Of a stretch of DNA of 64,000 nucleotides, positions 1-64,000 are shown one piece after another. Location of the stretch: contig JAXHLS010000006.1 of NCBI GenBank assembly GCA_034522055.1, positions 62,001 to 126,000 of the forward strand, read 5' to 3'. The stretch is from Gammaproteobacteria bacterium. GTDB taxonomy: Bacteria > Pseudomonadota > Gammaproteobacteria > JAABTG01. How positions within the stretch are numbered: position 1 is the stretch's first letter; the number at the start of each line of letters is the position of its first letter. The notes under the pieces are model-generated. The model saw nothing but the letters and a program-made list of their open reading frames with translations. It was not told where the DNA came from and ran no database searches. The position numbers and the translations under genes were made by a program.

Positions 1-89
1 TCCGGCCACTATCAACAGTATGGCTGCGAGTTTCTGTGCGTTCACTCATATGCTCCGGCAGGCGATGCGGACCTGGTTTCGAGGGATGT

Positions 90-236
90 TCAGATGGCCC
101 GGCCCCGCAACAGGCGGAATAGAAGGATCACCACCGCCGCCACCAGGAGGATGTGGACCAGCCCCCCCAGGGTTGTGGATGACACCAGACCCACCAGCCA
201 CAGGATCAATAATAAGACGATGAGGGTTTCGAGCAT
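90..236 (-). CDS. lmo0937-family (DUF5670) small membrane protein
   Basis: A 48-residue peptide that is almost entirely two hydrophobic helices (LETLIVLLLILWLVGLVS, then HILLVAAVVILLFRLL) joined by TTLGG, ending in basic RGRAI. This matches the lmo0937/DUF5670 family of tiny stress-associated inner-membrane proteins of unknown function. The start at 236 is preferred because AAGGA lies 7 bases upstream; an ATG at 242 is only two codons further out. A recurring motif (310-327) sits about 75 bases upstream in the putative promoter region. The family assignment rests on pattern recognition. Confidence 0.75.
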   Translation of the reverse strand: MLETLIVLLLILWLVGLVSSTTLGGLVHILLVAAVVILLFRLLRGRAI

Positions 237-309
237 GGCCATATCCTTTTCTATGCGTGGAAAAACGGGTGTTGCCTGAGACCGACAATGCCCCGCAATG
301 GCCACCCGG

Positions 310-327
310 GTCTGTACGATAGCGAAC
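310..327. promoter_or_regulatory. recurrent 18-bp motif, copy 1
   Basis: Reads GTCTGTACGATAGCGAAC. Near-identical sequences occur at 2160, 3918 and 6171, all in non-coding DNA near small envelope or stress-type genes. Here it lies between the divergent lmo0937-like and Crp-like genes. The function is unknown; it could be a shared operator or an unusual promoter. Confidence 0.5.
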
Positions 328-466
328 CCACTTCCCTTTTTTTGGGGTTTCCTTTCGTGTCGTAGCGAACCGACTTCGCGATACCCATAAGCCACGCTGC
401 GATAGCGGATGCATCGCCGTATGAACCAGGCCGCGTCCTGGTCTATCCCCGCAGCAGGAGCATCGG

Positions 467-1195
467 ATGTCGCTGAAACCCGAAAGCCCGCCTCCAGGAC
501 CCACTCGCGTGGTCAACCGTCTCATCGGCAGCCTGCCGCGGCAGGATGCGAGGCGGATGGAGGCGCTATGCGAGGCCGTCGACCTGGTACCGGGGTCGGT
601 ACTGTGTGAGGCCAACGAACTCCTTGAACATGCCTATTTTCCCTTGACGGGTTTCATTTCCCTGGTAACCCCCATGGCCGGTCATGAACCCCTGGAGACT
701 GAACATATAGGGAGCGAAGGCATGCTCGGCGTAACCCTTGCGCTGGACATACCCTTCGCGCCCCAGCGGGGCCTCGTTCAGGGTGCGGGCAGTGCGTTGC
801 GCATGACCGCCGGGCAATTGCGCTCCGCCACCCACGATAGCCCGGCGCTGCTGCGCCTCCTCAGGCGTTACCTTTATGTGGTTATGGTGCAGTTGTCGCG
901 GACCACCGGTTGTGCCCGCTTTCATGAAGTGGAGGCGCGGTTGGCCCGGGGGTTGCTGATGATTCACGACCGGGCCCACGCCGACCATTTCCACCAGACT
1001 CACCAGTCCCTCGCCGATATGCTGGGCGTACAGCGGGGTGCCGTGACCATCGCCGCCGGCCATCTGCAGCAGAAAGGGGCCATCCACTATTCACGAGGGA
1101 AGATCACCATTGCCGATCGCAAGGTGCTCGAAGGAGAGTCCTGCTCCTGCTATGCCGCCGTGGCGGCGGATTACGCCCGCCTGCTGCCGGGTTGA
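467..1195 (+). CDS. Crp/Fnr-family transcriptional regulator
   Basis: 242 residues. The N-terminal part (about residues 20-140) has the cyclic-nucleotide-binding-like beta-roll pattern (YFPLTGFISLVT, then GSEGMLGV), and residues about 170-220 form a Crp-type winged helix (QSLADMLGVQRGAVTIAAGHLQ). The phosphate-binding residues of true CRP are not obvious, and no N-terminal Fnr cysteine cluster is visible, so the effector is unknown. The C-terminus carries CSCYAAVAADYARLLPG, echoed in the next gene. The start is supported by CAGGAG 7 bases upstream. It probably responds to a redox or stress signal, by analogy only. Confidence 0.85.
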   Translation: MSLKPESPPPGPTRVVNRLIGSLPRQDARRMEALCEAVDLVPGSVLCEANELLEHAYFPLTGFISLVTPMAGHEPLETEHIGSEGMLGVTLALDIPFAPQRGLVQGAGSALRMTAGQLRSATHDSPALLRLLRRYLYVVMVQLSRTTGCARFHEVEARLARGLLMIHDRAHADHFHQTHQSLADMLGVQRGAVTIAAGHLQQKGAIHYSRGKITIADRKVLEGESCSCYAAVAADYARLLPG

Positions 1196-1381
1196 CGCGC
1201 CGGCACGGCCGCCGCACCACCCCCTGACGAGGGTGTCATCGCCCCATGAACTCCGCGCCACCTCCACGGGCAGGGCGTGTGGCCTTATGTGCGGTATCGT
1301 ATGCTGATGTCATAATGATGGCCTATACTTCAGCCGCTGGGAAGATGGGCCTGCCGGCCCCCACGTCCAAAGGAACAACCG

Positions 1382-2104
1382 TTGCCCACCACCCCTACTA
1401 CCCCTCCTGCGGAGCAAAACCGCCTGCTGGGCGCCCTGCCGTTGGAGGTGCGGGAGCGGCTCTTGGCCCATCTGGAGCCGGTGTCTCTTCCCCTCGGCAA
1501 GGTGGTCTACGAGTCCGGGGATACCCTGCGCCACGTCTACTTTCCCGCCGATTGCATCATTTCATTGCTCTATGTCATGGAGAGTGGTGCGTCGGCGGAG
1601 ATCTCCGTGGTGGGCAACGAGGGCATTGTCGGCATAGCGCTTTTCATGGGCGGTGAAAGCACTCCCAGCCGCGCCATCGTCCAGAGTGCCGGGACCGCCT
1701 ACCGGCTGCCGGGACAGCGCCTGAAGGACGAGTTCTACCGTCATGGCAGCCTGCAGGGGTTGCTGTTGCGCTACACTCAGTCGTTGATCACCCAGATGGC
1801 CCAGACCGCCGTGTGCAACCGTCACCATTCCATCGACCAGCAGTTGTGCCGCTGGCTTCTGATGTCCCTCGACCGGCTCTCCGATAACCACCTCACCATG
1901 ACCCAGGAACTCATCGCGAACATGCTCGGCGTGCGCCGCGAGGGCGTGACCGAGGCCGCAGGCAAGCTGCAACGCCTCGGCGTCATCGAATACAGACGGG
2001 GCGATATCAGGGTACTGGACCGCCCCCTCCTCGAAAGGCTCTGTTGTGAGTGCTACATGGTGGTCAAGAAGGAAACGGACCGCCTGCTGCCCTACCTCGC
2101 CTGA
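1382..2104 (+). CDS. Crp/Fnr-family transcriptional regulator (tandem paralogue)
   Basis: 240 residues with the same architecture as the upstream regulator: a beta-roll sensor (YFPADCIISLLYVM, GNEGIVGIALF) and a C-terminal helix-turn-helix (QELIANMLGVRREGVTEAAG). It starts at a TTG preceded by AAAGGA at good spacing; no in-frame ATG fits the conserved N-terminus better. The C-terminal CCECYMVVKKETDRLLPYL matches the CxCY...RLLP tail of the neighbour, so the pair is probably an old tandem duplication. The intervening 186 bases hold no other gene. Ligand and targets are unknown. Confidence 0.85.
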   Translation: MPTTPTTPPAEQNRLLGALPLEVRERLLAHLEPVSLPLGKVVYESGDTLRHVYFPADCIISLLYVMESGASAEISVVGNEGIVGIALFMGGESTPSRAIVQSAGTAYRLPGQRLKDEFYRHGSLQGLLLRYTQSLITQMAQTAVCNRHHSIDQQLCRWLLMSLDRLSDNHLTMTQELIANMLGVRREGVTEAAGKLQRLGVIEYRRGDIRVLDRPLLERLCCECYMVVKKETDRLLPYLA

Positions 2105-2159
2105 CCTCCCCCCCCCCCTCCCGGCGTAAGCCGACCTGGTTGAATCCAGGAGGGGCGCC

Positions 2160-2177
2160 TTCTGTACGCCAGCGAAC
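2160..2177. promoter_or_regulatory. recurrent 18-bp motif, copy 2
   Basis: Reads TTCTGTACGCCAGCGAAC, about 97 bases upstream of the DUF1488 start. A tract of 12 or more C residues lies just upstream, at about 2106-2118. Same motif family as 310, 3918 and 6171. Confidence 0.5.
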
Positions 2178-2273
2178 GGAACCCCGCGCCACGGACGCGT
2201 ATTTTGATGGAGACCAGCCTCCGTGCCTCGATCCGAAGTCGGGGCGCATTCCCCTAACTTGGAGCGTATACCC

Positions 2274-2549
2274 GTGAAACTGATCTTTCCCAACCCGAGT
2301 CGCAGTTTCGATGACAGTGCCCATCGGGTCCGCTTCTGGGGATACGACCGCGCCAGCGAGGTGGCCTTCTTTGTGGAAAGTGGGGCGCTCCGGCGTCTCC
2401 GTCCGAACCTGGAAGCCGCCGAGGCCGGGTTCCTGCAGGCCTTCGATGAGGCACGCAGCCGGATTGAGGAAGTGGCGGAAAAGGTCTATGGGCGCGGCAG
2501 TCGAGGCAAAGGTGGTTATGGCTACGTCCTGACGGCGGCCGACTTCTAA
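2274..2549 (+). CDS. DUF1488 family protein
   Basis: 91 residues. The pattern FPNPSRSFD, then RVRFWGYDRASEVAFFVE, then LRRL, and the end YVLTAADF is typical of DUF1488, a small family of unknown function common in proteobacteria. The GTG start at 2274 is chosen because GGAG lies 8 bases upstream and homologues start at this point; the open frame reaches further back but without family-like sequence. It is monocistronic, followed by about 370 bases without a gene. Confidence 0.75.
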   Translation: MKLIFPNPSRSFDDSAHRVRFWGYDRASEVAFFVESGALRRLRPNLEAAEAGFLQAFDEARSRIEEVAEKVYGRGSRGKGGYGYVLTAADF

Positions 2550-2923
2550 AGCGCTGGTATTCTCAGGGGTCCGATTCTCAGGGGTTGGCCCTTAAGGCGA
2601 AGCGGCGGCGATATCTTATGCCCCGGCTCGGCGATCGTGTGAGATGCTGCTCTAGCCCGGATGCTGAACAAAGCCGTCCGCGACTTTGTTCAGCGACGGT
2701 TGCGCGGCCCATGCCTGCGCTACCTCCCGCACGCCGTTGGTCGTTTACGAGACTGGCGCGGTGCCCCATCCCTGGGCCCTATGGGAAACACCGAATCGTT
2801 TGGCGTTTCCCGAGGATGGACAGCGCCCTCGCGTGTCTGTGGGGTCCTGGGCCTTTGTCATGTGGATTCCGGGATCACCCGGTCCACGGCGGGTCCCCTG
2901 CATGCACCTCCCCGCGGGGGTCA
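2550..2923. other. intergenic region with hairpin
   Basis: No convincing gene. The reading frames crossing this interval and the next gene are products of the repeat region. It holds one clear hairpin at 2663-2694. Confidence 0.5.
2663..2694. terminator. hairpin, possible terminator or dispersed repeat
   Basis: Perfect 11-bp inverted repeat GCTGAACAAAG / CTTTGTTCAGC with a 10-base loop. It lies about 230 bases past the stop of the minus-strand repeat protein. There is no U-run, so it may be a dispersed palindrome rather than an intrinsic terminator. Confidence 0.4.
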
Positions 2924-3724
2924 CTACTGGCGACCACCCATCATGCCCGGGCCCTGGGGGCCGCCCATCATGCCGGGATATCCCTGGGGTCCGCCCATCA
3001 TGCCAGGATGGCCCTGGGGTCCGCCCATCATGCCGGGATGGCCCTGGGGGCCGCCCATCATGCCCGGATGGCCCTGGGGGCCATCCATCATGCCCGGATA
3101 GTCCTGGGGTCCGCCCATCATGCCGGGATAGCCCTGGGGGCCACCCATCATGCCCGGGCCCTGGGGTCCGCCCATCATGCCGGGATGGCCCTGGGGGCCG
3201 CCCATCATGCCCGGATAGTCCTGGGGTCCGCCCATCATGCCGGGATGGCCCTGCTGGTAGCCACCCATGGGGCCCGGGTGACCCTGCTGGTAGCCACCCA
3301 TGGGGCCCGGGTGACCCTGCTGATAGCCACCCATGGGGCCCGGGTGACCCTGCTGATAGCCACCCATGGGGCCCGGGTGACCCTGCTGATAGCCACCCAT
3401 GGGGCCCGGGTGACCCTGCTGATAGCCACCCATGGGGCCCGGGTGACCCTGCTGATAACCACCCATCGGGCCCGGGTGACCCTGCTGATAGCCACCCATG
3501 GGGCCGGTGTAACCCTGGGAGTTGCCCATCATGGCAGGTTGTTCTTGGGACCTGCCCATGGCGTGCGGCCCACCTGGCGGTTTACCCGGCGCACCGGGAC
3601 CAGCCTGGGCGACGCTTGGGCCATCGGTTTTTGAGGCGGCGGGCGCGGCTGCTTCCTGTGCAGCTAGAACCGGTGCAGCAAGAACGCAGGCTGCGATGGC
3701 TGCCGCGAGAATTGAGATTTTCAT
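2924..3724 (-). CDS. secreted Met/Gly/Pro/Gln-rich tandem-repeat protein
   Basis: 266 residues. A clear Sec signal peptide (MKISILAAAIAACVLAAPVLA) leads into an Ala/Pro/Gly linker, then eight 11-residue repeats GPMGGYQQGHP and about eleven 9-10 residue repeats of the type GMMGGPQGHP or GMMGGPQDYP, ending in MMGGRQ. There is no globular domain. The start at 3724 follows from the signal peptide; the longer frame adds non-conserved residues. Met and His spaced in Gly/Pro-rich repeats could bind copper or another soft metal, or form an elastic or aggregating surface protein; both are inference. The repeats are nearly identical at DNA level, so copy number probably varies between strains. A copy of the recurrent motif lies about 195 bases upstream (3918). 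Confidence 0.7.
   Translation of the reverse strand: MKISILAAAIAACVLAAPVLAAQEAAAPAASKTDGPSVAQAGPGAPGKPPGGPHAMGRSQEQPAMMGNSQGYTGPMGGYQQGHPGPMGGYQQGHPGPMGGYQQGHPGPMGGYQQGHPGPMGGYQQGHPGPMGGYQQGHPGPMGGYQQGHPGPMGGYQQGHPGMMGGPQDYPGMMGGPQGHPGMMGGPQGPGMMGGPQGYPGMMGGPQDYPGMMDGPQGHPGMMGGPQGHPGMMGGPQGHPGMMGGPQGYPGMMGGPQGPGMMGGRQ
2927..3505. repeat. in-gene tandem repeats (33-bp and about 30-bp units)
   Basis: Eight 33-bp units, highly similar, cover about 3242-3505; degenerate 30-bp (some 27-bp) units cover about 2930-3241. The repeats keep several alternative frames open on both strands, so the long overlapping frames here are artefacts. Confidence 0.85.
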
Positions 3725-4257
3725 GATGGAGTTTCCTTTTGTCGGTGGTGGCTCTGAAACCAGAGCATTGACCATGCAATGCGCTCTTCAGAAGCAGTGG
3801 CGCGCTTGGGATGTTTTGTGAATCCTTTCCCCGGTGATGCTGCTGTTCCCGAGGGTACCTACAGAAAATACCATGACCAAGCGCGATGCCACCCTTGTAC
3901 CGGCAGCCGTTCCAAACGTCGGTACGGTAGCGCACGGAAGGTCCATGCAGGTGATCTTCGTGGCTGGCACGAAGAGCAAGGCTCAGCACTTCAATTTCAG
4001 CGGATGCTCACATTCGGGGACAGACGATCGGACCCCCTTTGAAAAAAACTTTGGATCGATTCGCCGGCGGGAGAAAAGCACAACGGTTATGGCGCGAGGC
4101 CGAGATGCGCCAGCTCGCTGACCAATGTGCGGCGCCAGACAGACGGGGGCAAGGACCCTGCGTACCCTTACTCCTACGCAACCGATTCGGCACGCGCTCG
4201 GATCGGGCTTGCGCCTTCAATCCGAACATGCAGATGGAAATTACCTGGAGAGCTGTG
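3725..4257. other. intergenic region between divergent genes, with motif copy 3 (3918-3935)
   Basis: About 530 bases without a supportable gene. It contains GTCGGTACGGTAGCGCAC at 3918-3935, the third copy of the recurrent motif, between the minus-strand repeat protein and the plus-strand lipoprotein. Short frames here show no family resemblance or ribosome-binding site. Confidence 0.5.
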
Positions 4258-4455
4258 ATGAACAATGAATTTATCAAAACCGTCGGTGCGGCCATGGTCG
4301 CGGGTGCGCTGTTCGTTACGTTATCGGCCTGCGACTCGCAGGGGCCGGCGGAATCGGCCGGCGAGAAATTCGACGACGCGGTGGAAGACACCGGCAAGAA
4401 GATGGAAGAGGCCGGTGACAGTATTCGGGACGCGACGACGCCCGGAGGCAATTAG
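4258..4455 (+). CDS. small lipoprotein
   Basis: 65 residues: signal peptide FIKTVGAAMVAGALFVTLSAC with lipobox LSAC, then a highly charged helical tail (ESAGEKFDDAVEDTGKKMEE) resembling entericidin-like or stress-induced small lipoproteins. CTGGAG precedes the ATG. It is likely outer-membrane or periplasm anchored; function unknown. It lies in the cluster of small envelope genes between 0 and 6 kb. Confidence 0.75.
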   Translation: MNNEFIKTVGAAMVAGALFVTLSACDSQGPAESAGEKFDDAVEDTGKKMEEAGDSIRDATTPGGN

Positions 4456-5006
4456 GTCCCTCAGGGCTCATACATGGTTTGAACCCGGGCCCGGCAGGGC
4501 CAGTTGGCGCGTCGCGCCGCCGGGTCCTTGTGCGACACCCCCGGGGCCGGGACCGGGCCAAGCGCAGACAGAAGTCGCTGCTTTGCACTGTGGCCAAGGC
4601 TGCAATCCGAACCCTTCGTGACGTCAGAAGCGGCACGGCTTTCCATGGGGTTGGGCCTCGCGGCAGTGCAATTAGGTGTGACAGCGTACAGATGGGCCGC
4701 GGCGGTGTGGGCAGTCTGTGCCTTCCCTGTGGATATTTCGCCCCGGCGCGGCATATTCGCTCGGAGGATCCATCAGTCGAAACGCAAAGTGGAAATCTTC
4801 CACGCCGCCGAGCAGATCAACGGTATGCGCCCTGGGGCGATTACGAGGAGGAGATGATCATCCGCCGCAATGTCAGCGGTGTGTTCCAGAGCCATGGGTA
4901 TTGACCCCTGGTTTGAGCGAGTGAGCGGGCCTGAACCGTAAATCTTGGGCGGCGGCTGGACGACGCCGGCCGCGCTTCACTAATCAGGATTCGAAGACGA
5001 CAAGCA
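4456..5006. other. intergenic region, no gene recognised
   Basis: About 550 bases. Several open frames cross it in different registers but none has a ribosome-binding site together with recognisable sequence. No strong repeat or hairpin was seen. Confidence 0.4.
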
Positions 5007-5321
5007 ATGATGGAAAGACGTCGAGTAGACGAACAACGACGCCGTGAACGCATAGCGGCAGCTTTCATGACCGAGGTGTTCGTGAGCCTCGGGCTGTCCG
5101 GGCGCTTCATGTCCCGCAACGTCAGTGCCGAGGGTATGTTCCTGGAGACAGGTTCCACCTTCCTGGCCTATGGTGACGAGATCGAATTGAATGTGGTGGT
5201 TTTCGGCGACAAATATCCCATGCGCGGCAGGGTGGTGCGCCATGGCTCGGGCGGTGTGGGCATAAAGCTGTCCCATGTGAATTCGCTCTACTACCGAGCC
5301 TTGACGTCCATGGTGGGATGA
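5007..5321 (+). CDS. PilZ-domain protein
   Basis: 104 residues forming a single PilZ domain. The N-terminal arginine motif (RRRVDEQRRRERIA) and NVSAEGMFLET, matching the D/NxSxxG signature of c-di-GMP binding, are both present, followed by beta strands (GDEIELNVVVF, RGRVVRHGSGGVGIKL). It is likely a stand-alone c-di-GMP receptor adaptor. No partner gene is adjacent. Two ATG codons overlap at the start (5007 and 5010). Confidence 0.8.
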   Translation: MMERRRVDEQRRRERIAAAFMTEVFVSLGLSGRFMSRNVSAEGMFLETGSTFLAYGDEIELNVVVFGDKYPMRGRVVRHGSGGVGIKLSHVNSLYYRALTSMVG

Positions 5322-5390
5322 GTGTGAATGATCGCCTAAGGAGCTGAATCAGAAGGCGCTCGTTTCAGCACCTTCAGTTCCGGTTTGCTG

Positions 5391-5702
5391 TTACTTGGTG
5401 CGCATATCGTTCTTGACGGACTTCACGCCCGACACTGCGCGGGCGATCTCGACTGCCTTGTTGATGTCGGCCTGGGAGTTGACGAAGCCGCCGAGCTGCA
5501 CTACGCCTTTGAAGGTTTCCACATTGATCTCTGCGGATTTCAAGGATGGCTCGTTGAAAATGGCCGCCTTGACCCGCGTCGTCACGACCGTATCGTCGAT
5601 GTACTCGCCGGTGCTTTCCTGGTGGGCCGTACCCGCGCAGCCGACGAGTAAGGCCAGCAGAAGTGGCAGGAATATTGCCTGAAAGCGTCTGAGTCGTTTC
5701 AT
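5391..5702 (-). CDS. BON-domain lipoprotein (OsmY-like)
   Basis: 103 residues. The signal peptide ends in lipobox LLVGC, followed by a short linker and one BON domain (IDDTVVTTRVKAAIFNEP to GVKSVKNDMRTK, with the GVVQLGGFV core). BON proteins are periplasmic or outer-membrane associated and are often osmotically induced. The start at 5702 (MKRLRRF) gives a standard signal peptide; the frame extends five codons further upstream. Confidence 0.8.
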   Translation of the reverse strand: MKRLRRFQAIFLPLLLALLVGCAGTAHQESTGEYIDDTVVTTRVKAAIFNEPSLKSAEINVETFKGVVQLGGFVNSQADINKAVEIARAVSGVKSVKNDMRTK

Positions 5703-5815
5703 GTTCGGATTCTCCATGTGAAGGGTCAGGTGCCGCGGGTTCGCGGTAAAGCGCGACTCGGCGGGCGGTGGAGGCTATGGGCCGGCCTGCGGCGGGTAAG
5801 CATAGTGCAGTCGTG

Positions 5816-5974
5816 TTAGATCTTGCCTAAGAGCAACAGCAGGACGATTACAACCAGGATCAGGCCGAGAGCGCTGCTGGGGCCGTAACCCCAACTCCGG
5901 CTGTGGGACCAGGTCGGGATCACACCAAGCAGCATTAGAACCACCACGATGAGCAGGATTGTCCCTAGTGACAT
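5816..5974 (-). CDS. DUF3309 small membrane protein
   Basis: 52 residues read on the minus strand: MSLGTILLIVVVLMLLGVIP, then WSHSRSWGYGPSSALG and a second hydrophobic helix ending LLLLLGKI. The central WxHSRxWGYGPS and flanking helices are the DUF3309 signature. It is probably an inner-membrane stress peptide of unknown function, similar in kind to the lmo0937-like gene at 90. Motif copy 4 (6171) lies about 200 bases upstream. Confidence 0.8.
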   Translation of the reverse strand: MSLGTILLIVVVLMLLGVIPTWSHSRSWGYGPSSALGLILVVIVLLLLLGKI

Positions 5975-5985
5975 TTCAATTCTCC

Positions 5986-6039
5986 CTAGGCTCGGAGCAG
6001 CAAAATCAGAACGAGGACCAGCATTGTCCCTAGTGTCAT
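5986..6039 (-). pseudogene. DUF3309 5' duplicate fragment
   Basis: Seventeen codons (MTLGTMLVLVLILLLRA) that repeat the beginning of the neighbouring DUF3309 gene, including the shared DNA block CACTAGGGACAAT, and then stop. It is best read as a truncated tandem duplicate, though a functional leader or tiny peptide is possible. Confidence 0.4.
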
Positions 6040-6170
6040 TTCGTTGTTCCGAAGTATCTGAACGTCAACAACGTCGCCGGACGGCAATAGCCTTGCAGCA
6101 CGGCGGCGACCTTTTGTCCAACCTCGATACAATGGCCGACGATTGAACTTTCACTGATCTCCGGGGTTTG

Positions 6171-6188
6171 GTCTGTACGCCAGCGCAC
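6171..6188. promoter_or_regulatory. recurrent 18-bp motif, copy 4
   Basis: Reads GTCTGTACGCCAGCGCAC, upstream of the minus-strand DUF3309 gene and its fragment. See 310, 2160 and 3918. Confidence 0.5.
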
Positions 6189-6356
6189 ATCAATGCCGAA
6201 GTCATCTTCCCGGAAGAACCTGGGACGCATCAGATAGTAATCCAGAGCAGTGTCCGCCATTGGGGCTCCGGTTGCAGGGTTGCCCGGTGCGAGAAGCGGT
6301 GGTGGGCACGACGATAGGCGGGGCTGGCAACGGTCCTCTATGGAACAGGCTCCGGC

Positions 6357-6791
6357 TCAGGGCGTGAGGCCGAACAAATCCACCAGGCCGAGGAGGACGG
6401 CATAACGCAGGCCCTTGCCGATGCCGGTGAGCAGGATGAAGACGTCGAAGCGCACCCGCATGAAGCCGGCGACGAAGGTCAGGGCGTCGCCGCCCACCGG
6501 GGCCCAGGCCATCAGCAGCGACCACACGCCGTAGCGCTGGAACCAGCGCTGGGCGTGGCCCATACGGTCGGGCCGGAACGGGAACCAGGGCCGGTCCTGG
6601 AAGTGCAGCAGGTAGCGCGCCAGGGCCCAGTTCACCGCCGATCCCAGGGTGTTGCCCGCGGTGGCCCAGGCCCACAGGGGCAGGGGCTCGTAACCGGCGG
6701 TCAGCAGGCCGGCGAACATCACCTCGGAGTAGGCCGGCAGAATGGTGGCCGCCGCCAACGAGACCAGAAACAGGGTGAAGTAGGCCTCCAC
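6357..6791 (-). CDS. yqaA: YqaA-family membrane protein (DedA/VTT type)
   Basis: 144 residues with several hydrophobic helices. SLAAATILPAYSEVMFAGLL, WAWATAGNTLGSAVNWALAR and the re-entrant glycine-rich region around PVGGDALTFVAGFMR match the YqaA/SNARE-associated (DedA-like) family. Relatives include lipid flippases and proton-dependent membrane proteins; the role of YqaA itself is not established. Length is normal. It stands alone, followed by a 7-bp tandem repeat before fumC. Confidence 0.8.
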   Translation of the reverse strand: MEAYFTLFLVSLAAATILPAYSEVMFAGLLTAGYEPLPLWAWATAGNTLGSAVNWALARYLLHFQDRPWFPFRPDRMGHAQRWFQRYGVWSLLMAWAPVGGDALTFVAGFMRVRFDVFILLTGIGKGLRYAVLLGLVDLFGLTP

Positions 6792-6890
6792 GCCGGTCGC
6801 CGAATCCTCAGGCGCGCCCGAACGCCGCCGTCACCACCGCAGCGAACAACCGGCTGTATTCACGATTCACCATCCACCAGCCATCATCCG

Positions 6891-6939
6891 CCATTCACCA
6901 TTCACCATTCACCATTCACCATTCACTATTCACTATTCC
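6891..6939. repeat. heptanucleotide microsatellite (CCATTCA)n
   Basis: Five perfect CCATTCA units followed by two CTATTC-type units, seven in all, lying between yqaA (minus) and the fumC stop codon. It is non-coding and likely length-variable. Confidence 0.85.
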
Positions 6940-6946
6940 CCCACCC

Positions 6947-8293
6947 CTAAACCATCCCCACCGGATCCAGCAGCCGCTTCAGCTCCTCCCCCGGTATGTC
7001 CGTCTCCTCCAAGGCCACCTCCAGCACCGTCCGGCCCTCGTCCACGGCACGCCGGGCGATGGCGCCGGCGCGCTCGTAGCCGATGCGGGGGGTCAGGGCC
7101 GTCGCCAGCATGGCGTTGCGCTCGACGTGGCGGCGCAGGCTGTCCACGTCGACCTCCATGTCCCGCAGCGCGCGTTCGTCCAGGGCGCGGGCGGCGCCGG
7201 TGAGGAGTGCTATCTCCAGGTTCAGGTTGTAGGCGACCAGGGGCAGCATGGTGGCCAGTTGGAAGCGGTTGTCCCAGGCACTGGCGGCGATCGCGGCATC
7301 ACAACCCACCACCTGGGCGCACACCATGGACACCGCCTCGGGGATCACCGGGTTCACCTTGCCCGGCATGATGCTGCTGCCGGGCTGGAGGGCCTTCAGG
7401 CGGATCTCCCCCAGCCCCGCCACCGGGCCGCTGTTCATCCACCTCAGGTCGCCGGCGATCTTCGCCAGGGTGGCGGCGGTGACCCGGAGCTGGCCCGACA
7501 GCTCGATGGCGGTATCCTGGCTGGAGATGGCGGCGAAGGCGTTGGCGGCAGGACGGAACTCGAGGCCTGTGCACCGTGCCAGCTCGGCAGTGGTCTCCAG
7601 GGCCAGCCGCGGGTGGGCATTGAGCCCGGTGCCCACCGCGGTGCCGCCCACGGCCAGCTGCAGCAGCCGTGGCTCCACATCCGCCAGGCGCGCGTGGTCG
7701 TTCCTGACCTGGGCGGCCCAGCCCGAGATCTCCTGGCCCAGGGTCAGGGGAGCGGCATCCATGAGATGGGTACGCCCGGTCTTCACCACGCCGTGGTATT
7801 GCTGGGCAAGCCCCTCCAAGGTTGCGGCCAGGGTCGCGAGGGCGTCCTTCAACTTCTGCAGGCCACGGGCGGCGCTGACGTGGATGGCGCTGGGAATGAC
7901 GTCGTTGCTGCTCTGGCCGCGATTGACGTGGTCGTTGGGGTGCGCCTCCCTGCCGAGGCGGCGCGCGGCCAGGGTGGCGATGACCTCGTTGGCGTTCATA
8001 TGGGTGCTGGTGCCGGAGCCGGTCTGGAACACGTCCACCCCGAACTGGCCGTCGTGGTGGCCGACGGCCACCTCGTCGGCGGCCAGGGCGATGGCCTCGG
8101 CCATGTCCGCGGGCAGCTCGCCGAGGCGGCCGTTGGCCCGCGCCGCCGCGGCCTTGATGAGCCCCAGGGCATGGATGAAGGCCGGTGGCAGGGTCAGGGC
8201 GCTGATGCGGAAGTTGTCCAGGGCGAGGCGCGTCTGCTCACCGTAGAGTATGTCTTCCGGCTGCGCCGCCGGGCCGGGGGAAGGGTCGGTCAT
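6947..8293 (-). CDS. fumC: fumarate hydratase class II
   Basis: 448 residues of the aspartase/fumarase superfamily. The signature GSSIMPGKVNP is intact, as are TGSGTSTHMNANEV, the NDHVNRGQSSND motif and KTGRTHLMDA. Class II enzymes are iron-free homotetramers interconverting fumarate and malate in the TCA cycle. The start at 8293 follows a GGAG and leaves a 16-base gap after the flavodoxin-family gene, so the two are likely cotranscribed; the frame extends upstream into that gene without family sequence. Confidence 0.93.
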   Translation of the reverse strand: MTDPSPGPAAQPEDILYGEQTRLALDNFRISALTLPPAFIHALGLIKAAAARANGRLGELPADMAEAIALAADEVAVGHHDGQFGVDVFQTGSGTSTHMNANEVIATLAARRLGREAHPNDHVNRGQSSNDVIPSAIHVSAARGLQKLKDALATLAATLEGLAQQYHGVVKTGRTHLMDAAPLTLGQEISGWAAQVRNDHARLADVEPRLLQLAVGGTAVGTGLNAHPRLALETTAELARCTGLEFRPAANAFAAISSQDTAIELSGQLRVTAATLAKIAGDLRWMNSGPVAGLGEIRLKALQPGSSIMPGKVNPVIPEAVSMVCAQVVGCDAAIAASAWDNRFQLATMLPLVAYNLNLEIALLTGAARALDERALRDMEVDVDSLRRHVERNAMLATALTPRIGYERAGAIARRAVDEGRTVLEVALEETDIPGEELKRLLDPVGMV

Positions 8294-8309
8294 GAGGCGC
8301 TCCGGGGCA

Positions 8310-9053
8310 TCAGCGGTACTCTGGGTCGGGGGCATCGAAGCGGCAGCCGGCCTCCCAGGCCGAGCGCTGGTTGCCGTGGGCGGGGATGCCACCGGCCTCC
8401 TTCAGCATGCGCGCGAGGTGGAGCAGGTTCCAGGTCATGAAGGTGGTGTTGCGGTTGGTGAAGTCGTTCTCCGGCCCGCCGGAATCGGGGTCGCGATAGG
8501 AAGGGCCGGGGCCGGCCTCGCCGACCCAGGCGGCGTCGGCCTGGGGTGGCACGGTGTAGCCCAGGTGCTGCAGTGAGTACAGCAGGTTCATGGCGCAGTG
8601 CTTGGCGCCGTCCTCGTCGCCGGTGATGAGGCAGCCTCCCACCTTGCCGTAGGTGGCGTACTGGCCGGCGTCGTTGAGGTCGCCGGACTGGGCATAGAGT
8701 CGTTCCACCACCTTGGTCGCTACCGAGGATTTCTCTCCCAGCCAGATGGGTGTCGTGAGTACCAGGATGTCCGCCCGGCGTACCTTGTCGTAGAGTTGCG
8801 GCCAGTCATCGCGCTCCCAGCCGTGCTCGGTCATGTCGGGATAGACACCGGCGGCGATGTCGTGGTCCACCGGACGGATGAGTTCCGTCGCCACGCCGGC
8901 GCTGTCCATGATGGTGCGGCTGATGCGGATCAGCCCTTCGGTATGGGACATCTCCGGGGTCTTCTTGAGGGTGCAGTTGAGAAACATGGCCCGCAGCCCG
9001 GAAAAGTCCCAGGGGTGCTCATCACACCACTGCTGCTGGAGTTCGTTGAGCAT
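8310..9053 (-). CDS. flavodoxin-family / NADPH-dependent FMN reductase-like protein
   Basis: 247 residues. After an N-terminal extension (about 20 residues) the protein shows the flavodoxin fold start (LRAMFLNCTLKKTPEMSHTEG, with the FMN-phosphate loop), then ADILVLTTPIWLGEKSSVATKVVERL and YGKVGGCLITGDEDGAKH. It is likely a cytosolic FMN-dependent oxidoreductase with unknown substrate. It lies directly upstream of fumC on the same strand. Confidence 0.8.
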   Translation of the reverse strand: MLNELQQQWCDEHPWDFSGLRAMFLNCTLKKTPEMSHTEGLIRISRTIMDSAGVATELIRPVDHDIAAGVYPDMTEHGWERDDWPQLYDKVRRADILVLTTPIWLGEKSSVATKVVERLYAQSGDLNDAGQYATYGKVGGCLITGDEDGAKHCAMNLLYSLQHLGYTVPPQADAAWVGEAGPGPSYRDPDSGGPENDFTNRNTTFMTWNLLHLARMLKEAGGIPAHGNQRSAWEAGCRFDAPDPEYR

Positions 9054-9221
9054 GGTTCGATCCTCCCGATTGCCGGTAGTGAGGTTGCCTCGTTCCCCCT
9101 AGTGCTTCCGCGACCCTACGGCCCGCGCCGCCGGAGGCTCCTTCACATTTGATAAACTCCAAAGCCGCCCATCCAGTCAAGCATGAGACGCCGTGCGGCG
9201 TCGGTCCAGGAGAGCCCTGCC

Positions 9222-9287
9222 ATGGCCTTTCATCTTAAAAGCAAGGAATCGGTGAAGAAGGGCGTACGCCGCATCGCCCTCGGCTAA
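9222..9287 (+). pseudogene. N-terminal remnant of a CHAD-domain gene
   Basis: Twenty-one codons, MAFHLKSKESVKKGVRRIAL plus G, closely resembling the N-termini of CHAD-domain (polyphosphate-associated) proteins, ending at a TAA immediately before a large hairpin. The rest of the gene is absent. Confidence 0.45.
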
Positions 9288-9288
9288 A

Positions 9289-9346
9289 AAAAACGGTGTC
9301 AGGAACCGTTTCCCTCACAGCGGAAACGGTTCCTGACACCGTTTTT
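9289..9346. repeat. 25-bp perfect hairpin
   Basis: Left arm 9289-9313 and right arm 9322-9346 are exact reverse complements, with an 8-base loop and A5/T5 ends. The core GGTGTCAGGAACCGTTTCC resembles dispersed palindromes of gammaproteobacteria. It abuts the CHAD fragment, so it may mark an insertion or deletion scar, and it would also work as a bidirectional terminator. Confidence 0.7.
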
Positions 9347-9466
9347 CGGCGCGCACCTGCCCGGCCGTGCGGGTCGCTGGCCGGGCCCTGGAACGATCCG
9401 GGTCACCGCGGGTGGGTTGAGGAGAGGTATGCCGGACGTTTGCCGCCAGCCACCGGAGGATCGATC

Positions 9467-9691
9467 ATGGTCAGAGTACGCCATCAGGACCCCGCCGAGT
9501 TCGAGGGCGGCCACTCACGCTCCCCGCGCCGCGCTCCGCGCACCCGCGAGCGGGGCGGCTCCAAGAGCATGCACGAGGGCGTCGCCGTGTGGTGCGACTG
9601 CTGCAGCTGCGAGATGGAGCCCTACTGGGCCGAGGCGGCGGCGGAGATGGGCGTGGAACTGGTGAGTGACTACGAGGACGGGGAGGACTGA
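9467..9691 (+). CDS. hypothetical small Cys-containing protein
   Basis: 74 residues. The basic N-terminal half (RSPRRAPRTRERGGSKSMHE) is followed by WCDCCSCEMEPYWAEAAAEM and an acidic tail. The CDCCSC cluster could bind metal. The ATG follows GGAGG at good spacing. No family recognised; the frame extends upstream through the hairpin but that part looks non-coding. Confidence 0.5.
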   Translation: MVRVRHQDPAEFEGGHSRSPRRAPRTRERGGSKSMHEGVAVWCDCCSCEMEPYWAEAAAEMGVELVSDYEDGED

Positions 9692-9746
9692 GGCACGATC
9701 TGAGACATGGCCCAAGGCCGTGTTCGTTCATGGAACTAATCCTGAG

Positions 9747-9775
9747 CAGAATAGTCAGTTATTAAGAATATTCTG
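9747..9775. promoter_or_regulatory. inverted repeat upstream of 9794 gene
   Basis: CAGAATA (9747-9753) and TATTCTG (9769-9775), with an inner AGAATATTCT palindrome, sit about 20-45 bases before the start codon. Candidate operator; regulator unknown. Confidence 0.35.
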
Positions 9776-9793
9776 AAAAACCGGAGGTTTATC

Positions 9794-10243
9794 ATGAGCG
9801 GACTTATTGCTGACTTTCCCTACAACGGCGTGGTCACCGTCAACCGGGTGATCATCAGGCCGGAGTACACCGTGGACGATCTGCAGGAGCGGGTGGCCGA
9901 GCTGTGCGAGAACGTCAAGACCTACCACTCGGATACCGGCTTCGTGGGCGGTTTCGTGGCGCTGAACCGTGGCCAGATCTCCAACGAGGGTTCCACCATC
10001 GGCCAGCCGGTGGATGACGAACTCAAGGACCGCGAGGCCCTCATCGTCACCTTCTGGAACTCCTTCGAGGACCACGAGGCGTCCCATCGCAGCGAGACCT
10101 TCCAGCCCCTGTTCAGCAAGGTATTGGAGCTGTGCGAGAACGGTAACGAAGAGATCGCCTACGACATGCTGTGGTCGGGCAAGGCCTACAGCGCGGAGGA
10201 GGCGGCCGCGGCCCGCGAGGCCAAGGAGAAGTACGCCGCCTGA
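9794..10243 (+). CDS. conserved hypothetical protein, possible dimeric alpha-beta barrel
   Basis: 149 residues with no signal peptide. EALIVTFWNSFEDHEASHRSETFQPLFSKV is reminiscent of antibiotic-biosynthesis-monooxygenase-like (dimeric alpha-beta barrel) folds; this is inference. A strong GGAGGT lies 7 bases before the ATG. The AT-rich leader holds inverted CAGAATA / TATTCTG (9747-9775), a possible operator, and a GC-rich hairpin terminator follows. The gene is thus a well-formed monocistronic unit. Confidence 0.7.
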   Translation: MSGLIADFPYNGVVTVNRVIIRPEYTVDDLQERVAELCENVKTYHSDTGFVGGFVALNRGQISNEGSTIGQPVDDELKDREALIVTFWNSFEDHEASHRSETFQPLFSKVLELCENGNEEIAYDMLWSGKAYSAEEAAAAREAKEKYAA

Positions 10244-10269
10244 TGCCGGTGGCACAGGCAGTTGACAGA

Positions 10270-10289
10270 GCGGGGCCCGCGGGCCCCGC
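10270..10289 (+). terminator. GC-rich intrinsic terminator
   Basis: A 20-bp perfect palindrome GCGGGGCCCG/CGGGCCCCGC followed by TTT, 26 bases after the stop of the 9794 gene. Confidence 0.65.
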
Positions 10290-10297
10290 TTTGCATT

Positions 10298-10432
10298 TCA
10301 GCCCTCGATACAGACCACCAGCCGCAACCGCGCCACGCTGCGCGCCAGTCCGGCGGGGTCGGTGGCTTCCACCGCCGCCGACACGTCCTTGTAGGCCCCG
10401 GGGCCTCCTCGGCAGACGGCCAAATCCCAGGG
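10298..10432 (-). pseudogene. C-terminal remnant of an RtcB-type RNA ligase gene
   Basis: The minus strand reads GPGAYKDVSAAVEATDPAG and RLRLVVCIEG followed by a stop, resembling the RtcB C-terminus (AYK-D....V..L...V.VKG). No upstream part of the gene is present, since AsmA starts divergently at 10518. The final catalytic-region lysine is replaced (CIEG for VKG). Confidence 0.4.
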
Positions 10433-10517
10433 CGGGGCGGAATATGTCTGCTAGTCTCTTTCCTATGATATGGGTAATTCACCGGCAATGTCCGGCCGCC
10501 ACCCGAGAGGACTTGCC

Positions 10518-12458
10518 ATGAGCCGCCGTGGACTCATCATCGGCGGCGTCCTGGCCGTCGTGCTGCTGGCGGCCGCGGTCATAGGCTTGTGGCTGGCGGT
10601 GGATGCGGAACGTTACCGCGGTCGCCTGGTGGCGGCGGCGGAGCAGGCCGTCGGCCGGACGGTGACCATCGACGGCCCGCTGGAGTTCCGTATCCTTCCC
10701 TCTCCCCGCCTCGTCGTCAGGGGCGTGGGTCTGGCCAACACCGACTGGGGGTCGCGACCACAAATGCTGCGCATCGGACGCGTCGAGGCGGCGGTGGACC
10801 CCCTGGCCCTGATGGGCGGGCGAGTGGTGATCCGCTATCTCGATCTCGACGATACCGAGCTGCTGCTGGAGACATCGCCTCAGGGCCAGACCAACTGGCG
10901 CTTTCAGGGTGGTGGCCAGGAAGCAGGGCCGGCGGTGGCGCTGCAGGGCGACGTGACGGTGCGGGACTTCACCCTCATCTGGCGTGGCGCCGGCGGGCCC
11001 CTCGAGGTGATGGTCCGGCGCCTCGGGTTGACCGCCGCGGATCCCGGCGCCGCCCTGGAGCTGGACGGTGAAGCCGTCCTGCGGGGCGAGACCGTGAACT
11101 TTTCCGGCAGTCTCACGGATCTGGCGACCCTCACCGCCGGACGCGGGGTGGAACTGGACCTCGCCCTGGAGGCCCGCGACAGCGTGGTGGCGGTGGCCGG
11201 GCAGGTGGCGCGGCCGCTTGAGGCCGGCGGCCTCGAGCTGTCCCTGAAGGCCGCGGGGGAGGGCGTAGCCACCCTTTCGGCCCTCACGGATGCCGCCCTC
11301 CCAGCCATCGGTCCCTGGGAGGTGGAGGCGGAGGTCACGGATACCGACACCGGTCTGCGCCTCTCCGGCCTCCATGCCGGCCTGGCCGCTGGCTCCGTGA
11401 CGGGCGAGATGGAACTCTCCGGCGGCGGCCCTCGCCCGCGCCTCAGCGGGCGCCTGCAGGCCACCGGGTTGCGTCTGCCCGGGCCGGCCGGGGCCGGCGC
11501 AGCGCCGGGGAAGCGGTTGTTCGGCACCGAGCCGCTGCCCCTCGGCCCCCTCGCCCGGGTCGACTTGGCCCTCGATATCACCGCAAAGGACCTCGGCGTC
11601 GCCAGCGTGATCCTCCGCCGGTTGGCGGGCACGGTGTCTCTGGAGGCCGCCAGGCTGCGCCTGGCCGGCGTGGAGCTGGAGCTGGCGGACAGCGCCTTCG
11701 CAGGTGAGCTGGAACTGGACGGCGATGCCGAGCCGCCGGCCCTGTCCCTGCGCCTCGTCTCCGAGGCGCTGGACATGGCGCGTCTGCAGGAACTCATCGC
11801 CGGGCACCATTGGTTGCGGGCCAAGGGCCGCATGGAGGTGGACGTGACCGCGCGCGGGCGCACGCCGGCGGCCTTGGCCGCCAGTCTGGACGGTACCGTG
11901 CGCCTGCTGGTGGAGCAGGGCGAGGCCAGTACCGAGGACATCGATGCCATGGTGGGCGGGCTCACCAGGCTGGTGGGGACGCTGGTGGCTGCCGACAAGG
12001 AGCGCGCCACCCTCAACTGTGCCGTAGCCGACTTCGAGGTGGAGCAGGGCGTGGCCACCGCCCGCGTGCTGCTCGCCGACACCGAGCATTCGACGGTCTA
12101 TGGCGCGGGCACGGTGGACCTGGGCAAGGAGCGCCTCGACCTGCTGTTCACCCCCAAGCCCAAGGCCATCACCCTCAGCGTAGCGGTGCCGGTGGAAGTG
12201 GCGGGCCCGCTGATGGCCCCCAGCTACAACCTCGAGGAGATGGCGGTCACCCGCAAGGCGGTGGGAATCCTGGCGGCGTTGGGGATCATCTCCTTCCCTC
12301 CGGCCGCGCTGCTCGGTCTCGCCGAGCTGGGTACCGGGTCCGGGAACCCCTGCCTGGCCATCGCCCGGGAGCACGGCGAGAAGGCCGAGTCAGGGACCGG
12401 AAAGGGCGGTAATGCCCTCGACGCCCTGGGGGAGGGCCTGAGAGGCCTGTTCGAATGA
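10518..12458 (+). CDS. asmA: AsmA-family protein
   Basis: 646 residues. There is one N-terminal transmembrane segment (LIIGGVLAVVLLAAAVIGLWL), then the AsmA pattern RYRGRLVAAAEQAVGRTVTI and LVVRGVGLANTDWG. The C-terminal AsmA_2-like part includes MVGGLTRLVGTL and TSVYGAGTVDLGKE-type beta segments (STVYGAGTVDLGKERLDLLF). These proteins span the periplasm as bridge-like lipid-transfer or outer-membrane-biogenesis factors. The start at 10518 is supported by GAGAGG; an in-frame ATG further upstream overlaps the rtcB remnant. Confidence 0.88.
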   Translation: MSRRGLIIGGVLAVVLLAAAVIGLWLAVDAERYRGRLVAAAEQAVGRTVTIDGPLEFRILPSPRLVVRGVGLANTDWGSRPQMLRIGRVEAAVDPLALMGGRVVIRYLDLDDTELLLETSPQGQTNWRFQGGGQEAGPAVALQGDVTVRDFTLIWRGAGGPLEVMVRRLGLTAADPGAALELDGEAVLRGETVNFSGSLTDLATLTAGRGVELDLALEARDSVVAVAGQVARPLEAGGLELSLKAAGEGVATLSALTDAALPAIGPWEVEAEVTDTDTGLRLSGLHAGLAAGSVTGEMELSGGGPRPRLSGRLQATGLRLPGPAGAGAAPGKRLFGTEPLPLGPLARVDLALDITAKDLGVASVILRRLAGTVSLEAARLRLAGVELELADSAFAGELELDGDAEPPALSLRLVSEALDMARLQELIAGHHWLRAKGRMEVDVTARGRTPAALAASLDGTVRLLVEQGEASTEDIDAMVGGLTRLVGTLVAADKERATLNCAVADFEVEQGVATARVLLADTEHSTVYGAGTVDLGKERLDLLFTPKPKAITLSVAVPVEVAGPLMAPSYNLEEMAVTRKAVGILAALGIISFPPAALLGLAELGTGSGNPCLAIAREHGEKAESGTGKGGNALDALGEGLRGLFE

Positions 12459-12488
12459 TGAGGGAGACGGTTCGCTCCGGGCGAGGGG

Positions 12489-13076
12489 GTGGGATCCGGG
12501 GCCGGGATCGAAGCCCCGGGACGGGGGTCTTCGGGCGCCTCATGGCATGACCGCCGTCGCCCGCGCAGCCATTGCGAATTCTCATTGTCCGGCCGCCTGG
12601 CGCTCGCTGCCGAGGACCATGGCGTGCGGGTCTGCATCAGCCGCACCGGCATCGTCATGGGCCGTGGCGGCGGCGCCCTGGCGGGCCTGGCGCCCATGTT
12701 CAGGATGGGTGTGGGGGCCGTGGCCGGCCGCGGCGACCAGTGGGTGTCGTGGGTCCACATGGAGGACTTGCTCTGCATGTTCGAGGACTTCATGGCCGAC
12801 GACGCTCTGGCCGGCCCATTCAACAACACCGCCCCCAACCCGGTCACCAACCGCGACTTCTCCCGCGCCATCGGCCGTGTCCTCCACCGCCCGGTGTTGC
12901 TCAAGGCCCCGGCCTTCGCCATGCGCCTGGCCTACGGGGAGTTGGCTCACCGCGGCGAATTCTTCCGGCTCACCCAGCATGGTGGCTGGCAGCTGGAACT
13001 GCAGGGCATGTTCCTGGCCACCGCCGTGGCCCTGGTGCTGCTGGGGCCGGGTCGCTTCGCCGTCAACCGGCGCTGA
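12489..13076 (+). pseudogene. chimeric remnant: TIGR01777 epimerase C-part joined to DoxX C-part
   Basis: The frame contains VRVCISRTGIVMGRGGGALA, WVSWVHMEDLLCMF and FNNTAPNPVTNRDFSRAIGR, the middle-to-C-terminal part of YfcH/TIGR01777 sugar-nucleotide-epimerase-like proteins. At about residue 155 it switches to HGGWQLELQGMFLATAVALV and LLGPGRFAVN, like the C-terminus of a DoxX-family membrane protein. The Rossmann N-terminus (GxxGxxG) is missing. This is best explained by deletions joining two neighbouring genes. Whether anything is expressed is unknown. Confidence 0.6.
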
Positions 13077-13247
13077 AGGCGTGGCGCAAGGGCGGGCTGC
13101 GCGGTGGCCCTGAGGCGATCCCGTAGGGCCGATACGCCGCATGTGCGGCGGAACGAACTGACGGCCCTGCCGTCAACACTAATCTACAAAGCGAACCGTG
13201 GTGTCAGGGATCCACTCAAGTTTGAATGTCGGGATGAATCCCGACCT
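13077..13247. other. left flank of IS110 element with REP-like palindrome
   Basis: Non-coding. 13225-13247 contains GTCGGGATGAATCCCGAC, the same palindrome found in the 63.1-63.5 kb tandem repeats. Confidence 0.6.
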
Positions 13248-14546
13248 TGTATGTTGGAGTTATCTGGCATGTTAGGTTTTTTGCCAGACACCGGGGAAGC
13301 CGTCCCGACCTGGAGGCAGGAAGTTTCTGACCTCGCGCGTAGATGGGCTCCCCGCCTCATTGCCGATTTCGAGGAGTATCGGGAAGCCAGCCTGGCTGGA
13401 CTTCGTATCACAAGGTCGAACCGGCAAGAAATGCGAGGTCGGGGAACCGGTGATCAGTGTGACGCAACCGACCCCAGAAGGGAAAGGAGGAACAACGATG
13501 AGCGTTTATATCGGCATTGATGTCGCCGCACGCTCCTTCGACTTGCTCTGCCGTCGTGACGGCAAGAACAGTAAGGTCTACACCTTCCCACAGACTGCCC
13601 AAGGTCACGCCCAGGCGATCCGCAAGCTGCAGGCGCTGCAACCGGCGGGCATCGTGCTGGAGGCCACTGGCATCTACTACCTGGACCTCGCGCTGGCCCT
13701 GCACGAGGCCGGGCTGCCGGTGTCCGTGATCAACCCGCGCAGCTTCCGGCATTTCGCCGAAATTACGCTGCGCGGCAGTAAGACCGACCCGCTCGACACC
13801 GCCCTGTTGGCCGAATACGCCGAACGCATGACGCCTAGGCGCTGGACCCCGCCGCCATCGACCTATCGGGCCCTACGCGACTTCGGCCGGCATCTCAACC
13901 GCCTAATGGACGCGCGGACCCAGGCCAAGAACCACCTGCACGCCCTGAAGGCGCAACGGGGCACGCCAGCCCTGCTGATCGAGGATGCCGAGGAAAGCAT
14001 CGCTCAACTGGACCAACGCATCGAACGGGTGCAACAAGCGGCCCAGGACTTGATCCAGCAGACCCCCGAGCTGGCGCAACATCAGGCCCATCTCTGTGCC
14101 GCCACCGGCCTCGCGGCAGCCAGCAGCCTGGCTCTGCTGGCCGAGCTATCCACACTGCCCAGGGACCTGAAGGCCAAACAAGTCGCTCGTCATGCTGGGC
14201 TGGACGTGCGCCTGCATGAGTCGGGCTCTAGCGTCCATCGACCCGGGCGCCTAGCCAAGACCGGCAATGCCTACCTGCGTAGCGCCCTGTACATGCCAGC
14301 GATGGTGGCGATCGTGCATGACCCGTATGCCAAGGCGTTCTATAACGCTCTGGTGGCCCGGGGCAAAAAGCGGATCCAAGCCTTGTGCGCCGTCATGCGC
14401 AAGTACCTCACCGGAATCTGGGCCTGCATGCAGCATGATCAGCCTTTCGACTCCTCCAAGCTGTTTAGCGATCAGCATCTCCAAACCGCTTGACAGGAAA
14501 CGGAGTATCTACATGTGTGCCCAAGGAATGGGCGGTGGGGGTGTCG
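13248..14546 (+). mobile_element. IS110-family insertion sequence (inferred ends)
   Basis: One transposase gene preceded by about 250 non-coding bases. Ends are inferred, not proven: REP-type DNA is interrupted after CCCGACC on the left and resumes with TAGGTCGGGCTGTAGGTCGG on the right. IS110-family elements lack classic inverted repeats and target duplications, and several are known to insert in REP palindromes. The long 5' non-coding end is where IS110-group elements encode their bridge RNA. Confidence 0.65.
13498..14493 (+). CDS. IS110-family transposase (DEDD recombinase)
   Basis: 331 residues. The N-terminal DEDD (RuvC-like) domain shows YIGIDVAARSFDLLCRRDGK, VLEATGIYY and SKTDPLDTALLAEYAERM. 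The C-terminal Tnp_20 part shows ATGLAAASSLALLAELS, RHAGLDVRLHESGSSVHRPG and KTGNAYLRSALYMPAM with the conserved serine. Length is normal and no frameshift is seen, so it may be active. AAAGGAGG precedes the ATG. Confidence 0.92.
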   Translation: MSVYIGIDVAARSFDLLCRRDGKNSKVYTFPQTAQGHAQAIRKLQALQPAGIVLEATGIYYLDLALALHEAGLPVSVINPRSFRHFAEITLRGSKTDPLDTALLAEYAERMTPRRWTPPPSTYRALRDFGRHLNRLMDARTQAKNHLHALKAQRGTPALLIEDAEESIAQLDQRIERVQQAAQDLIQQTPELAQHQAHLCAATGLAAASSLALLAELSTLPRDLKAKQVARHAGLDVRLHESGSSVHRPGRLAKTGNAYLRSALYMPAMVAIVHDPYAKAFYNALVARGKKRIQALCAVMRKYLTGIWACMQHDQPFDSSKLFSDQHLQTA

Positions 14547-14583
14547 CGTAGGTCGGGCTGTAGGTCGGGCTTCAGCCCGACAC
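14547..14583. repeat. REP-like palindrome on the right flank of the IS110 element
   Basis: GGTCGGGCTTCAGCCCGAC-type palindrome preceded by TAGGTCGGGCTG, matching the units at 63.1-63.7 kb. Confidence 0.6.
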
Positions 14584-14635
14584 CCAACTTGGCGTTCGCC
14601 GTGAGCGCAACATTTACCCACAGATTCTGCGGACG

Positions 14636-15194
14636 AGCCAATCCATGCATGTCCACCGTTTCCCGAGCGCGATATCTCCAGTGAAACGGGTACGTTCAGT
14701 TCACGGCAGGACTGAACAATGGCTTTGGCGTCCTCGCGCCATTCGGCCTTGTCAAAGTCGATCGCGAGAAAATAGCAGCTGTTGTCCGGTAGGAGAGGAT
14801 AGATGCCGATCGTCTTATCGCCGGCAAGGTGTTTGTAGATGACCGCATCCGATACGGGTATCAGCACCCGATTGCCGCAATCGGCGCACTTGATTCGCGG
14901 CTTATCGCAGATTCCGGGACGCCACTCGTTACCGCACGCCGGGCCATAGCCTGACCTGCCAGTTGTCGCGTTTTCCCAGCGCACAGAGTGCACATCAGTG
15001 CGCCCCCGGAATAGGCGCCGAAACAGCGCGACCTTCTCCGCTGATGAGAGATTAAATGGCTCGGGTCGTGGTGGCTCCGACGCGGATGCACTCGCCGGTG
15101 TGCGACGCCAGTCTATGCGATGGGATTCGAGCAGGGTGATCAGGCGCGCGTTTTCGGCTCGTAGCCTTCTCAGCTCATCGGATTCGTTCGACAT
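14636..15194 (-). pseudogene. N-terminal remnant of an AEP-primase/helicase (TOTE-type) gene
   Basis: From 15194 the minus strand reads MSNESDELRRLRAENARLIT and continues about 186 residues that closely match the start of the intact 786-residue protein at 38554-40914. The zinc-binding-like cysteines (IKCADCGN) and the primase motif YFLAIDFDKAEW are kept. Homology ends just after SGNGGHAWI, where IS110-flank and REP-like DNA begins; the helicase part is gone. It may be the wreck of an earlier copy of the same defence locus. Confidence 0.75.
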
Positions 15195-15321
15195 CGAATT
15201 GGATTGCTTACCTGGAAATCGAAACGTTCGCGAACACCTTGATATGAATCCCCTGCCCCTAGGGTGTCAGCGACAAGGAGTCGTCTCAGTGGCGGGTTGG
15301 ACTTGGGGCACGCTTGTGCAT

Positions 15322-15729
15322 TCACGCCGATAACCAGTTCTCTACGCGCAGGGACGGCACGCGCTCGAATTCGCGCGTGTTTGCGGTGACAAGGGTCAGG
15401 TCGGCGGCCAGCGCGTGTGCGGCGATCAACAGATCGTTCGGGCCGATGGGGGTACCCTGCCGCGTGAGGTGGTGACGGATCTCTGCGTAGCGTTGATCTG
15501 CGTGCGCTTCCAGCGGCAGGATCTCCAGGGCGGATAGCAACAGGTCGACCCGTTCGGAAAGTTGTTTCGAATCCGATTTCGCTGCGCCGTAGCAGAGTTC
15601 CGCTGCCACGACGATGCTGGTGCAGATCGAATCCTCGCCGACCTCGGCGATCCGGCTGGCCACCTGGCCCTTTGGTCGTTGGACAAGGTCCGAGATGATG
15701 TTCGTGTCGAGCAGATAGCGGAGCGCCAT
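15322..15729 (-). CDS. vapC: VapC-type PIN-domain ribonuclease toxin
   Basis: 135 residues. PIN-domain acidic residues are visible in YLLDTNIISDLV, VVAAELCYGA and PIGPNDLLIAAHALA, and the fold ends with TLVTANTREFERVPSLRVENW. The family cleaves RNA, often initiator tRNA. The gene starts 3 bases after the antitoxin stop, in the usual antitoxin-toxin order. A near-copy of its last 19 codons lies at 18864-18921. Confidence 0.9.
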   Translation of the reverse strand: MALRYLLDTNIISDLVQRPKGQVASRIAEVGEDSICTSIVVAAELCYGAAKSDSKQLSERVDLLLSALEILPLEAHADQRYAEIRHHLTRQGTPIGPNDLLIAAHALAADLTLVTANTREFERVPSLRVENWLSA

Positions 15730-15732
15730 GCG

Positions 15733-15975
15733 CTATAGTTCCGCGTCGTCCAGGGGCGCCAGGTCTTCGTCGACGTCGGGGAAGGCCTCTTCCAATGGCT
15801 CCAGCGATGCCAGCATTGCCAGCAGCCGACCCTTGCGAACCGGCTCGATGATCAGGCGGTCGCCTTCTTTGCGCAGGATGGCCTCTTCCCCCTCCAGTTC
15901 GAACTCGCGGGGAATGCGCAAGGCCTGATTGCGGCCGTTGCGGAACAGTCTGACGTGTCGTTCAGCTTCAACCAT
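15733..15975 (-). CDS. vapB: VapB-type antitoxin (AbrB/SpoVT-like)
   Basis: 80 residues. The N-terminal swapped-hairpin AbrB DNA-binding domain reads ERHVRLFRNGRNQALRIPRE, followed by EGEEAILRKEGDRLIIEP. The acidic C-terminus (FPDVDEDLAPLDDAEL) should bind the toxin. It is first gene of the pair, with a palindrome immediately upstream. Confidence 0.88.
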   Translation of the reverse strand: MVEAERHVRLFRNGRNQALRIPREFELEGEEAILRKEGDRLIIEPVRKGRLLAMLASLEPLEEAFPDVDEDLAPLDDAEL

Positions 15976-15993
15976 GGCGCGAACTCCGTTCGA

Positions 15994-16015
15994 GGCATAT
16001 GCTTTAGCGTATGCC
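15994..16015. promoter_or_regulatory. VapBC operator palindrome
   Basis: GGCATATGCTT/TAGCGTATGCC is a 22-base imperfect palindrome (outer arms GGCATA/TATGCC perfect) about 19 bases upstream of vapB. VapB antitoxins autoregulate by binding such repeats. Confidence 0.6.
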
Positions 16016-16352
16016 GAGTCTCCTGGATCGTCAATTGCGATGGTCGGGACCGTCCAATGGCATTGCGGTTCAATTCGGCGCCGGCATGTCGACTTCGAGG
16101 CGAAATCTGGTCAGAAGACAAGCTGGGGGCGATCTCGTATTGTTCCGGACTCTTCTGGTGCCCGTTGCTGCACATTTGAGCCGTTCGACGATGAGCCAAA
16201 GGGGGGCGGCTACACCAGCAGCGCGTAGAAATAAGCGGTGCGGAGCGCCTGAAGACTTACTCCACGACATGCAATGTAGTCGGAAGGTCAAAAGTACCCG
16301 GAAACCCCGGTTCCAGTAAGTTTTCCCAGAGACTGGCGCCGGATTTAAAGGG
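16016..16352. other. intergenic region with dispersed repeat
   Basis: No gene seen. 16151-16195 (starting TCTTCTGGTGCCCGTTGCTG) is about 85 percent identical by eye to 29979-30019, so it is a dispersed sequence of unknown nature. Confidence 0.45.
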
Positions 16353-17333
16353 CTATGTTGGCCCGAAGGGCACGGGCTCCACCCGCACCAGCCAGCGCTC
16401 GCGTGCGGGGTCATGGCGGAAGACGAACATCTTGCCCGCGAAGGCCGGCCAGCGTCCGCCCCACGCCATGAAGCCGAACTCTTCATCGAAGAACAGGTTG
16501 GCCTGCAGCGCCTTCAGCAGGGGCGGGCCCTCTACCTTCACGTTGAGAATGTACTGCAGTTGCAGCCGCACCTCTTCGAGCAGCGCGGCGTGGGTCTGTT
16601 CACCGATGGGCACGACCCACCCGGTATCCAGGTAGTCCACCTCGAGGCGGTCCGTGTCCAGGTCTAGGTCCAGGTCCAGGGCCTGGGCCGCCGGGCCGCT
16701 CACGGCCAGCACCAGGGGCTCCGCCGCCGCCCAGGCCGCCGCCAGCTGGCGGCCGCGCTGGGCCAGGTGCTTTGCGCGCCGCTCACCCTCCGGCACCAGC
16801 CGGTCGTTGCCTCGATCCTCGTCGAGGCGGCGCTCGCTGGCTACGAAGGACTTCGTGGGCGGGTGATAACGGAGAACCAGCCGTCTGTCTTTTCCGGCGG
16901 CAAAGGCCAGGCGGCCCACCCAGTTACGGCGCAGGGCATCGAGCTGGGAAGCCAGGGCCGGCTGGTCCTCGAGGACGTCCCTAACCGCGGCCGGCTCCAA
17001 CCCCGGAGAGGCCAGCGCAACGCGCCAGGATCCGTATTCCCCTCCCAGTGTCACGCCCGCCTGTCCACGCAGCCGCTGGTCAAGGGCATCGAGACCCGCG
17101 AGGGTGCGCCCGGCGAATCGGGACCGCGCGGCCTTGTCCCCCTGGGCCACGGCGTCCAGCAGCCCGTCGATGGCGACGCGTATATCCTCGATGAGTGCGT
17201 CCGTGGCCTCGATGACGACGTCCGTGGCGACCTCCCCGGCCCCTTCCTCCGCGGCGGGGGAACCTGCCTGCGAGGGGGCTATGGGCACGGTGGACGCCAG
17301 GAACGCTATGGCCGCAAGGGCATGTACTCTCAT
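16353..17333 (-). CDS. secreted hypothetical protein
   Basis: 326 residues. A cleavable signal peptide (MRVHALAAIAFLASTVPIA to SQA) leads to a mostly helical acidic protein; an internal stretch LDLDLDLDTD arises from a short DNA repeat. The C-terminal half includes FFDEEFGFMAWGGRWPAFAG and ERWLVRVEPVPFGPT. No family recognised. It is presumably periplasmic. The start at 17333 is chosen for the signal peptide; the open frame extends 51 codons upstream with no matching features. Confidence 0.6.
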   Translation of the reverse strand: MRVHALAAIAFLASTVPIAPSQAGSPAAEEGAGEVATDVVIEATDALIEDIRVAIDGLLDAVAQGDKAARSRFAGRTLAGLDALDQRLRGQAGVTLGGEYGSWRVALASPGLEPAAVRDVLEDQPALASQLDALRRNWVGRLAFAAGKDRRLVLRYHPPTKSFVASERRLDEDRGNDRLVPEGERRAKHLAQRGRQLAAAWAAAEPLVLAVSGPAAQALDLDLDLDTDRLEVDYLDTGWVVPIGEQTHAALLEEVRLQLQYILNVKVEGPPLLKALQANLFFDEEFGFMAWGGRWPAFAGKMFVFRHDPARERWLVRVEPVPFGPT

Positions 17334-17607
17334 CGTGATGGACTGGGACACCGGCTTACTCTGGAAGAACCATATCTTCCCACCATTACGCCCCAGGGTG
17401 TCGCTCGGTTCAGGAACCCAAGGGCAAACGAGGGGGGCAAGCTGGAATAAGGGGATCAGGGTCAGGGCTTCCCTTTTACATTCCAAGGTATGTTGATTCT
17501 GAACACGCTTACACTGACTAAAGTTACCATGCGCGCCCGCGGCATGCCCGTGGAACTAATTCTTTGCGGCAGAATCTGCACATTCAATGGGTCAAAGGAG
17601 AGTGATC

Positions 17608-18162
17608 ATGGCCGGCGAGTCTGTGGGTCTGGTGGCGCTGGCAGTCGTATGCGGCGGGCTGCTCGCGGCGTGCGCCAGCGCGGTGCCCCAAGGTTTGCGC
17701 GGTGAACTTCCCGATGGTCCCGAGCCGGGCGTGGTGCGGGCCGAGCCCCATCGCTACATCGGCCGGGAGGTGCGATGGGGAGGCAAGATCCTCGATGTGC
17801 GCAACGAGCCCGCGTCCACCGACGTCGAGGTCTACGCCTGGCCGTTGAGCGACAGCGGCGAGCCCAGGCCGGAGGACGGGCAAAGCGCCCGCTTCATCGC
17901 CCGTTTCGATCGTTTCCTCGACCCGGCGGAATACGCGCCGGACAAGCGGCTGACCGTTCGTGGTGAGTTGGTCGAGCCGGTCACCCGGCCGGTCGGTGAA
18001 TACCCCTATCGTTATCCGGTGGTCGAGGTGGGTGTGCATCATCTATGGCCCGAGTACCTGCCGCCCCACGAACCGGGCTGGTTCCACGACCCTTTCTATG
18101 ATCCCTGGTGGCCCTGGCGACCATGGGGATCTTACCGACACTGGCCGTACGGGTGGTACTAG
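17608..18162 (+). CDS. slp: Slp-family outer-membrane lipoprotein
   Basis: 184 residues: signal peptide with lipobox LAAC, then the Slp pattern (YIGREVRWGGKILDVRN, VEVYAWPLSDSGEP, ARFIARFDRFLDPAEYAP, LTVRGELVEP, YRYPVVEV). The C-terminus is Trp/Pro-rich (FYDPWWPWRPWGSYRHWPYG). Slp proteins are starvation- or acid-induced outer-membrane lipoproteins of unknown biochemical role. AAAGGAG precedes the ATG at 17608. A paralogue follows. Confidence 0.87.
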   Translation: MAGESVGLVALAVVCGGLLAACASAVPQGLRGELPDGPEPGVVRAEPHRYIGREVRWGGKILDVRNEPASTDVEVYAWPLSDSGEPRPEDGQSARFIARFDRFLDPAEYAPDKRLTVRGELVEPVTRPVGEYPYRYPVVEVGVHHLWPEYLPPHEPGWFHDPFYDPWWPWRPWGSYRHWPYGWY

Positions 18163-18223
18163 TGTCCTGTCCTGCGAGAATCATTCAATTCCTGCGGCTT
18201 CGCGCCGCATCGGGCACGACTTC

Positions 18224-18733
18224 ATGAACATGCTCAAGGGCCCAGCACAGCGGATGAGGTGGGTCATGCTGCTAATGGTCGTCGTGGCGGCCCTGTCCAC
18301 CGCGTGCACCACCGGTGTGAAGCGCGCCGACACGGGGCCGACGCCGGCCGAGGTGATGGCCGCCGGCGAGGCGAGGGGGGCGGTGCACTGGGGTGGCCGG
18401 ATCGTCAGAGTGGAGAACCTACGCACCCGCACGCGAATCGAGCTGCTTTCCCTGCCCCTCGACAGGGAGGGCAGACCGCAGACCGATGCCAGGCCCCAGG
18501 GCCGCTTCATCGTCGAGCACCAGGGCTTCCTCGAACCCCAGGAGTTTGCCCCCCAACGCCTGCTCGAGGTGTACGGCCAGCTCGACGGCTTCATCAGCGC
18601 TAAGGTCGGTGACACCTCCTACCGGTATCCCCTGGTGAGGGAAGAGAAACTGGTGCTGTGGGACCGGCCGGAATATGTAGCCCCATCCTCGCCGCGCATA
18701 AACTTTGGCATTGGTGTCGGCATCGGTTTCTGA
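18224..18733 (+). CDS. Slp-family outer-membrane lipoprotein (paralogue)
   Basis: 169 residues. Signal peptide MLLMVVVAALSTAC (lipobox LSTAC), then HWGGRIVRVENLRTRTRIEL, GRFIVEHQGFLEPQEFAP, LLEVYGQLDG and YRYPLVREEKLVLW, aligning position by position with the upstream gene. The start is uncertain: ATGs at 18224, 18230 and 18254 are possible. The two genes are 61 bases apart and likely cotranscribed. Confidence 0.85.
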   Translation: MNMLKGPAQRMRWVMLLMVVVAALSTACTTGVKRADTGPTPAEVMAAGEARGAVHWGGRIVRVENLRTRTRIELLSLPLDREGRPQTDARPQGRFIVEHQGFLEPQEFAPQRLLEVYGQLDGFISAKVGDTSYRYPLVREEKLVLWDRPEYVAPSSPRINFGIGVGIGF

Positions 18734-18863
18734 GCCCATCCTCGGCGCCGTCAGCCTGAACGCTGTCGCGATCCGTGAAGGGGACGTCGCAGTTGCGGTG
18801 GTGCTTTATCTGACTCCCCTGGGTGGCAGCGGAAAGAAGTAAACTCTCCCCCCAACGGGCTGT

Positions 18864-18921
18864 TCACTCGAGTAACCAGTTCTCGACGCGCAGGGTCGGG
18901 ACGCGCTCGAATTCGTGCATG
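18864..18921 (-). pseudogene. vapC 3'-end remnant
   Basis: Minus-strand HEFERVPTLRVENWLLE then stop, nearly identical at DNA level to the 3' end of vapC at 15322. It suggests a lost second VapBC locus or a duplication end point flanking 15.3-18.9 kb. Confidence 0.6.
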
Positions 18922-18941
18922 CCCCTTTGCCGTATGGCCAC

Positions 18942-19622
18942 TCATACGTCTTCGCCAGTGTCCGCGGGATCCTTCCCGTTGGAAAAAGAGATTCCGGATT
19001 GGAGCTGCTCCCGGATACGCCTTATGTCACGCCAATTCTCCAGCTTGGCGATGAGCACTTCGGCGAAGAGGTAGGCGCCGAAGAGCACGAAGCCCCCCGC
19101 CGCCAGGCCGGCAATGGGCCACAGCAGCGCGGTTAACGTGGCGAGCCCATAGGTTGCAGGCCCGACAATGTCCCCTCGAAGGTCCAGCCAGGTCACGGCA
19201 GTCTGCGCGGCAGGCTCCGCAGCCACCAGGGACGCGATGGAAAATGCCAGGGAGCTGAGCACAAACAGGATGGCGATCAATTCACCCAGCAGGCGCATGC
19301 ATGCCGCGGTACAGGTCATCACAGGATAGTCCTTCGCGACGAGACCCCGCAGCATGCCGGCGCGACGCCAGATCAGCCAGACCCAGGCGACGATCGCCAC
19401 CACGAAGAGGATCTGCAGCAGGATGACAGCGGAGAGCGGCCAGGGAAGTGGTGGCGTCTGCCAATGGAACACCCAGTAGATTGTCGATGCGAGGATGCCC
19501 CCGACGAGGATCATCACCGCGAAGGCCCGGAGCCCGGCGGCGGCGAAACGCTGGATGGGGATCGCCTGATCAGGATCCATGGTGCTGATCCGATCCAGGT
19601 CCGTCGCCGGGGCTGTGAGCAC
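18942..19622 (-). CDS. multi-pass membrane protein, function unknown
   Basis: 226 residues with about four strongly hydrophobic segments (LRAFAVMILVGGILASTIYW, LSAVILLQILFVVAIVAWVW, LIAILFVLSSLAFSIASLV and ALLWPIAGLAAGGFVLFGAY) and a charged cytosolic C-terminal tail with a helical WRDIRRIREQL. Residue pattern suggests a DUF2975-like membrane protein, tentative. Start is either the GTG at 19622 or the ATG at 19580; neither has a clear ribosome-binding site. Confidence 0.6.
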   Translation of the reverse strand: MLTAPATDLDRISTMDPDQAIPIQRFAAAGLRAFAVMILVGGILASTIYWVFHWQTPPLPWPLSAVILLQILFVVAIVAWVWLIWRRAGMLRGLVAKDYPVMTCTAACMRLLGELIAILFVLSSLAFSIASLVAAEPAAQTAVTWLDLRGDIVGPATYGLATLTALLWPIAGLAAGGFVLFGAYLFAEVLIAKLENWRDIRRIREQLQSGISFSNGKDPADTGEDV

Positions 19623-19931
19623 CAGGGATCACCAGGGACAGGGGCGATTCCGGACAGCTATGGACCACGCGTGCCATCACCGGCCGCCCCTGCCTGTAAT
19701 GGGGGCGGTGGAGTTGGTCACAGGACTGGCAGGCGAAGAGTTTCATGGTATTCCAGGGGGCAAAGGGCGATCACGATGGCATCAAATATAGCGGAAGAAG
19801 CTCATTCTGGAGTAGTGCCGGGCCGTGATTGTGTTCCTTGTCGCCACCGCCTCGCGTAGCATATCCGCAGTACATGCGACAGCCTGCCTGCGTGCGGACA
19901 TGCGAAGACAGGCGCCATCCGGGAGCCCGCC
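19623..19931. other. intergenic region, nothing recognised
   Basis: About 310 bases between the divergent membrane protein and the restriction operon. It must hold the promoter for the ribbon-helix-helix/hsd operon, but no convincing element was picked out by eye. Confidence 0.4.
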
Positions 19932-20123
19932 GTGAAAGCAGCCAAGACCGAGACCACCACCGTGCGCATGGAGCCGGCCGTCAAGGCCGGGCTGAAGGCC
20001 ATGGCGGAGCGAGAACGGCGCAGTCTGGCCAATATGATCGAGGTGATGATCCGGGACTATTGCGGGCGGGAGGGGGTCGAGATCGGTGATGACCTGCCGG
20101 CTTCACGAGGGCAAAAGGGGTAA
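19932..20123 (+). CDS. ribbon-helix-helix (CopG/Arc-like) DNA-binding protein
   Basis: 63 residues, GTG start. TTTVRMEPAVKAGLKAMAER followed by RRSLANMIEVMIRDY is the ribbon-helix-helix pattern. It ends 8 bases before hsdM, so it is likely the first gene of the restriction operon and may autoregulate it, which would help delay restriction until methylation is complete. That role is inferred from position. Confidence 0.75.
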   Translation: MKAAKTETTTVRMEPAVKAGLKAMAERERRSLANMIEVMIRDYCGREGVEIGDDLPASRGQKG

Positions 20124-20131
20124 TTGGATTC

Positions 20132-22591
20132 ATGGCATTAAAAAAATCCCAGCTCTACAACTCCCTCTGGCAGTCCTGCGACGAGCTGCGCGGTGGCATG
20201 GATGCCTCGCAGTACAAGGATTATGTCCTGACGCTGCTGTTCATGAAGTACGTCAGCGACAAGCGGGATTCGCTGATCGAGGTCCCGGAGGGCGGGAGCT
20301 TCCAGGACATGGTCGCGCTCAAGGGCGACAAGGAGATTGGCGACAGGATCAACAAGATCATCGGCTGCCTGGCCGAGGCCAATGATCTGAAGGGCGTCAT
20401 CGACCAGGCCGACTTCAACGACGAGACCAGGCTCGGCTCCGGCAAGGACATGCAGGACCGGCTGTCCAAGCTGGTCGGCATCTTCGACCAGCTCGACCTG
20501 GGCGCCAACCGCGCCGACGGTGACGACCTGCTGGGCGATGCCTACGAATACCTGATGCGCCACTTCGCCACGGAGTCGGGCAAGAGCAAGGGGCAGTTCT
20601 ACACCCCGGCCGAGGTCTCCCGCGTGATCGCGCAGGTGGTGGGTATTGGTCCGGACACGCGCCAGGACCAGACGCTCTACGACCCGACCTGCGGCTCGGG
20701 CTCCCTGCTGCTGCGCGCCGCCTACGAGGCACCCACCGGCATGAGCATCTACGGTCAGGAGAACGACAACGCCACCTGGGCGCTGGCCAGGATGAACATG
20801 ATCCTCCACGATTATCCAACCGCCGAACTGTGGCGGGACAACACCCTGACCCGCCCCAATTTCAAGGACTCGTCCAAATCTGGCGACGGCGGCCTCAAGA
20901 CCTTCGACTTCGCCGTCGCCAATCCGCCGTTCTCCGCCAAGTCCTGGACCAACGGCCTGGACCCGGCCAACGACGAGTGGGGCCGCTTCGAGTACGGCAT
21001 CCCGCCGGCCAAGAACGGCGACTACGCCTTTCTGCTGCACCTGATCAAATCGCTCAAGTCCACCGGCAAGGGCGCCATCATCCTGCCCCACGGGGTGCTG
21101 TTCCGGGGCCACAAGGAGGCCGACATCCGCCACAACCTGGTCCGGCGCGGCCTGATCAAGGGCATCATCGGCCTGCCGGCCAACCTGTTCTACGGCACCG
21201 GCATCCCGGCCTGCATCCTGGTCATCGACAAGGAAGACGCGGATCGCCGCCAGGGTATCTTCATGATTGATGCCAGCCGCGAGTTCATGAAGGACGGCAA
21301 CAAGAACCGCCTGCGCTCGCGCGATATCCACAAGATCGTGGACGTGTTCAACAATCAGCGCGAGGTCCCACGCTATGCCCGCCTGGTGCCGCTGGCCGAG
21401 ATCGCAAGTCCGGCCAACGACTACAACCTCAACATCCCGCGTTACATCGACGCCAGCGAGCCGGAGGACCTGCACGATCTCCACGCGCACCTGAACGGTG
21501 GCACACCTAAGCGCGACGTGGACGCGCTTGAGCCCTACTGGTCCGTGCTGCCCGGCCTGCGCGAGGCGCTGTTCCGGGACAATGGCCGCCCCGGCTACCT
21601 GGAGCCCAAGGTGGAAACGCGGCAGGTCAAGCCCACGGTGCTGGAACATCCCGCGTTCAAGGATTTTACCGCCACCGTGGCCGAGGTGATCAACGGCTGG
21701 CAGGCCGCCCACCGCTCCGCCCTGCTGGTCCTGAAGCAGGGCGACAAGCCGCGGAAAGTGATCCACGCCCTGTCCGAGGATCTGCTCCGGCGCTTTGCCG
21801 GCGTGCCCCTGCTGGACCGCTACGCCGTCTACCAGCGCCTGATGAACTACTGGGCCGATGTCATGCAGGACGACGTCTACCTCATCGCTGCCGACGGCTG
21901 GCAGGAGGCGGCCCGGCCCCGCGGCGTGATCGAGAACAAGGAGCGCAAGATCAAGGAAGAGCCGGACCTGGTGATCGGCAGCGGCAGGAAGGCGAAGAAA
22001 TACAAGCTGGACCTGATCCCGCCGGGGCTGGTCATCGCCCGCTTCTTCGCCGACGCGCAGGCCCGGCTTGAAGCCCTACAGACTGAGCACGAATCAGCCA
22101 TCCGCGAGCTGGAGGAGTTCATCGAGGAGCAGGACGGCGAGGATGACCCGCTCAGCGAGGTCAGGAACGACAAGGGCAAGGTCACCAAGACTGAGATCCC
22201 CAGGCGTCTCAAGGCCCTCGAGGGCGAGCCGGAGGCCGAGGAGGAGATCGCCGTCCTCAAGCAGTGCAAGACGCTGATGGACGCCGAGGCCGATGCCAAA
22301 AAAGCCGTCAAGGACGCCGAGGCCGAGCTCAACCAGGCCGTGCTGGCCCGCTACGGCGAGCTCACCGAGGACGAGATCAAGCGACTCGCCGTGGGCGACA
22401 AATGGCTGGTCGACATCCGCGCCGCCATCGAGGCCGAGGTGGAACGGATCACCAACCGCTTGGCCTCCCGCGTGCGCGAGCTGGAGGAGCGCTACGCCGA
22501 GCCGCTGCCCGCCATCGAGCGGGAAGTGGTGGAATTGGCCGCCAGGGTGGCCGGGCATCTGGAGAAGATGGGGGTGCGGGCCGATGTCTGA
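20132..22591 (+). CDS. hsdM: type I restriction-modification methyltransferase subunit
   Basis: 819 residues. The helical HsdM N-domain (YNSLWQSCDELRGGMDASQY, YVLTLLFMKYVSDKR) precedes the N6-adenine methylase core: GQFYTPAEVSRVIAQ, SAM-binding DPTCGSGSLLLRA and catalytic NPPF (FAVANPPFSAKSW). The C-terminal ~300 residues are an extension with long charged helices (coiled coil at about 640-800), making it longer than the ~500-residue classic HsdM. It overlaps hsdS by 8 bases. Confidence 0.95.
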   Translation: MALKKSQLYNSLWQSCDELRGGMDASQYKDYVLTLLFMKYVSDKRDSLIEVPEGGSFQDMVALKGDKEIGDRINKIIGCLAEANDLKGVIDQADFNDETRLGSGKDMQDRLSKLVGIFDQLDLGANRADGDDLLGDAYEYLMRHFATESGKSKGQFYTPAEVSRVIAQVVGIGPDTRQDQTLYDPTCGSGSLLLRAAYEAPTGMSIYGQENDNATWALARMNMILHDYPTAELWRDNTLTRPNFKDSSKSGDGGLKTFDFAVANPPFSAKSWTNGLDPANDEWGRFEYGIPPAKNGDYAFLLHLIKSLKSTGKGAIILPHGVLFRGHKEADIRHNLVRRGLIKGIIGLPANLFYGTGIPACILVIDKEDADRRQGIFMIDASREFMKDGNKNRLRSRDIHKIVDVFNNQREVPRYARLVPLAEIASPANDYNLNIPRYIDASEPEDLHDLHAHLNGGTPKRDVDALEPYWSVLPGLREALFRDNGRPGYLEPKVETRQVKPTVLEHPAFKDFTATVAEVINGWQAAHRSALLVLKQGDKPRKVIHALSEDLLRRFAGVPLLDRYAVYQRLMNYWADVMQDDVYLIAADGWQEAARPRGVIENKERKIKEEPDLVIGSGRKAKKYKLDLIPPGLVIARFFADAQARLEALQTEHESAIRELEEFIEEQDGEDDPLSEVRNDKGKVTKTEIPRRLKALEGEPEAEEEIAVLKQCKTLMDAEADAKKAVKDAEAELNQAVLARYGELTEDEIKRLAVGDKWLVDIRAAIEAEVERITNRLASRVRELEERYAEPLPAIEREVVELAARVAGHLEKMGVRADV

Positions 22592-23960
22592 GTGCAGTCA
22601 GGCAATCAAACAGGACGCTGTGCGGGATGCCGCGCCGGCGTATCGAGTCAATGCACCTGAAGTTGCGCAGAACGAAGTGCCGCCGGGCTACAAGCGGACT
22701 GAGGTGGGAGTGATTCCAGAAGATTGGAGCGTAAAAGCACTTGCGCACTTTGTTAGTGCCCTTCAAGCGGGGGTGAGCGTCAACTCAATTGCATCGGACC
22801 AACCGATAAATGACACCCCGTCGGTTTTGAAGACGTCATGTATCCAGGCCGGCACCTTCTTTCCAAATCAAGCAAAGCCAATTTCGGCTAAGGACCACGA
22901 TCGGGCAAAGCTTAGTCCTAAGGCCGAAACAATACTGATTAGCCGGATGAACACGCCGGACCTGGTTGGCGAGTCCGGCTTCGTCGAAAAAGATTACGAG
23001 CATCTTTTCCTACCAGATCGAATCTGGATGACCATATTTAAGCAAGCTGTTAGGTTTTCGCCTAGGTGGCTTGCTTATATCCTGAGCAGTCCAGTTTATC
23101 GGAAGCACCTAAAAGAGTTTGCCACTGGAACAAGTGGCAGCATGAAGAACATTGCAAAAGGCAGTTTGTTGAATCTAAAGGTTCCTTGTCCTCCAGACAA
23201 TGAGCAAAGCGCCATCGCCACCGCCCTATCGGACGCGGACGCGCTAATCGAATCCCTCGATCGCCTGATCGCCAAAAAACGCGCCATCAAACAGGCCGCC
23301 ATGCAACAACTCCTCACCGGCCAGACCCGCCTGCCGGGCTTCACCGGCGAGTGGGAGACTAAGCAGTTGGGGGAAGTCGGACGATTTCGTGGTGGCAGTG
23401 GTTTCCCAACGATGCTCCAAGGCGAGACGTCTGGTAGGTATCCCTTTTTTAAGGTCTCAGACATGAACAACGAAGGGAACGAGACTTTTATGGAAGTCGC
23501 CAGCAACTATATTAGCGAGGTAACCAGGAAGCAGCTAGGAGCTATCGCTTTTCCAGCGAAGAGTATCGTCTTTGCAAAGGTTGGTGCAGCCGTTTTTTTG
23601 GAAAGGAAAAAAATCCTATCTAAGCCAGGCTGCTTGGATAACAACATGGCCGCTTTTGTGATCGAAGACGCTGCTGCAGATTTTCGGTTTATACATTACG
23701 TTTTACTCAGTACAAAGCTGGGAAGCCTTGTCAGCACCACCGCGCTGCCGTCCCTTAATGGCAAGGTGCTCGCTGGCATTGAGTGTCGCCTTCCCTCGCT
23801 CAATGAGCAGCAGGCCATCGCCACCGTCCTCTCCGAAATGGACACCGAAATCGAAGCCCTGAAACACCGCCGCGACAAGGCCCGCCAGATCAAGCAGGGC
23901 ATGATGCAGCAGCTTCTCACCGGGCTGGTCCGGCTGGTGACGCCGGAGGCGGCGGCATGA
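22584..23960 (+). CDS. hsdS: type I restriction-modification specificity subunit
   Basis: 458 residues with two target-recognition domains (about 25-215 and 255-420), each followed by a conserved helical spacer: NEQSAIATALSDADALIESL...QAAMQQLLTGQTRLPGF and NEQQAIATVLSEMDTEIEAL...GMMQQLLTGLVRLV. Base composition in both recognition domains is clearly AT-richer than in hsdM or hsdR, as expected for exchanged specificity modules. It starts inside the hsdM stop (ATGTCTGA overlap). Confidence 0.95.
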   Translation: MSECSQAIKQDAVRDAAPAYRVNAPEVAQNEVPPGYKRTEVGVIPEDWSVKALAHFVSALQAGVSVNSIASDQPINDTPSVLKTSCIQAGTFFPNQAKPISAKDHDRAKLSPKAETILISRMNTPDLVGESGFVEKDYEHLFLPDRIWMTIFKQAVRFSPRWLAYILSSPVYRKHLKEFATGTSGSMKNIAKGSLLNLKVPCPPDNEQSAIATALSDADALIESLDRLIAKKRAIKQAAMQQLLTGQTRLPGFTGEWETKQLGEVGRFRGGSGFPTMLQGETSGRYPFFKVSDMNNEGNETFMEVASNYISEVTRKQLGAIAFPAKSIVFAKVGAAVFLERKKILSKPGCLDNNMAAFVIEDAAADFRFIHYVLLSTKLGSLVSTTALPSLNGKVLAGIECRLPSLNEQQAIATVLSEMDTEIEALKHRRDKARQIKQGMMQQLLTGLVRLVTPEAAA

Positions 23961-24664
23961 GCGATCAGATTCATATCTATTGCGATGAGTCCTGTCATCT
24001 GGAGCACGATCACCAGCCCGCGATGGTATTGGGTGCCATCTCTTGCCCGGCCGACAGGCGGCAACGGCTCGGGCGAGCCATCAAGGCGCTGAAAGCACGG
24101 CACGGTATTCCGGCAAAGCGCGAGATCAAGTGGACGCAGGTGGCCCCGTCAACGCTGGCGTTTTATCGGGATCTGGTGTCGGTGTTTTTTGATGAGCCAT
24201 CGCTGGGCTTTCGCGGCGTCGTGGTACCGGACAAGCAGGTCCTGGACCATGACCGCTTCGATCAGGACCACGATGATTTCTACTACAAGATGTGGTGGCA
24301 GCTGCTAACCCGGTTGATCGACGATCAACACACCTTTCGCGTTTTCGTTGATATCAAGGATACCCATAGCAATACAAAGCTGGGCAAGCTGCAAGAAGTG
24401 CTGTGCAACACGCACTACGACTTCAACAATGAGCGAATCCAGAGCATCGAGGCCGTACGGTCGCACGATGTGCCGCTGGTACAACTGGCGGATGTCCTGA
24501 CGGGCTTGCTATCTCACCATTTCCGGGGCATCGAGGGCAGTCAGGCCAAGCAAGCACTGATTCAGCAACTGAGGGAGCGTAGCGGTTTGGGGTTGAATCG
24601 GTCCACGCTACCCGGTGCCCGGAAGTTCAATCTGTTCGTCTGGCGCGCGCGGGAGGCGGCATGA
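23957..24664 (+). CDS. DUF3800 protein in the hsd operon
   Basis: 235 residues. The start IHIYCDESCHLEHDHQPAMV with an early acidic DES motif, the downstream FVDIKDTHSN and the C-terminal LVQLADVLTGLLSHH are typical of DUF3800, a family with an RNase-H-like pattern of acidic residues often found beside defence genes. Biochemistry is not established. ATGA overlaps at both ends with hsdS and the next gene imply translational coupling. Confidence 0.85.
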   Translation: MSDQIHIYCDESCHLEHDHQPAMVLGAISCPADRRQRLGRAIKALKARHGIPAKREIKWTQVAPSTLAFYRDLVSVFFDEPSLGFRGVVVPDKQVLDHDRFDQDHDDFYYKMWWQLLTRLIDDQHTFRVFVDIKDTHSNTKLGKLQEVLCNTHYDFNNERIQSIEAVRSHDVPLVQLADVLTGLLSHHFRGIEGSQAKQALIQQLRERSGLGLNRSTLPGARKFNLFVWRAREAA

Positions 24665-25155
24665 CGGAGCCGCCCGAGCGGTTGCCGTTCGACGGCGACT
24701 GGCTGAATTATGTGGAGAGGGTATACGAGGCATTTGTCGAGTCCTTCGTCCGGCCTGAGGTCCGGTTTAAGGGGTGCCGCGTGACTGCGCCCTACAGGCC
24801 GGAAAGCCAAGGCAAGCATTTCAGCTTCTGGCACGTCATTTCGGAAGCACCGCACCCCGGTAACCGTAGGGAGGAAGACCGCATACCCGATCTCGCCCGC
24901 TGCGAGCGGATTCGTTGGATTGCGTGGGCCGTACGACAGGCTGACGCAGGTGAAGAAGGAGTGAACTGGTGGGAGAATGCGCGTGGGCGTGATACTCACG
25001 TCGTCATCTGGGCAGAAAAGCACGACTTTGCCGTTATCCTGGGCAAACGCCGGGATTACTACGTGCTGAAAACGGCCTATTGCAACCTTAGGTCGGGCCG
25101 CCGGAGGGCCTTCGAGAAGGAAAAGCAGAAATTTTGGAGGGGCCAGAGAGGCTGA
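24661..25155 (+). CDS. hypothetical protein in the hsd operon, possible BECR-fold nuclease
   Basis: 164 residues. After about 75 residues the pattern RIPDLARCERIRWIAWAVRQ, then RGRDTHVVIWAEKHDFAVIL and RRDYYVLKTAYC resembles the Barnase/EndoU/ColicinE5/RelE-like nuclease architecture (helix, then WENxR and a C-terminal beta hairpin with LxTAY). This fold call is tentative. It overlaps the DUF3800 gene by 4 bases, suggesting the two act together between hsdS and hsdR. Confidence 0.6.
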   Translation: MTEPPERLPFDGDWLNYVERVYEAFVESFVRPEVRFKGCRVTAPYRPESQGKHFSFWHVISEAPHPGNRREEDRIPDLARCERIRWIAWAVRQADAGEEGVNWWENARGRDTHVVIWAEKHDFAVILGKRRDYYVLKTAYCNLRSGRRRAFEKEKQKFWRGQRG

Positions 25156-25312
25156 AGCCCCGCGACATTACTGCCGAAGGGCTTCGGATGCTCCTTCCGC
25201 TAAAGGCGGATGAGACGACGAGTATTATAGGTCCGGAGGCGAGCAGATTCAATCCCACCGATGCCGGCGGTGCAGCTTCTTGGTGGTGATTTGCAAAACA
25301 GTTAAAGAACAG

Positions 25313-28300
25313 ATGGTTATGGAAATTTCCACGGTCGGTCAACGCGAACGTCTCACCCAGGCGCAGGTGCTGAAGTTCTTTCAGGAGCACCTGGGTTATC
25401 GCTATCTGGGCGACTGGAAGGATCGCGATGGCAACAGCCATGTCGAGGCGGATCTGCTGCGCGACTGGCTGAGGCGGCAGGGCTTTGATGAGCGCATCAT
25501 CAGCCGCGCCCTGCGCGAGTTGGATCAGGCAGCGGCCATTTCCGGCAGCAAGACGCTGTTTGATGCCAATCGCGCCGTCTACGAAAAGCTCCGCTATGGC
25601 GTACACATCAAGCCCTCTGTGGAAGAGCAGACGATCACCGTCTGGCTGATCGACTGGGATAACCCGGAGAACAACGACTTCGCCGTGGCCGAGGAGGTCA
25701 CGCTGGCGGGGGTCAACACCAAGCGCCCGGACTTGGTGCTCTACGTCAACGGCATCGCCCTGGGGGTGCTGGAACTCAAGCGTTCCACGGTGGCGGTGGC
25801 CGAGGGCATCCGCCAGAACCTGGACAACCAGAAGCGCGAGTTCATCCAGCCCTTCTTCGCCACGGTGCAGTTGCTGATGGCCGGCAACTCCACCGAAGGC
25901 CTGCGCTACGGCGTGATCGAGACGCCCGAGAAGTACTGGATGGAGTGGAAGGAACCTTCGGAGATGGAGGACCCGCTGGAGCGCGGGCTGGACCAGCTCT
26001 GTAGCAGGCAACGGCTGCTGGAGCTGGTCCACGACTTCGTGGTCTTCGACGCCGGGATCAAGAAGACCTGTCGGCACAACCAGTACTTCGGCGTGCGCGC
26101 CGCCCGGGACTACGTGCAGGGCCGCCAGGGCGGCATCATCTGGCACACCCAGGGCAGCGGCAAATCGCTGACCATGGTCTGGCTGGCGAAGTGGACCCGC
26201 GAGCATGTCACCGATGCCCGGGTGCTGGTGATCACCGACCGCACCGAGCTCGACGAGCAGATCGAGAAGGTCTTCAAGGGCGTGGACGAGCAGATCTACC
26301 GCGCCAAGAGCGGCGCGGACCTGATCGCGGTGCTGGACCGCAGCGAGGAGTGGCTGATCGCCTCGCTGATCCACAAGTTCGGTGCGTCCGAGGAGGGCGA
26401 TGTCGATGCCTTCATTCAGGACATGGAGAGCCACCTGCCCAGGGGCTTCCGGGCCAGGGGCAACCTGTTCGTGTTCGTGGATGAATGCCATCGCACCCAG
26501 TCCGGCAAGCTGCACGAGGCCATGAAGGCCCTGCTGCCGGCTGCCACCCTGATCGGTTTTACCGGCACGCCGCTGCTGAAAAAGGACAAGAAGAAGAGCG
26601 TCGAGGTCTTCGGGCCCTATATCCACACCTACAAGTACGACGAGGCGGTGCACGACGGCGTGGTGCTGGACCTGCGCTACGAGGCGCGCGACATCGACCA
26701 GCACATTACGTCACAGGAGAAGATCGACCAGTGGTTCGAGCTCAAGACCCGGGGCCTGAACGACTACGCCCGGGCCCAGCTCAAGAAACGCTGGGGCACC
26801 CTGCAAAAGGTGCTTAGCTCCCGGGACCGGCTGGAGAAGATCGTCTCCGACATCCTGTGGGATATGGCCACCCGCGACCGGCTGTTGAGTGGCCACGGTA
26901 ACGCCATGCTGGTGGCGGGCAGCATCTACTCGGCCTGCCGGCTGTTCGAGATGTTCCAGGCGACCGAGCTCAAGGGCAAGTGCGCCATCGTGACGTCCTA
27001 CGTACCTTCCACCGCCGACATCAAGGGTGAGGCCACGGGCGAGGGCGAAACGGAGAAGCTGCACCAGTATGGGATCTACCGCAAGATGCTGGCCGAGCAC
27101 TTCAATGAACCGGAACAAACGGCCGTGCACAAGGTGGAGAAATTCGAGCAGGAGGTGAAGAAGCGCTTCATCGACGAGCCCGGCCAGATGAAGCTGCTCA
27201 TTGTGGTGGACAAGCTGCTCACCGGCTTCGACGCCCCGCCGGCCACCTATCTCTACATCGACAAGCAGATGCGCGACCACGGCCTGTTTCAGGCCATCTG
27301 CCGGGTCAATCGGCTGCACACCGAGGACAAGGAGGTCGGCTACATCATCGACTACAAGGACCTGTTCAAATCCCTGGAGCAATCTATCCAGGACTATACC
27401 GGCGGCGCCTTCGATGCCTTCGACGCCGAGGATGTGGAGGGTCTGCTGGAGGATCGCCTGAGCAAGGCGAGGGAACGCCTGGAGGAGACCCGGGAAGCCG
27501 CCAAGGCGCTATGCGAGCCGGTGGAGCCGCCCAAGGACAGCCCGGCCTACCGCCGCTATTTCGTGGGCCCGAGCGACGCGCCCGGGGTACAGAAGGACAA
27601 CGAGCCCAAACGTGTGGCCCTGTACAAGCATGTGGGCGCCTTCCTGCGTGCCTACGCCAACCTGGCCAACGAGATGGACCAGGCCGGCTACAGCGAGGCC
27701 GAGGCGGCCAAGATCAAGGCCGAGGTCGAGCACTACGAAAGGGTCCGGGAAGAGGTTAAGCTGGCCAGCGGCGACTACATCGACATGAAGCTCTATGAGC
27801 CGGCCATGCGGCATCTGCTGGATACCTATATCCGCGCCGAGGAGAGCGAGAAGCTCTCGGCATTCGACGATATGACCCTGGTGGATCTGATCGTCACCCG
27901 GGGTGAGGAGGCGGTGGACAGCCTGCCGTCTTCGATAGCGGGCGATCGGGAGGCCATGGCCGAGACCATCGAGAACAACGTGCGCCGGCTGATCGTCGAC
28001 GAGACGCCGGTCAACCCGAAATACTACGAGAGGATGTCCACCCTGCTGGATCATCTGATCGAGCAGCGGCGCAAGGAAGCGCTGGAATACAGGGAATATC
28101 TGCGCCGCATCGTGGAGCTGACCCGGCAAGTTGCCAGGCGGGAAGAGGAGAGCGCGTATCCGCCGGGCATCGATACACCGGCCCGTCAGGCCCTCTACGA
28201 CAACCTGGGCGAGGATGCCTCGCTGGCCCTGCGGCTCGACGAGAAGATACGGTCCGTGAAGAAGGCCGACTGGCGGGCCAACAAGTTCAAGGAGCGCGAG

Positions 28301-28405
28301 GTGCGAAACGCCATCGCGTCGGTTCTGCAGAGCCAGGTGCGGGATACGGATTTGCCGGACGTAGACGCGGTATTCGAACTCGTGAAGAACCAGAATGGCT
28401 ACTGA
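25313..28405 (+). CDS. hsdR: type I restriction endonuclease/translocase subunit
   Basis: About 1030 residues. The N-terminal PD-(D/E)xK nuclease is visible in KRPDLVLYVNGIALGVLELK. The SF2 translocase has Walker A GSGKSLTMVWLAK, DECH box (FVFVDECHRTQSGKL) and GFTGTPLLKKD; later motifs include VDKLLTGFDAPPATYLY and QAICRVNRL. The C-terminal helical region binds the methylase core. ATGs at 25313 and 25319 are equally plausible starts. No disruption, so the system appears intact. Confidence 0.95.
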   Translation: MVMEISTVGQRERLTQAQVLKFFQEHLGYRYLGDWKDRDGNSHVEADLLRDWLRRQGFDERIISRALRELDQAAAISGSKTLFDANRAVYEKLRYGVHIKPSVEEQTITVWLIDWDNPENNDFAVAEEVTLAGVNTKRPDLVLYVNGIALGVLELKRSTVAVAEGIRQNLDNQKREFIQPFFATVQLLMAGNSTEGLRYGVIETPEKYWMEWKEPSEMEDPLERGLDQLCSRQRLLELVHDFVVFDAGIKKTCRHNQYFGVRAARDYVQGRQGGIIWHTQGSGKSLTMVWLAKWTREHVTDARVLVITDRTELDEQIEKVFKGVDEQIYRAKSGADLIAVLDRSEEWLIASLIHKFGASEEGDVDAFIQDMESHLPRGFRARGNLFVFVDECHRTQSGKLHEAMKALLPAATLIGFTGTPLLKKDKKKSVEVFGPYIHTYKYDEAVHDGVVLDLRYEARDIDQHITSQEKIDQWFELKTRGLNDYARAQLKKRWGTLQKVLSSRDRLEKIVSDILWDMATRDRLLSGHGNAMLVAGSIYSACRLFEMFQATELKGKCAIVTSYVPSTADIKGEATGEGETEKLHQYGIYRKMLAEHFNEPEQTAVHKVEKFEQEVKKRFIDEPGQMKLLIVVDKLLTGFDAPPATYLYIDKQMRDHGLFQAICRVNRLHTEDKEVGYIIDYKDLFKSLEQSIQDYTGGAFDAFDAEDVEGLLEDRLSKARERLEETREAAKALCEPVEPPKDSPAYRRYFVGPSDAPGVQKDNEPKRVALYKHVGAFLRAYANLANEMDQAGYSEAEAAKIKAEVEHYERVREEVKLASGDYIDMKLYEPAMRHLLDTYIRAEESEKLSAFDDMTLVDLIVTRGEEAVDSLPSSIAGDREAMAETIENNVRRLIVDETPVNPKYYERMSTLLDHLIEQRRKEALEYREYLRRIVELTRQVARREEESAYPPGIDTPARQALYDNLGEDASLALRLDEKIRSVKKADWRANKFKEREVRNAIASVLQSQVRDTDLPDVDAVFELVKNQNGY

Positions 28406-29123
28406 GCACAGCCATATCGAGGTCAGCGGCATCCCCGTCGAGATCTGCCGCAAGGCGATCAAGAACCTCCACGTCGGCGTCTACCCGCCAAACGGCAAGG
28501 TTCGCGTGGCCGCGCCCCTGCACCTGGATGACGAGGCCGTCCGCCTGGCGGTTGTTTCCCGGCTGGCCTGGATCGAGCGGCAGCGGAAAAGCTTCGGGCG
28601 TCAGGAACGTCAGTCCGCCAGAGAAATGGTGACCGGAGAAAGCCACTACTTCGAAGGCAAGCGGTATCGCTTGAATGTGGTGGAAGGGCCCGGCGTACCC
28701 CGGGTTCGCCTCGTGAACAACAGCACGCTTGTGCTCAAGGTGCCGCCCGGTACGGACCGTGCGGCGCGCCAGCAGGTCCTCGACCGCTGGTACCGGCGCC
28801 GGCTGAAAGCCCGGATTCCAGAGCTGCTCGGACGCTGGGAGTCCGTCGTCGGTGTTAATGTTGCCAATTGGCGTATAAAGAGAATGAAGACCCGATGGGG
28901 AAGCTGCAATATCGACGCCAGACGCATCTGGCTGAACCTTGAGCTGGCGAAAAAAGCGCCTGTCTGCCTGGAATATCTGCTTGTGCATGAAATGGTTCAC
29001 TTCCTCGAGCGCCACCACAACGACCGCTTTCGCCAGCTGATGGATCAGCTCATGCCGGACTGGCGCCTGCGCCGGGACGAGCTGAACCAGGCTCCACTGG
29101 CACATGAGAACTGGACGTATTGA
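28395..29123 (+). CDS. YgjP-like zinc metallopeptidase (DUF45/M48)
   Basis: 242 residues. The gluzincin motif HEMVHFLERHHNDRF, preceded by KTRWGSCN and LEYLLVHE, is the WLM/DUF45 signature. It overlaps the hsdR end by 11 bases, and such peptidases are often linked to type I hsd operons, where the role is unknown; proteolytic control of HsdR is a possibility only. Its stop is followed by about 365 bases without a gene. Confidence 0.9.
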   Translation: MATEHSHIEVSGIPVEICRKAIKNLHVGVYPPNGKVRVAAPLHLDDEAVRLAVVSRLAWIERQRKSFGRQERQSAREMVTGESHYFEGKRYRLNVVEGPGVPRVRLVNNSTLVLKVPPGTDRAARQQVLDRWYRRRLKARIPELLGRWESVVGVNVANWRIKRMKTRWGSCNIDARRIWLNLELAKKAPVCLEYLLVHEMVHFLERHHNDRFRQLMDQLMPDWRLRRDELNQAPLAHENWTY

Positions 29124-29488
29124 TCGAACTGCTTATTCGCCAGATGGAGCTGATGGCAAGGTGACGAGGCGGATTTGTAGATGGCTGTAAAAACCGGCGC
29201 ATATCTGGCGAAGGATTGATTGTGAGGCCGATCAGTCGCTGCACCGGCAGGTGGGCGGCGGCGGGTGGTAGACGGTGTTCGATGCTTGATATCAGGTGCA
29301 CTTGCCCCAGCGGCGGGCATCTTTGAGAGCAGCAAGAGTTGCTGCTCGCGCAGCGGCGAGGCGATGAAGCTGAAGCGACGCTCAGAAACTACGCGTGATG
29401 TTTTGGTGCATTGGTGTCTATGTGCCAAGCTGTGGCGGGCCGATTTAAGAGAGGTTTGGCAAGTGAGGTTTAGCAGGGGAGGCTTGGT
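29124..29488. other. intergenic region with dispersed ~85-bp repeat (29175-29262)
   Basis: 29175-29262, beginning TTGTAGATGGCTGTAAAAAC and including CGCATATCTGGCGAAGGATT, recurs at 42822-42906 with about 85-90 percent identity by eye. No gene is supported. The repeat may be a small non-autonomous element or ncRNA. Confidence 0.55.
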
Positions 29489-29725
29489 ATGAGTCGTTTG
29501 ACAGTTATTCTCGATGACGATTTGCACCGTGCCCTGAAAGAGACGGCGGCACGGCAGGGGCGTTCCATTGCCTCAATCATCGAGGAGAGCCTGCGCCTGC
29601 GCGGCATACAGGACCAGGCAAGTGCCCGTGCATTGGTAGCACAGGCTCGCAAGCGAGCGGGGCTCGATGCGGATGCGGCATTGGAGTTGGCGCTCGAGGA
29701 GACGACCATCCTTGGGCTCTGTTGA
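29489..29725 (+). CDS. ribbon-helix-helix antitoxin-like protein
   Basis: 78 residues. RLTVILDDDLHRALKETAAR and GRSIASIIEESLRLRGI form a ribbon-helix-helix domain, and the acidic C-terminal helix (ADAALELALEETTILGL) would be the toxin-binding part. The toxin gene that should follow is reduced to a fragment, so this is an orphan antitoxin. AGGGGAGG-like ribosome-binding site upstream. Confidence 0.7.
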   Translation: MSRLTVILDDDLHRALKETAARQGRSIASIIEESLRLRGIQDQASARALVAQARKRAGLDADAALELALEETTILGLC

Positions 29726-29856
29726 GCGCCTATTCGGGAAGCATCCTGGTCACTGGTGATCGCTTGCTGCTGGAGAATCCTCCGACAAGAAATTCGGTGA
29801 TCACGCCCAGTACCTGGCTTGGCGATTTTGCCGGCAGTGGAGGTCGCGCACGGTAG
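29722..29856 (+). pseudogene. PIN-domain toxin C-terminal remnant
   Basis: A frame beginning at a TTG that overlaps the antitoxin stop reads SILVTGDRLLLENPP and SVITPSTWLGDF, the final strand-helix-strand of a VapC-like PIN domain (VTGDxxLL...ILTPxxFL). The catalytic N-terminal part is missing. Confidence 0.55.
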
Positions 29857-29883
29857 GACCTACGCGGTGCCGCGGCTTTTGTC

Positions 29884-29964
29884 TGGAGGCGGCGACAATC
29901 ACTCCGGCTTATAAATCAGTTGGTTGCGTTGCTAAGCGCCTGAAATGCCCCCATAAATACCCTC
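29884..29964. repeat. ssrA-type att-like repeat, copy A
   Basis: TGGAGGCGGCGACAATCAC followed at fixed spacing by ATGCCCCCATAAATACCCTC. The first bases match the 3' end of ssrA (GGTGGAGGCGGCG..AATC). Most diverged of four copies. Confidence 0.65.
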
Positions 29965-30303
29965 AAGTGAATTCACTCTCTTCTGGTGCCAGTTGCTGCA
30001 CATTCGAGCCGAATGACGACCATGTTACGCGGGCCTTGGCCCCCATAGAATCACAGCGGCCCCGCTGAGGCATATCACTCCGCCGATGATATCCCATCGA
30101 TCGGGTGTCTGGTCCTCGACCAGCCATAGCCATGCCAGTGACGAGGCGATGTAGACCCCTCCGTATGCGGCGTAGGCCCGGCCGGCGAAGTCACTGTCGA
30201 TCCAAGTCAGCAGAAAAGCGAAGGCCGCAAGGCTGAACATGCCGGGCACCAGCCAGATGGCCGACTTGTCGAGACGTAGTCAGGCCCAAAACGCAAAGCA
30301 ACC

Positions 30304-31585
30304 CTTAGGCATCCCCTCATTTTTAACTCAAATAATACCGAAGGCATCGCGGAACACGCGTTGCTCGTGGAGGAGTTCGGTGAACTTCTCGAATAACGGG
30401 CGCAATCGCTCCTCAGGCCAATTCGGAATATGTTCGTAGAGCATCAGTCCCTGGCGAAACAGCGAGTGGGTACGCCGCTTAACGGTATTTGCCTTCAGCC
30501 AGCGATCGTAGCCCAACGCCTCTCCCGCGGCACCGAGCAGCGACAGCAAGGCGATGGCCAGTGCACTGATCAGCAACAACCGGTCGCGGCGCTCCGGGCG
30601 ACCGATCCGCAGCGAGGACATCCCCATGCCGAAGCGCAGATCCTTGATGTCGCGGAAGCTCGTCTCAATCCCCCAGCGCTTGGCGTAGTAACCGATGAGC
30701 GTCTTCGCCTTCGCCTCGCGGTCACTGGCAGCCAGGCACCACGGCTCCTTCATGTCCTTGGCCTGCACACACACGACCGTGGCCACGGGCAGGGCTTGGG
30801 AGTCGGTCAGCGTCGCATCGCGCAACGTGCGCGCCCGGCCATGGGTACCCACCCACTTCGCTGCCTTGCGCCGCTCGCCCTTGGCGTTGGTGATGTAATA
30901 CTGGCTGCGCAACCGCACCACATAGCCGAAACCCAACTCCTCGCTCAGCAGCTTCAACAGCTTGCAGTCCGCAAAGCCCCGATCGGCCACGATCGTCACC
31001 GCCACCCCCGCCGGCAGCACCTCATAGAGCCGACACAGCAACGCATCCTCGTAATCCGTCTGCCGGCCCTTGAGGGTGGCAGCCTCCACCGTCTGCCACA
31101 GCAACGGTGTGGCACGACCATGACGGGTCAGCATCGACAGCACCAGCGTCTCGTGCCCGTCATTGGCAAAGCTCGTCCAGTCCAGCGCCACCACCACCTT
31201 GGTACGTGCGCCGATAACATAGGGCACCCAGCACGCAAAGAACCTAGCGAGTTTGATGCCGCGGTTGCTCAGCAGCCGGTCCACCTGCTTCACACCATGC
31301 TTGCTCAGCGTCCCCTGGGCATGCGCCAGACCCTGACCGATGGCGTGCACTGCCAGCGAAGCGCTGGCCAGCACTCCCCAAGCCGCGTTCGCCAGCGACA
31401 ACACGCGCTTGGCGTGCAAGTCGCCGTCGAAAAGCGTATCAATGAACTCGATGATGTCATCCTGCCGAAGCGCCTGTGCTGCTTTCATCGCCGGTCCTCA
31501 TGGTGATTGTGAGGACTCCAAGAATGATCTTCAGATCAACAAGTTGCAAGCCATTGTTGAGATTAAAAATGAGGGGATCCCTGAG
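30304..31585 (-). mobile_element. IS4-family insertion sequence, 1282 bp
   Basis: Terminal inverted repeats of about 23 bp share the 16-bp core ATCCCCTCATTTTTAA (30311-30326) and its complement (31563-31578). A 9-bp target duplication AAAGCAACC flanks it at 30295-30303 and 31586-31594. One complete transposase gene. All hallmarks of a recent intact insertion. Confidence 0.9.
30328..31488 (-). CDS. IS4-family DDE transposase
   Basis: 386 residues, uninterrupted. DDE residues: first D in VVALDWTSFANDGHETLVLS, second in TIVADRGFADCKLL, and the IS4 YREK signature in YAKRWGIETSFRDIKDLRFG. The N-terminal part is a helical DNA-binding domain. It probably encodes an active enzyme, given intact ends and target duplication. 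Confidence 0.92.
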   Translation of the reverse strand: MKAAQALRQDDIIEFIDTLFDGDLHAKRVLSLANAAWGVLASASLAVHAIGQGLAHAQGTLSKHGVKQVDRLLSNRGIKLARFFACWVPYVIGARTKVVVALDWTSFANDGHETLVLSMLTRHGRATPLLWQTVEAATLKGRQTDYEDALLCRLYEVLPAGVAVTIVADRGFADCKLLKLLSEELGFGYVVRLRSQYYITNAKGERRKAAKWVGTHGRARTLRDATLTDSQALPVATVVCVQAKDMKEPWCLAASDREAKAKTLIGYYAKRWGIETSFRDIKDLRFGMGMSSLRIGRPERRDRLLLISALAIALLSLLGAAGEALGYDRWLKANTVKRRTHSLFRQGLMLYEHIPNWPEERLRPLFEKFTELLHEQRVFRDAFGII

Positions 31586-31641
31586 AAAGCAACCCGCGAT
31601 TTCGGCTACCGCAGCACCCATATAAACAGCTACCGACGCGA

Positions 31642-32055
31642 TCATGAGGCCAGCGCCTCGAGGATTGGGCACTCGGGAACCGCATCGCCCGAGCACTGCT
31701 TCGCGGTCCGCGCAAGGACACGCTCGATGCGCTCGAGATCCGCAATCCGGGTACGGACATCGGCAAGGTGTCTCTCGGTGCGCGTCTTCACTTCGGCGCA
31801 GGTCTGGGTACCGCCGTCGACCAGCTCCAACAGACCGCGGATGTCCTCGAGCGAGAACCCGAGTTCGCGGGCGCGCAGGATGAAACGCAGGCGCGCTACG
31901 TGGTGCTCGCTGTAGAGACGGTAGCCCGCTGCCGAACGTGGCGGATCCGGCAGCATGCCGACTTTTTCGTAATAGCGGATCGTCTCGATGTTGCAGCCAG
32001 AGCGGCTCCCCAGTTCAGCGCGCTTGAGCGGTCCCGGCTTTCCCGTCGCCCCCAT
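31642..32055 (-). CDS. merR: mercuric resistance regulator
   Basis: 137 residues of the MerR family: N-terminal winged helix IETIRYYEKVGMLPDPPRSA, dimerisation helix, and the three mercury-binding cysteines in GTQTCAEVKTRTERHL, AKQCSG and VPECPILEAL. It represses merC-merA and activates it when bound to Hg(II), acting on the divergent promoter 14 bases upstream of its start codon. The stop overlaps the former ynfA start by 4 bases. Confidence 0.93.
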   Translation of the reverse strand: MGATGKPGPLKRAELGSRSGCNIETIRYYEKVGMLPDPPRSAAGYRLYSEHHVARLRFILRARELGFSLEDIRGLLELVDGGTQTCAEVKTRTERHLADVRTRIADLERIERVLARTAKQCSGDAVPECPILEALAS

Positions 32056-32068
32056 GGTTCACGGCCTC

Positions 32069-32099
32069 TTGACTCTGTAGTCACTACAGAGTCTACGCT
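32069..32099 (+). promoter_or_regulatory. MerR-dependent mer promoter/operator
   Basis: TTGACT (-35, 32069-32074) and TACGCT (-10, 32094-32099) are separated by the abnormal 19-bp spacer typical of MerR-activated promoters. A perfect dyad (arms ACTCTGTAGT and ACTACAGAGT around a central C, 32072-32092) fills it. Confidence 0.88.
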
Positions 32100-32201
32100 C
32101 TATGTTCATCGGAATCGAGGCAAGGCCATGATGAGTACTAAAGATGTCGAGGCAACGGTGACGGACAGGGAAGGCGACGGCCGCTTGGAGGAACGCAGGC
32201 G

Positions 32202-32624
32202 ATGAACAGTCTGCTCGACTGGTTCACTCGTGTCGCCGACAAGTCCGGTGCCGTAGGCGCTGTCGTCTCGACCATGGGCTGCGCCATGTGTTTTCCCGCC
32301 GCGGCCAGCATCGGTGCAGCCATCGGCCTGGGATTCCTGTCGCAATGGGAAGGCCTTTTCATCAACACGCTTTTGCCGCTGTTCGCCTGGCTCGCCCTGG
32401 GCGCCAACGCCTTAGGATGGATCAGTCACCGTCAATGGCATCGTAGCCTCGTCGGGGTGGTCGGCCCAGTGATCGTGCTGCTCAGCCTCTACCCCTGGTT
32501 CCAATACGCCTGGAGCACCTGGACGCTGTACGGCGGGCTGGCTGTGATGCTCGGCGTCGCCACCTGGGACCTGCTCGCGCCCGCCCACCGACGGTGTGGC
32601 CCCGAGGGTTGCGACGTCCCTTAG
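32202..32624 (+). CDS. merC: mercury transporter MerC
   Basis: 140 residues with four membrane segments. The paired cysteines GCAMCFPAAASIG in the first segment are the MerC metal-binding site, and RRCGPEGC near the C-terminus adds more. It moves Hg(II) into the cytoplasm for MerA. A GGAGG-type site precedes the ATG. A 24-codon leader frame (32131-32205, MSTKDVEATV...) overlaps the start by ATGA and may couple translation. Confidence 0.92.
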   Translation: MNSLLDWFTRVADKSGAVGAVVSTMGCAMCFPAAASIGAAIGLGFLSQWEGLFINTLLPLFAWLALGANALGWISHRQWHRSLVGVVGPVIVLLSLYPWFQYAWSTWTLYGGLAVMLGVATWDLLAPAHRRCGPEGCDVP

Positions 32625-32706
32625 GTCGGCCAGGAAAGGACCTGACGGCGCTCGAAGCCGGGATGCCAGAAGCTCCATTTGGCCAGCACAAGCAGAGGAA
32701 CTCATG

Positions 32707-34143
32707 ATGAACGATTGCTGCGCGGTACCACCCGGCGGTCCGGGAGCGCGCGATTACGACCTCGCCGTGCTCGGTGCCGGCTCGGCCGGCTTCTCGGCCG
32801 CCATCACCGCCTCCAATGACGGCGCGCGAGTGGCGTTGATTGGCCACGGCACGATCGGCGGCACCTGTGTCAACGTCGGCTGTGTGCCGTCGAAGATCCT
32901 GATTCGTGCCGCTGACGCCGTGCATGCCGGGAGATGGGCGGGGCGCTTCCCGGGCATCACCGGGGCCGCGAGCGTGACGGACTGGTCGGCGCTCATGGCG
33001 GCCAAAGACGCGCTCGTCACCACCCTGCGTCAGCAGAAGTACGCCGATCTGCTGCCAGGGTACGAGACCATTGACTACCTTGAGGGACAGGCCTGGTTTG
33101 CGGGCGGCGCGTTACTCGTCGACGGTGTGCCACTGCGTGCCGCCAAGACGATCATCGCTACCGGCGCCGCACCCGCGTTGCCGGACATCCCTGGTATCAA
33201 TGGAATTCCGTTCCTGACCAGCACCAGCGCGCTCGAACTGCCGGAGCGCCCCGACTCACTGCTGGTGATCGGGGGCGGCTACATCGGCTGCGAGCTGGCT
33301 CAACTCTTCGCGCGCTTGGGTTCGCAGGTGGCTCTGGTGACACGCAGCCGTCTGCTGCCGGAGGCCGAGCCGGAGGTGTCAGGCGCGCTAACCGGATACT
33401 TCCGCGACGAGGGCATTACGGTCTGGGCCGGGCTCCGGTATCGAGAGATCCAGCAGACGGCGGCAGGCGTGGCCCTGAGCATGGACGTGGATGGCCGAGC
33501 CGAACGACTCGTTGCCCGGCACGTCCTGGTGGCGACGGGCCGCAAGCCGAACACGGACGGCCTAGGGCTCATTGAAGCCGGTATCGCGCTCGATCAGCGG
33601 GGCGCGATCATCGTTGATGACCAGATGCGGACCTCCCTGGCGGGGGTCTACGCCGCCGGTGATGTCACCAACCGCGACGCCTTCGTATGCATGGCCGCGC
33701 ACGGCGCCAAGATCGCCGCGCGCAATGCGCTCACCGGTGACGATTCGTCCTATGACAATCGCGCCATGCCCTGGGTGGTGTTTACCGATCCGCAGGTTTC
33801 CGGTGTGGGCCTGACCGAGGCTGCGGCCCGTGCCGCCGGATACGACGTACTAACGTCGAGCATCACCCTCGACCAGGTGCCGCGCGCACTGGCGGCGCGC
33901 GATACGCGCGGGCTGATCAAGCTGGTGGCCGATGCGCGCACGAACGTGATCCTTGGCGGACAGATCGTGGCGCCCGAGGGTGCCGATGCCGTGCAGACGT
34001 TGGTACTCGCCATCAAGCACGGCATGACGGTGGGCGCGCTCGCGGAGACGCTTTTCCCCTATCTCACGACCGTCGAAGGGGTGAAGCTCGCCGCGTTGGG
34101 GTTCAACACCGACGTTGCCAGACTTTCCTGCTGCGCGGGGTAG
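32707..34143 (+). CDS. merA: mercuric reductase
   Basis: 478 residues, pyridine nucleotide-disulfide oxidoreductase. FAD-binding LAVLGAGSAGFSAAI, redox pair GGTCVNVGCVPSK, NAD-binding LLVIGGGYIGCELAQL, and the C-terminal vicinal pair LSCCAG required for Hg(II) delivery are all present. The N-terminal HMA (NmerA) domain is absent, leaving only MNDCCAVPP before the core. It reduces Hg(II) to Hg(0) with NADPH. ATGATG at 32704: the second ATG has better spacing to AGAGGAA. Confidence 0.93.
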   Translation: MNDCCAVPPGGPGARDYDLAVLGAGSAGFSAAITASNDGARVALIGHGTIGGTCVNVGCVPSKILIRAADAVHAGRWAGRFPGITGAASVTDWSALMAAKDALVTTLRQQKYADLLPGYETIDYLEGQAWFAGGALLVDGVPLRAAKTIIATGAAPALPDIPGINGIPFLTSTSALELPERPDSLLVIGGGYIGCELAQLFARLGSQVALVTRSRLLPEAEPEVSGALTGYFRDEGITVWAGLRYREIQQTAAGVALSMDVDGRAERLVARHVLVATGRKPNTDGLGLIEAGIALDQRGAIIVDDQMRTSLAGVYAAGDVTNRDAFVCMAAHGAKIAARNALTGDDSSYDNRAMPWVVFTDPQVSGVGLTEAAARAAGYDVLTSSITLDQVPRALAARDTRGLIKLVADARTNVILGGQIVAPEGADAVQTLVLAIKHGMTVGALAETLFPYLTTVEGVKLAALGFNTDVARLSCCAG

Positions 34144-34414
34144 GATCGCCAACAAGAACCCTGCACGGGGGTGATACAACTCCTCGGAATTCAGCATCCA
34201 AGGTACGACGTTTTCTTTCTGCCGATCAATGGGGCAAAAGTGCCGTCGTTGCTGGGTTTGCGCGTTCCCACCCCTATCCGGGAACGGTTTTGGCCGGGAA
34301 CGCTGGAAACTCGCGCCGGCCTTAGGTTTTGCGTTCCCGCCCGGCGCTGCGTTTCCGGTTGGGAGCCGGGAAGCCGGGAACCGATGCCTCCTACGGGAAT
34401 GCTCATCCCTGGTC

Positions 34415-35020
34415 CTACCGGCCCGCGCTCGCGCGCTTCAGGTGTCCGGTGACGAAGGAGGCTTGGCCACTGGCCATGGGTCCATCGGGCACGTCCAGCC
34501 ACTTCACGAGTTTTGAGCCGTCGACCATGGCCATGATCAGTTCCTCGCGGTCGAGCAGGGTGCCCACCCAGTCAGCCAGGCGGTGCTTGCCGATGCCGTG
34601 GAAGGCTTCCGGCAGTTCGTGCCGACGCTCATAGACGCCGTTGCCGCCGGTCTTGGTGTAGGGCTTGCCCTCGGCGGCGGCCCGCGCGATTGCGGTCTTG
34701 AGGTCGGGCAGCAGATCGACGGCGGTCTGCCGGGCGCGGACCAGGGCCTCGCTGCGATCGACCAGCAAGCCACGGCTGCCGCGCAGGAAGGTGCTCATCC
34801 GCAGATTGGCGCGGCCGTTGGCCTTGACCATGCCGCCCATCACCACGCGGCCGCGCTCGAAGGGTTCGCCCAGCACCTTGCAAAGGGGGTCACCTCTCGG
34901 GCAAGTGCCAGCAGCAGGAAGGACTTGCCGACGCGCTGCATGAGCCTGCTGTGGTTCCAGCGCAATCCGCTGCCACTGGACTGGATCGAGCAGCGGCGGG
35001 TGACCGACGGGTTCGATGCG
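34415..35020 (-). pseudogene. frameshifted gene of unknown function, probably from an integrative element
   Basis: The longest intact part (34415-34880) reads FERGRVVMGGMVKANGRANL, LLVDRSEALVRARQTAVDLL, GGNGVYERRHELPEAFHGIG and LVKWLDVPDGPMASG. Upstream the coherent protein changes frame twice: at a C-run near 34893 (between LLLALAREVTP and LCKVLGEP) and near 34945 (between QWQRIALEPQQ and RLMQRVGKS). It therefore encodes no single product. No family was recognised with confidence; position in the island suggests mobile-element origin. Confidence 0.5.
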
Positions 35021-35358
35021 TAGTGGTTTGACCGCGAATCGGTGGGCATGGCTGACCACGAAAAGGCCGCGCCAAGTCCTTGTAAATGCGGGCTTCGACG
35101 CCGCGACTACCCGCAGGGCAAACAGAGGAAAGAGACTGGACTGGCCGGGAAACGGGGCATTTCGTCCCATCCAAGCGCGGTGCCACCCGCAGGGCAAACG
35201 GCCAGAACGCCGCGCCACGCGGGGATTTCAGGCAAGAAAAAGGGCCCGGAGATTATCCGAACCCTTCAATTATGGTGGCCGAAAGGGAAGATGAAGTCTC
35301 GTTCGGAAGGATGCGGATTCCTGCGGTAACGTGAGGGTTCCTGCGAATCCGTGCGGCC

Positions 35359-36336
35359 TCATGCCTCGGTCTTCATCGGTTCCCGGAACAGATGGCCGGG
35401 CACCCACCAGAGATAGAGCACCATGCCGAATAATTCCACCAACGACTGGAAGACGATCACGACCACGGTGGTCTCCCAGCCGGCCGGCAGCGCCAGCGCG
35501 AATGGCAGCACGACGAATGAGTTGCGGGTGCCTAGGCTGAAGGCAAGGGTCCGACCGGCGTCCATCGGCAATCGCAGCCAGCGAGCGAGCCCACGCGCCA
35601 TCAGTGCAGCAATCAGCAGAAAGCCGACGAACACCGGAAGCACGGCCAGCAGGACCAGCCCGGCATCGAGCACCGTGCCGACTTGTGCGCTGGCGACCAG
35701 GAACACCACCGCCGCCAGCAGCGGTACCGGCCACCAGCCGAAGCGATCGCGCCAGACGGCCCGTTCAGGCCGGGCCTCGACCCAGCGCTCGGAGAGCGCG
35801 GCAGCCACCAGCGGCAGCCCGATCAACAAGAGCGCGGCGGGCAGCATTTCCTCGGTCTTCAGCGTCGTGCTGAGATCGGCTGCCGGCAGCATCAGCCAGA
35901 GGTAGACCGGCAACAGCGCCAGTTGCAGCAGCAGGTTGAGCGGCGTGACCGCGATCGCCCGCGCGGTGTTGCCCCGGCCGAGTTGAGTGAACGTGATGAA
36001 CCAGTCGGTGCAGGGGACCAGCAATACCAACAGGACGCCGAAGTGCAGCGCCGGATCGTCCGGTAGCCATTGCAGGAGCAGCCACACCAGCAGCGGGATG
36101 AGCACGAAGTTGCCGAGCAGAATGGCCAGCACGAAGCGCCGATCGCCGAAGGCATCGCGCACGTGCAGCAAAGGCACCTGCACGAATGTGGCGTAAAGCA
36201 GCAATGCCAGCACTGGCCACAACAAGGCCTCAAAGCGCGGGCCGATCCCGGGTACCGCGCTGCCCAGCAACAGTCCGCAGACAATGGCAGCGAGGTAGAT
36301 CCAGACCTGACGGCGTTCGAGGGTCAGGCGGTCCAT
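35359..36336 (-). CDS. arsenic-resistance/bile acid:sodium symporter superfamily transporter (ACR3-like)
   Basis: 325 residues, about ten hydrophobic segments. The motif LVPCTDWFITFTQLGRGNTA with its conserved Pro-Cys-Thr, and TRNSFVVLPFALALP, are characteristic of the BART superfamily including ACR3 arsenite exporters. No arsR or arsC lies beside it, so substrate assignment as arsenite is likely but unproven. It sits beside the mer operon in the same island segment. Confidence 0.8.
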   Translation of the reverse strand: MDRLTLERRQVWIYLAAIVCGLLLGSAVPGIGPRFEALLWPVLALLLYATFVQVPLLHVRDAFGDRRFVLAILLGNFVLIPLLVWLLLQWLPDDPALHFGVLLVLLVPCTDWFITFTQLGRGNTARAIAVTPLNLLLQLALLPVYLWLMLPAADLSTTLKTEEMLPAALLLIGLPLVAAALSERWVEARPERAVWRDRFGWWPVPLLAAVVFLVASAQVGTVLDAGLVLLAVLPVFVGFLLIAALMARGLARWLRLPMDAGRTLAFSLGTRNSFVVLPFALALPAGWETTVVVIVFQSLVELFGMVLYLWWVPGHLFREPMKTEA

Positions 36337-36454
36337 CGGCTAGCGTCACGGATGATGGTCGGCGACGCCCCGGCGGACGCGCGGTGTGTGGCGTTCAACT
36401 GACACCCTCCGCAGGAAAATAAGGTGGCCAACCGCCAGGGCAACCGGCGCGCCA

Positions 36455-36961
36455 CTATTTGCTCAACATGGCCTTGAGATCCTTGAGCATCAGAAACAGG
36501 TGATACGGATCGGTCGGGCTGGGCTCGAATTCCCACGATTCGTACCAGTGCCGCGCCACATCGTCCTTGGCATGCACCAGCAGGCAGCGAATACCGGCGA
36601 TGTCGGCAGCCTGCGCCGTGCGCAGCAGTGCGTCCTTGAGCAAGGCCTGGCCCAGCCCCTTGCGCTGATGCTCCTTGTCCACCGCGAGCCGGGCCAGGAT
36701 CATGACCGGCACCGGGTGACGCGCCAGCCCCTTCATCACTCTTGAGGGCACGACTTCGGGATCGACACTGCCGACGGCCAGGCTGTAGAAGCCGACCACC
36801 ACCTCACCTTGGCAGCAGACGTAGGTCTGCGCGCTGTTGGCCTTCTGGTTGACGAGCGCGTAGCGCTGCAGAAACTGGTTTAGGGCTGCCTGGCCGCAGT
36901 CGAAAGCATCGACCTGATCCGTTGCGGCCAGCTTGCGAACGGGTGCGTAACCACTGCTCAA
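36455..36961 (-). CDS. GNAT acetyltransferase toxin (TacT-like)
   Basis: 168 residues. FDCGQAALNQFLQRYALVNQ at the N-terminus and the acetyl-CoA site ILARLAVDKEHQRKGLGQAL match the TacT class that acetylates aminoacyl-tRNA and blocks translation; HWYESWEFEPSPTDPYHLFL closes the fold. It overlaps the DUF1778 antitoxin by 4 bases, in the expected order. Confidence 0.9.
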   Translation of the reverse strand: MSSGYAPVRKLAATDQVDAFDCGQAALNQFLQRYALVNQKANSAQTYVCCQGEVVVGFYSLAVGSVDPEVVPSRVMKGLARHPVPVMILARLAVDKEHQRKGLGQALLKDALLRTAQAADIAGIRCLLVHAKDDVARHWYESWEFEPSPTDPYHLFLMLKDLKAMLSK

Positions 36962-37236
36962 TCAAGCACTCCGGGTTCACGCAGCAACTTCTTCATGCGA
37001 GGCTTGGCTGTGACCGGCCGATCCAGCGCTTCCTGAAACGCCTGCCACTGCGTCTCGTCCAGCACGAACTGGCGACGATCCGCTAGCGTTTGCGCTGCCG
37101 CCGTCACGCCTGCGTCGAGCAGGAACTCGCTGACGTTCTTGTGGCAGGCGCGTGCGGCTTCTTGCAGCAGCTGCTTGACCGGCGTGCTTGCACGAACGTC
37201 AATGCGTTCAGTCTTGGAAAGATTCAGGGTGCTCAT
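36958..37236 (-). CDS. DUF1778 antitoxin (TacA-like)
   Basis: 92 residues. Ribbon-helix-helix core KTERIDVRASTPVKQLLQEA and NVSEFLLDAGVTAAAQTLAD, then the toxin-wrapping tail DETQWQAFQEALDRP. The start at 37236 follows GGAGGGGCACC. The pair probably autoregulates. Confidence 0.9.
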   Translation of the reverse strand: MSTLNLSKTERIDVRASTPVKQLLQEAARACHKNVSEFLLDAGVTAAAQTLADRRQFVLDETQWQAFQEALDRPVTAKPRMKKLLREPGVLD

Positions 37237-37670
37237 GGTGCCCCTCCGGATTTTGGATGCTCTCATTGTATTGTCCGGACGATGTCCTGACAAGTGATTT
37301 CTCGTCTGCCCTCAGCCATGCACCTGCATCCATCCGTGTTGCAATGTGTCGGTACTGGTCGATAACTGCCGACAAAACGCAACGACGGTGTTTCCCTCGC
37401 CACCCCATGCTGCAATCCAACCACTTGATTGGTCTGCGCGTAACATGTGGATTTACAAGGCGCACGATTCAGCCGTTTGCGGACTTCGGGCCATTCGTGG
37501 CGAGCGACGTTGGAGCGAGGAATCGCCAGGAGAGAGCGGAATGTGGGCCGGAATGGCCAATTCGGGCGGCTACCGAAGTCCGCAGGCTTCCGCAGGAACC
37601 CCCAACAACCGCGGGAACTGGCGCAAACAGACAAGAAAAAACCCCAACCGAGAACGGTTGGGGTTTCAAT
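37237..37670. other. intergenic region, probable island-end remnant
   Basis: About 430 bases with no gene. 37350-37390 (GTCGGTACTGGTCGATAACT...) resembles the AbiEi upstream region at 42536-42575, suggesting a lost abiE-type locus. A strong hairpin ends the interval. Confidence 0.4.
37639..37666. terminator. bidirectional hairpin terminator
   Basis: Stem AAACCCCAACCG / CGGTTGGGGTTT with AGAA loop, flanked by A-run and T-run. It sits just downstream (in ssrA sense) of att-like copy B, as a former ssrA terminator would. Confidence 0.75.
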
Positions 37671-37757
37671 ATTGATGGAGGCGGCGACAATCACATTACC
37701 TTGTAAAGCAATGGCTTAAAATGCGAAAGTTTCGAAATGCCCCCGAAAATACCCCCA
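37671..37757. repeat. ssrA-type att-like repeat, copy B
   Basis: ATTGATGGAGGCGGCGACAA, then CTTAAAATGCGAAAG and the paired CCCCC boxes ATGCCCCCGAAAATACCCCC. Same layout as copies A, C and D. Confidence 0.75.
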
Positions 37758-37846
37758 CGCTACCCGTGTTAGGAATTGTGAACTTGAGATAGCCAATCTG
37801 GCTTGCCGTCGTTCCCAAGAGTGGTCCTTTGCGCGGCCCCATGCGT

Positions 37847-38179
37847 TCATGCCGCCCGGTTGCCCAACTCGCTGAGTTTCTCCAGCGTATCGGGAAACTT
37901 CCTCACCATCAGTATCAATGCCGCGGCCTGGGCATTGGGCCGCGCTCGACCTTGCTCCCAGTTCTCCAGGGTACGTGTCGATACGCGCAGGCGGCGGGCA
38001 AACACGGCACGGGAGACGTGCATACGTTCGCGCGTGTCGCGGATGAGATCCGCGTCCACGTCGAGCGGGGGTAGGTCCTCGACCTCATGCGAACGCAGGG
38101 TGATCTTTCCCTCGCGCTGCTGCTGCATGGCATCGACGCCTTCCATCAGTTCATCGAACAACTTGCGCTTTTGTTTCAT
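37847..38179 (-). CDS. higA: HigA-like XRE antitoxin
   Basis: 110 residues. The C-terminal helix-turn-helix reads LIRDTRERMHVSRAVFARRL and RVSTRTLENWEQGRARP, with an N-terminal toxin-binding part. It overlaps the toxin gene by 4 bases (toxin first, the HigBA order). Confidence 0.87.
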   Translation of the reverse strand: MKQKRKLFDELMEGVDAMQQQREGKITLRSHEVEDLPPLDVDADLIRDTRERMHVSRAVFARRLRVSTRTLENWEQGRARPNAQAAALILMVRKFPDTLEKLSELGNRAA

Positions 38180-38496
38180 GACTTTCGTCTCCCAGCCTCC
38201 AACTCGGCCTGGATGGTTTTCTTCAATACTTTCTTCTCTTCGGTCGTCAGGTCGGCGGGTTCATCCTTGTCATAAAGAGTGAAGAACCAGATCTGGCGAT
38301 CGGCCGTCAGATAGTAGTAGATGACCCTCAATCCACCTCGCTTGCCTTTGCCGCGACGGGCGTCTTCCCAACGAACCTTGCGAAACCCGCCGGTGCCGGG
38401 CATCACGTCACCCAGTTCCGGATTCTCCATCAACGCGCGCTGCAATTCGCGGTAGCTCTCGTCGGTTAGATAGTCTCCGAGGAGGCGCGTGAACAA
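38176..38496 (-). CDS. higB: HigB/RelE-type toxin
   Basis: 106 residues. FTRLLGDYLTDESYRELQRA, GTGGFRKVRWEDARRGKGKR and GGLRVIYYYLTADRQIWFFT fit the HigB-1/RelE mRNA interferase type. The TTG at 38496 is the only standard codon near the expected start; homologues begin a few residues earlier (VFLETPLFTRLL is in frame just upstream), so a non-standard CTG start is possible. Confidence 0.82.
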   Translation of the reverse strand: MFTRLLGDYLTDESYRELQRALMENPELGDVMPGTGGFRKVRWEDARRGKGKRGGLRVIYYYLTADRQIWFFTLYDKDEPADLTTEEKKVLKKTIQAELEAGRRKS

Positions 38497-38532
38497 AGGG
38501 GTTTCCAGGAAAACCAGTTTCTTTGGCGAAGT

Positions 38533-38553
38533 ATACGCAAGTTGCGTATACGT
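38533..38553. promoter_or_regulatory. HigBA operator palindrome
   Basis: Perfect dyad GTATACGCAA / TTGCGTATAC around a central G, 37 bases before higB and directly at the stop codon of the primase-helicase gene. Likely autoregulatory site. Confidence 0.75.
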
Positions 38554-40914
38554 TCAAGCCGAGGGTTCCGCGATGCGGTAGCCCATCGCGCGGTAGCCGC
38601 GCTGGCGTTTCTCCCACATTCGGAGCAATGCGGGATGGCTGGCGTCGACGAAATCGATGATCCGAACGTCGGTCTTGTTGGCGTGTTCCCGATGCAAGCG
38701 GCCGGCGTACTGCTGCAATGTGCCTTTCCAGGATATCGGCATGGCCAGGACCAAAGTGTCGAGTGGGGGATGGTCAAAGCCTTCCCCGACGAGTCTCCCG
38801 GTTGCGAGTAGGACCCGCGGTGAGTCGGGCGCCAGTGCATCGAGTTCGGCGATCAGATTCGCACGCTGCTTTTTCGACATGCGTCCGTGCAGCACGAAGG
38901 GTTCCAGATTGTGTTCATCCATCGAGCGCTTGATGTTGTCGAGATGATCGGTGCGTTCGGTCAGCACCAGTACCTTGCGACCGTCTTCGACGGCACATCT
39001 CGCCTCATCGGCAATCGCGGCTGTGCGTTCTTGGTCCTCGGCCAACGTCCGGAATATGTCTTGAATCCCGGCGTCGTCTGGTATTGACGTCGGTTGGGAA
39101 AGGGTTCGCGGAACAACTTCGAGATCATGCGGCGCGCTGGCCGGCGATGCCGCCGTATGTCGGATCGGCCCACACTGCATGAAGATAATCGGCTGTTGAC
39201 CGTCCCTTCGGATCGGTGTTGCGGTGAGTCCAAGGATGTAGCGTGCTTTTACACGCTTGAGGATGGCGTCGAACGAGACTGCGCCGACATGATGACACTC
39301 GTCCACAATCACCTGACCGTAGTCCTCGACCAGCGGATCAATCTCGCTCTTGCGTGAAAGCGACTGCATCACGGCGATGTCGATCTTGCCCGTGGGTCTG
39401 CGCCTACCACCGCCGATGATGCCGACGACCCCTTTTCCAATGCCGAGGAACGCGTTCAAACGTTGCTGCCATTGCCTAAGCAATTCCGTTCGATGCACCA
39501 GGATCAGCGTGTTGACGCGACGACGGGCAATGATGGCGGCCCCTGTGACCGTCTTGCCGAACGCGGTCGGTGCGCAGAGTACGCCGATATCGTGAGGCAG
39601 CATCGCGGCAACGGCGCCTTCCTGATCTGGCCGCAAGGTTCCGGCGAACTCCACGTCGACAGGCATGCCGTCTATTCGTTCGTCATGTATGTCGCAGCGT
39701 ATGCCGTTGGTTCGCAGCAGTTCCATTGCGGCGTCCAGGCAGCCGCGCAGAAGACCGATGTGTTGGGGGAAGTTTTCAGCACAGCCGATGACTCGTGGCT
39801 TGTCCCAAACCGACATGCGCATGGCCTGCGCCCGGTAGAACTCCGGGTTCTGAAAGGCCGCAAGGCGAATGAGGCGGTTGGTCAGTGGTTGAGTCAGTTG
39901 TGCCTTCTCGAAATAAACGAGGTTCGCCAAGGTGATACTTAGTGCCTGAGGTAATGGTCCGAGTAGCGATCCATTGTTCGGGGCCGGACGTCTCCAAGGC
40001 GTTGCGAGGTCCTCGTCGTCGATGAACGTGACGTCGAGCGGGTGCATGGGTCCGGTGGCCCGCAAGATCGCCGCCTCGATATCCAGCGGTGGAATCGACT
40101 CGATAGATGCCAGGAAGGCCCATTGATCGGGATGCGCTATGAGGGCGTCATCGACGAAAACGCTGTGCCCGGCGTCGCGGGGCTTCTTCTGCAGGGGCAG
40201 GGCAATCAGATTGCCGACCCCCCCCTTGGGCATGGTGTCCTGGTTTGGAAAAAGCCGGTCGTAAGAGGTCAGGCTCAGTTGCCGGGTACGGCTGCAGGCG
40301 TGGCTGATGATGGCCGTACCCAAACGCCTGGCATCGCGCGCCGGCACCGCAGTCGTGAAGAAGATCCATGCATGCGCCCCGTTGCCCGAGCGCGATATCT
40401 CCAGTGCGACGGGCACATCCAACTCACGGCAGGATTCAACGAAGGCTTTGGCGTCCTCGCGCCATTCCGCCTTGTCGAAGTCGACCGCGAGAAAATAGCA
40501 GGTGTCGTCCGGAAGGAGAGGGTAGACCCCGATCGTCTTCTCGCCGGCAAGGTGGCTGTAGACGACCGCATCCGTTACGGGTATCAGCGAACGATTGCTG
40601 CAAGCTGCGCATTTGATCCGTGGCTTCTCGCAGATACCGGGGCGCCACTCGTTGGCGCACGCCGGGGCATAGCCTGACCTGCCGGTAGTCGCGCTGTTCC
40701 AGCGCACCGGATACACATCGGTTCGACCCCGGAACAGGCGCCGAAACAGCGCAACCTTTTCCGCTGTCGAGCGGGTTGATGGCTCGGGTGGTGGTGCGGA
40801 TGGGGTGTTTGGCGCCGGATTGTGCCGCCAATCTATCTGGTGAGATTCGAGCAGGGCGATCAGGCGCGCATTTTCGGCTCGTAACCTTGTCAGCTCATCG
40901 GATTCGTTAGACAT
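38554..40914 (-). CDS. AEP-primase/SF2-helicase protein (TOTE conflict-system type)
   Basis: 786 residues. N-terminal leucine-rich helix (ELTRLRAENARLIALLESHQ), a region starting VALFRRLFRGRTDVYPVRW with a Cys motif (IKCAACSN), and an archaeo-eukaryotic primase core: YFLAVDFDKAEW (metal-binding D.D) and LEISRSGNGAHAWIFF (sxH-type motif). From about residue 420 an SF2 helicase: LCAPTAFGKTVTGAAIIARR, VIVDECHHVGA, GLTATPIRRDG, then TGRLVGEGFDHPPLDTLVLA and QYAGRLHRE. No separate nuclease domain is visible. It begins 17 bases after the AbiEii stop, so it seems part of the abiE operon. Such proteins are annotated as TOTE conflict systems, presumed anti-phage or anti-mobile-element. Confidence 0.85.
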   Translation of the reverse strand: MSNESDELTRLRAENARLIALLESHQIDWRHNPAPNTPSAPPPEPSTRSTAEKVALFRRLFRGRTDVYPVRWNSATTGRSGYAPACANEWRPGICEKPRIKCAACSNRSLIPVTDAVVYSHLAGEKTIGVYPLLPDDTCYFLAVDFDKAEWREDAKAFVESCRELDVPVALEISRSGNGAHAWIFFTTAVPARDARRLGTAIISHACSRTRQLSLTSYDRLFPNQDTMPKGGVGNLIALPLQKKPRDAGHSVFVDDALIAHPDQWAFLASIESIPPLDIEAAILRATGPMHPLDVTFIDDEDLATPWRRPAPNNGSLLGPLPQALSITLANLVYFEKAQLTQPLTNRLIRLAAFQNPEFYRAQAMRMSVWDKPRVIGCAENFPQHIGLLRGCLDAAMELLRTNGIRCDIHDERIDGMPVDVEFAGTLRPDQEGAVAAMLPHDIGVLCAPTAFGKTVTGAAIIARRRVNTLILVHRTELLRQWQQRLNAFLGIGKGVVGIIGGGRRRPTGKIDIAVMQSLSRKSEIDPLVEDYGQVIVDECHHVGAVSFDAILKRVKARYILGLTATPIRRDGQQPIIFMQCGPIRHTAASPASAPHDLEVVPRTLSQPTSIPDDAGIQDIFRTLAEDQERTAAIADEARCAVEDGRKVLVLTERTDHLDNIKRSMDEHNLEPFVLHGRMSKKQRANLIAELDALAPDSPRVLLATGRLVGEGFDHPPLDTLVLAMPISWKGTLQQYAGRLHREHANKTDVRIIDFVDASHPALLRMWEKRQRGYRAMGYRIAEPSA

Positions 40915-40931
40915 CGAGCCAGTTCACTTTT

Positions 40932-41846
40932 TCAGCCCGCTGCTGGAGCCCAGGGGCCACCAGCCGGCCAGAGTTTCGGGAAGTAGATGTCAGCGTCCGC
41001 TGCAGCGATTGCAGGAAGGAGGAAATCCCGAAGCGCTGCCACAAGCACCTCGAGTTCAAGCGCTTCGAGTCGGTTCTTCCCAAGAAACGCCTGCCACTGC
41101 GTCTGCTTCTGCGGGTCTTGTGCGAATTCGTCGGTCAGGCCAAAGGGGACGCCTGGAGGCAACTCTGTCTTGCGGCGATCGAAGGTCGCCCGGATCGCGC
41201 GTCGCAGGGTGTCGCCGTCGAACTCTGTGTGGTGGGCCAGTATCCAGAGATCGAAAAAATCCTTCATGCGGCTGTTGGCGATACCGAGCGTGGCGATTGC
41301 CTCCAGCTTTTCCGCCACCACGGTATAGCGCGGATAGACACGCAACTTCGGCGCATCGAAATCCGGGAGCATCACGGGGTACTGGACCTCCACCGGCCCC
41401 GGCGTGACGGCATCGCCGAAACCGATGTCGATCTGGATCGGGCAACGCGCGCCGTCGATCAAGCCGAGCAAGATAATGCGTACGCCGGCGTAGTTGGCGT
41501 CCTTGCGAATCTCTGCCGCCTGGATTGTGTCCGGTCTGAACGTCACCCCGTCCTCGGTGTCCATCATGCAGACGTCCCTGAAGATAGTTTCGAGGTGAGG
41601 CAACTCGCCCGAGCCAAGACCCAGGAAATCCGCGTCACGGGTGGGGCGATGTGGAATGTCGAACCACAGGTCGAACAGCAGCGCCCCTTTCAGCAGGAAC
41701 TGATCGGCGTGGGGGGTGATGCTGAGCCGGTACAGCAGGCGTTCGAGGGCATAGCGGGTCAAGATGAGATTGAAGTCCTGCCGGGTCTCGCGAGCGCGGT
41801 TGAGCAGGCGGGCCCGCACGGAAGCCGCCAAGTTTCGTCCGTTCAT
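40932..41846 (-). CDS. abiEii: AbiEii/AbiGii-family nucleotidyltransferase toxin
   Basis: 304 residues from the ATG at 41846 (frame open to 41897). Nucleotidyltransferase core FLLKGALLFDLWFDIPHRPT with RDADFLGLG supplying the DxD metal site, then CPIQIDIGFGDAVTPGPVEV and YTVVAEKLEAIATLG. The type IV toxin of the AbiE abortive-infection system modifies tRNA/NTP targets. The antitoxin precedes it by 17-67 bases depending on start. Confidence 0.9.
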   Translation of the reverse strand: MNGRNLAASVRARLLNRARETRQDFNLILTRYALERLLYRLSITPHADQFLLKGALLFDLWFDIPHRPTRDADFLGLGSGELPHLETIFRDVCMMDTEDGVTFRPDTIQAAEIRKDANYAGVRIILLGLIDGARCPIQIDIGFGDAVTPGPVEVQYPVMLPDFDAPKLRVYPRYTVVAEKLEAIATLGIANSRMKDFFDLWILAHHTEFDGDTLRRAIRATFDRRKTELPPGVPFGLTDEFAQDPQKQTQWQAFLGKNRLEALELEVLVAALRDFLLPAIAAADADIYFPKLWPAGGPWAPAAG

Positions 41847-41913
41847 GGCGCACATCCGTGTGCGCCACCCTTCGGGCAGTTTCGCTGTGCAAAACATTCA
41901 TCCTGATGTTTTG

Positions 41914-42513
41914 TCATGACAGGCTTTCCATGTACGGGCGCATCACGTTGGCCACCCGGCAGAGCGCGGCGTAGTGCCAGAGCTCGTCCATGCTGACGCG
42001 TTTGGCACGCCATGCCTCCTGTAGCGCCTCGAGTGCGACATCGAGGCCGATTTTGTTACGGAACTTGAAGCAGTCAGCCACCGTGCGAGCGACACTGGTC
42101 ACGCGCACCGGCACGCCATCGATGACATGGTCCTCGACGCCAACGGTCAGTGCCTCGCCTGAGAGGCGCACCATGCGTAGTGGGGGATAGTCGATCTTTG
42201 GCGGACGTGCCTTGTTGGGGATGGCCAGCCAGACCTCGAACGGCGACTGCGTCGTGAGGTCGTGGAAGCGCAGCGCCGACAGCAGGCAGACGATGGCATA
42301 CGGGTGTTTGCGCGCCACCTCGGCCAAGGCGTTGTGTTCCGAGACCAGTCGATCCGGAAGTGCGTACAGGCCACGTCCGACGCGCTGGAGCCGTCCTTGT
42401 CGCACCAGCCGCGTGAGGGCAACAGTGGGCAGTCCGCGCTCAGTCAGATCGAGTGGTCGGATGAGGCCGCGCTCTGCGGCGAGATCCAGGATGGCTTTAT
42501 GAGAAATGCCCAT
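41914..42513 (-). CDS. abiEi: AbiEi-type antitoxin/repressor
   Basis: 199 residues from the ATG at 42513. N-terminal winged helix (LTERGLPTVALTRLVRQGRL, QRVGRGLYALP), then the C-terminal antitoxin domain (LLSALRFHDLTTQSPFEVWL, SVARTVADCFKFRNKIGLDV). AbiEi represses its own operon by binding inverted repeats; one is seen just upstream. Confidence 0.9.
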   Translation of the reverse strand: MGISHKAILDLAAERGLIRPLDLTERGLPTVALTRLVRQGRLQRVGRGLYALPDRLVSEHNALAEVARKHPYAIVCLLSALRFHDLTTQSPFEVWLAIPNKARPPKIDYPPLRMVRLSGEALTVGVEDHVIDGVPVRVTSVARTVADCFKFRNKIGLDVALEALQEAWRAKRVSMDELWHYAALCRVANVMRPYMESLS

Positions 42514-42966
42514 GTGGCCATGGTGTTGTGAAATGCCGGTAATAGTCAATAACTACCGACAAAAAACAACAGCATTCGTCGCTGCACTCTGGTCGGCAGG
42601 CGATCGCCGGCCGGCTTCCGGCGTCGGATGGGGGTATTTTGGATGCGGGCGCGAAAGTGTCCCTAAAAATACCCCCAGATTGAGTTGTTAGGGGAAGGTG
42701 GGATTCGAGAAGCGCAGGTAACAGGATTTCGCTCGCCCAGGACCCGAAAGCAACGAAAACGCTTTGAATCAGGCCGAATCTTCGGCCGATCGGGAATTGA
42801 ACTCAGAATTATCGTTATTAGTTGTAGATGGCTATAAAAACCCGCGCATATCTGGCGAAGGATTGATTGCCAGGCCAACCAGTCGCTGAGCCGGCTGGCG
42901 GGCGGCCGCGAGCAACCGGTGACAAGAGTGCCGGAATCGGGTAGATGAAGCGGGGCCGTTGAGACA
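42514..42966. other. intergenic region: abiE operator, CCCCC boxes, dispersed repeat
   Basis: 42537-42558 is an imperfect palindrome (CGGTAATAGT / AACTACCG) before abiEi, the likely operator. 42632-42677 holds inverted GGGGGTATTTT and AAAATACCCCC, resembling the boxes of the ssrA att-like repeats. 42822-42906 is the second copy of the ~85-bp repeat at 29175. Confidence 0.55.
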
Positions 42967-43096
42967 GGTGCGATACCGGGTCTAATTGACTTGGCGGTCG
43001 ATCCCGGTATCGCACCCCGGGCCGTGCAGAGCACGAGCCCAAACACTATTTCTCGTTTTCCCCTGACAATCAAGTCCTCATCGGCCTGGATCGCCG

Positions 43097-43558
43097 ATGG
43101 AGAACTCTGCACGCCTGTACAACTGCGCCCGTTGTCATCGTCAGGTGATGATCTGCAGTGGCTGTGACCGCGGCAACATCTATTGCCCTGAGGGGTGTGC
43201 GCAGGTGGCACGAAGCGCGTCTCTGCGGGCCGCCGGCTGGCGCTACCAGCAGAGCCGCCAGGGCCGGCACAAGCATGCCGAGCGGCAACGCCGCTACCGG
43301 GCGAGAAGGCAGAAAGTGACGCATCAGGGTTCCCCGGCCCCGCCCCCTCATGATCCACTACCCCCCGTTCCGGCGAGGCCGGCTGGCCGCCGCGGTGCGG
43401 ATGGCGCGCCGATGATGGCGCCCATTCGCTGCCACTTCTGCGGCCGTGAGTGCGGACCTTTCCTGCGTACCGGCCCGCTTCATCGCGCCACCGCCGCTGC
43501 TGCGCTTGGAACAGTCACCCGACAGGGGCCACCAGGCGCCCGGGCTCAGCCCCCTTGA
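43097..43558 (+). CDS. IS21-associated small zinc-ribbon-like protein
   Basis: Up to 153 residues. The first ~75 contain [25 protein letters not shown] and a basic stretch ([16 protein letters not shown]), a zinc-ribbon/DNA-binding look. The remaining Pro/Arg-rich part overlaps the istA leader and may not be coding. It lies between the IS left end and istA, so it is likely a passenger or regulatory gene of this IS21 subgroup. Confidence 0.55.
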
Positions 43559-43574
43559 GCCGGCCGGCCACGAG

Positions 43575-45104
43575 ATGAGGAGAAACGCATTGGCCATCAG
43601 CAAAGAACAAGAGGCGCAGATCCTGCGCTATCACTACGTCGAGAAGTGGCGGGTGGGCACCATTGCCAGCCAGTTGGGCGTACACCACAACGTCGTCAAT
43701 CGGGTGCTCTCCCAGGCCGGCATGCCGAAGGTCGAGCGGGCTGCGCAGCCGTCGATGATCGATCCTTATCTGCCGTTCATCACCGACACCCTGGCGCAGT
43801 TCCCCACGCTCACCGCCAGCCGCCTCTACGGCATGGTGCGTGAACGGGGCTACCCCGGCGGCCCCGACCACTTCCGCCATCAGCTCGCCTGTTACCGGCC
43901 ACGCCCCCGGCCCGAGGCCTTTCTGCGCCTGAAGACCCTGCCCGGCGACCAGGGACAGATCGACTGGGGCCATTTCGGCAAGCTCACCATCGGCCGCGCA
44001 ACCCATGCCCTGATGGCCTTTGTCATGGTGCTCAGCTACTCCCGGCGCATTTTTTTGCGCTTCTTCCTCGGTGCCAAGATGGCCAACTTCCTGCGGGGCC
44101 ACGAGGCGGCCTTCACTGCCTGGAACGGCCTGCCCAAGGTCCTGCTCTACGACAACCTCAAAAGCGCCGTGCTGGAGCGCCAGGGTGAGGCCATCCGCTT
44201 CCATCCCACCTTGCTCGAGTTCGCCGCCCACTACCGCTTTGAGCCCCGTCCGGTGGCGGTGGCCCGGGGCAACGAGAAGGGGCGGGTGGAGCGCGCCATC
44301 CGCACGATACGCGATAATTTCTGGCCGGCCCGCCAATGGACCGACATCGATGACCTCAACGCCCAGGCCGAGGCCTGGTGCAACGGCTGGGCCATGGACC
44401 GGCCCTGCCCGGAGGACCGTGCCCTCTCGGTGCGCCAGGCCTTCGAGCAGGAGCCCCTGCTGGCGCTGCCCGATAACCCCTATCCCACCGACGAGCGGGT
44501 CGAGGTCCACATCGGCAAGACCCCTTACGCGCGCTTCGAGGGCAACGACTACAGCGTGCCCCACACCCATGTGCGGCGCACCCTCACCGTCTCGGCCTCA
44601 CCCACCGAGGTGCGGATCCTCGACGGCGGAGACGTCATCGCCCGCCACCCGCGCAGCTACGACAAGGGCCGGCAGATCGAACAGCCGGAACACATCGAGG
44701 CACTGGTCCAGCTCAAACGCCAGGCCCGACATCATCGCGGCCAGGACCACCTGGCCCAGGCCGCACCGGCCAGCCGGCAGTTACTGATACAGGCCGCTGA
44801 GCGTGGCGACAACCTCGGCGCCATCACCGCCGCCCTGCTGCGCCTCCTCGATGCCTACGGCGCCCCCGAGCTGGAAGCGGCCATCCAGGAGAGCCTGGCC
44901 CACGGGGTGGCTCACCCCAACGGCGTGCGCATCGCCCTGCAGCGTAGGCGCGAGGCGAGAAACCAGCCGCCCCGGGTGGGAGTGCGCATCGACCACGCGC
45001 GCGCCAGGGGGCTGGTGGTACGCACCCATGATCTGGGCGGCTACGACGCCTTGCAGTCCACCCCGCCCGAAACCGAAGACGACGCCCAGGAGGAGCCCCA
45101 ATGA
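43575..45104 (+). CDS. istA: IS21 transposase
   Basis: 509 residues. Helix-turn-helix ([20 protein letters not shown]), then the DDE integrase core: [24 protein letters not shown] and [13 protein letters not shown]. The C-terminal beta-barrel and tail are complete. It overlaps istB by 4 bases. No frameshift. Confidence 0.93.
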
Positions 45105-45868
45105 TCCCTAACCCATCCCTGAAAGAACGGGCCACGGCCCTCAAGCTCCATGGCCTGCTGAGCCATTGGGAGGAGCACGCCGACGATGGCTGGGTCGAGT
45201 CCCTGATCCAGTGGGAAGAGGAGGAACGCGCCCACCGCAGCCTCGAGCGGCGCATGAAAGGGGCAAGGCTGGGCCGCTTCAAACCCCTGGCCGACTTCGA
45301 TTGGGGCTGGCCCGGCCGCTGCGACCGGGAACTCGTCAGTGAGCTGATGCGCCTCGACTTCCTCACCGAGGCGGTCAATATCATCCTGGTGGGACCCAAC
45401 GGGGTCGGCAAATCCACCCTGGCCCGCAACATCGCCCATCAAGCGGTGCTGGCCGGCCACAGCGTCCTCTTTACCAGCGCCGGCCAGATGCTCAATGACT
45501 TGGCCGCCCAGGACGGCGACAGCGCCCTCAAGCGGCGCCTCGCCCGCTACGCCCGCCCTCAACTGCTAGCGGTCGACGAGGTGGGGTATCTCGCCTACTC
45601 CAATCGCCATGCCGATCTGCTGTTCGAGATCGTCTCCCGCCGCTACGAGGAGAAATCCACCCTGGTCACCACCAACCGACCCTTCGCCGAATGGGGTGAA
45701 GTCTTTCCCAACGCCTCCTGCGTGGTCTCCCTCGTGGACCGGCTGGTACACCGCTCCGAGATCCTCACCATCGAAGGTGAATCCTACCGGCTCAAGGAGG
45801 CCAAGGAGCGACAGCAGCAACAGGCGCAGCGGCGCCAATCCGCAGCCAAATCCAACAAAGGAGCCTAA
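45101..45868 (+). CDS. istB: IS21 helper ATPase
   Basis: 255 residues, AAA+ of the IstB/DnaC type: Walker [19 protein letters not shown], Walker [13 protein letters not shown], sensor [13 protein letters not shown], and arginine finger region [10 protein letters not shown]. It assembles on target DNA to direct IstA. C-terminal Gln/Arg-rich tail. Confidence 0.93.
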
Positions 45869-45870
45869 CC

Positions 45871-46047
45871 ATGACCCATCCCCCGATACCGGACGACTGG
45901 ACGCCAGAGCAGGCATTAACGATCTATGACTTTATCGACGAACTCCGCGATGCCATCTGGAGCCGATACGATCGGCAGCTGGTCGAACTCATGCAACAAG
46001 ACCGCATAACGACCTTTGAAGTCGACGACGATGACTTGACCTTCTGA
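45871..46047 (+). CDS. small acidic protein downstream of istB
   Basis: 58 residues, MTHPPIPDDWTPEQALTIYD to TTFEVDDDDLTF, too short for usual length cut-offs. AAAGGAG lies 8 bases upstream and it starts 2 bases after istB. Similar short proteins accompany some IS21 elements; role unknown. Confidence 0.65.
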   Translation: MTHPPIPDDWTPEQALTIYDFIDELRDAIWSRYDRQLVELMQQDRITTFEVDDDDLTF

Positions 46048-46210
46048 GCCGACTCTTAAGCCCACCCCGGCGGCGTGACCTGGCTTGAGTCGAGGCGACC
46101 TATCCGCGCTGAGGCCGCGTCACGCCGCCCGAACCCGCGACTGCGACCTTCGCCATTTATGCGCGGATTTACTCAGCCGCTAACATTAGTCAATGGCTTA
46201 CGAGTTAGAA

Positions 46211-46297
46211 ATTGGTGGAGGCGGCGACAATCACATTGCTTTAAAAATCAATTGCTTAAAATGCGAAACGCCGATTGTGCCCCCACAGATACCCCCA
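46211..46297. repeat. ssrA-type att-like repeat, copy C
   Basis: ATTGGTGGAGGCGGCGACAA, then TTGCTTAAAATGCGAAACGC and boxes TGCCCCCACAGATACCCCC. The ATTGGTGGAGGCGGCG part is identical to the sequence at the ssrA 3' end. Confidence 0.8.
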
Positions 46298-46456
46298 AAT
46301 CGATTCGGCTGATTAACTGCCTGAAATCAGACCGGTTTTATCGCCCCATCGGTGCTCGCAAGGCCTCGCAAAACGGCAGCCGCTATCGTGTGCAAGCAAT
46401 GCCGTCATGTGCTAGCATTGGTTCAGCTTTGGCCAAGTCAAGTTCTGGAGTCAACT

Positions 46457-46690
46457 ATGCCCAGTTTGAGCGTCAGAAAACTCGACGACGATACGCTGTC
46501 GCGCTTGAGGATCCGCGCCGCGCAACATGGTGTGTCGATGGAGGAAGAGGCGCGACGCATTCTAAGGGATGCGGTTAGCCCACCGGATCACCTTGGTGAT
46601 CTCGCGCTTCGGATATTTGGTCCGAAGCACGGTATCGATCTACAACTACCTGAAAGGACACCACATGAGCCTCTGGACCTGTCCGAATGA
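46457..46690 (+). CDS. FitA-like ribbon-helix-helix antitoxin
   Basis: 77 residues. LSVRKLDDDTLSRLRIRAAQ and GVSMEEEARRILRDAV are the FitA-type ribbon-helix-helix with the conserved GxSxEEEAR; the C-terminus (HGIDLQLPERTPHEPLDL) binds the toxin. Overlaps the toxin by 4 bases; CTGGAG upstream. Confidence 0.88.
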   Translation: MPSLSVRKLDDDTLSRLRIRAAQHGVSMEEEARRILRDAVSPPDHLGDLALRIFGPKHGIDLQLPERTPHEPLDLSE

Positions 46691-47112
46691 TCCTTTTGGA
46701 CACGAACGTCGTTTCAGAGGTGATGAAGACACGGCCGGCGGAAGCCGTCGTAAAGTGGTTTAACGGTCAACACTCGGAGAAGCTCTACGTTTCCTCAATC
46801 ACCATCGGCGAGATTAGCTACGGGCTGCGAATCTTGCCTGATGGTAAACGCAGATCAGGGCTTCGCGAACGGTTTGAACGATTCGTCGCCCTGGCCTTCG
46901 ACCAGCGTGTACTTGCCTACGATGAATCCGCCGCCCGCATCTACGGTGACCTGATGGGCGACCGCAAGGAACTCGGGCTTCCGATGAGCGTACCCGATGG
47001 GCAGATCGCCGCAATTGCTCGTCTCAACCACTTGGCGGTGGCGACTCGGAATGTCGCCGACTTTGAGAACTGTGGTATCGATGTAGTGAATCCTTTTGCG
47101 TCCGCCCTTTGA
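46687..47112 (+). CDS. FitB/VapC-type PIN-domain toxin
   Basis: 141 residues. Acidic PIN residues in ILLDTNVVSEVM, ITIGEISYGLRIL and SVPDGQIAAIARLN, then LAVATRNVADFENCGIDVVN. Complete. The pair fills a segment of about 1.05 kb bounded by att-like copies C and D with nothing else in it. Confidence 0.92.
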   Translation: MILLDTNVVSEVMKTRPAEAVVKWFNGQHSEKLYVSSITIGEISYGLRILPDGKRRSGLRERFERFVALAFDQRVLAYDESAARIYGDLMGDRKELGLPMSVPDGQIAAIARLNHLAVATRNVADFENCGIDVVNPFASAL

Positions 47113-47219
47113 TGTGCAGACCTGTTCCGTGGCGGAGTTTGCAGCATTTGTCGGAGTACGCGAGGAAGCTGGAATTCCCACACGATAAGTTTGTAACTCC
47201 TTATTTTTACGAAATAAAA

Positions 47220-47241
47220 AGGCCGTGATATATCACGGCCT
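47220..47241. terminator. perfect palindrome terminator
   Basis: AGGCCGTGATA/TATCACGGCCT preceded by AAAAA and followed by AT. It lies on the ssrA-downstream side of copy D, like the hairpin next to copy B. Confidence 0.7.
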
Positions 47242-47254
47242 ATCTGGGGTTATC

Positions 47255-47339
47255 TGGTGGAGGCGGCGACAATCACATTGCCTTATCAGTCAATGACTTA
47301 AAATGCAAAACGCCGATTATGCCCCCAAAAATACCCCCC
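47255..47339. repeat. ssrA-type att-like repeat, copy D
   Basis: TGGTGGAGGCGGCGACAATC, then CTTAAAATGCAAAACGCCG and boxes ATGCCCCCAAAAATACCCCC. Nearest to ssrA and very similar to copy C. Confidence 0.8.
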
Positions 47340-47462
47340 GTATGATCTGCTATGAACCGATAGGAGATGAGATGGTAATCGGCGCCTCGTGGGCGAGTAC
47401 TCCACAAACCGATTGATCAAGTCTTCACTCCAGCTGTCGAAAGAGGATCTTTGGTACAGATA

Positions 47463-47489
47463 TGGCACTAAGTGCTACACTTCGTGCCA
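47463..47489. promoter_or_regulatory. toxin-antitoxin operator palindrome
   Basis: 27-base dyad: arms TGGCAC.AAGTG and CACTT.GTGCCA around CTA with one mismatch per arm, ending 5 bases before the toxin ATG. Likely autoregulation by the downstream XRE antitoxin. Confidence 0.7.
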
Positions 47490-47494
47490 ATACG

Positions 47495-47872
47495 ATGCGT
47501 ATTTTCAAGACCAAGTGGGTCCATCGCTGGGCCGCCAAGGAAGGGCTAAACGACGCCAGCCTTCGTGCGGCAGTCGATGAGATGCGGCGTGGCTTGGTCG
47601 ATGCCAATCTGGGCGGGTACGTGTTCAAGAAACGCGTGGCGCTGCCTGGAAGAGGCAAGAGCGGAAGTGTACGGACTCTGCTTGCGTTCAAGCAGGGCCA
47701 TCACGTGTTCTTCGTCTATGGCTTCGCCAAGAGTGTGCGCGCCAACATTTCCGATACCGAACTGAAGGCGCTTCGGCAATTGGCGGACGAACTGCTCAAT
47801 TACGGAGACATGCGGATAGACAAAGCGCTTGGGGCGAAAGAACTGATCGAGGTAATGACAGATGACGAATAA
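47495..47872 (+). CDS. RelE/HigB-type toxin
   Basis: 125 residues from the ATG at 47495. FKTKWVHRWAAKEGLNDASL, GGYVFKKRVALPGRGKSGSV, then RTLLAFKQGHHVFFVYGFAK and SDTELKALRQLADELL fit the HigB-2/YgiU-like RelE branch. An upstream ATG would place the operator inside the gene, so 47495 is preferred. Overlaps the antitoxin by 11 bases. Confidence 0.87.
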   Translation: MRIFKTKWVHRWAAKEGLNDASLRAAVDEMRRGLVDANLGGYVFKKRVALPGRGKSGSVRTLLAFKQGHHVFFVYGFAKSVRANISDTELKALRQLADELLNYGDMRIDKALGAKELIEVMTDDE

Positions 47873-48170
47873 GACCATCCTGGATGCTATGCACGAGACG
47901 GCGAAAGGCTTGCACAAGGCGGGCGCTATGGATGCGACCACAATGCGTGAGTTCGACGCCTTGTGTCTGCCACCTGTCAAACACTACAGTGCCGGGCAGA
48001 TCAAGAAGCTGCGGCTGCGCTATAAAGCGAGCCAGGCTGTGTTCGCCGCATTCTTGAACACCAGCCCGTCTACCGTTCAGAAATGGGAGCAGGGTAAAAA
48101 ACAACCGAACGGTCCATCGCTGAAGCTGCTCAATATCGTCGATCAGAAAGGTCTCGACGCGCTTGGCTGA
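47862..48170 (+). CDS. HigA-like XRE antitoxin
   Basis: 102 residues. Toxin-binding N-terminus and helix-turn-helix IKKLRLRYKASQAVFAAFLN with STVQKWEQGKKQPNGPSLKL. Completes a toxin-antitoxin unit that is the only content between att-like copy D and ssrA. Confidence 0.9.
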   Translation: MTNKTILDAMHETAKGLHKAGAMDATTMREFDALCLPPVKHYSAGQIKKLRLRYKASQAVFAAFLNTSPSTVQKWEQGKKQPNGPSLKLLNIVDQKGLDALG

Positions 48171-48535
48171 CGCAAGCTCGGCAAGCTGACTGGTGCCAAC
48201 ATGGTCTTAGTTAAAGTCCGTAGCTGACAGCCAAATGTCGTCGTGGTGGCTGCTTGGGGGTATTTTCAGCCCTGCTCATTTCATACCCCCCATTTGTACC
48301 CCCATTTCGGTGTTGCAGGAACAACGTTCCCTGGCGAACGGGGCAGTGTGGCACCGAGAGGCTACGATGAACTCGGAAAACCAGGAGAGGGCGATGAGCG
48401 GCGAATAAAGTTAGGATTTCAGTCGCTTGGAACGGTGGAGTGTGATTCCCGCATGCACAATCACACTCGGCGGTTTTATTATTCAAGTGATGCTTTACAA
48501 AGGCAGTATAAGCCTATGAAAAATAACGTGAATAT
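48171..48535. other. intergenic region downstream of ssrA, with hairpin and CCCCC boxes
   Basis: 48255-48313 carries GGGGGTATTTT and two CCCCC boxes like those of the att-like repeats. A hairpin at 48438-48468 (GAGTGTGATT / AATCACACTC) followed by GGTTTTATT could terminate the antitoxin transcript. No gene. Confidence 0.5.
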
Positions 48536-48905
48536 TGGTGGAGGCGGCGGGAATCGAACCCGCGTCCGCAAGCCTTCCGCCGTCGGCTCTACATGCTTAT
48601 TCCGTCAATTGATTTAACTGGCCGCTACCCGACGGACAGGGAAGACGGACGGCGATTCCGGTAGGTTTTAACGGCTTGGCCCCGGACGAGCCTTACCGCG
48701 ATCCCATGAGAGTCGACCCCTGAGTGCCCTTGCGGGCCCGGACGCATAGGCACGGCTCCGGTCAGAGGCTAGCCGGGTTAAGCGGCTAGAGCGTAGTTGT
48801 CGTCGTTCGCAACTAAGTTGTTTGCAGCACAAGATTTACGAGGCCTGCTACGTCCTCGGCATGCACCTCGGGTTTTAGCACCCACGTCGAATCCAGGTCG
48901 CCCCC
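48536..48905 (-). ncRNA. ssrA: tmRNA
   Basis: Complete 370-nt transfer-messenger RNA. The 5' end GGGGGCGACCTGGATTCGAC pairs with the 3' end CGCCTCCACCA, giving a 7-bp acceptor stem with encoded CCA; the T-arm GGTTCGATTCC is present. The tag reading frame (48810-48778) encodes ANDDNYALAA followed by TAA. It rescues stalled ribosomes with SmpB. Its 3' end is the apparent integration target for the repeats at 29.9, 37.7, 46.2 and 47.3 kb. Confidence 0.97.
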
Positions 48906-48971
48906 GATTCGTACAGATACATGGACAGTGTACCCGCGGGAAAGGTTCCCCGCCAGCGGTGCGACGGCTGT

Positions 48972-49424
48972 TCAGCCGGTGGCCTCCACGGGGCGGTAGA
49001 TCTCGATGCGGTCGCCTTCCCGCACCTGCTCCTTGAGGGGTTTGACGGCGCCGTGGATGCCCACCCGGGCGGTGGCCAGTTCCACCTCGGGGAATTCCTC
49101 CAGCACCTGGGACACCAGGATGCAGTCCTCGAGGGTGGCGCCGCGGCACACCTGGATGGGCTTGACCACCTGGCGCTCGCGGGTGGCGTAGGCCACTTCC
49201 ACGGTCAGCAGCCCGGGGTCGTGGAGTTCCGCCAGCATGTTCTGAAACTGCTCCTCCGACAGGTTGGCGTAGGCGTCCTCGGTGACGTCGATGGCCTCCC
49301 GCAGGCGTTCGTTGAGGGCGTGCAGCTCCCCCTGGATGGTGGCCCTGCGCTTCTCCAACTCGTCCAGCTGGCGGCGGTACTGGCGGGCCTGGGTGATCAT
49401 CTCGGCGAGGGGGGTGTCCTGCAT
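48972..49424 (-). CDS. rnfH: RnfH-family protein with N-terminal coiled-coil extension
   Basis: 150 residues. About 1-65 is a helical, probably coiled-coil segment (ITQARQYRRQLDELEKRRAT, IQGELHALNERLREAIDVTE). Residues 70-150 are an RnfH/UPF0125 ubiquitin-like fold: LTVEVAYATRERQVVKPIQV, ELATARVGIHGAVKPLKEQV, REGDRIEIYRPVEA. RnfH genes accompany rnf operons in some bacteria; here it is divergent from the ABC/flavoprotein/rnf cluster. Start at 49424 has GGAGG 10 bases upstream. Confidence 0.85.
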   Translation of the reverse strand: MQDTPLAEMITQARQYRRQLDELEKRRATIQGELHALNERLREAIDVTEDAYANLSEEQFQNMLAELHDPGLLTVEVAYATRERQVVKPIQVCRGATLEDCILVSQVLEEFPEVELATARVGIHGAVKPLKEQVREGDRIEIYRPVEATG

Positions 49425-49762
49425 GATGGCGGTGCCTCCGGGTTGGCTTTGGATGCGGATTGTCATGCAAACCGGGGTCCACCTGGCGGTGCGCCGGGGC
49501 CTTGCGTACAGGCGGCAGGCACGGCGCCGGCCCGTGCCCCCGGCGGGGTGGCGGCCGGCGGCGGCGCGGCCTGCGGAATAACAGGGACTTGTACTAGCAG
49601 CGGGCACCCGGCAGGCCCCCGGACCCTCCCGCCCCTAGTGCGTGCCCCGGGAGATCGCACCATTAACAGGCAACGGGGGAAGCAGCCACGGTGGGTGCGC
49701 GGCTTCGGCCCGCCGCGGAATCCCCCGTGAATACATGGGGATAAGCAGGAACACGGCGGCCA

Positions 49763-49778
49763 TGGCACGCAACCTGCT
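49763..49778 (+). promoter_or_regulatory. sigma-54-like -24/-12 promoter
   Basis: TGGCACGCAACCTGCT: GG and GC dinucleotides are spaced 12 bases apart as in TGGCAC-N5-TTGCW, with one mismatch in the -12 box. Predicted start near 49789. Confidence 0.6.
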
Positions 49779-49803
49779 ACTTCCCATGGCAGCGACTGGC
49801 ATT

Positions 49804-49830
49804 GGTTATAACAGGCCATGACAAGTCGTC
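49804..49830. promoter_or_regulatory. candidate GntR operator, site 1
   Basis: GGTTATAACAGGCCATGACAAGTC shares the string ATGACAAGT with site 2. It lies about +15 to +41 from the predicted sigma-54 start, a repressing position. Reported in pieces: GGTTATAACA at 49804, ATGACAAGTC at 49818. Confidence 0.5.
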
Positions 49831-49922
49831 AAACGTCTTCCCGGCAGGCCCGGTGGGGACGGACTTGATGGAGAAACTTCTGACTTCGTTGCTGGCTGAA
49901 ATCATTATTGAGGAGCATGAAT

Positions 49923-51269
49923 ATGCACGACATGAAGCATTTACTGGCGGGGGCCGTGGCTCTCTCCCTGGTGCCCCTGGGGGCCCTTGCCGAGACCATC
50001 ACCATCGGCATCGGTCACCAGAGCACGGTGACCAACACGGTGCCCGGTGGGATCATTCTCGAGAAGCTCGAGCTACTGGAGAAGCATCTGCCGAGGGACG
50101 GCAAGTACAAGGACGTGGACTACGAGATCGTCTACAAGGACTACACCTCCGGGCCGCCCATCACCAACCAGATGCTGGCGGGCAAGCTGGCCTTCGGCGT
50201 CATGGGGGACTACCCCCTCATCGTCAACGGTGCCAACTTCGAGAAGACGGGGCGCGGCGAGAGCCGGTTAATCCTGGTTACCGGCTACAACCTCAAGGGC
50301 ACGGGCAACGGCATCGTCGTCCCCGCGGACTCCGACGTCTACGCCCTGGAGCAGCTGGCGGGCAAGTCCATCTCCACCCCGGTGGGCAGTGCGGCGTGGG
50401 GCATGACCCTCAAGGTGCTGCGGGATCACGATCTGATGGACAAGGTGGAGCTCAAGAACCAGAGCCCGCCCGTGGGCGTGACCAACATCGCCCAGGGCAA
50501 GATCGACGCCCATTCGGATTTCTGCCCGTGGTCGGAGGTGATGGAGTTCCGCGGCACCGGCCGCAAGATTTATGACGGCAGCGAGGCGGGTATCCCTACC
50601 TTCCACGGCACCGTGGTGGCCAAGTCCTTTGCCGACGAGTACCCGGAGATCGTCCAGGCCTACGTGAACGCGAGCCTGGAGGCCCAGGACTGGATCCACG
50701 CCGATCCCGTGCTGGCGGCCACCAAGGTCTCCGAATGGACGGGTGTGGAGAAGGAGGTGCTGTACCTCTACTTCTCCGACGGCGGTATCTCCACCTTCGA
50801 GGGTTCCATCAAGCCCCAGTGGGTGGAGGCCCTGAAGTACGACCACGACCTGCTGGTCAAGGAGAAGAATGTCCCGCCCCTGACCTTCGATCGCTGGATA
50901 GACCACACCTTCGTCAAGGCGGCCTACGAGGCCCGGGGCATCGACTACGAGTCCCTCAAGCGCTCCGTTGTGACGTCCAACATCACCCATCCCACGGTGC
51001 CCGCGGCGGAGCTGTGGCTGGCTGACGAGGGCATCAAGGCCTTCAGCAGCGTGAAGGCCATGACCGAGGCCCTGGCGGCGGCGGAGAAGGCGGGCAAGAA
51101 GGTCAACGCCTCCTACGTCTACGACAAGGCCACCGGCCTCAAGCTGTTCGGCCATGTGGCCTTCTACGTGAAGACGCCGGCCGGCGAGCTGGTCACCTTT
51201 ATGAAGAAGGGCGACGCCGAGGCCTTTGCCGCCGAGGGCACCCTGGTGGCGTTCGCCGATGTGTTCTAG
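49923..51269 (+). CDS. ABC transporter substrate-binding protein (TauA/SsuA/NMT1 type) with NosL-like C-terminus
   Basis: 448 residues. Signal peptide KHLLAGAVALSLVPLGALA, then a periplasmic type II binding protein (ITIGIGHQSTVTNT, GKLAFGVMGDYPLIVNGANF, QLAGKSISTPVGSAAWGMTL, IAQGKIDAHSDFCPW). It is longer than the usual ~320-340 residues: the last ~75 (ASYVYDKATGLKLFGHVAFY to LVTFMKKGDAEAFAAEGTLV) resemble the end of NosL-type proteins. The ligand is unknown; family ligands are sulfonates, nitrate and similar. Start at ATG 49923, with GAGGAG 7 bases upstream. A terminator follows. Confidence 0.87.
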   Translation: MHDMKHLLAGAVALSLVPLGALAETITIGIGHQSTVTNTVPGGIILEKLELLEKHLPRDGKYKDVDYEIVYKDYTSGPPITNQMLAGKLAFGVMGDYPLIVNGANFEKTGRGESRLILVTGYNLKGTGNGIVVPADSDVYALEQLAGKSISTPVGSAAWGMTLKVLRDHDLMDKVELKNQSPPVGVTNIAQGKIDAHSDFCPWSEVMEFRGTGRKIYDGSEAGIPTFHGTVVAKSFADEYPEIVQAYVNASLEAQDWIHADPVLAATKVSEWTGVEKEVLYLYFSDGGISTFEGSIKPQWVEALKYDHDLLVKEKNVPPLTFDRWIDHTFVKAAYEARGIDYESLKRSVVTSNITHPTVPAAELWLADEGIKAFSSVKAMTEALAAAEKAGKKVNASYVYDKATGLKLFGHVAFYVKTPAGELVTFMKKGDAEAFAAEGTLVAFADVF

Positions 51270-51348
51270 GACGTAGTCCAGAGAGTATGCGGGTTCCGGC
51301 CATCGATGGCCGGGACCGGCGCAGAGACACTCGTGGGGGAGTGTTTGG

Positions 51349-51384
51349 GTGGCGGGTTGCCTTGGCGGCCCGCCACTTTTTTTT
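51349..51384 (+). terminator. intrinsic terminator after the binding-protein gene
   Basis: GTGGCGGG / CCCGCCAC stem followed by eight T residues, 80 bases past the stop codon. It would separate expression of the abundant binding protein from the rest. Confidence 0.85.
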
Positions 51385-51634
51385 GCCTGCCATCCGGGGC
51401 CGCGGGCACGTGGAGAGGAACCGGGGGCGTCCCTGAGGTGGGATCGGGCCACTTGTATTCGATCCCGCGCCGTGCCGTCGCCCCTCGGCTGCCGCTATTG
51501 GTGCCACCCCGGCCCGCGTGCACCAGGGGGGCGCAGGGGCGCCGGCCGTGGGGTCTGCGAGGCATGGCGGGGAGATTTATGAAAGTTATTTAAAAACAGC
51601 AACGTAGAGCTATTTTTTGCGGCGGGCTACGCGC

Positions 51635-51650
51635 TGGCACGCCCCATGCA
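51635..51650 (+). promoter_or_regulatory. sigma-54-like -24/-12 promoter
   Basis: TGGCACGCCCCATGCA: correct 12-base spacing of GG and GC and near-consensus boxes. Predicted start near 51661, just before GntR site 2. Confidence 0.65.
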
Positions 51651-51667
51651 GGACCTAGGGCAAGTGT

Positions 51668-51689
51668 TCATAACCGGTTATGACAAGTG
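51668..51689. promoter_or_regulatory. candidate GntR operator, site 2
   Basis: Contains the perfect 14-bp palindrome CATAACCGGTTATG followed by ACAAGTG. Immediately downstream of the predicted sigma-54 transcription start. Compare sites at 49804 and 53769. Confidence 0.55.
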
Positions 51690-51878
51690 AGGCCGCCGGC
51701 CTGCGCATACCGCCCTGGACACCCTGACGTGACGCGCATGGTGCCCCCGGAGCAAGCCCCGGGGCCGCCCTGCCGGAGTTCATTCGCCAGCGCCAGAGGC
51801 GCCCTTATCAAGGGTGCCATCGGCGAAGGCGACACCAGCAAAAGCCTACCAAAGGCCCACGAAAGGCAGAGAACAGTC

Positions 51879-52835
51879 ATGACCATGGAGACCAACGCAG
51901 CGATCCTCACCGGGGACCAGGAGGACGGGCCGGTGGCCCGCGGCACCCCGCCACCGCGGGCCGCCCTGCGCCAGGTGCAGCCGGCGGTGGCGGAGGCCGG
52001 GGCCGGGACGCCCGTCGAAGATGACACCAAGCCCCTGTTCGACAGCTTCCTGGAGGCCCTGCCGGGCCTGCCCTGGGACCGCTACCTGGTGCGCATGGCC
52101 GCCATCGTGGGGGCGGTGATTATGTGGCACGTGCTGTCGGTGAACCAGGTATCCGTCATCATTAATTTCGCCAACATCCCCAACCCGGTGGTGGTGAGGA
52201 AACAGTTCTTCTATCTGTTGGGCACGGAGGAGTTCTACCGCCACATCTTCGTGAGCCTGGAACGCATCGTCCTCAGCTTCGGTATCGCCGCCGTGCTGGG
52301 CATCGTCATCGGCATCCTCATGGGCCGCTCCCGGGTTTTCTCGGACATCATGATGCCCTATATCGAAATCCTGCGGCCCATCCCCGCCGTGGCGTGGATT
52401 CCCCTGGCCATCCTCATGCTGCCCACGGAAGAGTCCAGCATCATCTACATCACCACCCTGGGGGCCTTCTTTCCCATCGTGCTCAGCACCCTGCACGGCG
52501 TGGAGCAAAACTCCGAGGTCTACGTGCGGGCGGCCAAGTCCCTGGGGGCGGGGCGCTTCGCCATCCTGTGGCACGTGGTGCTGCCGGGGGCCCTGCCCAG
52601 CATCATGGCCGGCCTCGCCATCGGCATGGGGGTGGCGTGGTTCTCCCTGCTGGCGGGGGAGATCATCAGCGGTCAGTACGGCATCGGCTACTTCACCTGG
52701 AACGCTTACTCCCTGGTGCAGTACGAGCACATCGTCATCGGCATGCTGGTCATCGGTTTCCTCGGCACCCTGTCCACCTGGCTGGTCAAGCAGGCATCGA
52801 AGCCGGCCCTGCGCTGGCAGGAGAGCGAGACATGA
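51879..52835 (+). CDS. ABC transporter permease (TauC/SsuC type)
   Basis: 318 residues. A ~60-residue soluble N-terminus precedes six membrane helices of the BPD_transp_1 fold, with the cytoplasmic EAA-like loop VRAAKSLGAGRFAILWHVVL and PGALPSIMAGLAIGMGVAWF. LRPIPAVAWIPLAILML is typical of sulfonate/nitrate-type permeases. The start codon overlaps the ATPase gene at its 3' end (ATGA). Confidence 0.92.
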   Translation: MTMETNAAILTGDQEDGPVARGTPPPRAALRQVQPAVAEAGAGTPVEDDTKPLFDSFLEALPGLPWDRYLVRMAAIVGAVIMWHVLSVNQVSVIINFANIPNPVVVRKQFFYLLGTEEFYRHIFVSLERIVLSFGIAAVLGIVIGILMGRSRVFSDIMMPYIEILRPIPAVAWIPLAILMLPTEESSIIYITTLGAFFPIVLSTLHGVEQNSEVYVRAAKSLGAGRFAILWHVVLPGALPSIMAGLAIGMGVAWFSLLAGEIISGQYGIGYFTWNAYSLVQYEHIVIGMLVIGFLGTLSTWLVKQASKPALRWQESET

Positions 52836-53716
52836 ACCCCCAGACCCTTACAGAAGAGACTGTGGCCCTGCCGGATGTGGACGAGGCCGAAAAGCTGCCG
52901 CCGCTGGGCGCCACCCATACCAACCGCCTGCGGGCCGAGCAGGGGCGCGTCGATATCGCCGGCGTGACGGTGGACTTCGGCGGCATCGTGGCCGTCAGCG
53001 ACGCCTCCTTGCACATCGAGCCCGGCGAGTTCGTGTGCCTGCTGGGGCCCTCGGGCTGCGGCAAGTCCACCCTCATGAACACCGTGGCGGGTTTCGTCGA
53101 ACCCACCGCCGGTGTCGTCACGGTGGACGGCATCACGGTGGACAGCCCCGGCCTCGACCGCGGCATGGTGTTCCAGCACCACTCCCTGTTTCCCTGGAAG
53201 TCGGTGTGCGACAACGTGGCCTTCGGCCCCCTGATGGCGAATCAGGGCAAGGACCAGGCCCGGGCCACCGCCCGTTCCTTCCTGGAGATGGTGGGCCTGA
53301 GCGCCTACGCCGACAAATACCCCGGCGTGCTCTCGGGGGGCATGAAGCAGCGGGTGGGCATCGCCCGCGCCCTGGCCAACTATCCCAAGGTGCTGCTGAT
53401 GGACGAGCCCTTCGGTGCCCTGGATGCCCAGACCCGCCTGGTGATGCAGGAGAACCTGCTGCAAATCTGGAGCGAGTTCGGCATCACCGTGATCTTCGTC
53501 ACCCACGACATCGACGAGGCCGTGTTCCTGGCGGACCGGGTGGTGGTGATGAGCGCGAGCCCCGGGCGCCTCATCGCGGACATCCCCGTGGAGCTGGAAC
53601 GGCCCCGCAACCTGTCCATGACCAGCGGCGATGTCTACGTGCGCACCAAGCAGCGCTGCATGGAGCTCATCCGTACCGAATCCAAGCGGGCCTTCGAGCA
53701 ACAGCGGGGCGGCTGA
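52832..53716 (+). CDS. ABC transporter ATP-binding protein (TauB/SsuB type)
   Basis: 294 residues. Walker A LLGPSGCGKSTLMNTVAGFV, Q-loop MVFQHHSLFPWKSV, signature VLSGGMKQRVGIARAL, Walker B VLLMDEPFGALDAQTR and H-loop FVTHDIDEAVFLADRV are all intact. A ~40-residue N-terminal extension precedes the domain. Energises import through the adjacent permease. Confidence 0.95.
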   Translation: MNPQTLTEETVALPDVDEAEKLPPLGATHTNRLRAEQGRVDIAGVTVDFGGIVAVSDASLHIEPGEFVCLLGPSGCGKSTLMNTVAGFVEPTAGVVTVDGITVDSPGLDRGMVFQHHSLFPWKSVCDNVAFGPLMANQGKDQARATARSFLEMVGLSAYADKYPGVLSGGMKQRVGIARALANYPKVLLMDEPFGALDAQTRLVMQENLLQIWSEFGITVIFVTHDIDEAVFLADRVVVMSASPGRLIADIPVELERPRNLSMTSGDVYVRTKQRCMELIRTESKRAFEQQRGG

Positions 53717-53768
53717 CGGCCGCCGGCCTTGGGCCGCGGGCCACGGTACACGAACGGAACCACATGTA

Positions 53769-53780
53769 ATGACATGTCAT
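53769..53780. promoter_or_regulatory. candidate GntR operator, site 3
   Basis: ATGACATGTCAT perfect palindrome; the reverse strand reads GTTATGACATGTCAT, aligning with site 2 (GGTTATGACAAGT). It lies 24 bases before the regulator start codon, suggesting autoregulation. Confidence 0.6.
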
Positions 53781-53803
53781 AACGACTCCACGCGAGAGCA
53801 GCC

Positions 53804-54544
53804 ATGAAAGCCACCCTGGGCACCATCGAGAGCGGTTCCACCCAGCCCCTGTATATGCAGATCAAGACCGCCCTGGCCGGGCGCATCATGGACGGCGACT
53901 ACCAGCCCCATGAGCGGCTGCCGTCGGAGAGCGAGCTCATGAAGGTGTTCGGCGTGAGCCGTATCACCGTGCGCCAGGCCCTGCGGGACCTCCACCGCGA
54001 GGGCCTGGTGTTCAGCGTCCAGGGCAAGGGCACCTTCGTGGCCAAGCCCAAGGCAGTGCAGAGCGTGCAGCGGCTCCAGGGCTTCGGCGAATCCATGATG
54101 CCCCAGGGCTACGAGACCTCCACCCGGGTCATCGACCTGCGGGAGACGCGCCCGCCCCAGGACGTGGCGGAGGCCCTGGACATCAAGCGCAGCGACGCGG
54201 TGACGGAACTGAAGCGTGTGCGCCACCTCAACAGCGAGCCCGTATCCATCGACCACAGCTTCTATCCCCAGTCCATCGGGGCGCGGCTGGTGGGCGAGGA
54301 TCTGACCCAGGATGTCTTCCCCCTGCTGGAGAACCGCCTCGGCGTCCAGCTCTCCCACGCCGAGCTCCACATCGAGGCGGTCACCGCGGGGGAGGCAGAG
54401 GCCCGGCTGCTGCGCTGCGAACTGGGGGAGCCCGTCCTCAGCATCCGGCGTGCCGTATTCGACGGCGCCGGCAACCGTGTCGCCTTCGAGATCCTCTCCT
54501 ACCGCGGCGAGTCCTTTCAGTACCACCTCACGGTCTGGCGTTAG
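53804..54544 (+). CDS. GntR-family regulator, HutC subfamily
   Basis: 246 residues. N-terminal winged helix (PLYMQIKTALAGRIMDGDYQ, PSESELMKVFGVSRITVRQA, LRDLHREGLVFSVQGKGTFV) and C-terminal UTRA effector domain (SVQRLQGFGESMMPQGYETS, EPVSIDHSFYPQSIGARLVG, VAFEILSYRGESFQYHLTVW). Likely a repressor relieved by the imported compound or its product. It lies 87 bases after the ATPase gene and 33 before the flavoprotein gene, all co-oriented. Confidence 0.93.
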   Translation: MKATLGTIESGSTQPLYMQIKTALAGRIMDGDYQPHERLPSESELMKVFGVSRITVRQALRDLHREGLVFSVQGKGTFVAKPKAVQSVQRLQGFGESMMPQGYETSTRVIDLRETRPPQDVAEALDIKRSDAVTELKRVRHLNSEPVSIDHSFYPQSIGARLVGEDLTQDVFPLLENRLGVQLSHAELHIEAVTAGEAEARLLRCELGEPVLSIRRAVFDGAGNRVAFEILSYRGESFQYHLTVWR

Positions 54545-54577
54545 CCGTCAACCCTACAAAGCCTCAAGGAGGTTCCC

Positions 54578-56323
54578 ATGCCAAGCAACAGTAAAGATAT
54601 CGAGACCATGGAAGTGGACGTGCTCGTCATTGGCGGCGGCACCGCCGGTCCCATGGCCGCCGTGCGCGCCAAACAGGCCGATCCCAAGCTGCGGGTGGCG
54701 GTGCTGGAGAAGGCCAACGTCAAGCGCAGCGGCGCCATCAGCATGGGCATGGACGGCCTCAACAACGCCGTCATCCCCGGCCACGCCACCCCCGAGCAGT
54801 ACGTCAAGGAGATCACCATCGCCAACGACGGCATCGTCAACCAGAAGACGGTGATGGCCTACGCCACCCGCAGCTACGACATGATCAACCAGCTCGACGA
54901 GTGGGGGGTCAAGTTCGAGAAGGACGAGACCGGGGAGTACAACGTCAAGAAGGTGCACCACATGGGCACCTATGTGCTGCCCATGCCCGAAGGGCACCAC
55001 ATGAAGAAGATCCTCTATCGCCAGCTGCGTCGCCACCGCATCCAGGTGATCAACCGCTACATGGCGACGCGCCTGTTCAACGGCGCCGACGGGCGCATCG
55101 CCGGGGCCATGCTGCTCAATACGCGCACCGCCGAGACGGCCGTCATCCGCGCCAAGACCGTCATCCTCTGCACCGGGGCCGCCGGGCGCCTCGGCCTGCC
55201 GGCCTCGGGTTATCTCTTCGGCACCTACGAGAACCCCACCAATGCCGGCGATGGCTACAGCTTCGCCTATCACGCCGGGGCCGAGCTCTCCGGCCTCGAG
55301 TGCTACCAGATCAATCCCCTCATCAAGGACTACAACGGCCCCGCCTGCGCCTACGTCACCGGCCCCATGGGGGGCTACACGGCCAACGCCACGGGCGAGC
55401 GCTTCATCGAATGCGACTACTGGAGCGGCCAGATGATGTGGGAGTTCCATCGCGAGCTGGAGGGCGGCAAGGGGCCGGTGTTTCTCAAGCTGGACCACCT
55501 GGCCGATGAGACGGTGGCGGAGATCGAGGAGATCCTCCACTCCAACGAACGCCCCAGCCGCGGCCGCTTCCACGAGCAGCGCAGCACTAACTACCGGGAG
55601 AAGATGGTGGAGATGCACATCTCCGAGATCGGCTTCTGCAGCGGCCACAGCGCCTCGGGGATCTGGACCGACGAGCATGCCCGCACCACGGTGCCGGGCC
55701 TCTACGCCGCCGGCGACGTCGGCTCGGTGCCCCACAACTACATGCTCGGGGCCTTCGTCTACGGTGCCCTGGCGGGGGAGGACGCCGCCGCCTACTGTGC
55801 CGACCATGAAATGCCCGCCATCGCCCTCGGGGACATCGCCCGGGAGCAGGAACGGATACTGGCCCCCCTGGAGCGCCAGGACGGCATCCCGCCCCATCAG
55901 ATCGAGTACAAGCTGCGGCGCTTCGTCAACGACTACCTGCAGCCCCCCAAGGTCACCCGCAAGATGGAGATCGGCCAGGAGCGCTTCGATGAGATCCGCG
56001 CCGATCTCCAGCACATGAGGGCCGCCGACGGCCACGAGCTCATGCGCGCCAACGAGCTGCAGTTCATTCTCGATTGCGCCGACATGGCGGCCGCCGCCTC
56101 CCTCTACCGCACCGAGAGCCGCTGGGGCCTCTACCACCATCGAGTGGATCACCCGGACACCGACAACGACAACTGGTTCGTGCACGTCCAGACCCGGAAG
56201 GGGGAGGACGGCATGCCCGTCAATTTCAAGCGCGACATCGACCCCTACGTGGTCGAGCTGGACGACGAAGAAAAGGTGGCCTACCAGCAGCTGCGGGTAG
56301 GCTCCGGTCAGGCCACTTCCTGA
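54578..56323 (+). CDS. AprA-like / fumarate reductase-type flavoprotein
   Basis: 581 residues. FAD-binding VDVLVIGGGTAGPMAAVRAK, then EKANVKRSGAISMGMDGLNN, which matches the adenylylsulfate reductase alpha (AprA) pattern closely, KTVILCTGAAGRLGLPASGY, and TVPGLYAAGDVGSVPHNYML. C-terminal helical domain with SRWGLYHHRVDHPDTDNDNW. It is shorter than AprA (about 610-670), and sat, aprM or qmo genes are absent, so APS is unlikely to be the substrate. With the next gene it should form a soluble flavo/iron-sulfur heterodimer. AAGGAGG 6 bases before the ATG. Confidence 0.85.
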   Translation: MPSNSKDIETMEVDVLVIGGGTAGPMAAVRAKQADPKLRVAVLEKANVKRSGAISMGMDGLNNAVIPGHATPEQYVKEITIANDGIVNQKTVMAYATRSYDMINQLDEWGVKFEKDETGEYNVKKVHHMGTYVLPMPEGHHMKKILYRQLRRHRIQVINRYMATRLFNGADGRIAGAMLLNTRTAETAVIRAKTVILCTGAAGRLGLPASGYLFGTYENPTNAGDGYSFAYHAGAELSGLECYQINPLIKDYNGPACAYVTGPMGGYTANATGERFIECDYWSGQMMWEFHRELEGGKGPVFLKLDHLADETVAEIEEILHSNERPSRGRFHEQRSTNYREKMVEMHISEIGFCSGHSASGIWTDEHARTTVPGLYAAGDVGSVPHNYMLGAFVYGALAGEDAAAYCADHEMPAIALGDIAREQERILAPLERQDGIPPHQIEYKLRRFVNDYLQPPKVTRKMEIGQERFDEIRADLQHMRAADGHELMRANELQFILDCADMAAAASLYRTESRWGLYHHRVDHPDTDNDNWFVHVQTRKGEDGMPVNFKRDIDPYVVELDDEEKVAYQQLRVGSGQATS

Positions 56324-56334
56324 GGAGATTCACC

Positions 56335-56568
56335 ATGCCACTGGCAAGCTTGAGCAACAGCGTTCCCGTAACGGTGAACGAAGAGGCGTGCATCGCCGAC
56401 AAGGGATGCACGGTGTGTGTGGACGTGTGTCCCCTGGACGTGCTGTTCATCGACAAGGAGCGGGGCACCGCCTTCATGAAGTACGACGAGTGCTGGTACT
56501 GCCTGCCGTGCGAGAAGGACTGCCCCACCAACGCCATCACCGTCAGCATTCCTTATCTGCTGCGCTAG
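56335..56568 (+). CDS. AprB-like dicluster 4Fe-4S ferredoxin subunit
   Basis: 77 residues with eight or more cysteines in two clusters: CIADKGCTVCVDVCPLDVLF and DECWYCLPCEKDCPTNAITV. The order and the DECWYCxxC...NAITVxxPY pattern resemble the N-terminal half of AprB, but the AprB C-terminal tail that wraps AprA is missing. It starts 11 bases after the flavoprotein gene and probably passes electrons to or from its FAD. Confidence 0.88.
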   Translation: MPLASLSNSVPVTVNEEACIADKGCTVCVDVCPLDVLFIDKERGTAFMKYDECWYCLPCEKDCPTNAITVSIPYLLR

Positions 56569-56606
56569 GCCCACAAGCAACACCGAGGACTGGAGGGTCC
56601 AGAACA

Positions 56607-57569
56607 ATGACACTGACATTCGACGAAGCACCGGACCTGGAGGACATCCGCGAGCGCTATGGCAGCGCCGACGCCGCCGTGCGGCGGGTGGCCATCATGG
56701 ACCTCATCGATGCCGGCGAGGACGAGGAGGGCATCGCCCTGGCGGTGAGCGCACTGTCCGATGCCGACCACAGCGTGCGTGCCGAGGCCGCCATGGTGCT
56801 GAACGAGTTCCAGGGCGAGGCGGTCATCGCCGCCTTGCTGGAGGCCCTGGGGGACGAGGATGCGGGGGTGCGCGAGGCCGCCGCCGAGAGCCTGGCGGAG
56901 AACAAGGACCCGGCGGCCGGGCCCGCCATCCTCGCGCGTCTGGACCACCCCGATGCCTTCATCAAGGCCGCCTGCCTGCGGGCCCTGCGTGACCTCAGGC
57001 TGCCCGAGGGCCAGGGCGCGGGGCTGGCGGGCCTCGGCCACGAGGACCCGGCGGTGCGCCGGGAGGCGGTGGGGGTGCTGGCCTACCTGCGCAGCGACGA
57101 AGTGCTGCTGGCCCTCATGGATGCCGCCCGCAACGACCCGGACCCCCACGTGCGCCGGGTAGGGGTGGGCTCCCTCATCTACAGCCGCACCGGTCAGGCC
57201 GCCCAGGCGGTGGTGCACGCCCTGACGGACGACAACTGGCAGGTGCGGGAGGAGGCCGCCTTCATCGCCGGCAAGGTGGGAGACGTAGCGGCGGTGCCGG
57301 CCCTCGTGGAGGCCATGGGCGACGACTACTGGCAGGTGCGGGTCAAGGCCGCCGCCAGCCTGGGGGTGTTGAAGGACCCGGCCGCGGTGCCGGTGCTGGG
57401 CCAGGCCCTGTCCTTCAACATCAGCAACCTGCGCAAGGAGGCTGCCGCCGCCCTAGGCGAGATCGCCAGCGAGGACGCACGTCCCTTCCTGGAGGCCGCC
57501 AGCAAGGACGTGGACCCGGACGTGCGCAAGGTGGCGCGCTGGGCCATCGGCCGCATCGACGCCGCCTGA
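56607..57569 (+). CDS. HEAT-repeat (PBS-lyase-like) protein
   Basis: 320 residues, about nine HEAT-like repeats of ~31 residues; typical units are [20 protein letters not shown] and [20 protein letters not shown]. No catalytic motif. Such all-helical scaffolds often chaperone or dock redox partners; placed between two ferredoxin genes (38 and 10 bases away), a role in assembling the flavoprotein complex is a reasonable inference. Confidence 0.88.
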
Positions 57570-57579
57570 GGAGACCGCC

Positions 57580-57906
57580 ATGACCTATGTAGTGGGAGAG
57601 AACTGTATCCGTTGCAAGTACACCGACTGCGTGGAGGTGTGCCCGGTGGACGACTGTTTCCGGGAAGGGGAGAACTTCCTGGTCATCGATCCGGAGACCT
57701 GCATCGACTGCTCCCTGTGCGTGCCCGAGTGTCCGGTGGAGGCCATCTATGCCCTGGACGACGTGCCGCCCGGGCAGGAGGCCTTCATCGCCCTCAACGC
57801 CGAACTGGCGCGCTCGTGGCCGGGGATCAGCGCCGCCGGCGACCCCCTGCCGGACGCCGAGACGTGGGCGGACGTGCCGGACAAGCTCCAGTACCTGGCG
57901 CGCTGA
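57580..57906 (+). CDS. fdxA: FdxA-like 7Fe ferredoxin
   Basis: 108 residues. [19 protein letters not shown] and [20 protein letters not shown] follow the FdxA 3Fe-4S plus 4Fe-4S arrangement, then the usual helical C-terminus ([15 protein letters not shown]). An extra residue appears in CPVDDC compared with the usual CPVDC. Likely electron carrier between the flavoprotein and Rnf. Starts 10 bases after the HEAT gene; rnfA starts 77 bases later. Confidence 0.9.
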
Positions 57907-57982
57907 TGGCACCGGTACGCCGCTTTATGGGCGGGGCCCCGGCGCCTGGAACGGCCCGGGGCCATGTCGCAGGAGGGCCGTC

Positions 57983-58558
57983 GTGGCGGAATACCTGACC
58001 CTGCTGTTCGGCACCATCTTCGTCAATAACCTGGTGCTGTCCCGCTTCCTCGGCCTGTGTCCCTTCATGGGGGTGTCGAAGAAGACCGAGACGGCCCTGG
58101 CCATGGGCATGGCCACGGCCTTCGTGCTGACCCTGTCGTCGGTCACCAGCTACCTGGCCAGCACCTACCTGCTGGTGCCCCTGGGGCTCGAGTATCTCAA
58201 GACCGTGGTGTTCATCCTGCTTATCGCGGTGGTGGTGCAGTTCACCGAGATGGTGCTGCACAGGACCAGTCCATTGCTCTACAACGTGCTCGGTATCTAC
58301 CTGCCCCTCATCACCACCAACTGCGCGGTGCTCGGGGTGGCCCTGCTCAACGTGCAGCAGGGCCACGACTTCGTGGCCTCGGCCCTCTACGGTTTCGGCG
58401 GCGCCGTGGGTTTCACCCTCGTCATGGTGTTGTTCGCCTCCATCCGCGAGCGCCTCGAGGTGGGGGATGTCCTCCCTTCCTTCCGCGGCGCCCCCATCGC
58501 CCTGGTGACCGCCGGCTTTATGTCGGTGGCCTTCATGGGCTTCGCCGGCATGGCCTGA
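57983..58558 (+). CDS. rnfA: Rnf complex subunit A
   Basis: 191 residues, six membrane helices. [20 protein letters not shown] and [18 protein letters not shown] carry the two conserved Cys that bind the membrane-embedded [2Fe-2S] cluster with RnfE. The GTG start has AGGAGGG upstream. First gene of rnfABCDGE. Confidence 0.95.
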
Positions 58559-58565
58559 GGCCGCC

Positions 58566-59135
58566 ATGGAAGCCGTAACCCTCCTCACCCTGCTGGCCCT
58601 GGTGTTCGGCCTCGGCCTCGGCATCGCCGCCATCCGCCTGCGGGTGGAGCAGGACCCGGTAGTGGACCGAGTCGACGCCATCCTGCCCCAGACCCAGTGC
58701 GGCCAGTGCGGCTACCCCGGCTGCCGACCCTACGCCGAGGCCCTGGCGGCGGGGGAGGCGGACATCAACCAGTGCCCGCCGGGAGGGGATGCCGGCATGC
58801 GCGCCCTGGCGGACCTCCTGGGCAAGGATCCCAAGCCCCTGGCGGGCGCCGACGGCGAGGTGGGGGCCGCCGATCCGGTGCCCATGGTGGCGGTGGTGGA
58901 CGAGAGCACCTGCATCGGTTGCACCAAGTGCCTGCAGGTCTGCCCGGTGGATGCCATCGTCGGGGCACCCAAGCACAAGCACACCATCATCGAGGCTTAC
59001 TGCACCGGCTGTGAGCTGTGCCTGCCGCCCCTGTGCCCGGTACCGGAATGCATCGTCATGGTGGCGGTGGCGCCCACGGCGGCCACCTTCAAGTGGTCCT
59101 ACCCCCTGACGGCGGCGGGGGGGCGGGTGGCATGA
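58566..59135 (+). CDS. rnfB: Rnf complex iron-sulfur subunit B
   Basis: 189 residues. N-terminal membrane helix, Fe-S domain [18 protein letters not shown], then two ferredoxin motifs: [18 protein letters not shown], which is canonical, and [20 protein letters not shown], which has one extra residue in each of two spacings compared with the usual CxxCxxCxxxCPxxC. It accepts electrons from ferredoxin. Overlaps rnfC by 4 bases. Confidence 0.95.
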
Positions 59136-60667
59136 AGGGCTTGTGGCGCTTCCCCGGCGGCCTGCGGCTGGCCGGTGCCAAGGGGTCGTCCGGCGACGGC
59201 CCCATCCTGCCCCTGGCCCCGCCGCCCCGGGTCTATCTGCCCCTGCGCCAGCATGTCGGGGCCCCCGCCCGGCCGGTGGTGGAGGTGGGGCAGGCGGTGG
59301 CCCGGGGGGAGTTGGTGGCGGAGGCCGGCGCCTTCGTGAGCGCCGCGGTTCACGCATCCATCGCCGGCCGGGTGGTGGAGATCGGCGACCACGAGCTGCC
59401 CCATCCCCCGGGGGTGGCCGAAACCTGCGTGGTCATCGCGGGGGAGGGCGGGGAGGAGGAGGCCAGAGCGGAGGTGCCCCTGGATCCGGACGAGGCCACT
59501 GTAGAGACCCTGCGGGAACGGGTGCGGGCGGCGGGCATCGTCGGTCTCGGCGGGGCCGCCTTCCCCTCGGCGGCCAAGCTCAAGCCGTCCCGTCCCATCC
59601 ACACTCTGGTTATCAACGGCGTGGAGTGCGAGCCCTATATCACCTGCGACGACGCCCTCATGCGCCACCGTCCCGAGGCGGTGATCCGGGGCGCCCTGGT
59701 GCTGCTGCGGCTGGTGGCGGCTGAACGCTGCCTGGTGGCGGTGGAGGACAACAAGCCCGCCGCCGCCGCCGCCCTGCGGGAGGCCGTGGCGGCGCTGGCC
59801 GCGCGGTCCCCCGAACCCGTGCCGGATATTGCGGTGGTGGAGGTGCCCACGCGCTTCCCGGCCGGCGGCGAGAAGCAGCTGGTGTGGACCCTTACGGGCC
59901 GCGCCGTGCCCCGCGGCGGCCTGCCCTACGAGGTGGGGGTGGTGTGTCTGAACGCCGGCACCACGGCGGCGGTGGACGCCGCCGTCCACGACGGCCGGCC
60001 CCTGGTGTCCCGCGTCGTCACCGTGACCGGCCCTGGCATCCGCCGGCCGGGTAACTTCGAGGTGCCCCTGGGCACCCCGGTGCGGCATCTGCTGGAGGCC
60101 GCCGGGGGTACCACGGCGAAGGCGGTGGAGCTGGTGATGGGGGGCCCCATGATGGGGCGCCGGCTGGAGACCGCGGACACCATGGTGGTGAAGGGCACCA
60201 ACTGTATCCTGGTGACACCGCGCCCGGATATCGCCCCGCCCCGGGTCATGCCCTGCATCCGCTGCGGCCGATGCGCCGCCGCCTGCCCCATGAACCTGCT
60301 GCCCCAGCAGCTCTACTGGCATGCCCGCGGGCGCACCTTCGACAAGCTCGAGCCTTACGGCCTGAAGGACTGCATCGAGTGCGGCTGCTGCGCGGTGGTG
60401 TGTCCCTCCCATATCCCCCTGGTGTCCTTCTTCCGCTACGCCAAGACGGAGCTGGCGGACCGGGAGCGCCGGCGCCACCGGGCGGAGGAGTCGCGGGCCC
60501 GCACCGACGCCCGCAACGCCCGCCTGGAACAGCAGCGCCAGGAGCGGGAGGCGCGCAAGGCCGCCCGCAAGGCGGCCCGCGCCCGCCCCCGATCGGCGCC
60601 AGCCAGTGACGAGGCAGTGGAAGACACCGACGCGGCACCGCCGCGGGCCGCGGGCGGTGCGTCATGA
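59132..60667 (+). CDS. rnfC: Rnf complex NADH-binding subunit C
   Basis: 511 residues. N-terminal RnfC barrel ([20 protein letters not shown]), NADH/FMN-binding Rossmann region ([39 protein letters not shown]) and two 4Fe-4S motifs [12 protein letters not shown] and [14 protein letters not shown]-terminal Arg/Ala-rich tail of about 80 residues ([20 protein letters not shown]). It is the NAD(H) site of the complex. Overlaps rnfD by 4 bases. Confidence 0.95.
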
Positions 60668-61728
60668 AGGCGCACGATCCCCTGCGCGTGGATGCGGCGG
60701 GCGCGCCCTATATCACCCCGGCCCCCGGGGTGGGGCGGGTGATGGTGCTGGTGGTGGCGGCCCTTGTGCCCGGCATCGCCGCCCACGTGGCCCTGTTCGG
60801 CTGGGGACTGCTGGTGAACATCACCCTGGCGGTGGCCGCGGCCCTGGTCTTCGAGGCCCTCATGCTGGCCATCCGCGGGCGCCCGGTGGTGTCCTTCCTG
60901 GCCGACGGCAGCGCCGTGGTCACCGCCGTCCTGCTGGCCCTGTGCCTGCCCCCCATGGCGCCGTGGTGGCTGCCCGTGACCGGCGCCTTCATCGCCATCG
61001 TCGGGGCCAAGCAGTTGTACGGGGGACTCGGCTACAATCCCTTCAATCCGGCCATGGCGGGCTATGCGGTGCTGCTCATCGCCTTCCCCCTGGAACTCAG
61101 CACCCGGACCCTGCCCCTGGCGCTGCAGCAGGCGCCGCCCGACCTCGCTGCCACCATCGCCTACAGCCTCGGCGGGGGCGGCGCCGCCGGCCTCGATGCC
61201 ATGACGGCGGCGACACCCCTGGACCGCCTGCGCACCGGCGTGGGGCTGGGGCAGGCCATGGCGGAGATCCGCGCCGCACCCGTGTTCGGGGCCCTGGCGG
61301 GCCGGGGCATGGAGTGGGTGAACCTGGCCTTCCTGGCGGGCGGCGTGGTGCTGGTGGCGCTGCGCATCATCAGCTGGCACATCCCGGTGAGCATGCTGGC
61401 GACCCTCGCCGCCGTCGCCGGCATCGCCCACCTGGCGGGGCCGGAGCACTACGCCGATCCCCTGTTCCATCTCCTCGGCGGGGCCACCATGCTGGGGGCC
61501 TTCTTCATCGCCACGGATCCCGTCACCGCGGCCACCACCCCGGCCGGCAAGCTGGTCTACGGCGCCGGCATCGGTCTGCTCATCTACGCTATCCGCGCCT
61601 GGGGCGGCTATCCCGACGGTGTGGCCTTCGCCGTGCTTCTCATGGGCCTCACGGTGCCCCTGCTGGATACCTACCTGCGGCCACGGATCTTCGGCGCCCG
61701 GCGCGCCCGGGTGCGGGATGGTTCCTGA
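60664..61728 (+). CDS. rnfD: Rnf complex subunit D
   Basis: 354 residues, multiple membrane helices, NqrB/RnfD family. GLGYNPFNPAMAGYAVLLIA and HLLGGATMLGAFFIATDPVT contain the conserved NPFNPA and the region around the covalently bound FMN threonine. Part of the ion-translocating membrane core. Overlaps rnfG by 11 bases. Confidence 0.95.
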   Translation: MKAHDPLRVDAAGAPYITPAPGVGRVMVLVVAALVPGIAAHVALFGWGLLVNITLAVAAALVFEALMLAIRGRPVVSFLADGSAVVTAVLLALCLPPMAPWWLPVTGAFIAIVGAKQLYGGLGYNPFNPAMAGYAVLLIAFPLELSTRTLPLALQQAPPDLAATIAYSLGGGGAAGLDAMTAATPLDRLRTGVGLGQAMAEIRAAPVFGALAGRGMEWVNLAFLAGGVVLVALRIISWHIPVSMLATLAAVAGIAHLAGPEHYADPLFHLLGGATMLGAFFIATDPVTAATTPAGKLVYGAGIGLLIYAIRAWGGYPDGVAFAVLLMGLTVPLLDTYLRPRIFGARRARVRDGS

Positions 61729-62380
61729 GGGGCGGGGGCCCCTGGTGGCCGGGGGCGTGCTGGCGGCGGCGGCCTTTGCCGGGACCCTGCTGCTGGCGGT
61801 CACCGACAGCCACACGGCCCCCTACATCGCCGCCAACGAATACGCCCGCATGCTGCGCCAGCTCACCGCCGTGATGCCCGCCGGCGGCTACGACAACGAT
61901 CCCGTGGGAGACACCCGGGCGCTGCGCGACCCCGACCTCCTGGGCACCCCGGAGGCGGTGAAGGTCTACCGCGCGTGCCGCCAGGGCAGGCCCGTGGCCG
62001 TGGCCTTCGCCGTGGTGGCCCCGGACGGCTATGGCGGGCCCATCCGGCTCATGGTGGGCATCAGCGCCGCCGGGGTGGTGTCGGGGGTGCGGGTGCTCCA
62101 TCACCGCGAGACGCCGGGCCTCGGGGATGACATCGAGACCCGCCACAGCGACTGGATCGAGTCCTTCCGCGGCACCTTCCGGGGCGCCCCTCCCGACAAG
62201 GACTGGAAGGTGAAGCGGGACGGCGGCGTCTTCGACCAGTTCACCGGTGCCACCGTGACCCCGCGGGCGGTGGTGGCCGCGGTGCACCGCGCCCTGGTGT
62301 TCTTCCAGCGCCATCGTGACGAACTGCTGCACGGCGATCCCCCACCCCCACCGGCGACCACCCCAGGAGACCCGTCATGA
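61718..62380 (+). CDS. rnfG: Rnf complex FMN-binding subunit G
   Basis: 220 residues. One N-terminal membrane helix, then the periplasmic FMN-binding domain with [13 protein letters not shown] and the flavinylation motif [12 protein letters not shown], in which Thr of TGAT is the covalent FMN site (usually SGAT). C-terminal Pro-rich tail. Requires an ApbE flavin transferase, not seen in this window. Overlaps rnfE by 4 bases. Confidence 0.93.
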
Positions 62381-63102
62381 CCGAATCCACCCATGGCCGG
62401 CTCATGCGCCAGGGCCTGTGGCACAACAACCAGGCCCTGGTGGCCCTCCTCGGTCTGTGCCCCCTGCTGGCGGTGACCTCCACCGTGGTCAACGGCCTCG
62501 GCCTCGGCCTCGCCACCCTGGCCACCCTGGTGACCACCAACGTCATCGTGTCCGCGGGGCGGCCCTGGATCCGCAAGGAGGTGCGCATCCCCATGTTCGT
62601 GCTCATCATCGCCTGCGTGGTCACCACCATCGAACTGCTCATGAGCGCCCACATGGAGGCCCTGTTCCTGGCGCTGGGGATCTTCCTGCCCCTCATCGTC
62701 ACCAACTGCGCGGTCATCGGCCGCGCCGAGGCCTTCGCCTCCCGCAACCCCGTGGGCCACGCCGCGATGGACGGCTTCGCCATGGGGCTGGGTTTCCTGG
62801 CCGTGCTGGTGGCCCTCGGGGCCCTGCGGGAGCTGGTGGGTCACGGCACCCTGATGCGGGACGCGGATATCCTCCTCGGACCCTGGGCGGCCCACCTCGA
62901 GGTACGGCTGTGGGCGGACTACCGCGGCTTCCTGCCGGCGGTGCTACCCCCCGGGGCCTTCGTGGGCCTGGCTCTGCTTATCGCCCTGAAGAACAAGCTC
63001 GACCGCCTGGCGGCCCGGCGCCGCGCCGGCGGCCGCGGGCCGTTCGCGGTCTGGCGCGGCCTCGACCGGGCCCCAGCGGCCGAGAGGATCATGACCGATT
63101 AG
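62377..63102 (+). CDS. rnfE: Rnf complex subunit E
   Basis: 241 residues, six membrane helices, homologous to Rnf[21 protein letters not shown] and [20 protein letters not shown] provide the paired Cys for the membrane [2Fe-2S] cluster. The charged C-terminus ([12 protein letters not shown]) is cytosolic. Last gene of the operon; no clear terminator before the repeats. Confidence 0.95.
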
Positions 63103-63138
63103 GTCTCGATGTCCGATTGAAACCTGCAGTCGGCCGGA

Positions 63139-63500
63139 TGTCGGGATGAATGCCGATCTACATCCGTGCCGCTGGAACCGGCGGTGGTGTATCCGTAGGT
63201 CGGGCTGTAGGTCGGACTTCAGTCCGACAGCCCGCAGGAGGGTTCCGATCCGGCCCGGGATGCGTGCGGCGCGGTTTGGATGTCGGGATGAATCCCGACC
63301 TACATCCGAGCCGCTGGAACCGGCGGTGGTGTATCCGTAGGTCGGGCTGTAGGTCGGACTTCAGTCCGACAGCCCGCAGGAGGGTTCCGATCCGGCCCGT
63401 GGTGCGTGCGGCGCGGTTTGGATGTCGGGATGAATCCCGACCTACAGTCGTGCCCCGGGAACGGGCGGTGGGGGATATTTGTAGGTCGGGCTGTTGGAAC
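63139..63500. repeat. 142-bp tandem repeats of REP-like palindromes
   Basis: Two copies (about 63139-63280 and 63281-63422) are over 95 percent alike by eye, followed by a degenerate partial third. Each unit contains two palindromes, GTCGGGATGAATCCCGAC and GGTCGGACTTCAGTCCGACA. Non-coding; overlapping frames here are artefacts. Confidence 0.85.
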
Positions 63501-63534
63501 AGGGGGTGGTGATGTCTGTGTCGGGCTTCAGGGC

Positions 63535-63620
63535 TGTAGGTTGGGGTGAGCTTGCGAACCCCAACGATTGGTAATCGCATTCACGGTTATGTTGGGGTTC
63601 GTTCCTCACCCCAACCTACA
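63535..63620. repeat. long inverted repeat
   Basis: TGTAGGTTGGGGTGAG (63535-63550) and CTCACCCCAACCTACA (63605-63620) are exact complements, with inner GAACCCCAAC / GTTGGGGTTC. This could fold as a convergent-gene terminator between rnfE and nrdJ, or be another dispersed palindrome. Confidence 0.65.
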
Positions 63621-63655
63621 TTCGTGCCGGTGGAACAGGGGGTGGTGATGTATCC

Positions 63656-63684
63656 GTAGGTCGGACTTCAGTCCGACAGCCCGC
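63656..63684. repeat. REP-like palindrome next to nrdJ
   Basis: GTAGGTCGGACTTCAGTCCG-type palindrome ending at the nrdJ stop codon; same family as the 142-bp repeats. Confidence 0.6.
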
Positions 63685-64000
63685 TCAATCGGCCTCGCGC
63701 TCGATGGTGCAGCAGTGGCTGCCCTCCAGGCACGCCGGTTCCTCCTCGTTCCCGGCGTGCTCCAGCACCGCGCCGGTGATGGCGTTGGGGCGGTAGGTGG
63801 TGCAACCCTTGAGGCCCTGGCGGTAGGCGTGGCGGTAGAGTTCCTTGAAGTCCGCGAAGGGATGGTCGGGGGCGATGTTGACGGTCTTGGAGACGGCGTT
63901 GTCCACGAAGGGCTGGACGGCGGCCTGCATGGCGATGTGGGCGCGCGGCGGCAGCTGGTCGGCGCGCACCAGTACGTCATTACCGAGGGCGGGGCTGCCG
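63685..64000 (-). CDS. nrdJ: class II (B12-dependent) ribonucleotide reductase, C-terminal part
   Basis: The last ~104 residues of a gene that continues past the window edge. TVNIAPDHPFADFKELYRHA and YRQGLKGCTTYRPNAITGAV are typical of the NrdJ C-terminal region, followed by a Cys-containing tail ending CCTIEREAD, which in this class re-reduces the active site. The frame is open to base 64000, so the GTG at 63969 is not the start. Confidence 0.88.
   Translation of the reverse strand, partial: GSPALGNDVLVRADQLPPRAHIAMQAAVQPFVDNAVSKTVNIAPDHPFADFKELYRHAYRQGLKGCTTYRPNAITGAVLEHAGNEEEPACLEGSHCCTIEREAD

Follow-up and report, generated by a model that had tools for sequence, protein, structure and literature searches.

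Two genes in the middle of a restriction operon

What are two small genes doing in the middle of a type I restriction-modification (R-M) operon? The window (the whole stretch of 64,000 nucleotides that we analyzed) contains an operon with the gene order hsdM-hsdS-A-B-hsdR, all on the + strand. A sequence-only reading of this DNA had placed open reading frames A and B between hsdS and hsdR, with ATGA overlaps at the hsdS-A and A-B junctions. Both frames have exactly the coordinates that it gave, and both overlaps are present (Table 1). At the preceding junction, the start of hsdS overlaps the stop of hsdM.

Table 1. Features of the hsd operon in the window
Feature	Coordinates	Strand	Evidence
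hsdM, type I methyltransferase subunit, 819 aa	20132..22591	+	PF02384 2.2e-100; HsdM_N 8.5e-18; PADLOC MTase_I PDLC03027
hsdS, specificity subunit, two Methylase_S stretches	22584..23960	+	PF01420 1.3e-22
Gene A, DUF3800, PDC-M04A, P1 RlfA homologue, 235 aa	23957..24664	+	Pfam, PADLOC, P1 comparison, fold model, conservation
ATGA overlap, hsdS stop (23960) / A start	23957..23960	+	GGAGG at 23945-23949
Gene B, PDC-M04B, P1 RlfB homologue, 164 aa	24661..25155	+	PADLOC, P1 comparison, fold model, conservation
ATGA overlap, A stop (24664) / B start	24661..24664	+	GGAGG at 24652-24656
hsdR, type I restriction subunit	25313..28405	+	HSDR_N 7.6e-40; SWI2_SNF2 1.6e-69; TIGR00348 8.3e-163
YgjP-like metallopeptidase gene, overlaps hsdR	28395..29123	+	PF01863 8e-61

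The overlaps had also been read as coupling the translation of both genes to that of hsdS. This is plausible, but coupling need not be the sole route to translation, because the starts of A and B each have their own GGAGG. Counts of internal promoter and terminator sites were close to the shuffled mean. (The longest frame for hsdR opens at 25280, and its probable start is the ATG at 25313 or 25319.) A gene of 234-244 amino acids lies 3' of hsdR in nine of the nine related operons with a readable hsdR. We dropped the idea of an RNA antitoxin, as in type III toxin-antitoxin systems, because no Rfam family matched positions 20000-29200 at the gathering score; an undescribed RNA is possible.

Judging by homology, the gene pair is not new. 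Among the PADLOC protein models, PDC-M04A matches A (E = 1.3e-88) and PDC-M04B matches B (E = 2.6e-50), in adjacent genes and over nearly their full length. PDC-M04 is a candidate defense system in PADLOC-DB 2.0, which gives no mechanism for it. The pair also corresponds to RlfA-RlfB of phage P1 (RapA-RapB of P7), with the same order and overlap and homology of both proteins. The window's A is 46% identical to RlfA over 97% of the query, and B is 38% identical to RlfB over 96% of the query. P1 RlfA and RlfB themselves match PDC-M04A (E = 1e-95) and PDC-M04B (E = 1.3e-51). Unlike the window's pair, P1's is outside any R-M operon: it is part of the lytic replicon region and carries a label that suggests a possible link to replication.

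A is predicted to resemble RNase H2

The sequence-only reading recognized A as a DUF3800 protein, and it is one (PF12686, E = 5.1e-17; 63.4 bits against a Pfam cut-off of 21). It left A as an unspecified partner of B; the structural model is more exact and makes A RNase H2-like. The predicted fold is that of RNase HII/H2 (Foldseek E = 8.8e-7; best Z 13.8), and each of the 23 chains that reached Foldseek E ≤ 0.001 is an RNase HII, H2, or HIII. The catalytic set of RNase HII/H2 is Asp, Glu, Asp, Asp. A has a candidate for such a set: where aligned, Asp10 and Glu11 are conserved in 69 of 69 homologues and Asp132 and Asp179 in 71 of 71. Since the full acidic set is kept, which is unusual in an antitoxin, A may itself be an active nuclease. 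Its identity to the RNase HII, H2, and HIII entries is about 9-16%, and searches of the PDB by sequence and by profile gave no credible match. (The best profile match, at 0.0085, is to a designed repeat protein, probably by chance.)

A differs from RNase HII and H2 in being encoded by an accessory gene beside a BECR-type protein, rather than being a housekeeping enzyme. Excerpts of two papers place DUF3800 proteins next to V-A2 and VI-F CRISPR effectors and describe them as nucleases with the RNase H fold (PMC10910872, PMC12669027). In an excerpt of a third, where antitoxin genes are discussed, a strain-specific DUF3800 gene of Legionella is scored as essential (PMC7811196); the gene shares its family label with A.

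B is predicted to have a BECR-type fold

The proposal that B is BECR-like is supported by its structural model (pLDDT 92.6). The model has helices up to residue 96, with a short strand (39-42) among them, and then a meander of four strands (101-108, 111-118, 123-129, and 133-141). This is the BECR layout as defined in the excerpted part of PMC3482391, with helices at the N-terminus and then four strands that form a meander. Among the 24 best VIA-align entries for the model, 17 are from toxin-antitoxin systems, four are entries for colicin D or for an E. coli ribonuclease-inhibitor complex that has the residue numbers of colicin D, one is Cami1, and two are titled hypothetical proteins (HP0892 and HP0894), which we take to be RelE-type toxins. 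The best Z is 5.5, below the level that VIA-align calls distinctive, and Foldseek found no significant match to the model in the PDB. ParE toxins, which share the BECR fold and are not known to be RNases, are also among the VIA-align entries. Families that are missing from these lists are not thereby excluded.

The candidate catalytic residues are conserved, so the refuting case that the sequence-only reading had named (none conserved in B) did not arise. In 69 homologues of B (gaps left out), helix residue His58 is invariant (66 of 66), and position 138, in the fourth strand, is threonine in 62 and serine in 6 of 68. This matches the active-site layout that is given for BECR enzymes in the available portions of PMC5512222 and PMC3482391: a histidine in the helix that precedes the sheet, with a serine or threonine in strand 4. 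The BECR-type model, the best matches to colicin D and toxin-antitoxin toxins, and these conserved residues together suggest that B is an RNase effector.

Sequence comparisons were less informative. No Pfam family matched the window's B at E ≤ 1, and searches of the PDB by sequence and by profile gave no credible match. PBECR2 (PF18810) gave no significant match; it appeared for 2 of 20 members of the B family, with a best E of 0.011, and two unrelated families scored lower E-values in one member each (KH_dom-like, 0.0045; RIN1, 0.0094). The one significant match to the model in a viral structure library is an uncharacterized phage protein, which says nothing about function. B resembles colicin D, PBECR, and RelE/HigB in its predicted layout and in the placing of its conserved residues, and differs in having no significant sequence match to them and in the extra N- and C-terminal helices of its model. 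Also, its partner is a DUF3800 protein instead of an immunity protein or a RelB-type antitoxin.

The pair is mobile and is often found without R-M genes

The arrangement of A and B is more than chance: of 39 typed loci, 35 have homologues of both next to each other, with one of the two genes broken in three cases. In 15 of these 35 pairs, an in-frame start of B overlaps the stop of A by exactly 4 nt, and a small, adjacent, overlapping pair is a trait of type II toxin-antitoxin systems. Distances among A proteins and among B proteins are correlated (r = 0.93; none of 2000 permutations was as high). In viruses, 32 of 36 distinct A genes are paired with B. (A viral scan with the B sequence alone had no matches, while an alignment of B as the query did match.) We saw no toxin-antitoxin asymmetry in the damaged loci: B is frameshifted in L023 and L024, A is frameshifted beside an intact B in L012, and at L018 there is B but no detectable A. 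These cases are uninformative.

Part of the sequence-only reading was not supported, namely that the module depends on R-M. Type I hsd genes lie within 1.5 kb of 14 of the 39 loci and were not counted at the other 25; the 14 are a lower bound, as some loci end near contig edges. Among the 36 distinct viral A loci, four have an hsd gene within 2.5 kb. On the tree of A, the context label requires 12 changes, of which at least 7 are forced. The same genome has a second A-B pair elsewhere, without R-M, and it is not a duplicate of the window's pair (31% identity for A, 17% for B). So the family as a whole lacks the obligate link to R-M that would be expected of a guard of the PrrC type. The window's own clade is another matter. 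The closest relatives of its A (L007 and L011) are both in hsd operons, as are all members of the smallest well-supported clades that include it (2 and 3 sequences). But the HsdR piece next to L007's pair (a 221-residue fragment at a contig end) matches the window's HsdR at only 1e-13, so by this comparison the pair and the adjoining R-M system seem not to travel together.

What else occupies the position between hsdS and hsdR? In nine readable related hsd operons without the pair, six have other genes there, two have none, and one could not be assigned. The occupants belong to the GmrSD (in two operons), Schlafen-AlbA, and Zeta toxin families. Since the pair often occurs without R-M and the slot is exchanged, A-B is cassette cargo in this slot and not a subunit of the R-M system, with the counterpoint that R-M operons also house the closest relatives of the window's pair. 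We dropped a general role as an R-M accessory subunit because so many loci lack R-M; for the window's clade, that role is merely weakened.

An additional effector in a type I operon, as the sequence-only reading proposed, fits this slot and published cases. PrrC, as described in the excerpted parts of PMC3874165, PMC2610378, and PMC12707154, is an anticodon nuclease whose gene sits inside the EcoprrI type IC operon, and it is freed when T4 Stp blocks restriction. Like the predicted B, it is an RNase effector encoded inside a type I operon; it differs in belonging to another protein family, with ABC ATPase motifs (PMC2610378, in part), and A-B also occurs without R-M. TgvAB, according to an excerpt of PMC11411939, is a separate defense encoded by two genes inserted in a type I operon; it needs both genes for protection, and it restricts phages whose DNA is modified. 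TgvAB and other embedded GmrSD genes resemble A-B as two-gene inserts, and GmrSD uses the same slot here. Unlike A-B, they are type IV DNA restriction systems, and the proteins are unrelated.

The replication label of the P1 genes looks wrong

In P1, rlfA-rlfB come after repL and oriL and behind a C1 operator, with no R-M genes alongside, and PHROG 16230, which contains RlfB homologues, is labelled "replication protein". In the available parts of the sources, rlfA and rlfB are non-essential in P1 (PMC10695390) and lie in a hypervariable region (PMC9603915). Among plasmid records, 516 match P1 repL and 101 match rlfAB (separate counts; a protein search gave 102). In ten sampled repL records without rlfAB, the slot holds hokD (4 of 10), ParA/DUF3892, Ail/Lom, or only hypothetical genes. 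We searched 22 proteins encoded near the pair: 12 matched a family and 10 matched none, and no match was to a replication family. The P1 label looks wrong, and position may be the sole basis of the PHROG label.

A candidate RNase toxin and its partner

We judge it slightly better than an even bet that A-B is an RNase toxin or abortive-defense module, with B as the effector and A as its partner, in an R-M cargo slot. The pair (PDC-M04, or RlfAB of P1) is a horizontally moving two-gene module lodged between hsdS and hsdR. B would be a metal-independent endoribonuclease with the BECR fold, of the colicin D/PBECR kind. The RNase H2-like A, from the overlapping upstream gene, would most likely bind B or B's trigger and keep B silent until infection. 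Once released, B would cut RNA that is needed for translation (tRNA is our first guess), and the resulting shutdown of the cell would stop the phage. The position in the operon would give co-expression and co-transfer with restriction, and so a layered defense, and would not make the pair a physical R-M subunit. Part of the sequence-only interpretation survives in this proposal (a BECR-like B and an embedded effector), without the dependence on R-M.

The same mechanism might serve another purpose. A-B could be a purely selfish toxin-antitoxin pair that stabilizes an operon or plasmid, with no role against phages. The small overlapping genes, their mobility, their presence on phage-plasmids, and hokD in the P1 slot all suit this idea. 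We consider it distinctly unlikely, as the pair repeatedly sits in or beside defense loci (type I operons, an AbiH gene in L022, and an SNF2 helicase-methyltransferase locus in L012), and in related operons restriction and toxin genes occupy the hsdS-hsdR slot. Or the pair could attack the invader directly, with no toxin-antitoxin logic: A would cut RNA:DNA hybrids or other phage nucleic acid, and B would be a second nuclease or an RNA-binding helper. A's fold model and invariant acidic residues point this way, as do the DUF3800 nucleases beside CRISPR effectors and TgvAB's need for both genes. Yet B has the active-site layout of metal-independent RNases whose target is often cellular RNA, at least in the excerpts of PMC3482391 and PMC5512222, and for A neither a trigger nor a cue to tell self from non-self is visible. 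This seems rather unlikely to us.

Given the precedent of PrrC, A-B might instead be a guard that is silenced by this operon's own HsdMSR and freed when a phage inhibits restriction. The ATGA junction with hsdS is consistent with this (A overlaps hsdS by exactly 4 nt in five loci), and we gave the idea slightly more weight because every one of the window's closest relatives is found in an R-M operon. Still, the minority of loci with hsd genes (as counted), the many changes of context, the four viral loci, and L007's dissimilar HsdR make a guard very unlikely. Most improbable of all is that RlfAB acts in DNA replication. The place of the P1 pair after repL and the PHROG label favor such a role, but repL records far outnumber those with rlfAB, other genes fill the slot, and no replication family was found nearby. 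We dropped replication as the main reading on account of these repL records and of P1's reported non-essentiality.

Implications

The RNase toxin proposal provides a testable mechanism for a catalogued defense candidate, PDC-M04, and for two unexplained genes of a textbook phage. Because P1 is easy to work with, the question of whether RlfAB is an RNase toxin pair or a defense could be decided quickly. For annotation, the label "replication protein" on RlfB homologues calls for caution, as it may reflect position only. More speculatively, and with somewhat less than an even chance of being right, RlfAB could be a new immune module of two RNases, an RNase H2-like sensor or regulator and a colicin D-like RNase, that has for decades gone by a replication label in P1 and moves between prophages, phage-plasmids, distant phyla, and the hsdS-hsdR slot. 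If so, the copy in P1 would exclude competing phages, and the copy in an R-M operon would supply the lethal arm of a layered defense. The swapping of toxin and type IV restriction genes at the hsdS-hsdR position lends support to the view that back-up effectors are housed in R-M operons.

Two overlapping genes between hsdS and hsdR

We confirmed from the open reading frames that two overlapping genes lie between hsdS and hsdR, as had been read from the sequence alone. The ATGA that terminates hsdS is also the start of gene A, and the ATGA that terminates gene A is the start of gene B. GGAGG is found shortly 5' of both starts. The G+C content at third codon positions is 0.90 in hsdM and 0.88 in hsdR, versus 0.60 in hsdS, 0.71 in A, and 0.70 in B. 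We infer that hsdS-A-B was exchanged as a block, although the composition of specificity genes may deviate for different reasons.

Features of the window. Strand is given where the analysis reports it.
Feature	Position	Strand	Remarks
hsdM	20132-22591	+	type I R-M operon
hsdS	22584-23960	+	type I R-M operon
gene A (DUF3800)	23957-24664	+	between hsdS and gene B
gene B	24661-25155	+	directly after gene A, before hsdR
hsdR	ends 28405	+	after gene B
YgjP-like metallopeptidase gene	28395-29123	+	Pfam; overlaps hsdR
possible toxin-antitoxin genes	36455-38496 and 15322-15729	-	GNAT acetyltransferase, HTH gene beside RelE-type gene, PIN-domain protein
primase plus helicase protein	38554-40914	-	archaeo-eukaryotic primase; TOTE conflict type
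AbiEii nucleotidyltransferase	40932-41897	-	adjoins TOTE-type protein
transposases	13360-14493, 30328-31488, 43446-45868		IS110, DDE_Tnp_1, and IS21 (with IstB) types
tmRNA gene	48536-48905	-

All nine related operons with a readable hsdR have a gene of 234-244 amino acids 3' of it, so the YgjP-like gene may be a fixed component of R-M operons of this lineage (the Pfam identity is from the window's copy only). Elsewhere in the window, 38554-41897 on the minus strand is a second conflict or defence cluster. Transposases flank the R-M operon on both sides, as in a mobile defence island. There is also a tmRNA gene; tmRNA genes are frequent integration sites for islands.

The pair is related to RlfA and RlfB of phage P1

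Gene A belongs to DUF3800 (PF12686, E = 5.1e-17), and gene B alone has no match in Pfam. In PADLOC-DB, A matches PDC-M04A (1.3e-88) and B matches PDC-M04B (2.6e-50; hits to 12 PDC-M04B models at E <= 1). We take PDC to stand for "phage defence candidate"; the class reportedly originates in a study by Payne and colleagues of genes that lie within defence systems. Among phage records, all 8 matches to B are of P1/P7 type, at 38-39% identity (RlfB, RapB). A has 12 matches, of which 8 come from P1/P7-type phages with about 46% identity (RlfA, RapA); the remainder are more distant and include a Bifidobacterium phage protein annotated as RlfA. Because P1 RlfA and RlfB match the same PADLOC models as the window pair (1e-95 and 1.3e-51), the two pairs are, by sequence similarity, one family.

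In the P1 record, rlfA and rlfB overlap, are placed after repL, and are annotated as "possibly associated with lytic replication." The available excerpts of the literature on P1 rlfA and rlfB state no function beyond this label. P1 rlfAB looks like cargo and not a replication function. P1 repL is matched by 516 plasmid records and rlfAB by 101 (two separate lists; a protein search finds B in 102). We picked ten repL records that were absent from the listed rlfAB records, and rlfAB is absent from all ten. Their interval between repL and the baseplate genes contains hokD together with a small hypothetical gene (4 records, two of them with IS421), ParA family and DUF3892 genes (2), Ail/Lom (1), or hypothetical genes only (3). 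Across E. coli, 121 of 5426 genomes have rlfAB, with 123 plasmid-borne and 4 chromosomal locations. Both P1 genes are described as non-essential by CRISPRi (PMC10695390), and rlfA-rlfB-pmgF as one of eight highly variable regions in P1-like elements (PMC9603915; cf. PMC6906374).

Predicted structures

For gene A, a model with a pLDDT of 88.7 (21-sequence alignment) matches RNase HII/H2/HIII in 23 of 23 Foldseek chains at E <= 0.001. The best VIA-align Z is 13.8, and PIWI domains begin at rank 19. Among 71 homologues, D132, D179, S169, and K198 are invariant (71/71), as are D10 and E11 (69/69). From the order of the residues, we take D10, E11, D132, and D179 to be putative counterparts of RNase HII's D,E,D,D catalytic set. 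DUF3800 is described as having the RNase H fold, with catalytic rearrangement, and as adjoining rare CRISPR effectors (PMC10910872, PMC12669027).

The model for gene B (pLDDT 92.6, pTM 0.88; 20-sequence alignment) has helices, then strands at 101-108, 111-118, 123-129, and 133-141, and then a C-terminal helix. Foldseek against the PDB found nothing at E <= 0.001, and VIA-align gave a second look at its top chains. The 24 best entries have Z from 5.5 downward. Seventeen are toxin-antitoxin entries (RelE, HigB, YafQ, BrnT, ParE, and others), four are colicin D or an E. coli ribonuclease-inhibitor complex that shares its residue numbers, one is Cami1, and two are HP0892 and HP0894 (titled hypothetical), which we take to be toxins; Ego3 is at rank 25. 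Since these Z values are low, we put weight on the agreement of residues. BECR RNases are described as having an N-terminal helical part and a four-strand meander, commonly with His in a helix and Ser/Thr in strand 4 (PMC3482391, PMC5512222). In the model of B, H58 lies within helix 54-60 and T138 within strand 133-141. Among 69 homologues (gaps omitted), H58 is conserved in 66/66, and position 138 is Thr in 62 and Ser in 6 of 68. (R80 is conserved in 68/68 and R83 in 65/68.) The proposal that B is BECR-like thus agrees with its predicted layout and with these conserved residues. Across 20 members of the B alignment, Pfam's PBECR2 matches two, weakly (best E = 0.011); single-member matches to KH_dom-like (0.0045) and RIN1 (0.0094) were read as chance.

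A and B travel together

Counting the source genome, 4 of the 274 genomes sampled from the class have B, and 16 of the 398 sampled from the phylum have A (E <= 1e-30); 14 control genomes have no matches to A or B. Scanning genome contigs with an alignment query gave 19 loci, spread over several bacterial phyla and one contig of 5.7 kb whose bin is a Thermoplasmatales archaeon, but most are metagenome-assembled, so single taxon assignments may be wrong.

After removing duplicates, we typed 39 loci, named with L numbers here. A and B are adjacent in 35 of them (including a frameshifted A in L012 and frameshifted B in L023 and L024). L068 and L070 have A without B, and L018 and L072 have B without this A. 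(In L072, B is in pieces only, with other DUF3800-like fragments upstream.) In IMG/VR, A is encoded at 55 loci; we inspected 54, which represent 36 distinct loci. B is directly downstream in 32 of the 36, two stop at a contig edge, and two have no recognised B (one of these has a truncated B-like frame). Distances for A and B are correlated across 34 loci (r = 0.93; 0 of 2000 permutations as high), which implies that the two genes move as a unit. A second pair in the source genome is distant from the window's (A is 31% and B 17% identical) and lies in no recognised hsd operon (L055:8494-9692, C2). A large MMPL/cNMP/GGDEF protein is encoded about 3 kb from it.

Relationship to restriction-modification

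At 14 of 39 loci, an Hsd homologue lies no more than 1.5 kb away in the same orientation. This is a lower bound, as the hsd operon of L013 is 2.5 kb upstream and several loci are close to contig edges. (Three flagged loci were left out: L012 and L065, with methyltransferases of over 1200 amino acids, and L014, with an HsdR match of 3e-4.) The exact 4-nt overlap of A with hsdS is found in five loci: the window, L008, L023, L058, and L073. Among the other neighbours, L022 has AbiH, L012 has a large methyltransferase and a helicase of SNF2 type, L061 has a PDC-S64 protein, and L025 has a serine recombinase. Some are ordinary genes, for example for CTP synthase (L015) or an aminotransferase (L016). 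Of 22 neighbour proteins that were searched, 10 have no family match.

We also compared R-M operons with the same hsdM family (E <= 1e-200), which is in 13 of 398 sampled genomes, including the source genome. Neither A nor B is in the stretches fetched from the other 12. The interval between hsdS and hsdR is readable in 9 of these operons. (Of the others, L087, with the genus, gene sizes, and scores of L088, was left out; L086 has no recognised hsdS or hsdR; and L092 runs off the contig end.) Six of the nine have other genes there: Schlafen-AlbA_2 with a HATPase_c_4 domain (L084), GmrSD + Schlafen-AlbA_2 gene (L088), a GmrSD_N protein (L094), an unknown gene and a Schlafen-AlbA_2 gene (L095), and a Zeta toxin-like gene directly 5' of hsdR in L090 (4026-4781) and L091 (4782-5681), which are of one genus. 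The interval is empty in L089 and L093 and is about 1 kb with no recognised gene in L085. So this slot accepts alternative cargo, and the R-M system manages without A-B.

A less likely reading is that A-B is wired to its R-M system in the manner of PrrC, an RNase that sits in a type I operon and can be freed once restriction is blocked (PMC3874165, PMC2610378, PMC12707154); A-B would then be kept silent by HsdMSR until a phage inhibits restriction. In a tree built from 37 A proteins, 12 changes of the R-M label are required, and well-supported branches force a minimum of 7 of them. Shuffled labels do not need more (mean 11.4), so across the family as a whole the R-M context is not inherited. 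It is inherited locally: the window's A forms a supported clade with L007 (its nearest relative, 68% identical, on a contig binned as archaeal) and L011, and all three are embedded in R-M operons, which slightly raises the PrrC-like possibility. By analogy, PrrC is a model for how A-B could be wired, while TgvAB, a two-gene insert in a type I operon that acts as a separate defence (PMC11411939), is a model for what A-B more likely is.

The favoured reading is that the pair is a toxin with its partner. B's predicted fold class, the overlapping genes, and the slot's other occupants favour this, and so does Legionella, where a strain-specific gene (DUF3800 at the family level) is listed as essential within a paragraph on antitoxins (PMC7811196). 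However, A's acidic set is intact, and the broken genes show no asymmetry between A and B. The best-supported description is that A-B is a candidate two-gene RNase module, with B as the effector and A as a partner, regulator, or sensor, and that its presence in R-M operons reflects the sharing of such slots among defence genes. The initial interpretation, a second effector that could be a fail-safe for restriction, is partly supported. The pair is an already known candidate and also lives without R-M. What is new here is the assignment of folds to A and B, their union with P1 RlfAB, and the comparison of the slot.

Follow-up and report, generated by a model that had tools for sequence, protein, structure and literature searches.

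The window, by which we mean the whole 64,000-nucleotide stretch of DNA analysed here, carries abiEi, abiEii and a gene for a primase-helicase (PH), all co-oriented on the minus strand behind an AbiEi-type operator (Table 1). Both this layout and the short gap between abiEii and PH were confirmed as read in the initial annotation, and the identities it proposed for the AbiE pair and the TOTE-type primase-helicase were borne out by Pfam matches and, for AbiEi and AbiEii, by PADLOC.

Table 1. Features of the AbiE-PH locus and its surroundings in the window.
Feature	Position	Strand	Evidence or remark
abiE operator-like palindrome, 22-nt arms and 12-nt spacer	42520..42575	.	in front of abiEi
abiEi, antitoxin/repressor with winged HTH, 199 aa	41914..42513	-	AbiEi_4 PF13338 E=2.6e-12; PADLOC AbiEi E=5.6e-87
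abiEii, nucleotidyltransferase toxin, 304 aa	40932..41846	-	PF08843 E=3e-48; PADLOC agrees on AbiEii
abiEii-PH junction	40915..40931	-	17 nt between abiEii stop and PH ATG
PH, AEP-TOTE primase-polymerase and XPB/RadD-like SF2 helicase, 786 aa	38554..40914	-	PF22548 E=3.8e-100, PF04851, PF00271
perfect 21-bp palindrome GTATACGCAAGTTGCGTATAC	38531..38551	.	between PH and higB; putative operator of HigBA
higB-like RelE-family toxin	38176..38496	-	PF06296 29.3 bits (cut-off 27)
higA-like HTH antitoxin	37847..38179	-	HTH_31 / HTH_3
tmRNA (ssrA), integration target of island	48536..48905	-	
attachment-site repeat 1, TGGTGGAGGCGGCG core	47255..47338	+	
attachment-site repeat 2	46213..46296	+	upper end of AbiE-PH-HigBA segment
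attachment-site repeat 3	37673..37756	+	lower end of AbiE-PH-HigBA segment
attachment-site repeat 4	29881..29964	+	70% identity
IS21-family istA/istB	43446..45868	+	NF033546, NF038214; upstream of abiEi, pointing away
second PH copy, truncated (residues 1-184)	14640..15194	-	79% identity

AbiE pairs can halt the growth of phages, and AbiEi neutralises AbiEii toxicity without contact. The type IV toxin-antitoxin system AbiE of Streptococcus agalactiae and Lactococcus is described as bicistronic (PMC3985639), with nucleotidyltransferase motifs defined as hG[G/S/A] (motif I), x15-DhD with Arg (motif II) and +DxxD (motif IV). All three were found in the window AbiEii, in which motifs I and II read KGA-x15-DAD with Arg (KGALLFDLWFDIPHRPTRDAD) and motif IV reads KDFFD, and its nearest neighbour among solved structures is AbiGII (9hlo, E=3e-30). 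The AbiEi winged HTH antitoxin gene lies directly upstream of the AbiEii nucleotidyltransferase gene, so the pair resembles the published system (PMC3985639) in gene order, antitoxin fold, toxin motifs and an inverted-repeat operator near abiEi; unlike it, the window has a third gene, PH, 17 bp behind abiEii. The dN/dS values were 0.15 for abiEi (against the relative L107) and 0.17 for abiEii. The operon-like arrangement of the three genes after a single AbiEi operator, as claimed earlier, was supported. The gap between abiEi and abiEii is 67 nt when the abiEii start codon common to relatives is used. An in-frame ATG at 41897, upstream of this start, would narrow that gap.

The single operator-like palindrome reported in front of abiEi has arms at 42520-42541 and 42554-42575 that are 73% complementary. 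Taken in the window alone it was no better than shuffles of the same stretch, but its sequence and position are kept in the nearest AbiE pairs lacking PH (L107, L109 and L114), with a conserved core, GTCGGTA-N-TACCGAC, around a TTGAC box. Through this conservation an inverted-repeat operator can be recognised in the AbiE promoter and the putative operator is shown to be conserved; distant AbiE loci have a different long palindrome at the equivalent place. No terminator-like site was found on the minus strand between abiEi, abiEii and PH, no good Shine-Dalgarno sequence was visible before PH, and a search against Rfam found no RNA elements in the region. A PH promoter may lie inside abiEii.

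PH combines an AEP-TOTE domain (PF22548; 334.6 bits against a Pfam cut-off of 27) with ResIII/DEAD/Helicase_C domains, the TOTE label being taken from the Pfam family name. Across 93 homologues the motifs DFD, SGxGxH, GKT, DECHH, TATP and GRxHR were 97-100% conserved, variable x positions aside, and the catalytic residues D145, D147, H181, K454, D538 and E539 were each conserved in at least 99%. Together with a dN/dS of 0.13 against its closest relative, L003, these alignments show intact catalytic motifs and a gene under purifying selection. Confidence in the predicted structural model is moderate (mean pLDDT 74.6, pTM 0.58), so only its helicase match was used, the fold matching XPB and RadD. 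The helicase part and its motifs are alike in PH and in these two housekeeping repair enzymes, which, unlike PH, have no AEP domain. A related AEP domain also occurs in the CRISPR-associated primase-polymerase CAPP (7nqd; PADLOC PrimPol), whereas the window PH is fused to an XPB-like helicase and no CRISPR-Cas genes were noticed nearby. PH has the whole AEP domain, all the catalytic residues and the fused SF2 helicase of the AEP-TOTE family; its partner in the window is AbiE, and the neighbours of PH vary between loci. PH was present in 32 of 369 sampled genomes of the class and on 104 plasmid records, and also occurs as a Tn3 passenger. A phage origin was rejected, as no phage record matched.

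Downstream of PH lies the HigBA-like pair that had been noted earlier, a RelE-fold toxin gene followed by an HTH antitoxin gene. Its own operator palindrome, GTATACGCAAGTTGCGTATAC, is an addition to that description, and because of it HigBA is probably a separate autoregulated unit. The palindrome recurs with one mismatch in L003, where higB (92-93% identity) again accompanies PH and higA is 94.5% identical.

The AbiE-PH locus lies within a tandem array marked by four ssrA attachment-site repeats, the segments of which carry toxin-antitoxin pairs and are bounded by direct repeats of the tmRNA 3' end, as in an ssrA island. The TGGTGGAGGCGGCG core word occurs only four times in the 5.1 Mb genome, each time inside the window, and repeat 3 has a counterpart behind higA in L003 (L003:3675-3773). 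No cognate integrase was recognised when the genes predicted from 12 to 49 kb in the window were inspected. The truncated second PH copy is cut by an IS110-type element (13498-14493) and has VapBC (15322-15975) directly upstream. In L003, AbiE is missing and PH-HigBA follows the tmRNA gene directly; the homology of this locus to the AbiE-linked PH begins at about 40925, so that upstream of PH it shares only 11 bp with this copy, against 94 bp with the second. Since the closest relative of PH lacks AbiE and homology to it breaks off 11 bp ahead of the PH ATG, the abiEii-PH join in the window looks recent. It was also considered whether AbiE had replaced an ancestral DUF6155 gene, since at many of the 20 loci with DUF6155 this gene overlaps the start of PH. 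The idea was rejected, as the flanks of L003 and of the second copy have no similarity to DUF6155.

A neighbourhood survey of the kind proposed with the initial annotation found that the linkage recurs. The gene directly ahead of PH was AbiEii at 7 of 81 loci, compared with 6 among 1287 other genes in the flanks (Fisher 2.5e-6), and AbiEii was the commonest Pfam family directly upstream (9/74, against 1/78 control genes); clusters and neighbours came from a home-made gene caller and partly from MAG contigs. On the PH tree the AbiE label must have changed at least five times, and the pairing arose several times independently. The refuting condition named with the initial annotation, a lack of recurrence, does not hold, since the linkage was found in unrelated genomes and with different AbiE subfamilies. 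An independent phylum-level sample had AbiEii upstream of PH at none of its 13 loci and a DUF6155-like gene in at least three.

The special partnership suggested earlier, with AbiE guarding PH or being triggered by it, was not supported, as PH is found equally close behind many other modules. A same-strand gene lay within 200 bp of 81 of 103 PH genes, at a median gap of 10 bp. In most cases PH closes a defence or toxin-antitoxin operon, most commonly behind DUF6155 (20 loci), with YgjP at 7 and also HigA-type HTH, ParE, MqsA, PemK, Fic, HipA, SLFN_AlbA and McrBC directly upstream; the operons ahead of it include AbiE, HigBA, ParDE/RelBE, MqsRA, MazF/PemK, Fic, HipA, type I restriction and McrBC types. 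Toxin-antitoxin genes of many families make up about one third of its upstream partners. Conversely, PH was absent behind the AbiEii subtype of the window in 29 of 31 genomes. An exclusive AbiE-PH partnership was therefore rejected as a general rule, and gene neighbourhoods show a non-exclusive linkage with exchangeable partners; the earlier interpretation of the locus is partly supported. The repeated pairing is explained by PH repeatedly settling behind toxin-antitoxin and restriction genes.

We consider it probable that PH is a mobile module under AbiE promoter control that is stabilised by the AbiE toxin-antitoxin pair. On this reading PH is self-sufficient, its primase-polymerase and the XPB-like DNA translocase fused to it making up a defence module that processes nucleic acids and that has come to lie, time and again, at the end of toxin-antitoxin and restriction operons. 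In the window genome, a cassette at the ssrA site would have brought PH in along with HigBA, and a recent join would have attached it to the 3' end of the abiE operon, 11 bp ahead of the PH ATG. PH would be transcribed from the abiE promoter, with AbiEi repressing the whole abiEi-abiEii-PH transcript; loss of repression in stress or infection would raise toxin and PH together, and the AbiE addiction module would stabilise the linked cassette. We infer an anti-phage or anti-mobile-element function for PH.

It is possible, but doubtful, that PH is an addicted passenger, the toxin-antitoxin pair preventing cassette loss with no regulatory coupling. The share and variety of toxin-antitoxin genes among its upstream partners, the HigBA pair with its own operator downstream and the plasmid stabilisation reported for AbiE (PMC3985639) are consistent with this, but co-orientation, the 3' position and gaps of about 10 bp are the rule here and are not needed for addiction. 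That the adjacency is functionally meaningless, both modules being common island cargo clustered by chance or passively in defence islands, we regard as unlikely: islets carrying several toxin-antitoxin pairs have indeed accumulated at ssrA in the window and the join there is recent, but the enrichment of AbiEii is confined to the same-strand position directly ahead of PH and does not extend to the rest of the islands, and the join has originated repeatedly.

AbiE and PH could also form one dedicated three-gene system, in which AbiEii is freed once PH detects invading or damaged DNA, or in which AbiE guards PH, with AbiEii halting the cell if PH becomes blocked. The independent joins argue for it, as do a PH clade (L097, L026, L034, L039 and L098) that keeps an AbiEii-type gene before PH in five of six members, an SNF2-type helicase gene after PH in L026 and L097 (overlapping PH by 4 bp in L097) and an identical 27-bp spacing in L025 and L076. 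L025 is from a cultured strain, Limnohabitans sp. 2KL-51, and has the gene order of the window. The many unrelated modules in the same position, the 29 genomes with no PH behind this AbiEii subtype and the retention of PH-HigBA without AbiE in L003 nevertheless make it quite improbable.

Toxin-antitoxin pairs can be coupled to defence systems, lying next to a nucleic-acid-targeting effector that they may control. PH differs in pairing with many toxin-antitoxin families and in having no single dedicated partner. A literature search for the TOTE system or AEP-helicases linked to toxin-antitoxin pairs, with most subscription journals outside its coverage, found nothing. One rather unlikely idea is that toxin-antitoxin modules from many unrelated families are interchangeable, each serving one common effector as its sensor-switch: the antitoxin would repress the downstream primase-XPB helicase and release PH together with the toxin on infection. 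If true, 'TA + PH' would be a general immune architecture of three genes, with AbiE-PH one recurrent form, in one clade joined by an SNF2-type helicase.

PH is widespread, with intact enzymes under purifying selection, and its linkage to toxin-antitoxin pairs offers a testable handle on function. Its habit of settling behind toxin-antitoxin operons predicts antitoxin-controlled expression and a joint anti-phage/anti-plasmid phenotype, and may explain the large 'DEAD/DEAH helicase' gene that follows so many toxin-antitoxin pairs in islands.

The three genes that the initial annotation read as one apparent operon, abiEi, abiEii and a gene encoding an AEP-TOTE primase-polymerase fused to an SF2 helicase (PH), were all found intact on the minus strand with assignments backed by Pfam and PADLOC, NCBIfam giving related matches only, all sub-threshold. 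The gap between abiEii and PH is 17 nt. Both the AEP residues (D145-F-D147, SGxGxH181 and a four-cysteine cluster) and the SF2 motifs (GKT 453, DECHH 538, TATP 564 and GRLHR 738) are complete in PH and, variable x positions aside, 97-100% conserved among 93 homologues. The helicase half resembles XPB and RadD by sequence and fold, and the primase half CRISPR-associated primase-polymerase. The dN/dS of PH against its closest relative (L003) was 0.13; AbiEii (0.17) and AbiEi (0.15) are likewise under purifying selection.

Coordinates of the AbiE-PH genes and associated features (window positions unless a surveyed locus, L, is named)
Feature	Position	Strand	Remark
abiEi	41914-42513	-	Pfam, PADLOC
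abiEii	40932-41846	-	Pfam, PADLOC
PH	38554-40914	-	786 residues; Pfam, PADLOC
Palindrome 5' of abiEi	42520-42541 and 42554-42575		arms
Second PH copy	14640-15194		truncated, first 184 residues, 79% identity; region with neighbours 13498-15975
TacA-GNAT pair	36455-37236		ssrA array segment
HigBA pair	37847-38496		ssrA array segment
FitA/PIN (VapBC-like) pair	46352-47112		ssrA array segment
RelE-HTH pair	47495-48170		ssrA array segment
SNF2-type helicase gene	L026:5057-7537		downstream of PH
SNF2-type helicase gene	L097:5382-7853		downstream of PH, overlapping it by 4 bp
SNF2-type helicase gene	L104:8269-10776		15 bp behind PH

The linkage recurs in other genomes. A PH scan of 84,980 species genomes, blind to AbiE, yielded 80 loci, and 23 more came from 369 evenly sampled genomes of the class to which the window belongs; the survey was centred on relatives of the window PH, neighbours were called by a home-made gene caller and many loci are MAG contigs. 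A same-strand gene lay at most 200 bp from PH in 81 of the 103 combined loci (median gap 10 bp), PH typically being the last gene of its operon. AbiEii was immediately upstream of PH in 7/81 (L025, L026, L034, L076, L092, L097 and L098) vs 6/1287 other flanking genes (Fisher 2.5e-6); L039 and L055 also count under a weaker Pfam criterion, and in L052 the abiEii end lies at the contig edge. When 74 PH-upstream genes were checked against a curated library the commonest Pfam family was AbiEii (nine members), whilst among 78 random operon-upstream genes from the same loci, which include one known AbiEii (L104), families with at least two members comprised no toxin-antitoxin family. None of 13 further loci drawn from the phylum had AbiEii upstream of PH, a result that a rate of about 8% would allow but that does not confirm such a rate. 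The L076 contig has two PH genes, the AbiE-linked one with an in-frame TGA and an intact one behind a Fic gene. No earlier description of AbiE-PH was found in the literature searched, outside which most subscription journals fall, and this is weak evidence of novelty.

The place upstream of PH is also filled by DUF6155 (20 loci), YgjP metallopeptidase, HigA-type antitoxins, ParE/RelE, MqsA, PemK/MazF, Fic, HipA, SLFN_AlbA and McrC, often with type I restriction genes farther upstream, and PH lies behind the window's AbiEii subtype in 2 of 31 genomes (its own and one other). Since PH partners are so varied and this AbiE subtype occurs mostly without PH, the two are separable modules, each found without the other and repeatedly joined. 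The suggestion that AbiE guards, or is triggered by, the helicase thus does not hold as a general rule, the subtype lacking PH in 29 of the 31 genomes; such a dedicated system may exist, chiefly within the one PH clade that keeps the arrangement (L097, L026, L034, L039 and L098; exception L071). The AbiE label needs five changes on the PH tree, itself from a quick search, and as many when well-supported branches alone are counted. The joins are thus of independent origin, and they draw on different AbiE subfamilies: AbiEi_4-type in the window and, as its relatives, in L025, L076 and L092, AbiEi_1-type in L026 and L098, and a distant NTase pair in L039. The SNF2-type helicase gene that directly follows PH in three loci, L026 and L097 of the above clade among them, may encode an additional component of the PH module.

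No other gene directly precedes PH as frequently as that for the DUF6155-like protein (181 residues; L042:1780-2325 and 19 other loci), and at many loci it overlaps the PH start, by 8 or 17 bp. The window also carries type I restriction-modification genes (HsdM, HsdS-like and HsdR; 20132-29123) ending in a YgjP-like metallopeptidase gene, a frequent direct PH neighbour elsewhere. On Escherichia albertii plasmids (L138, NZ_CP070285.2) PH is carried as a passenger, flanked by a recombinase-family gene on one side and a Tn3-family transposase on the other.

L003, with 88% PH identity and from a MAG labelled Rhodobacteraceae, lacks AbiE, its PH-HigBA beginning 288 bp past the tmRNA end. The second window PH copy lies directly downstream of a VapBC pair and is cut by an IS110-type transposase gene. 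Because the upstream flank of PH in L003 matches that of this copy over 94 bp and that of the studied PH over only 11 bp, the simplest reading is that AbiE joined PH recently in the window. Four direct repeats (29881, 37673, 46213 and 47255) share the core TGGTGGAGGCGGCG, the tmRNA 3' end, a word absent from the rest of the 5.1 Mb genome; two bracket AbiE-PH-HigBA and an IS21 element. These ssrA attachment-site repeats form a tandem array (29881-48905) whose segments carry toxin-antitoxin pairs, and inspection of predicted genes at 12-49 kb recognised no integrase gene. A separate 89-nt direct repeat (29175-29263 and 42822-42910; 88% identity, 13.6 kb apart) adjoins the type I restriction genes and lies upstream of abiEi.

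The abiEi palindrome, weak taken alone, is kept in the nearest AbiE loci, themselves without PH in the stretch examined, and more distant AbiE loci have different long palindromes at the equivalent position, beyond shuffled sequence. This pattern is that expected of an autoregulatory AbiEi operator, such as has been demonstrated experimentally in S. agalactiae (PMC3985639). HigBA is probably a separate unit from AbiE-PH because a perfect palindrome of its own sits immediately past the PH stop codon.

The data establish what the genes are, their integrity, the recurrence of the linkage and the recent junction; we infer co-transcription of abiE and PH, AbiEi control of PH and an immune function of PH. 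Most likely, a mobile primase-helicase module rides behind a toxin-antitoxin operon, which would provide expression control and genetic stability; AbiEi would repress the whole abiEi-abiEii-PH transcript, and derepression would deliver an arresting NTase along with an enzyme that processes DNA.
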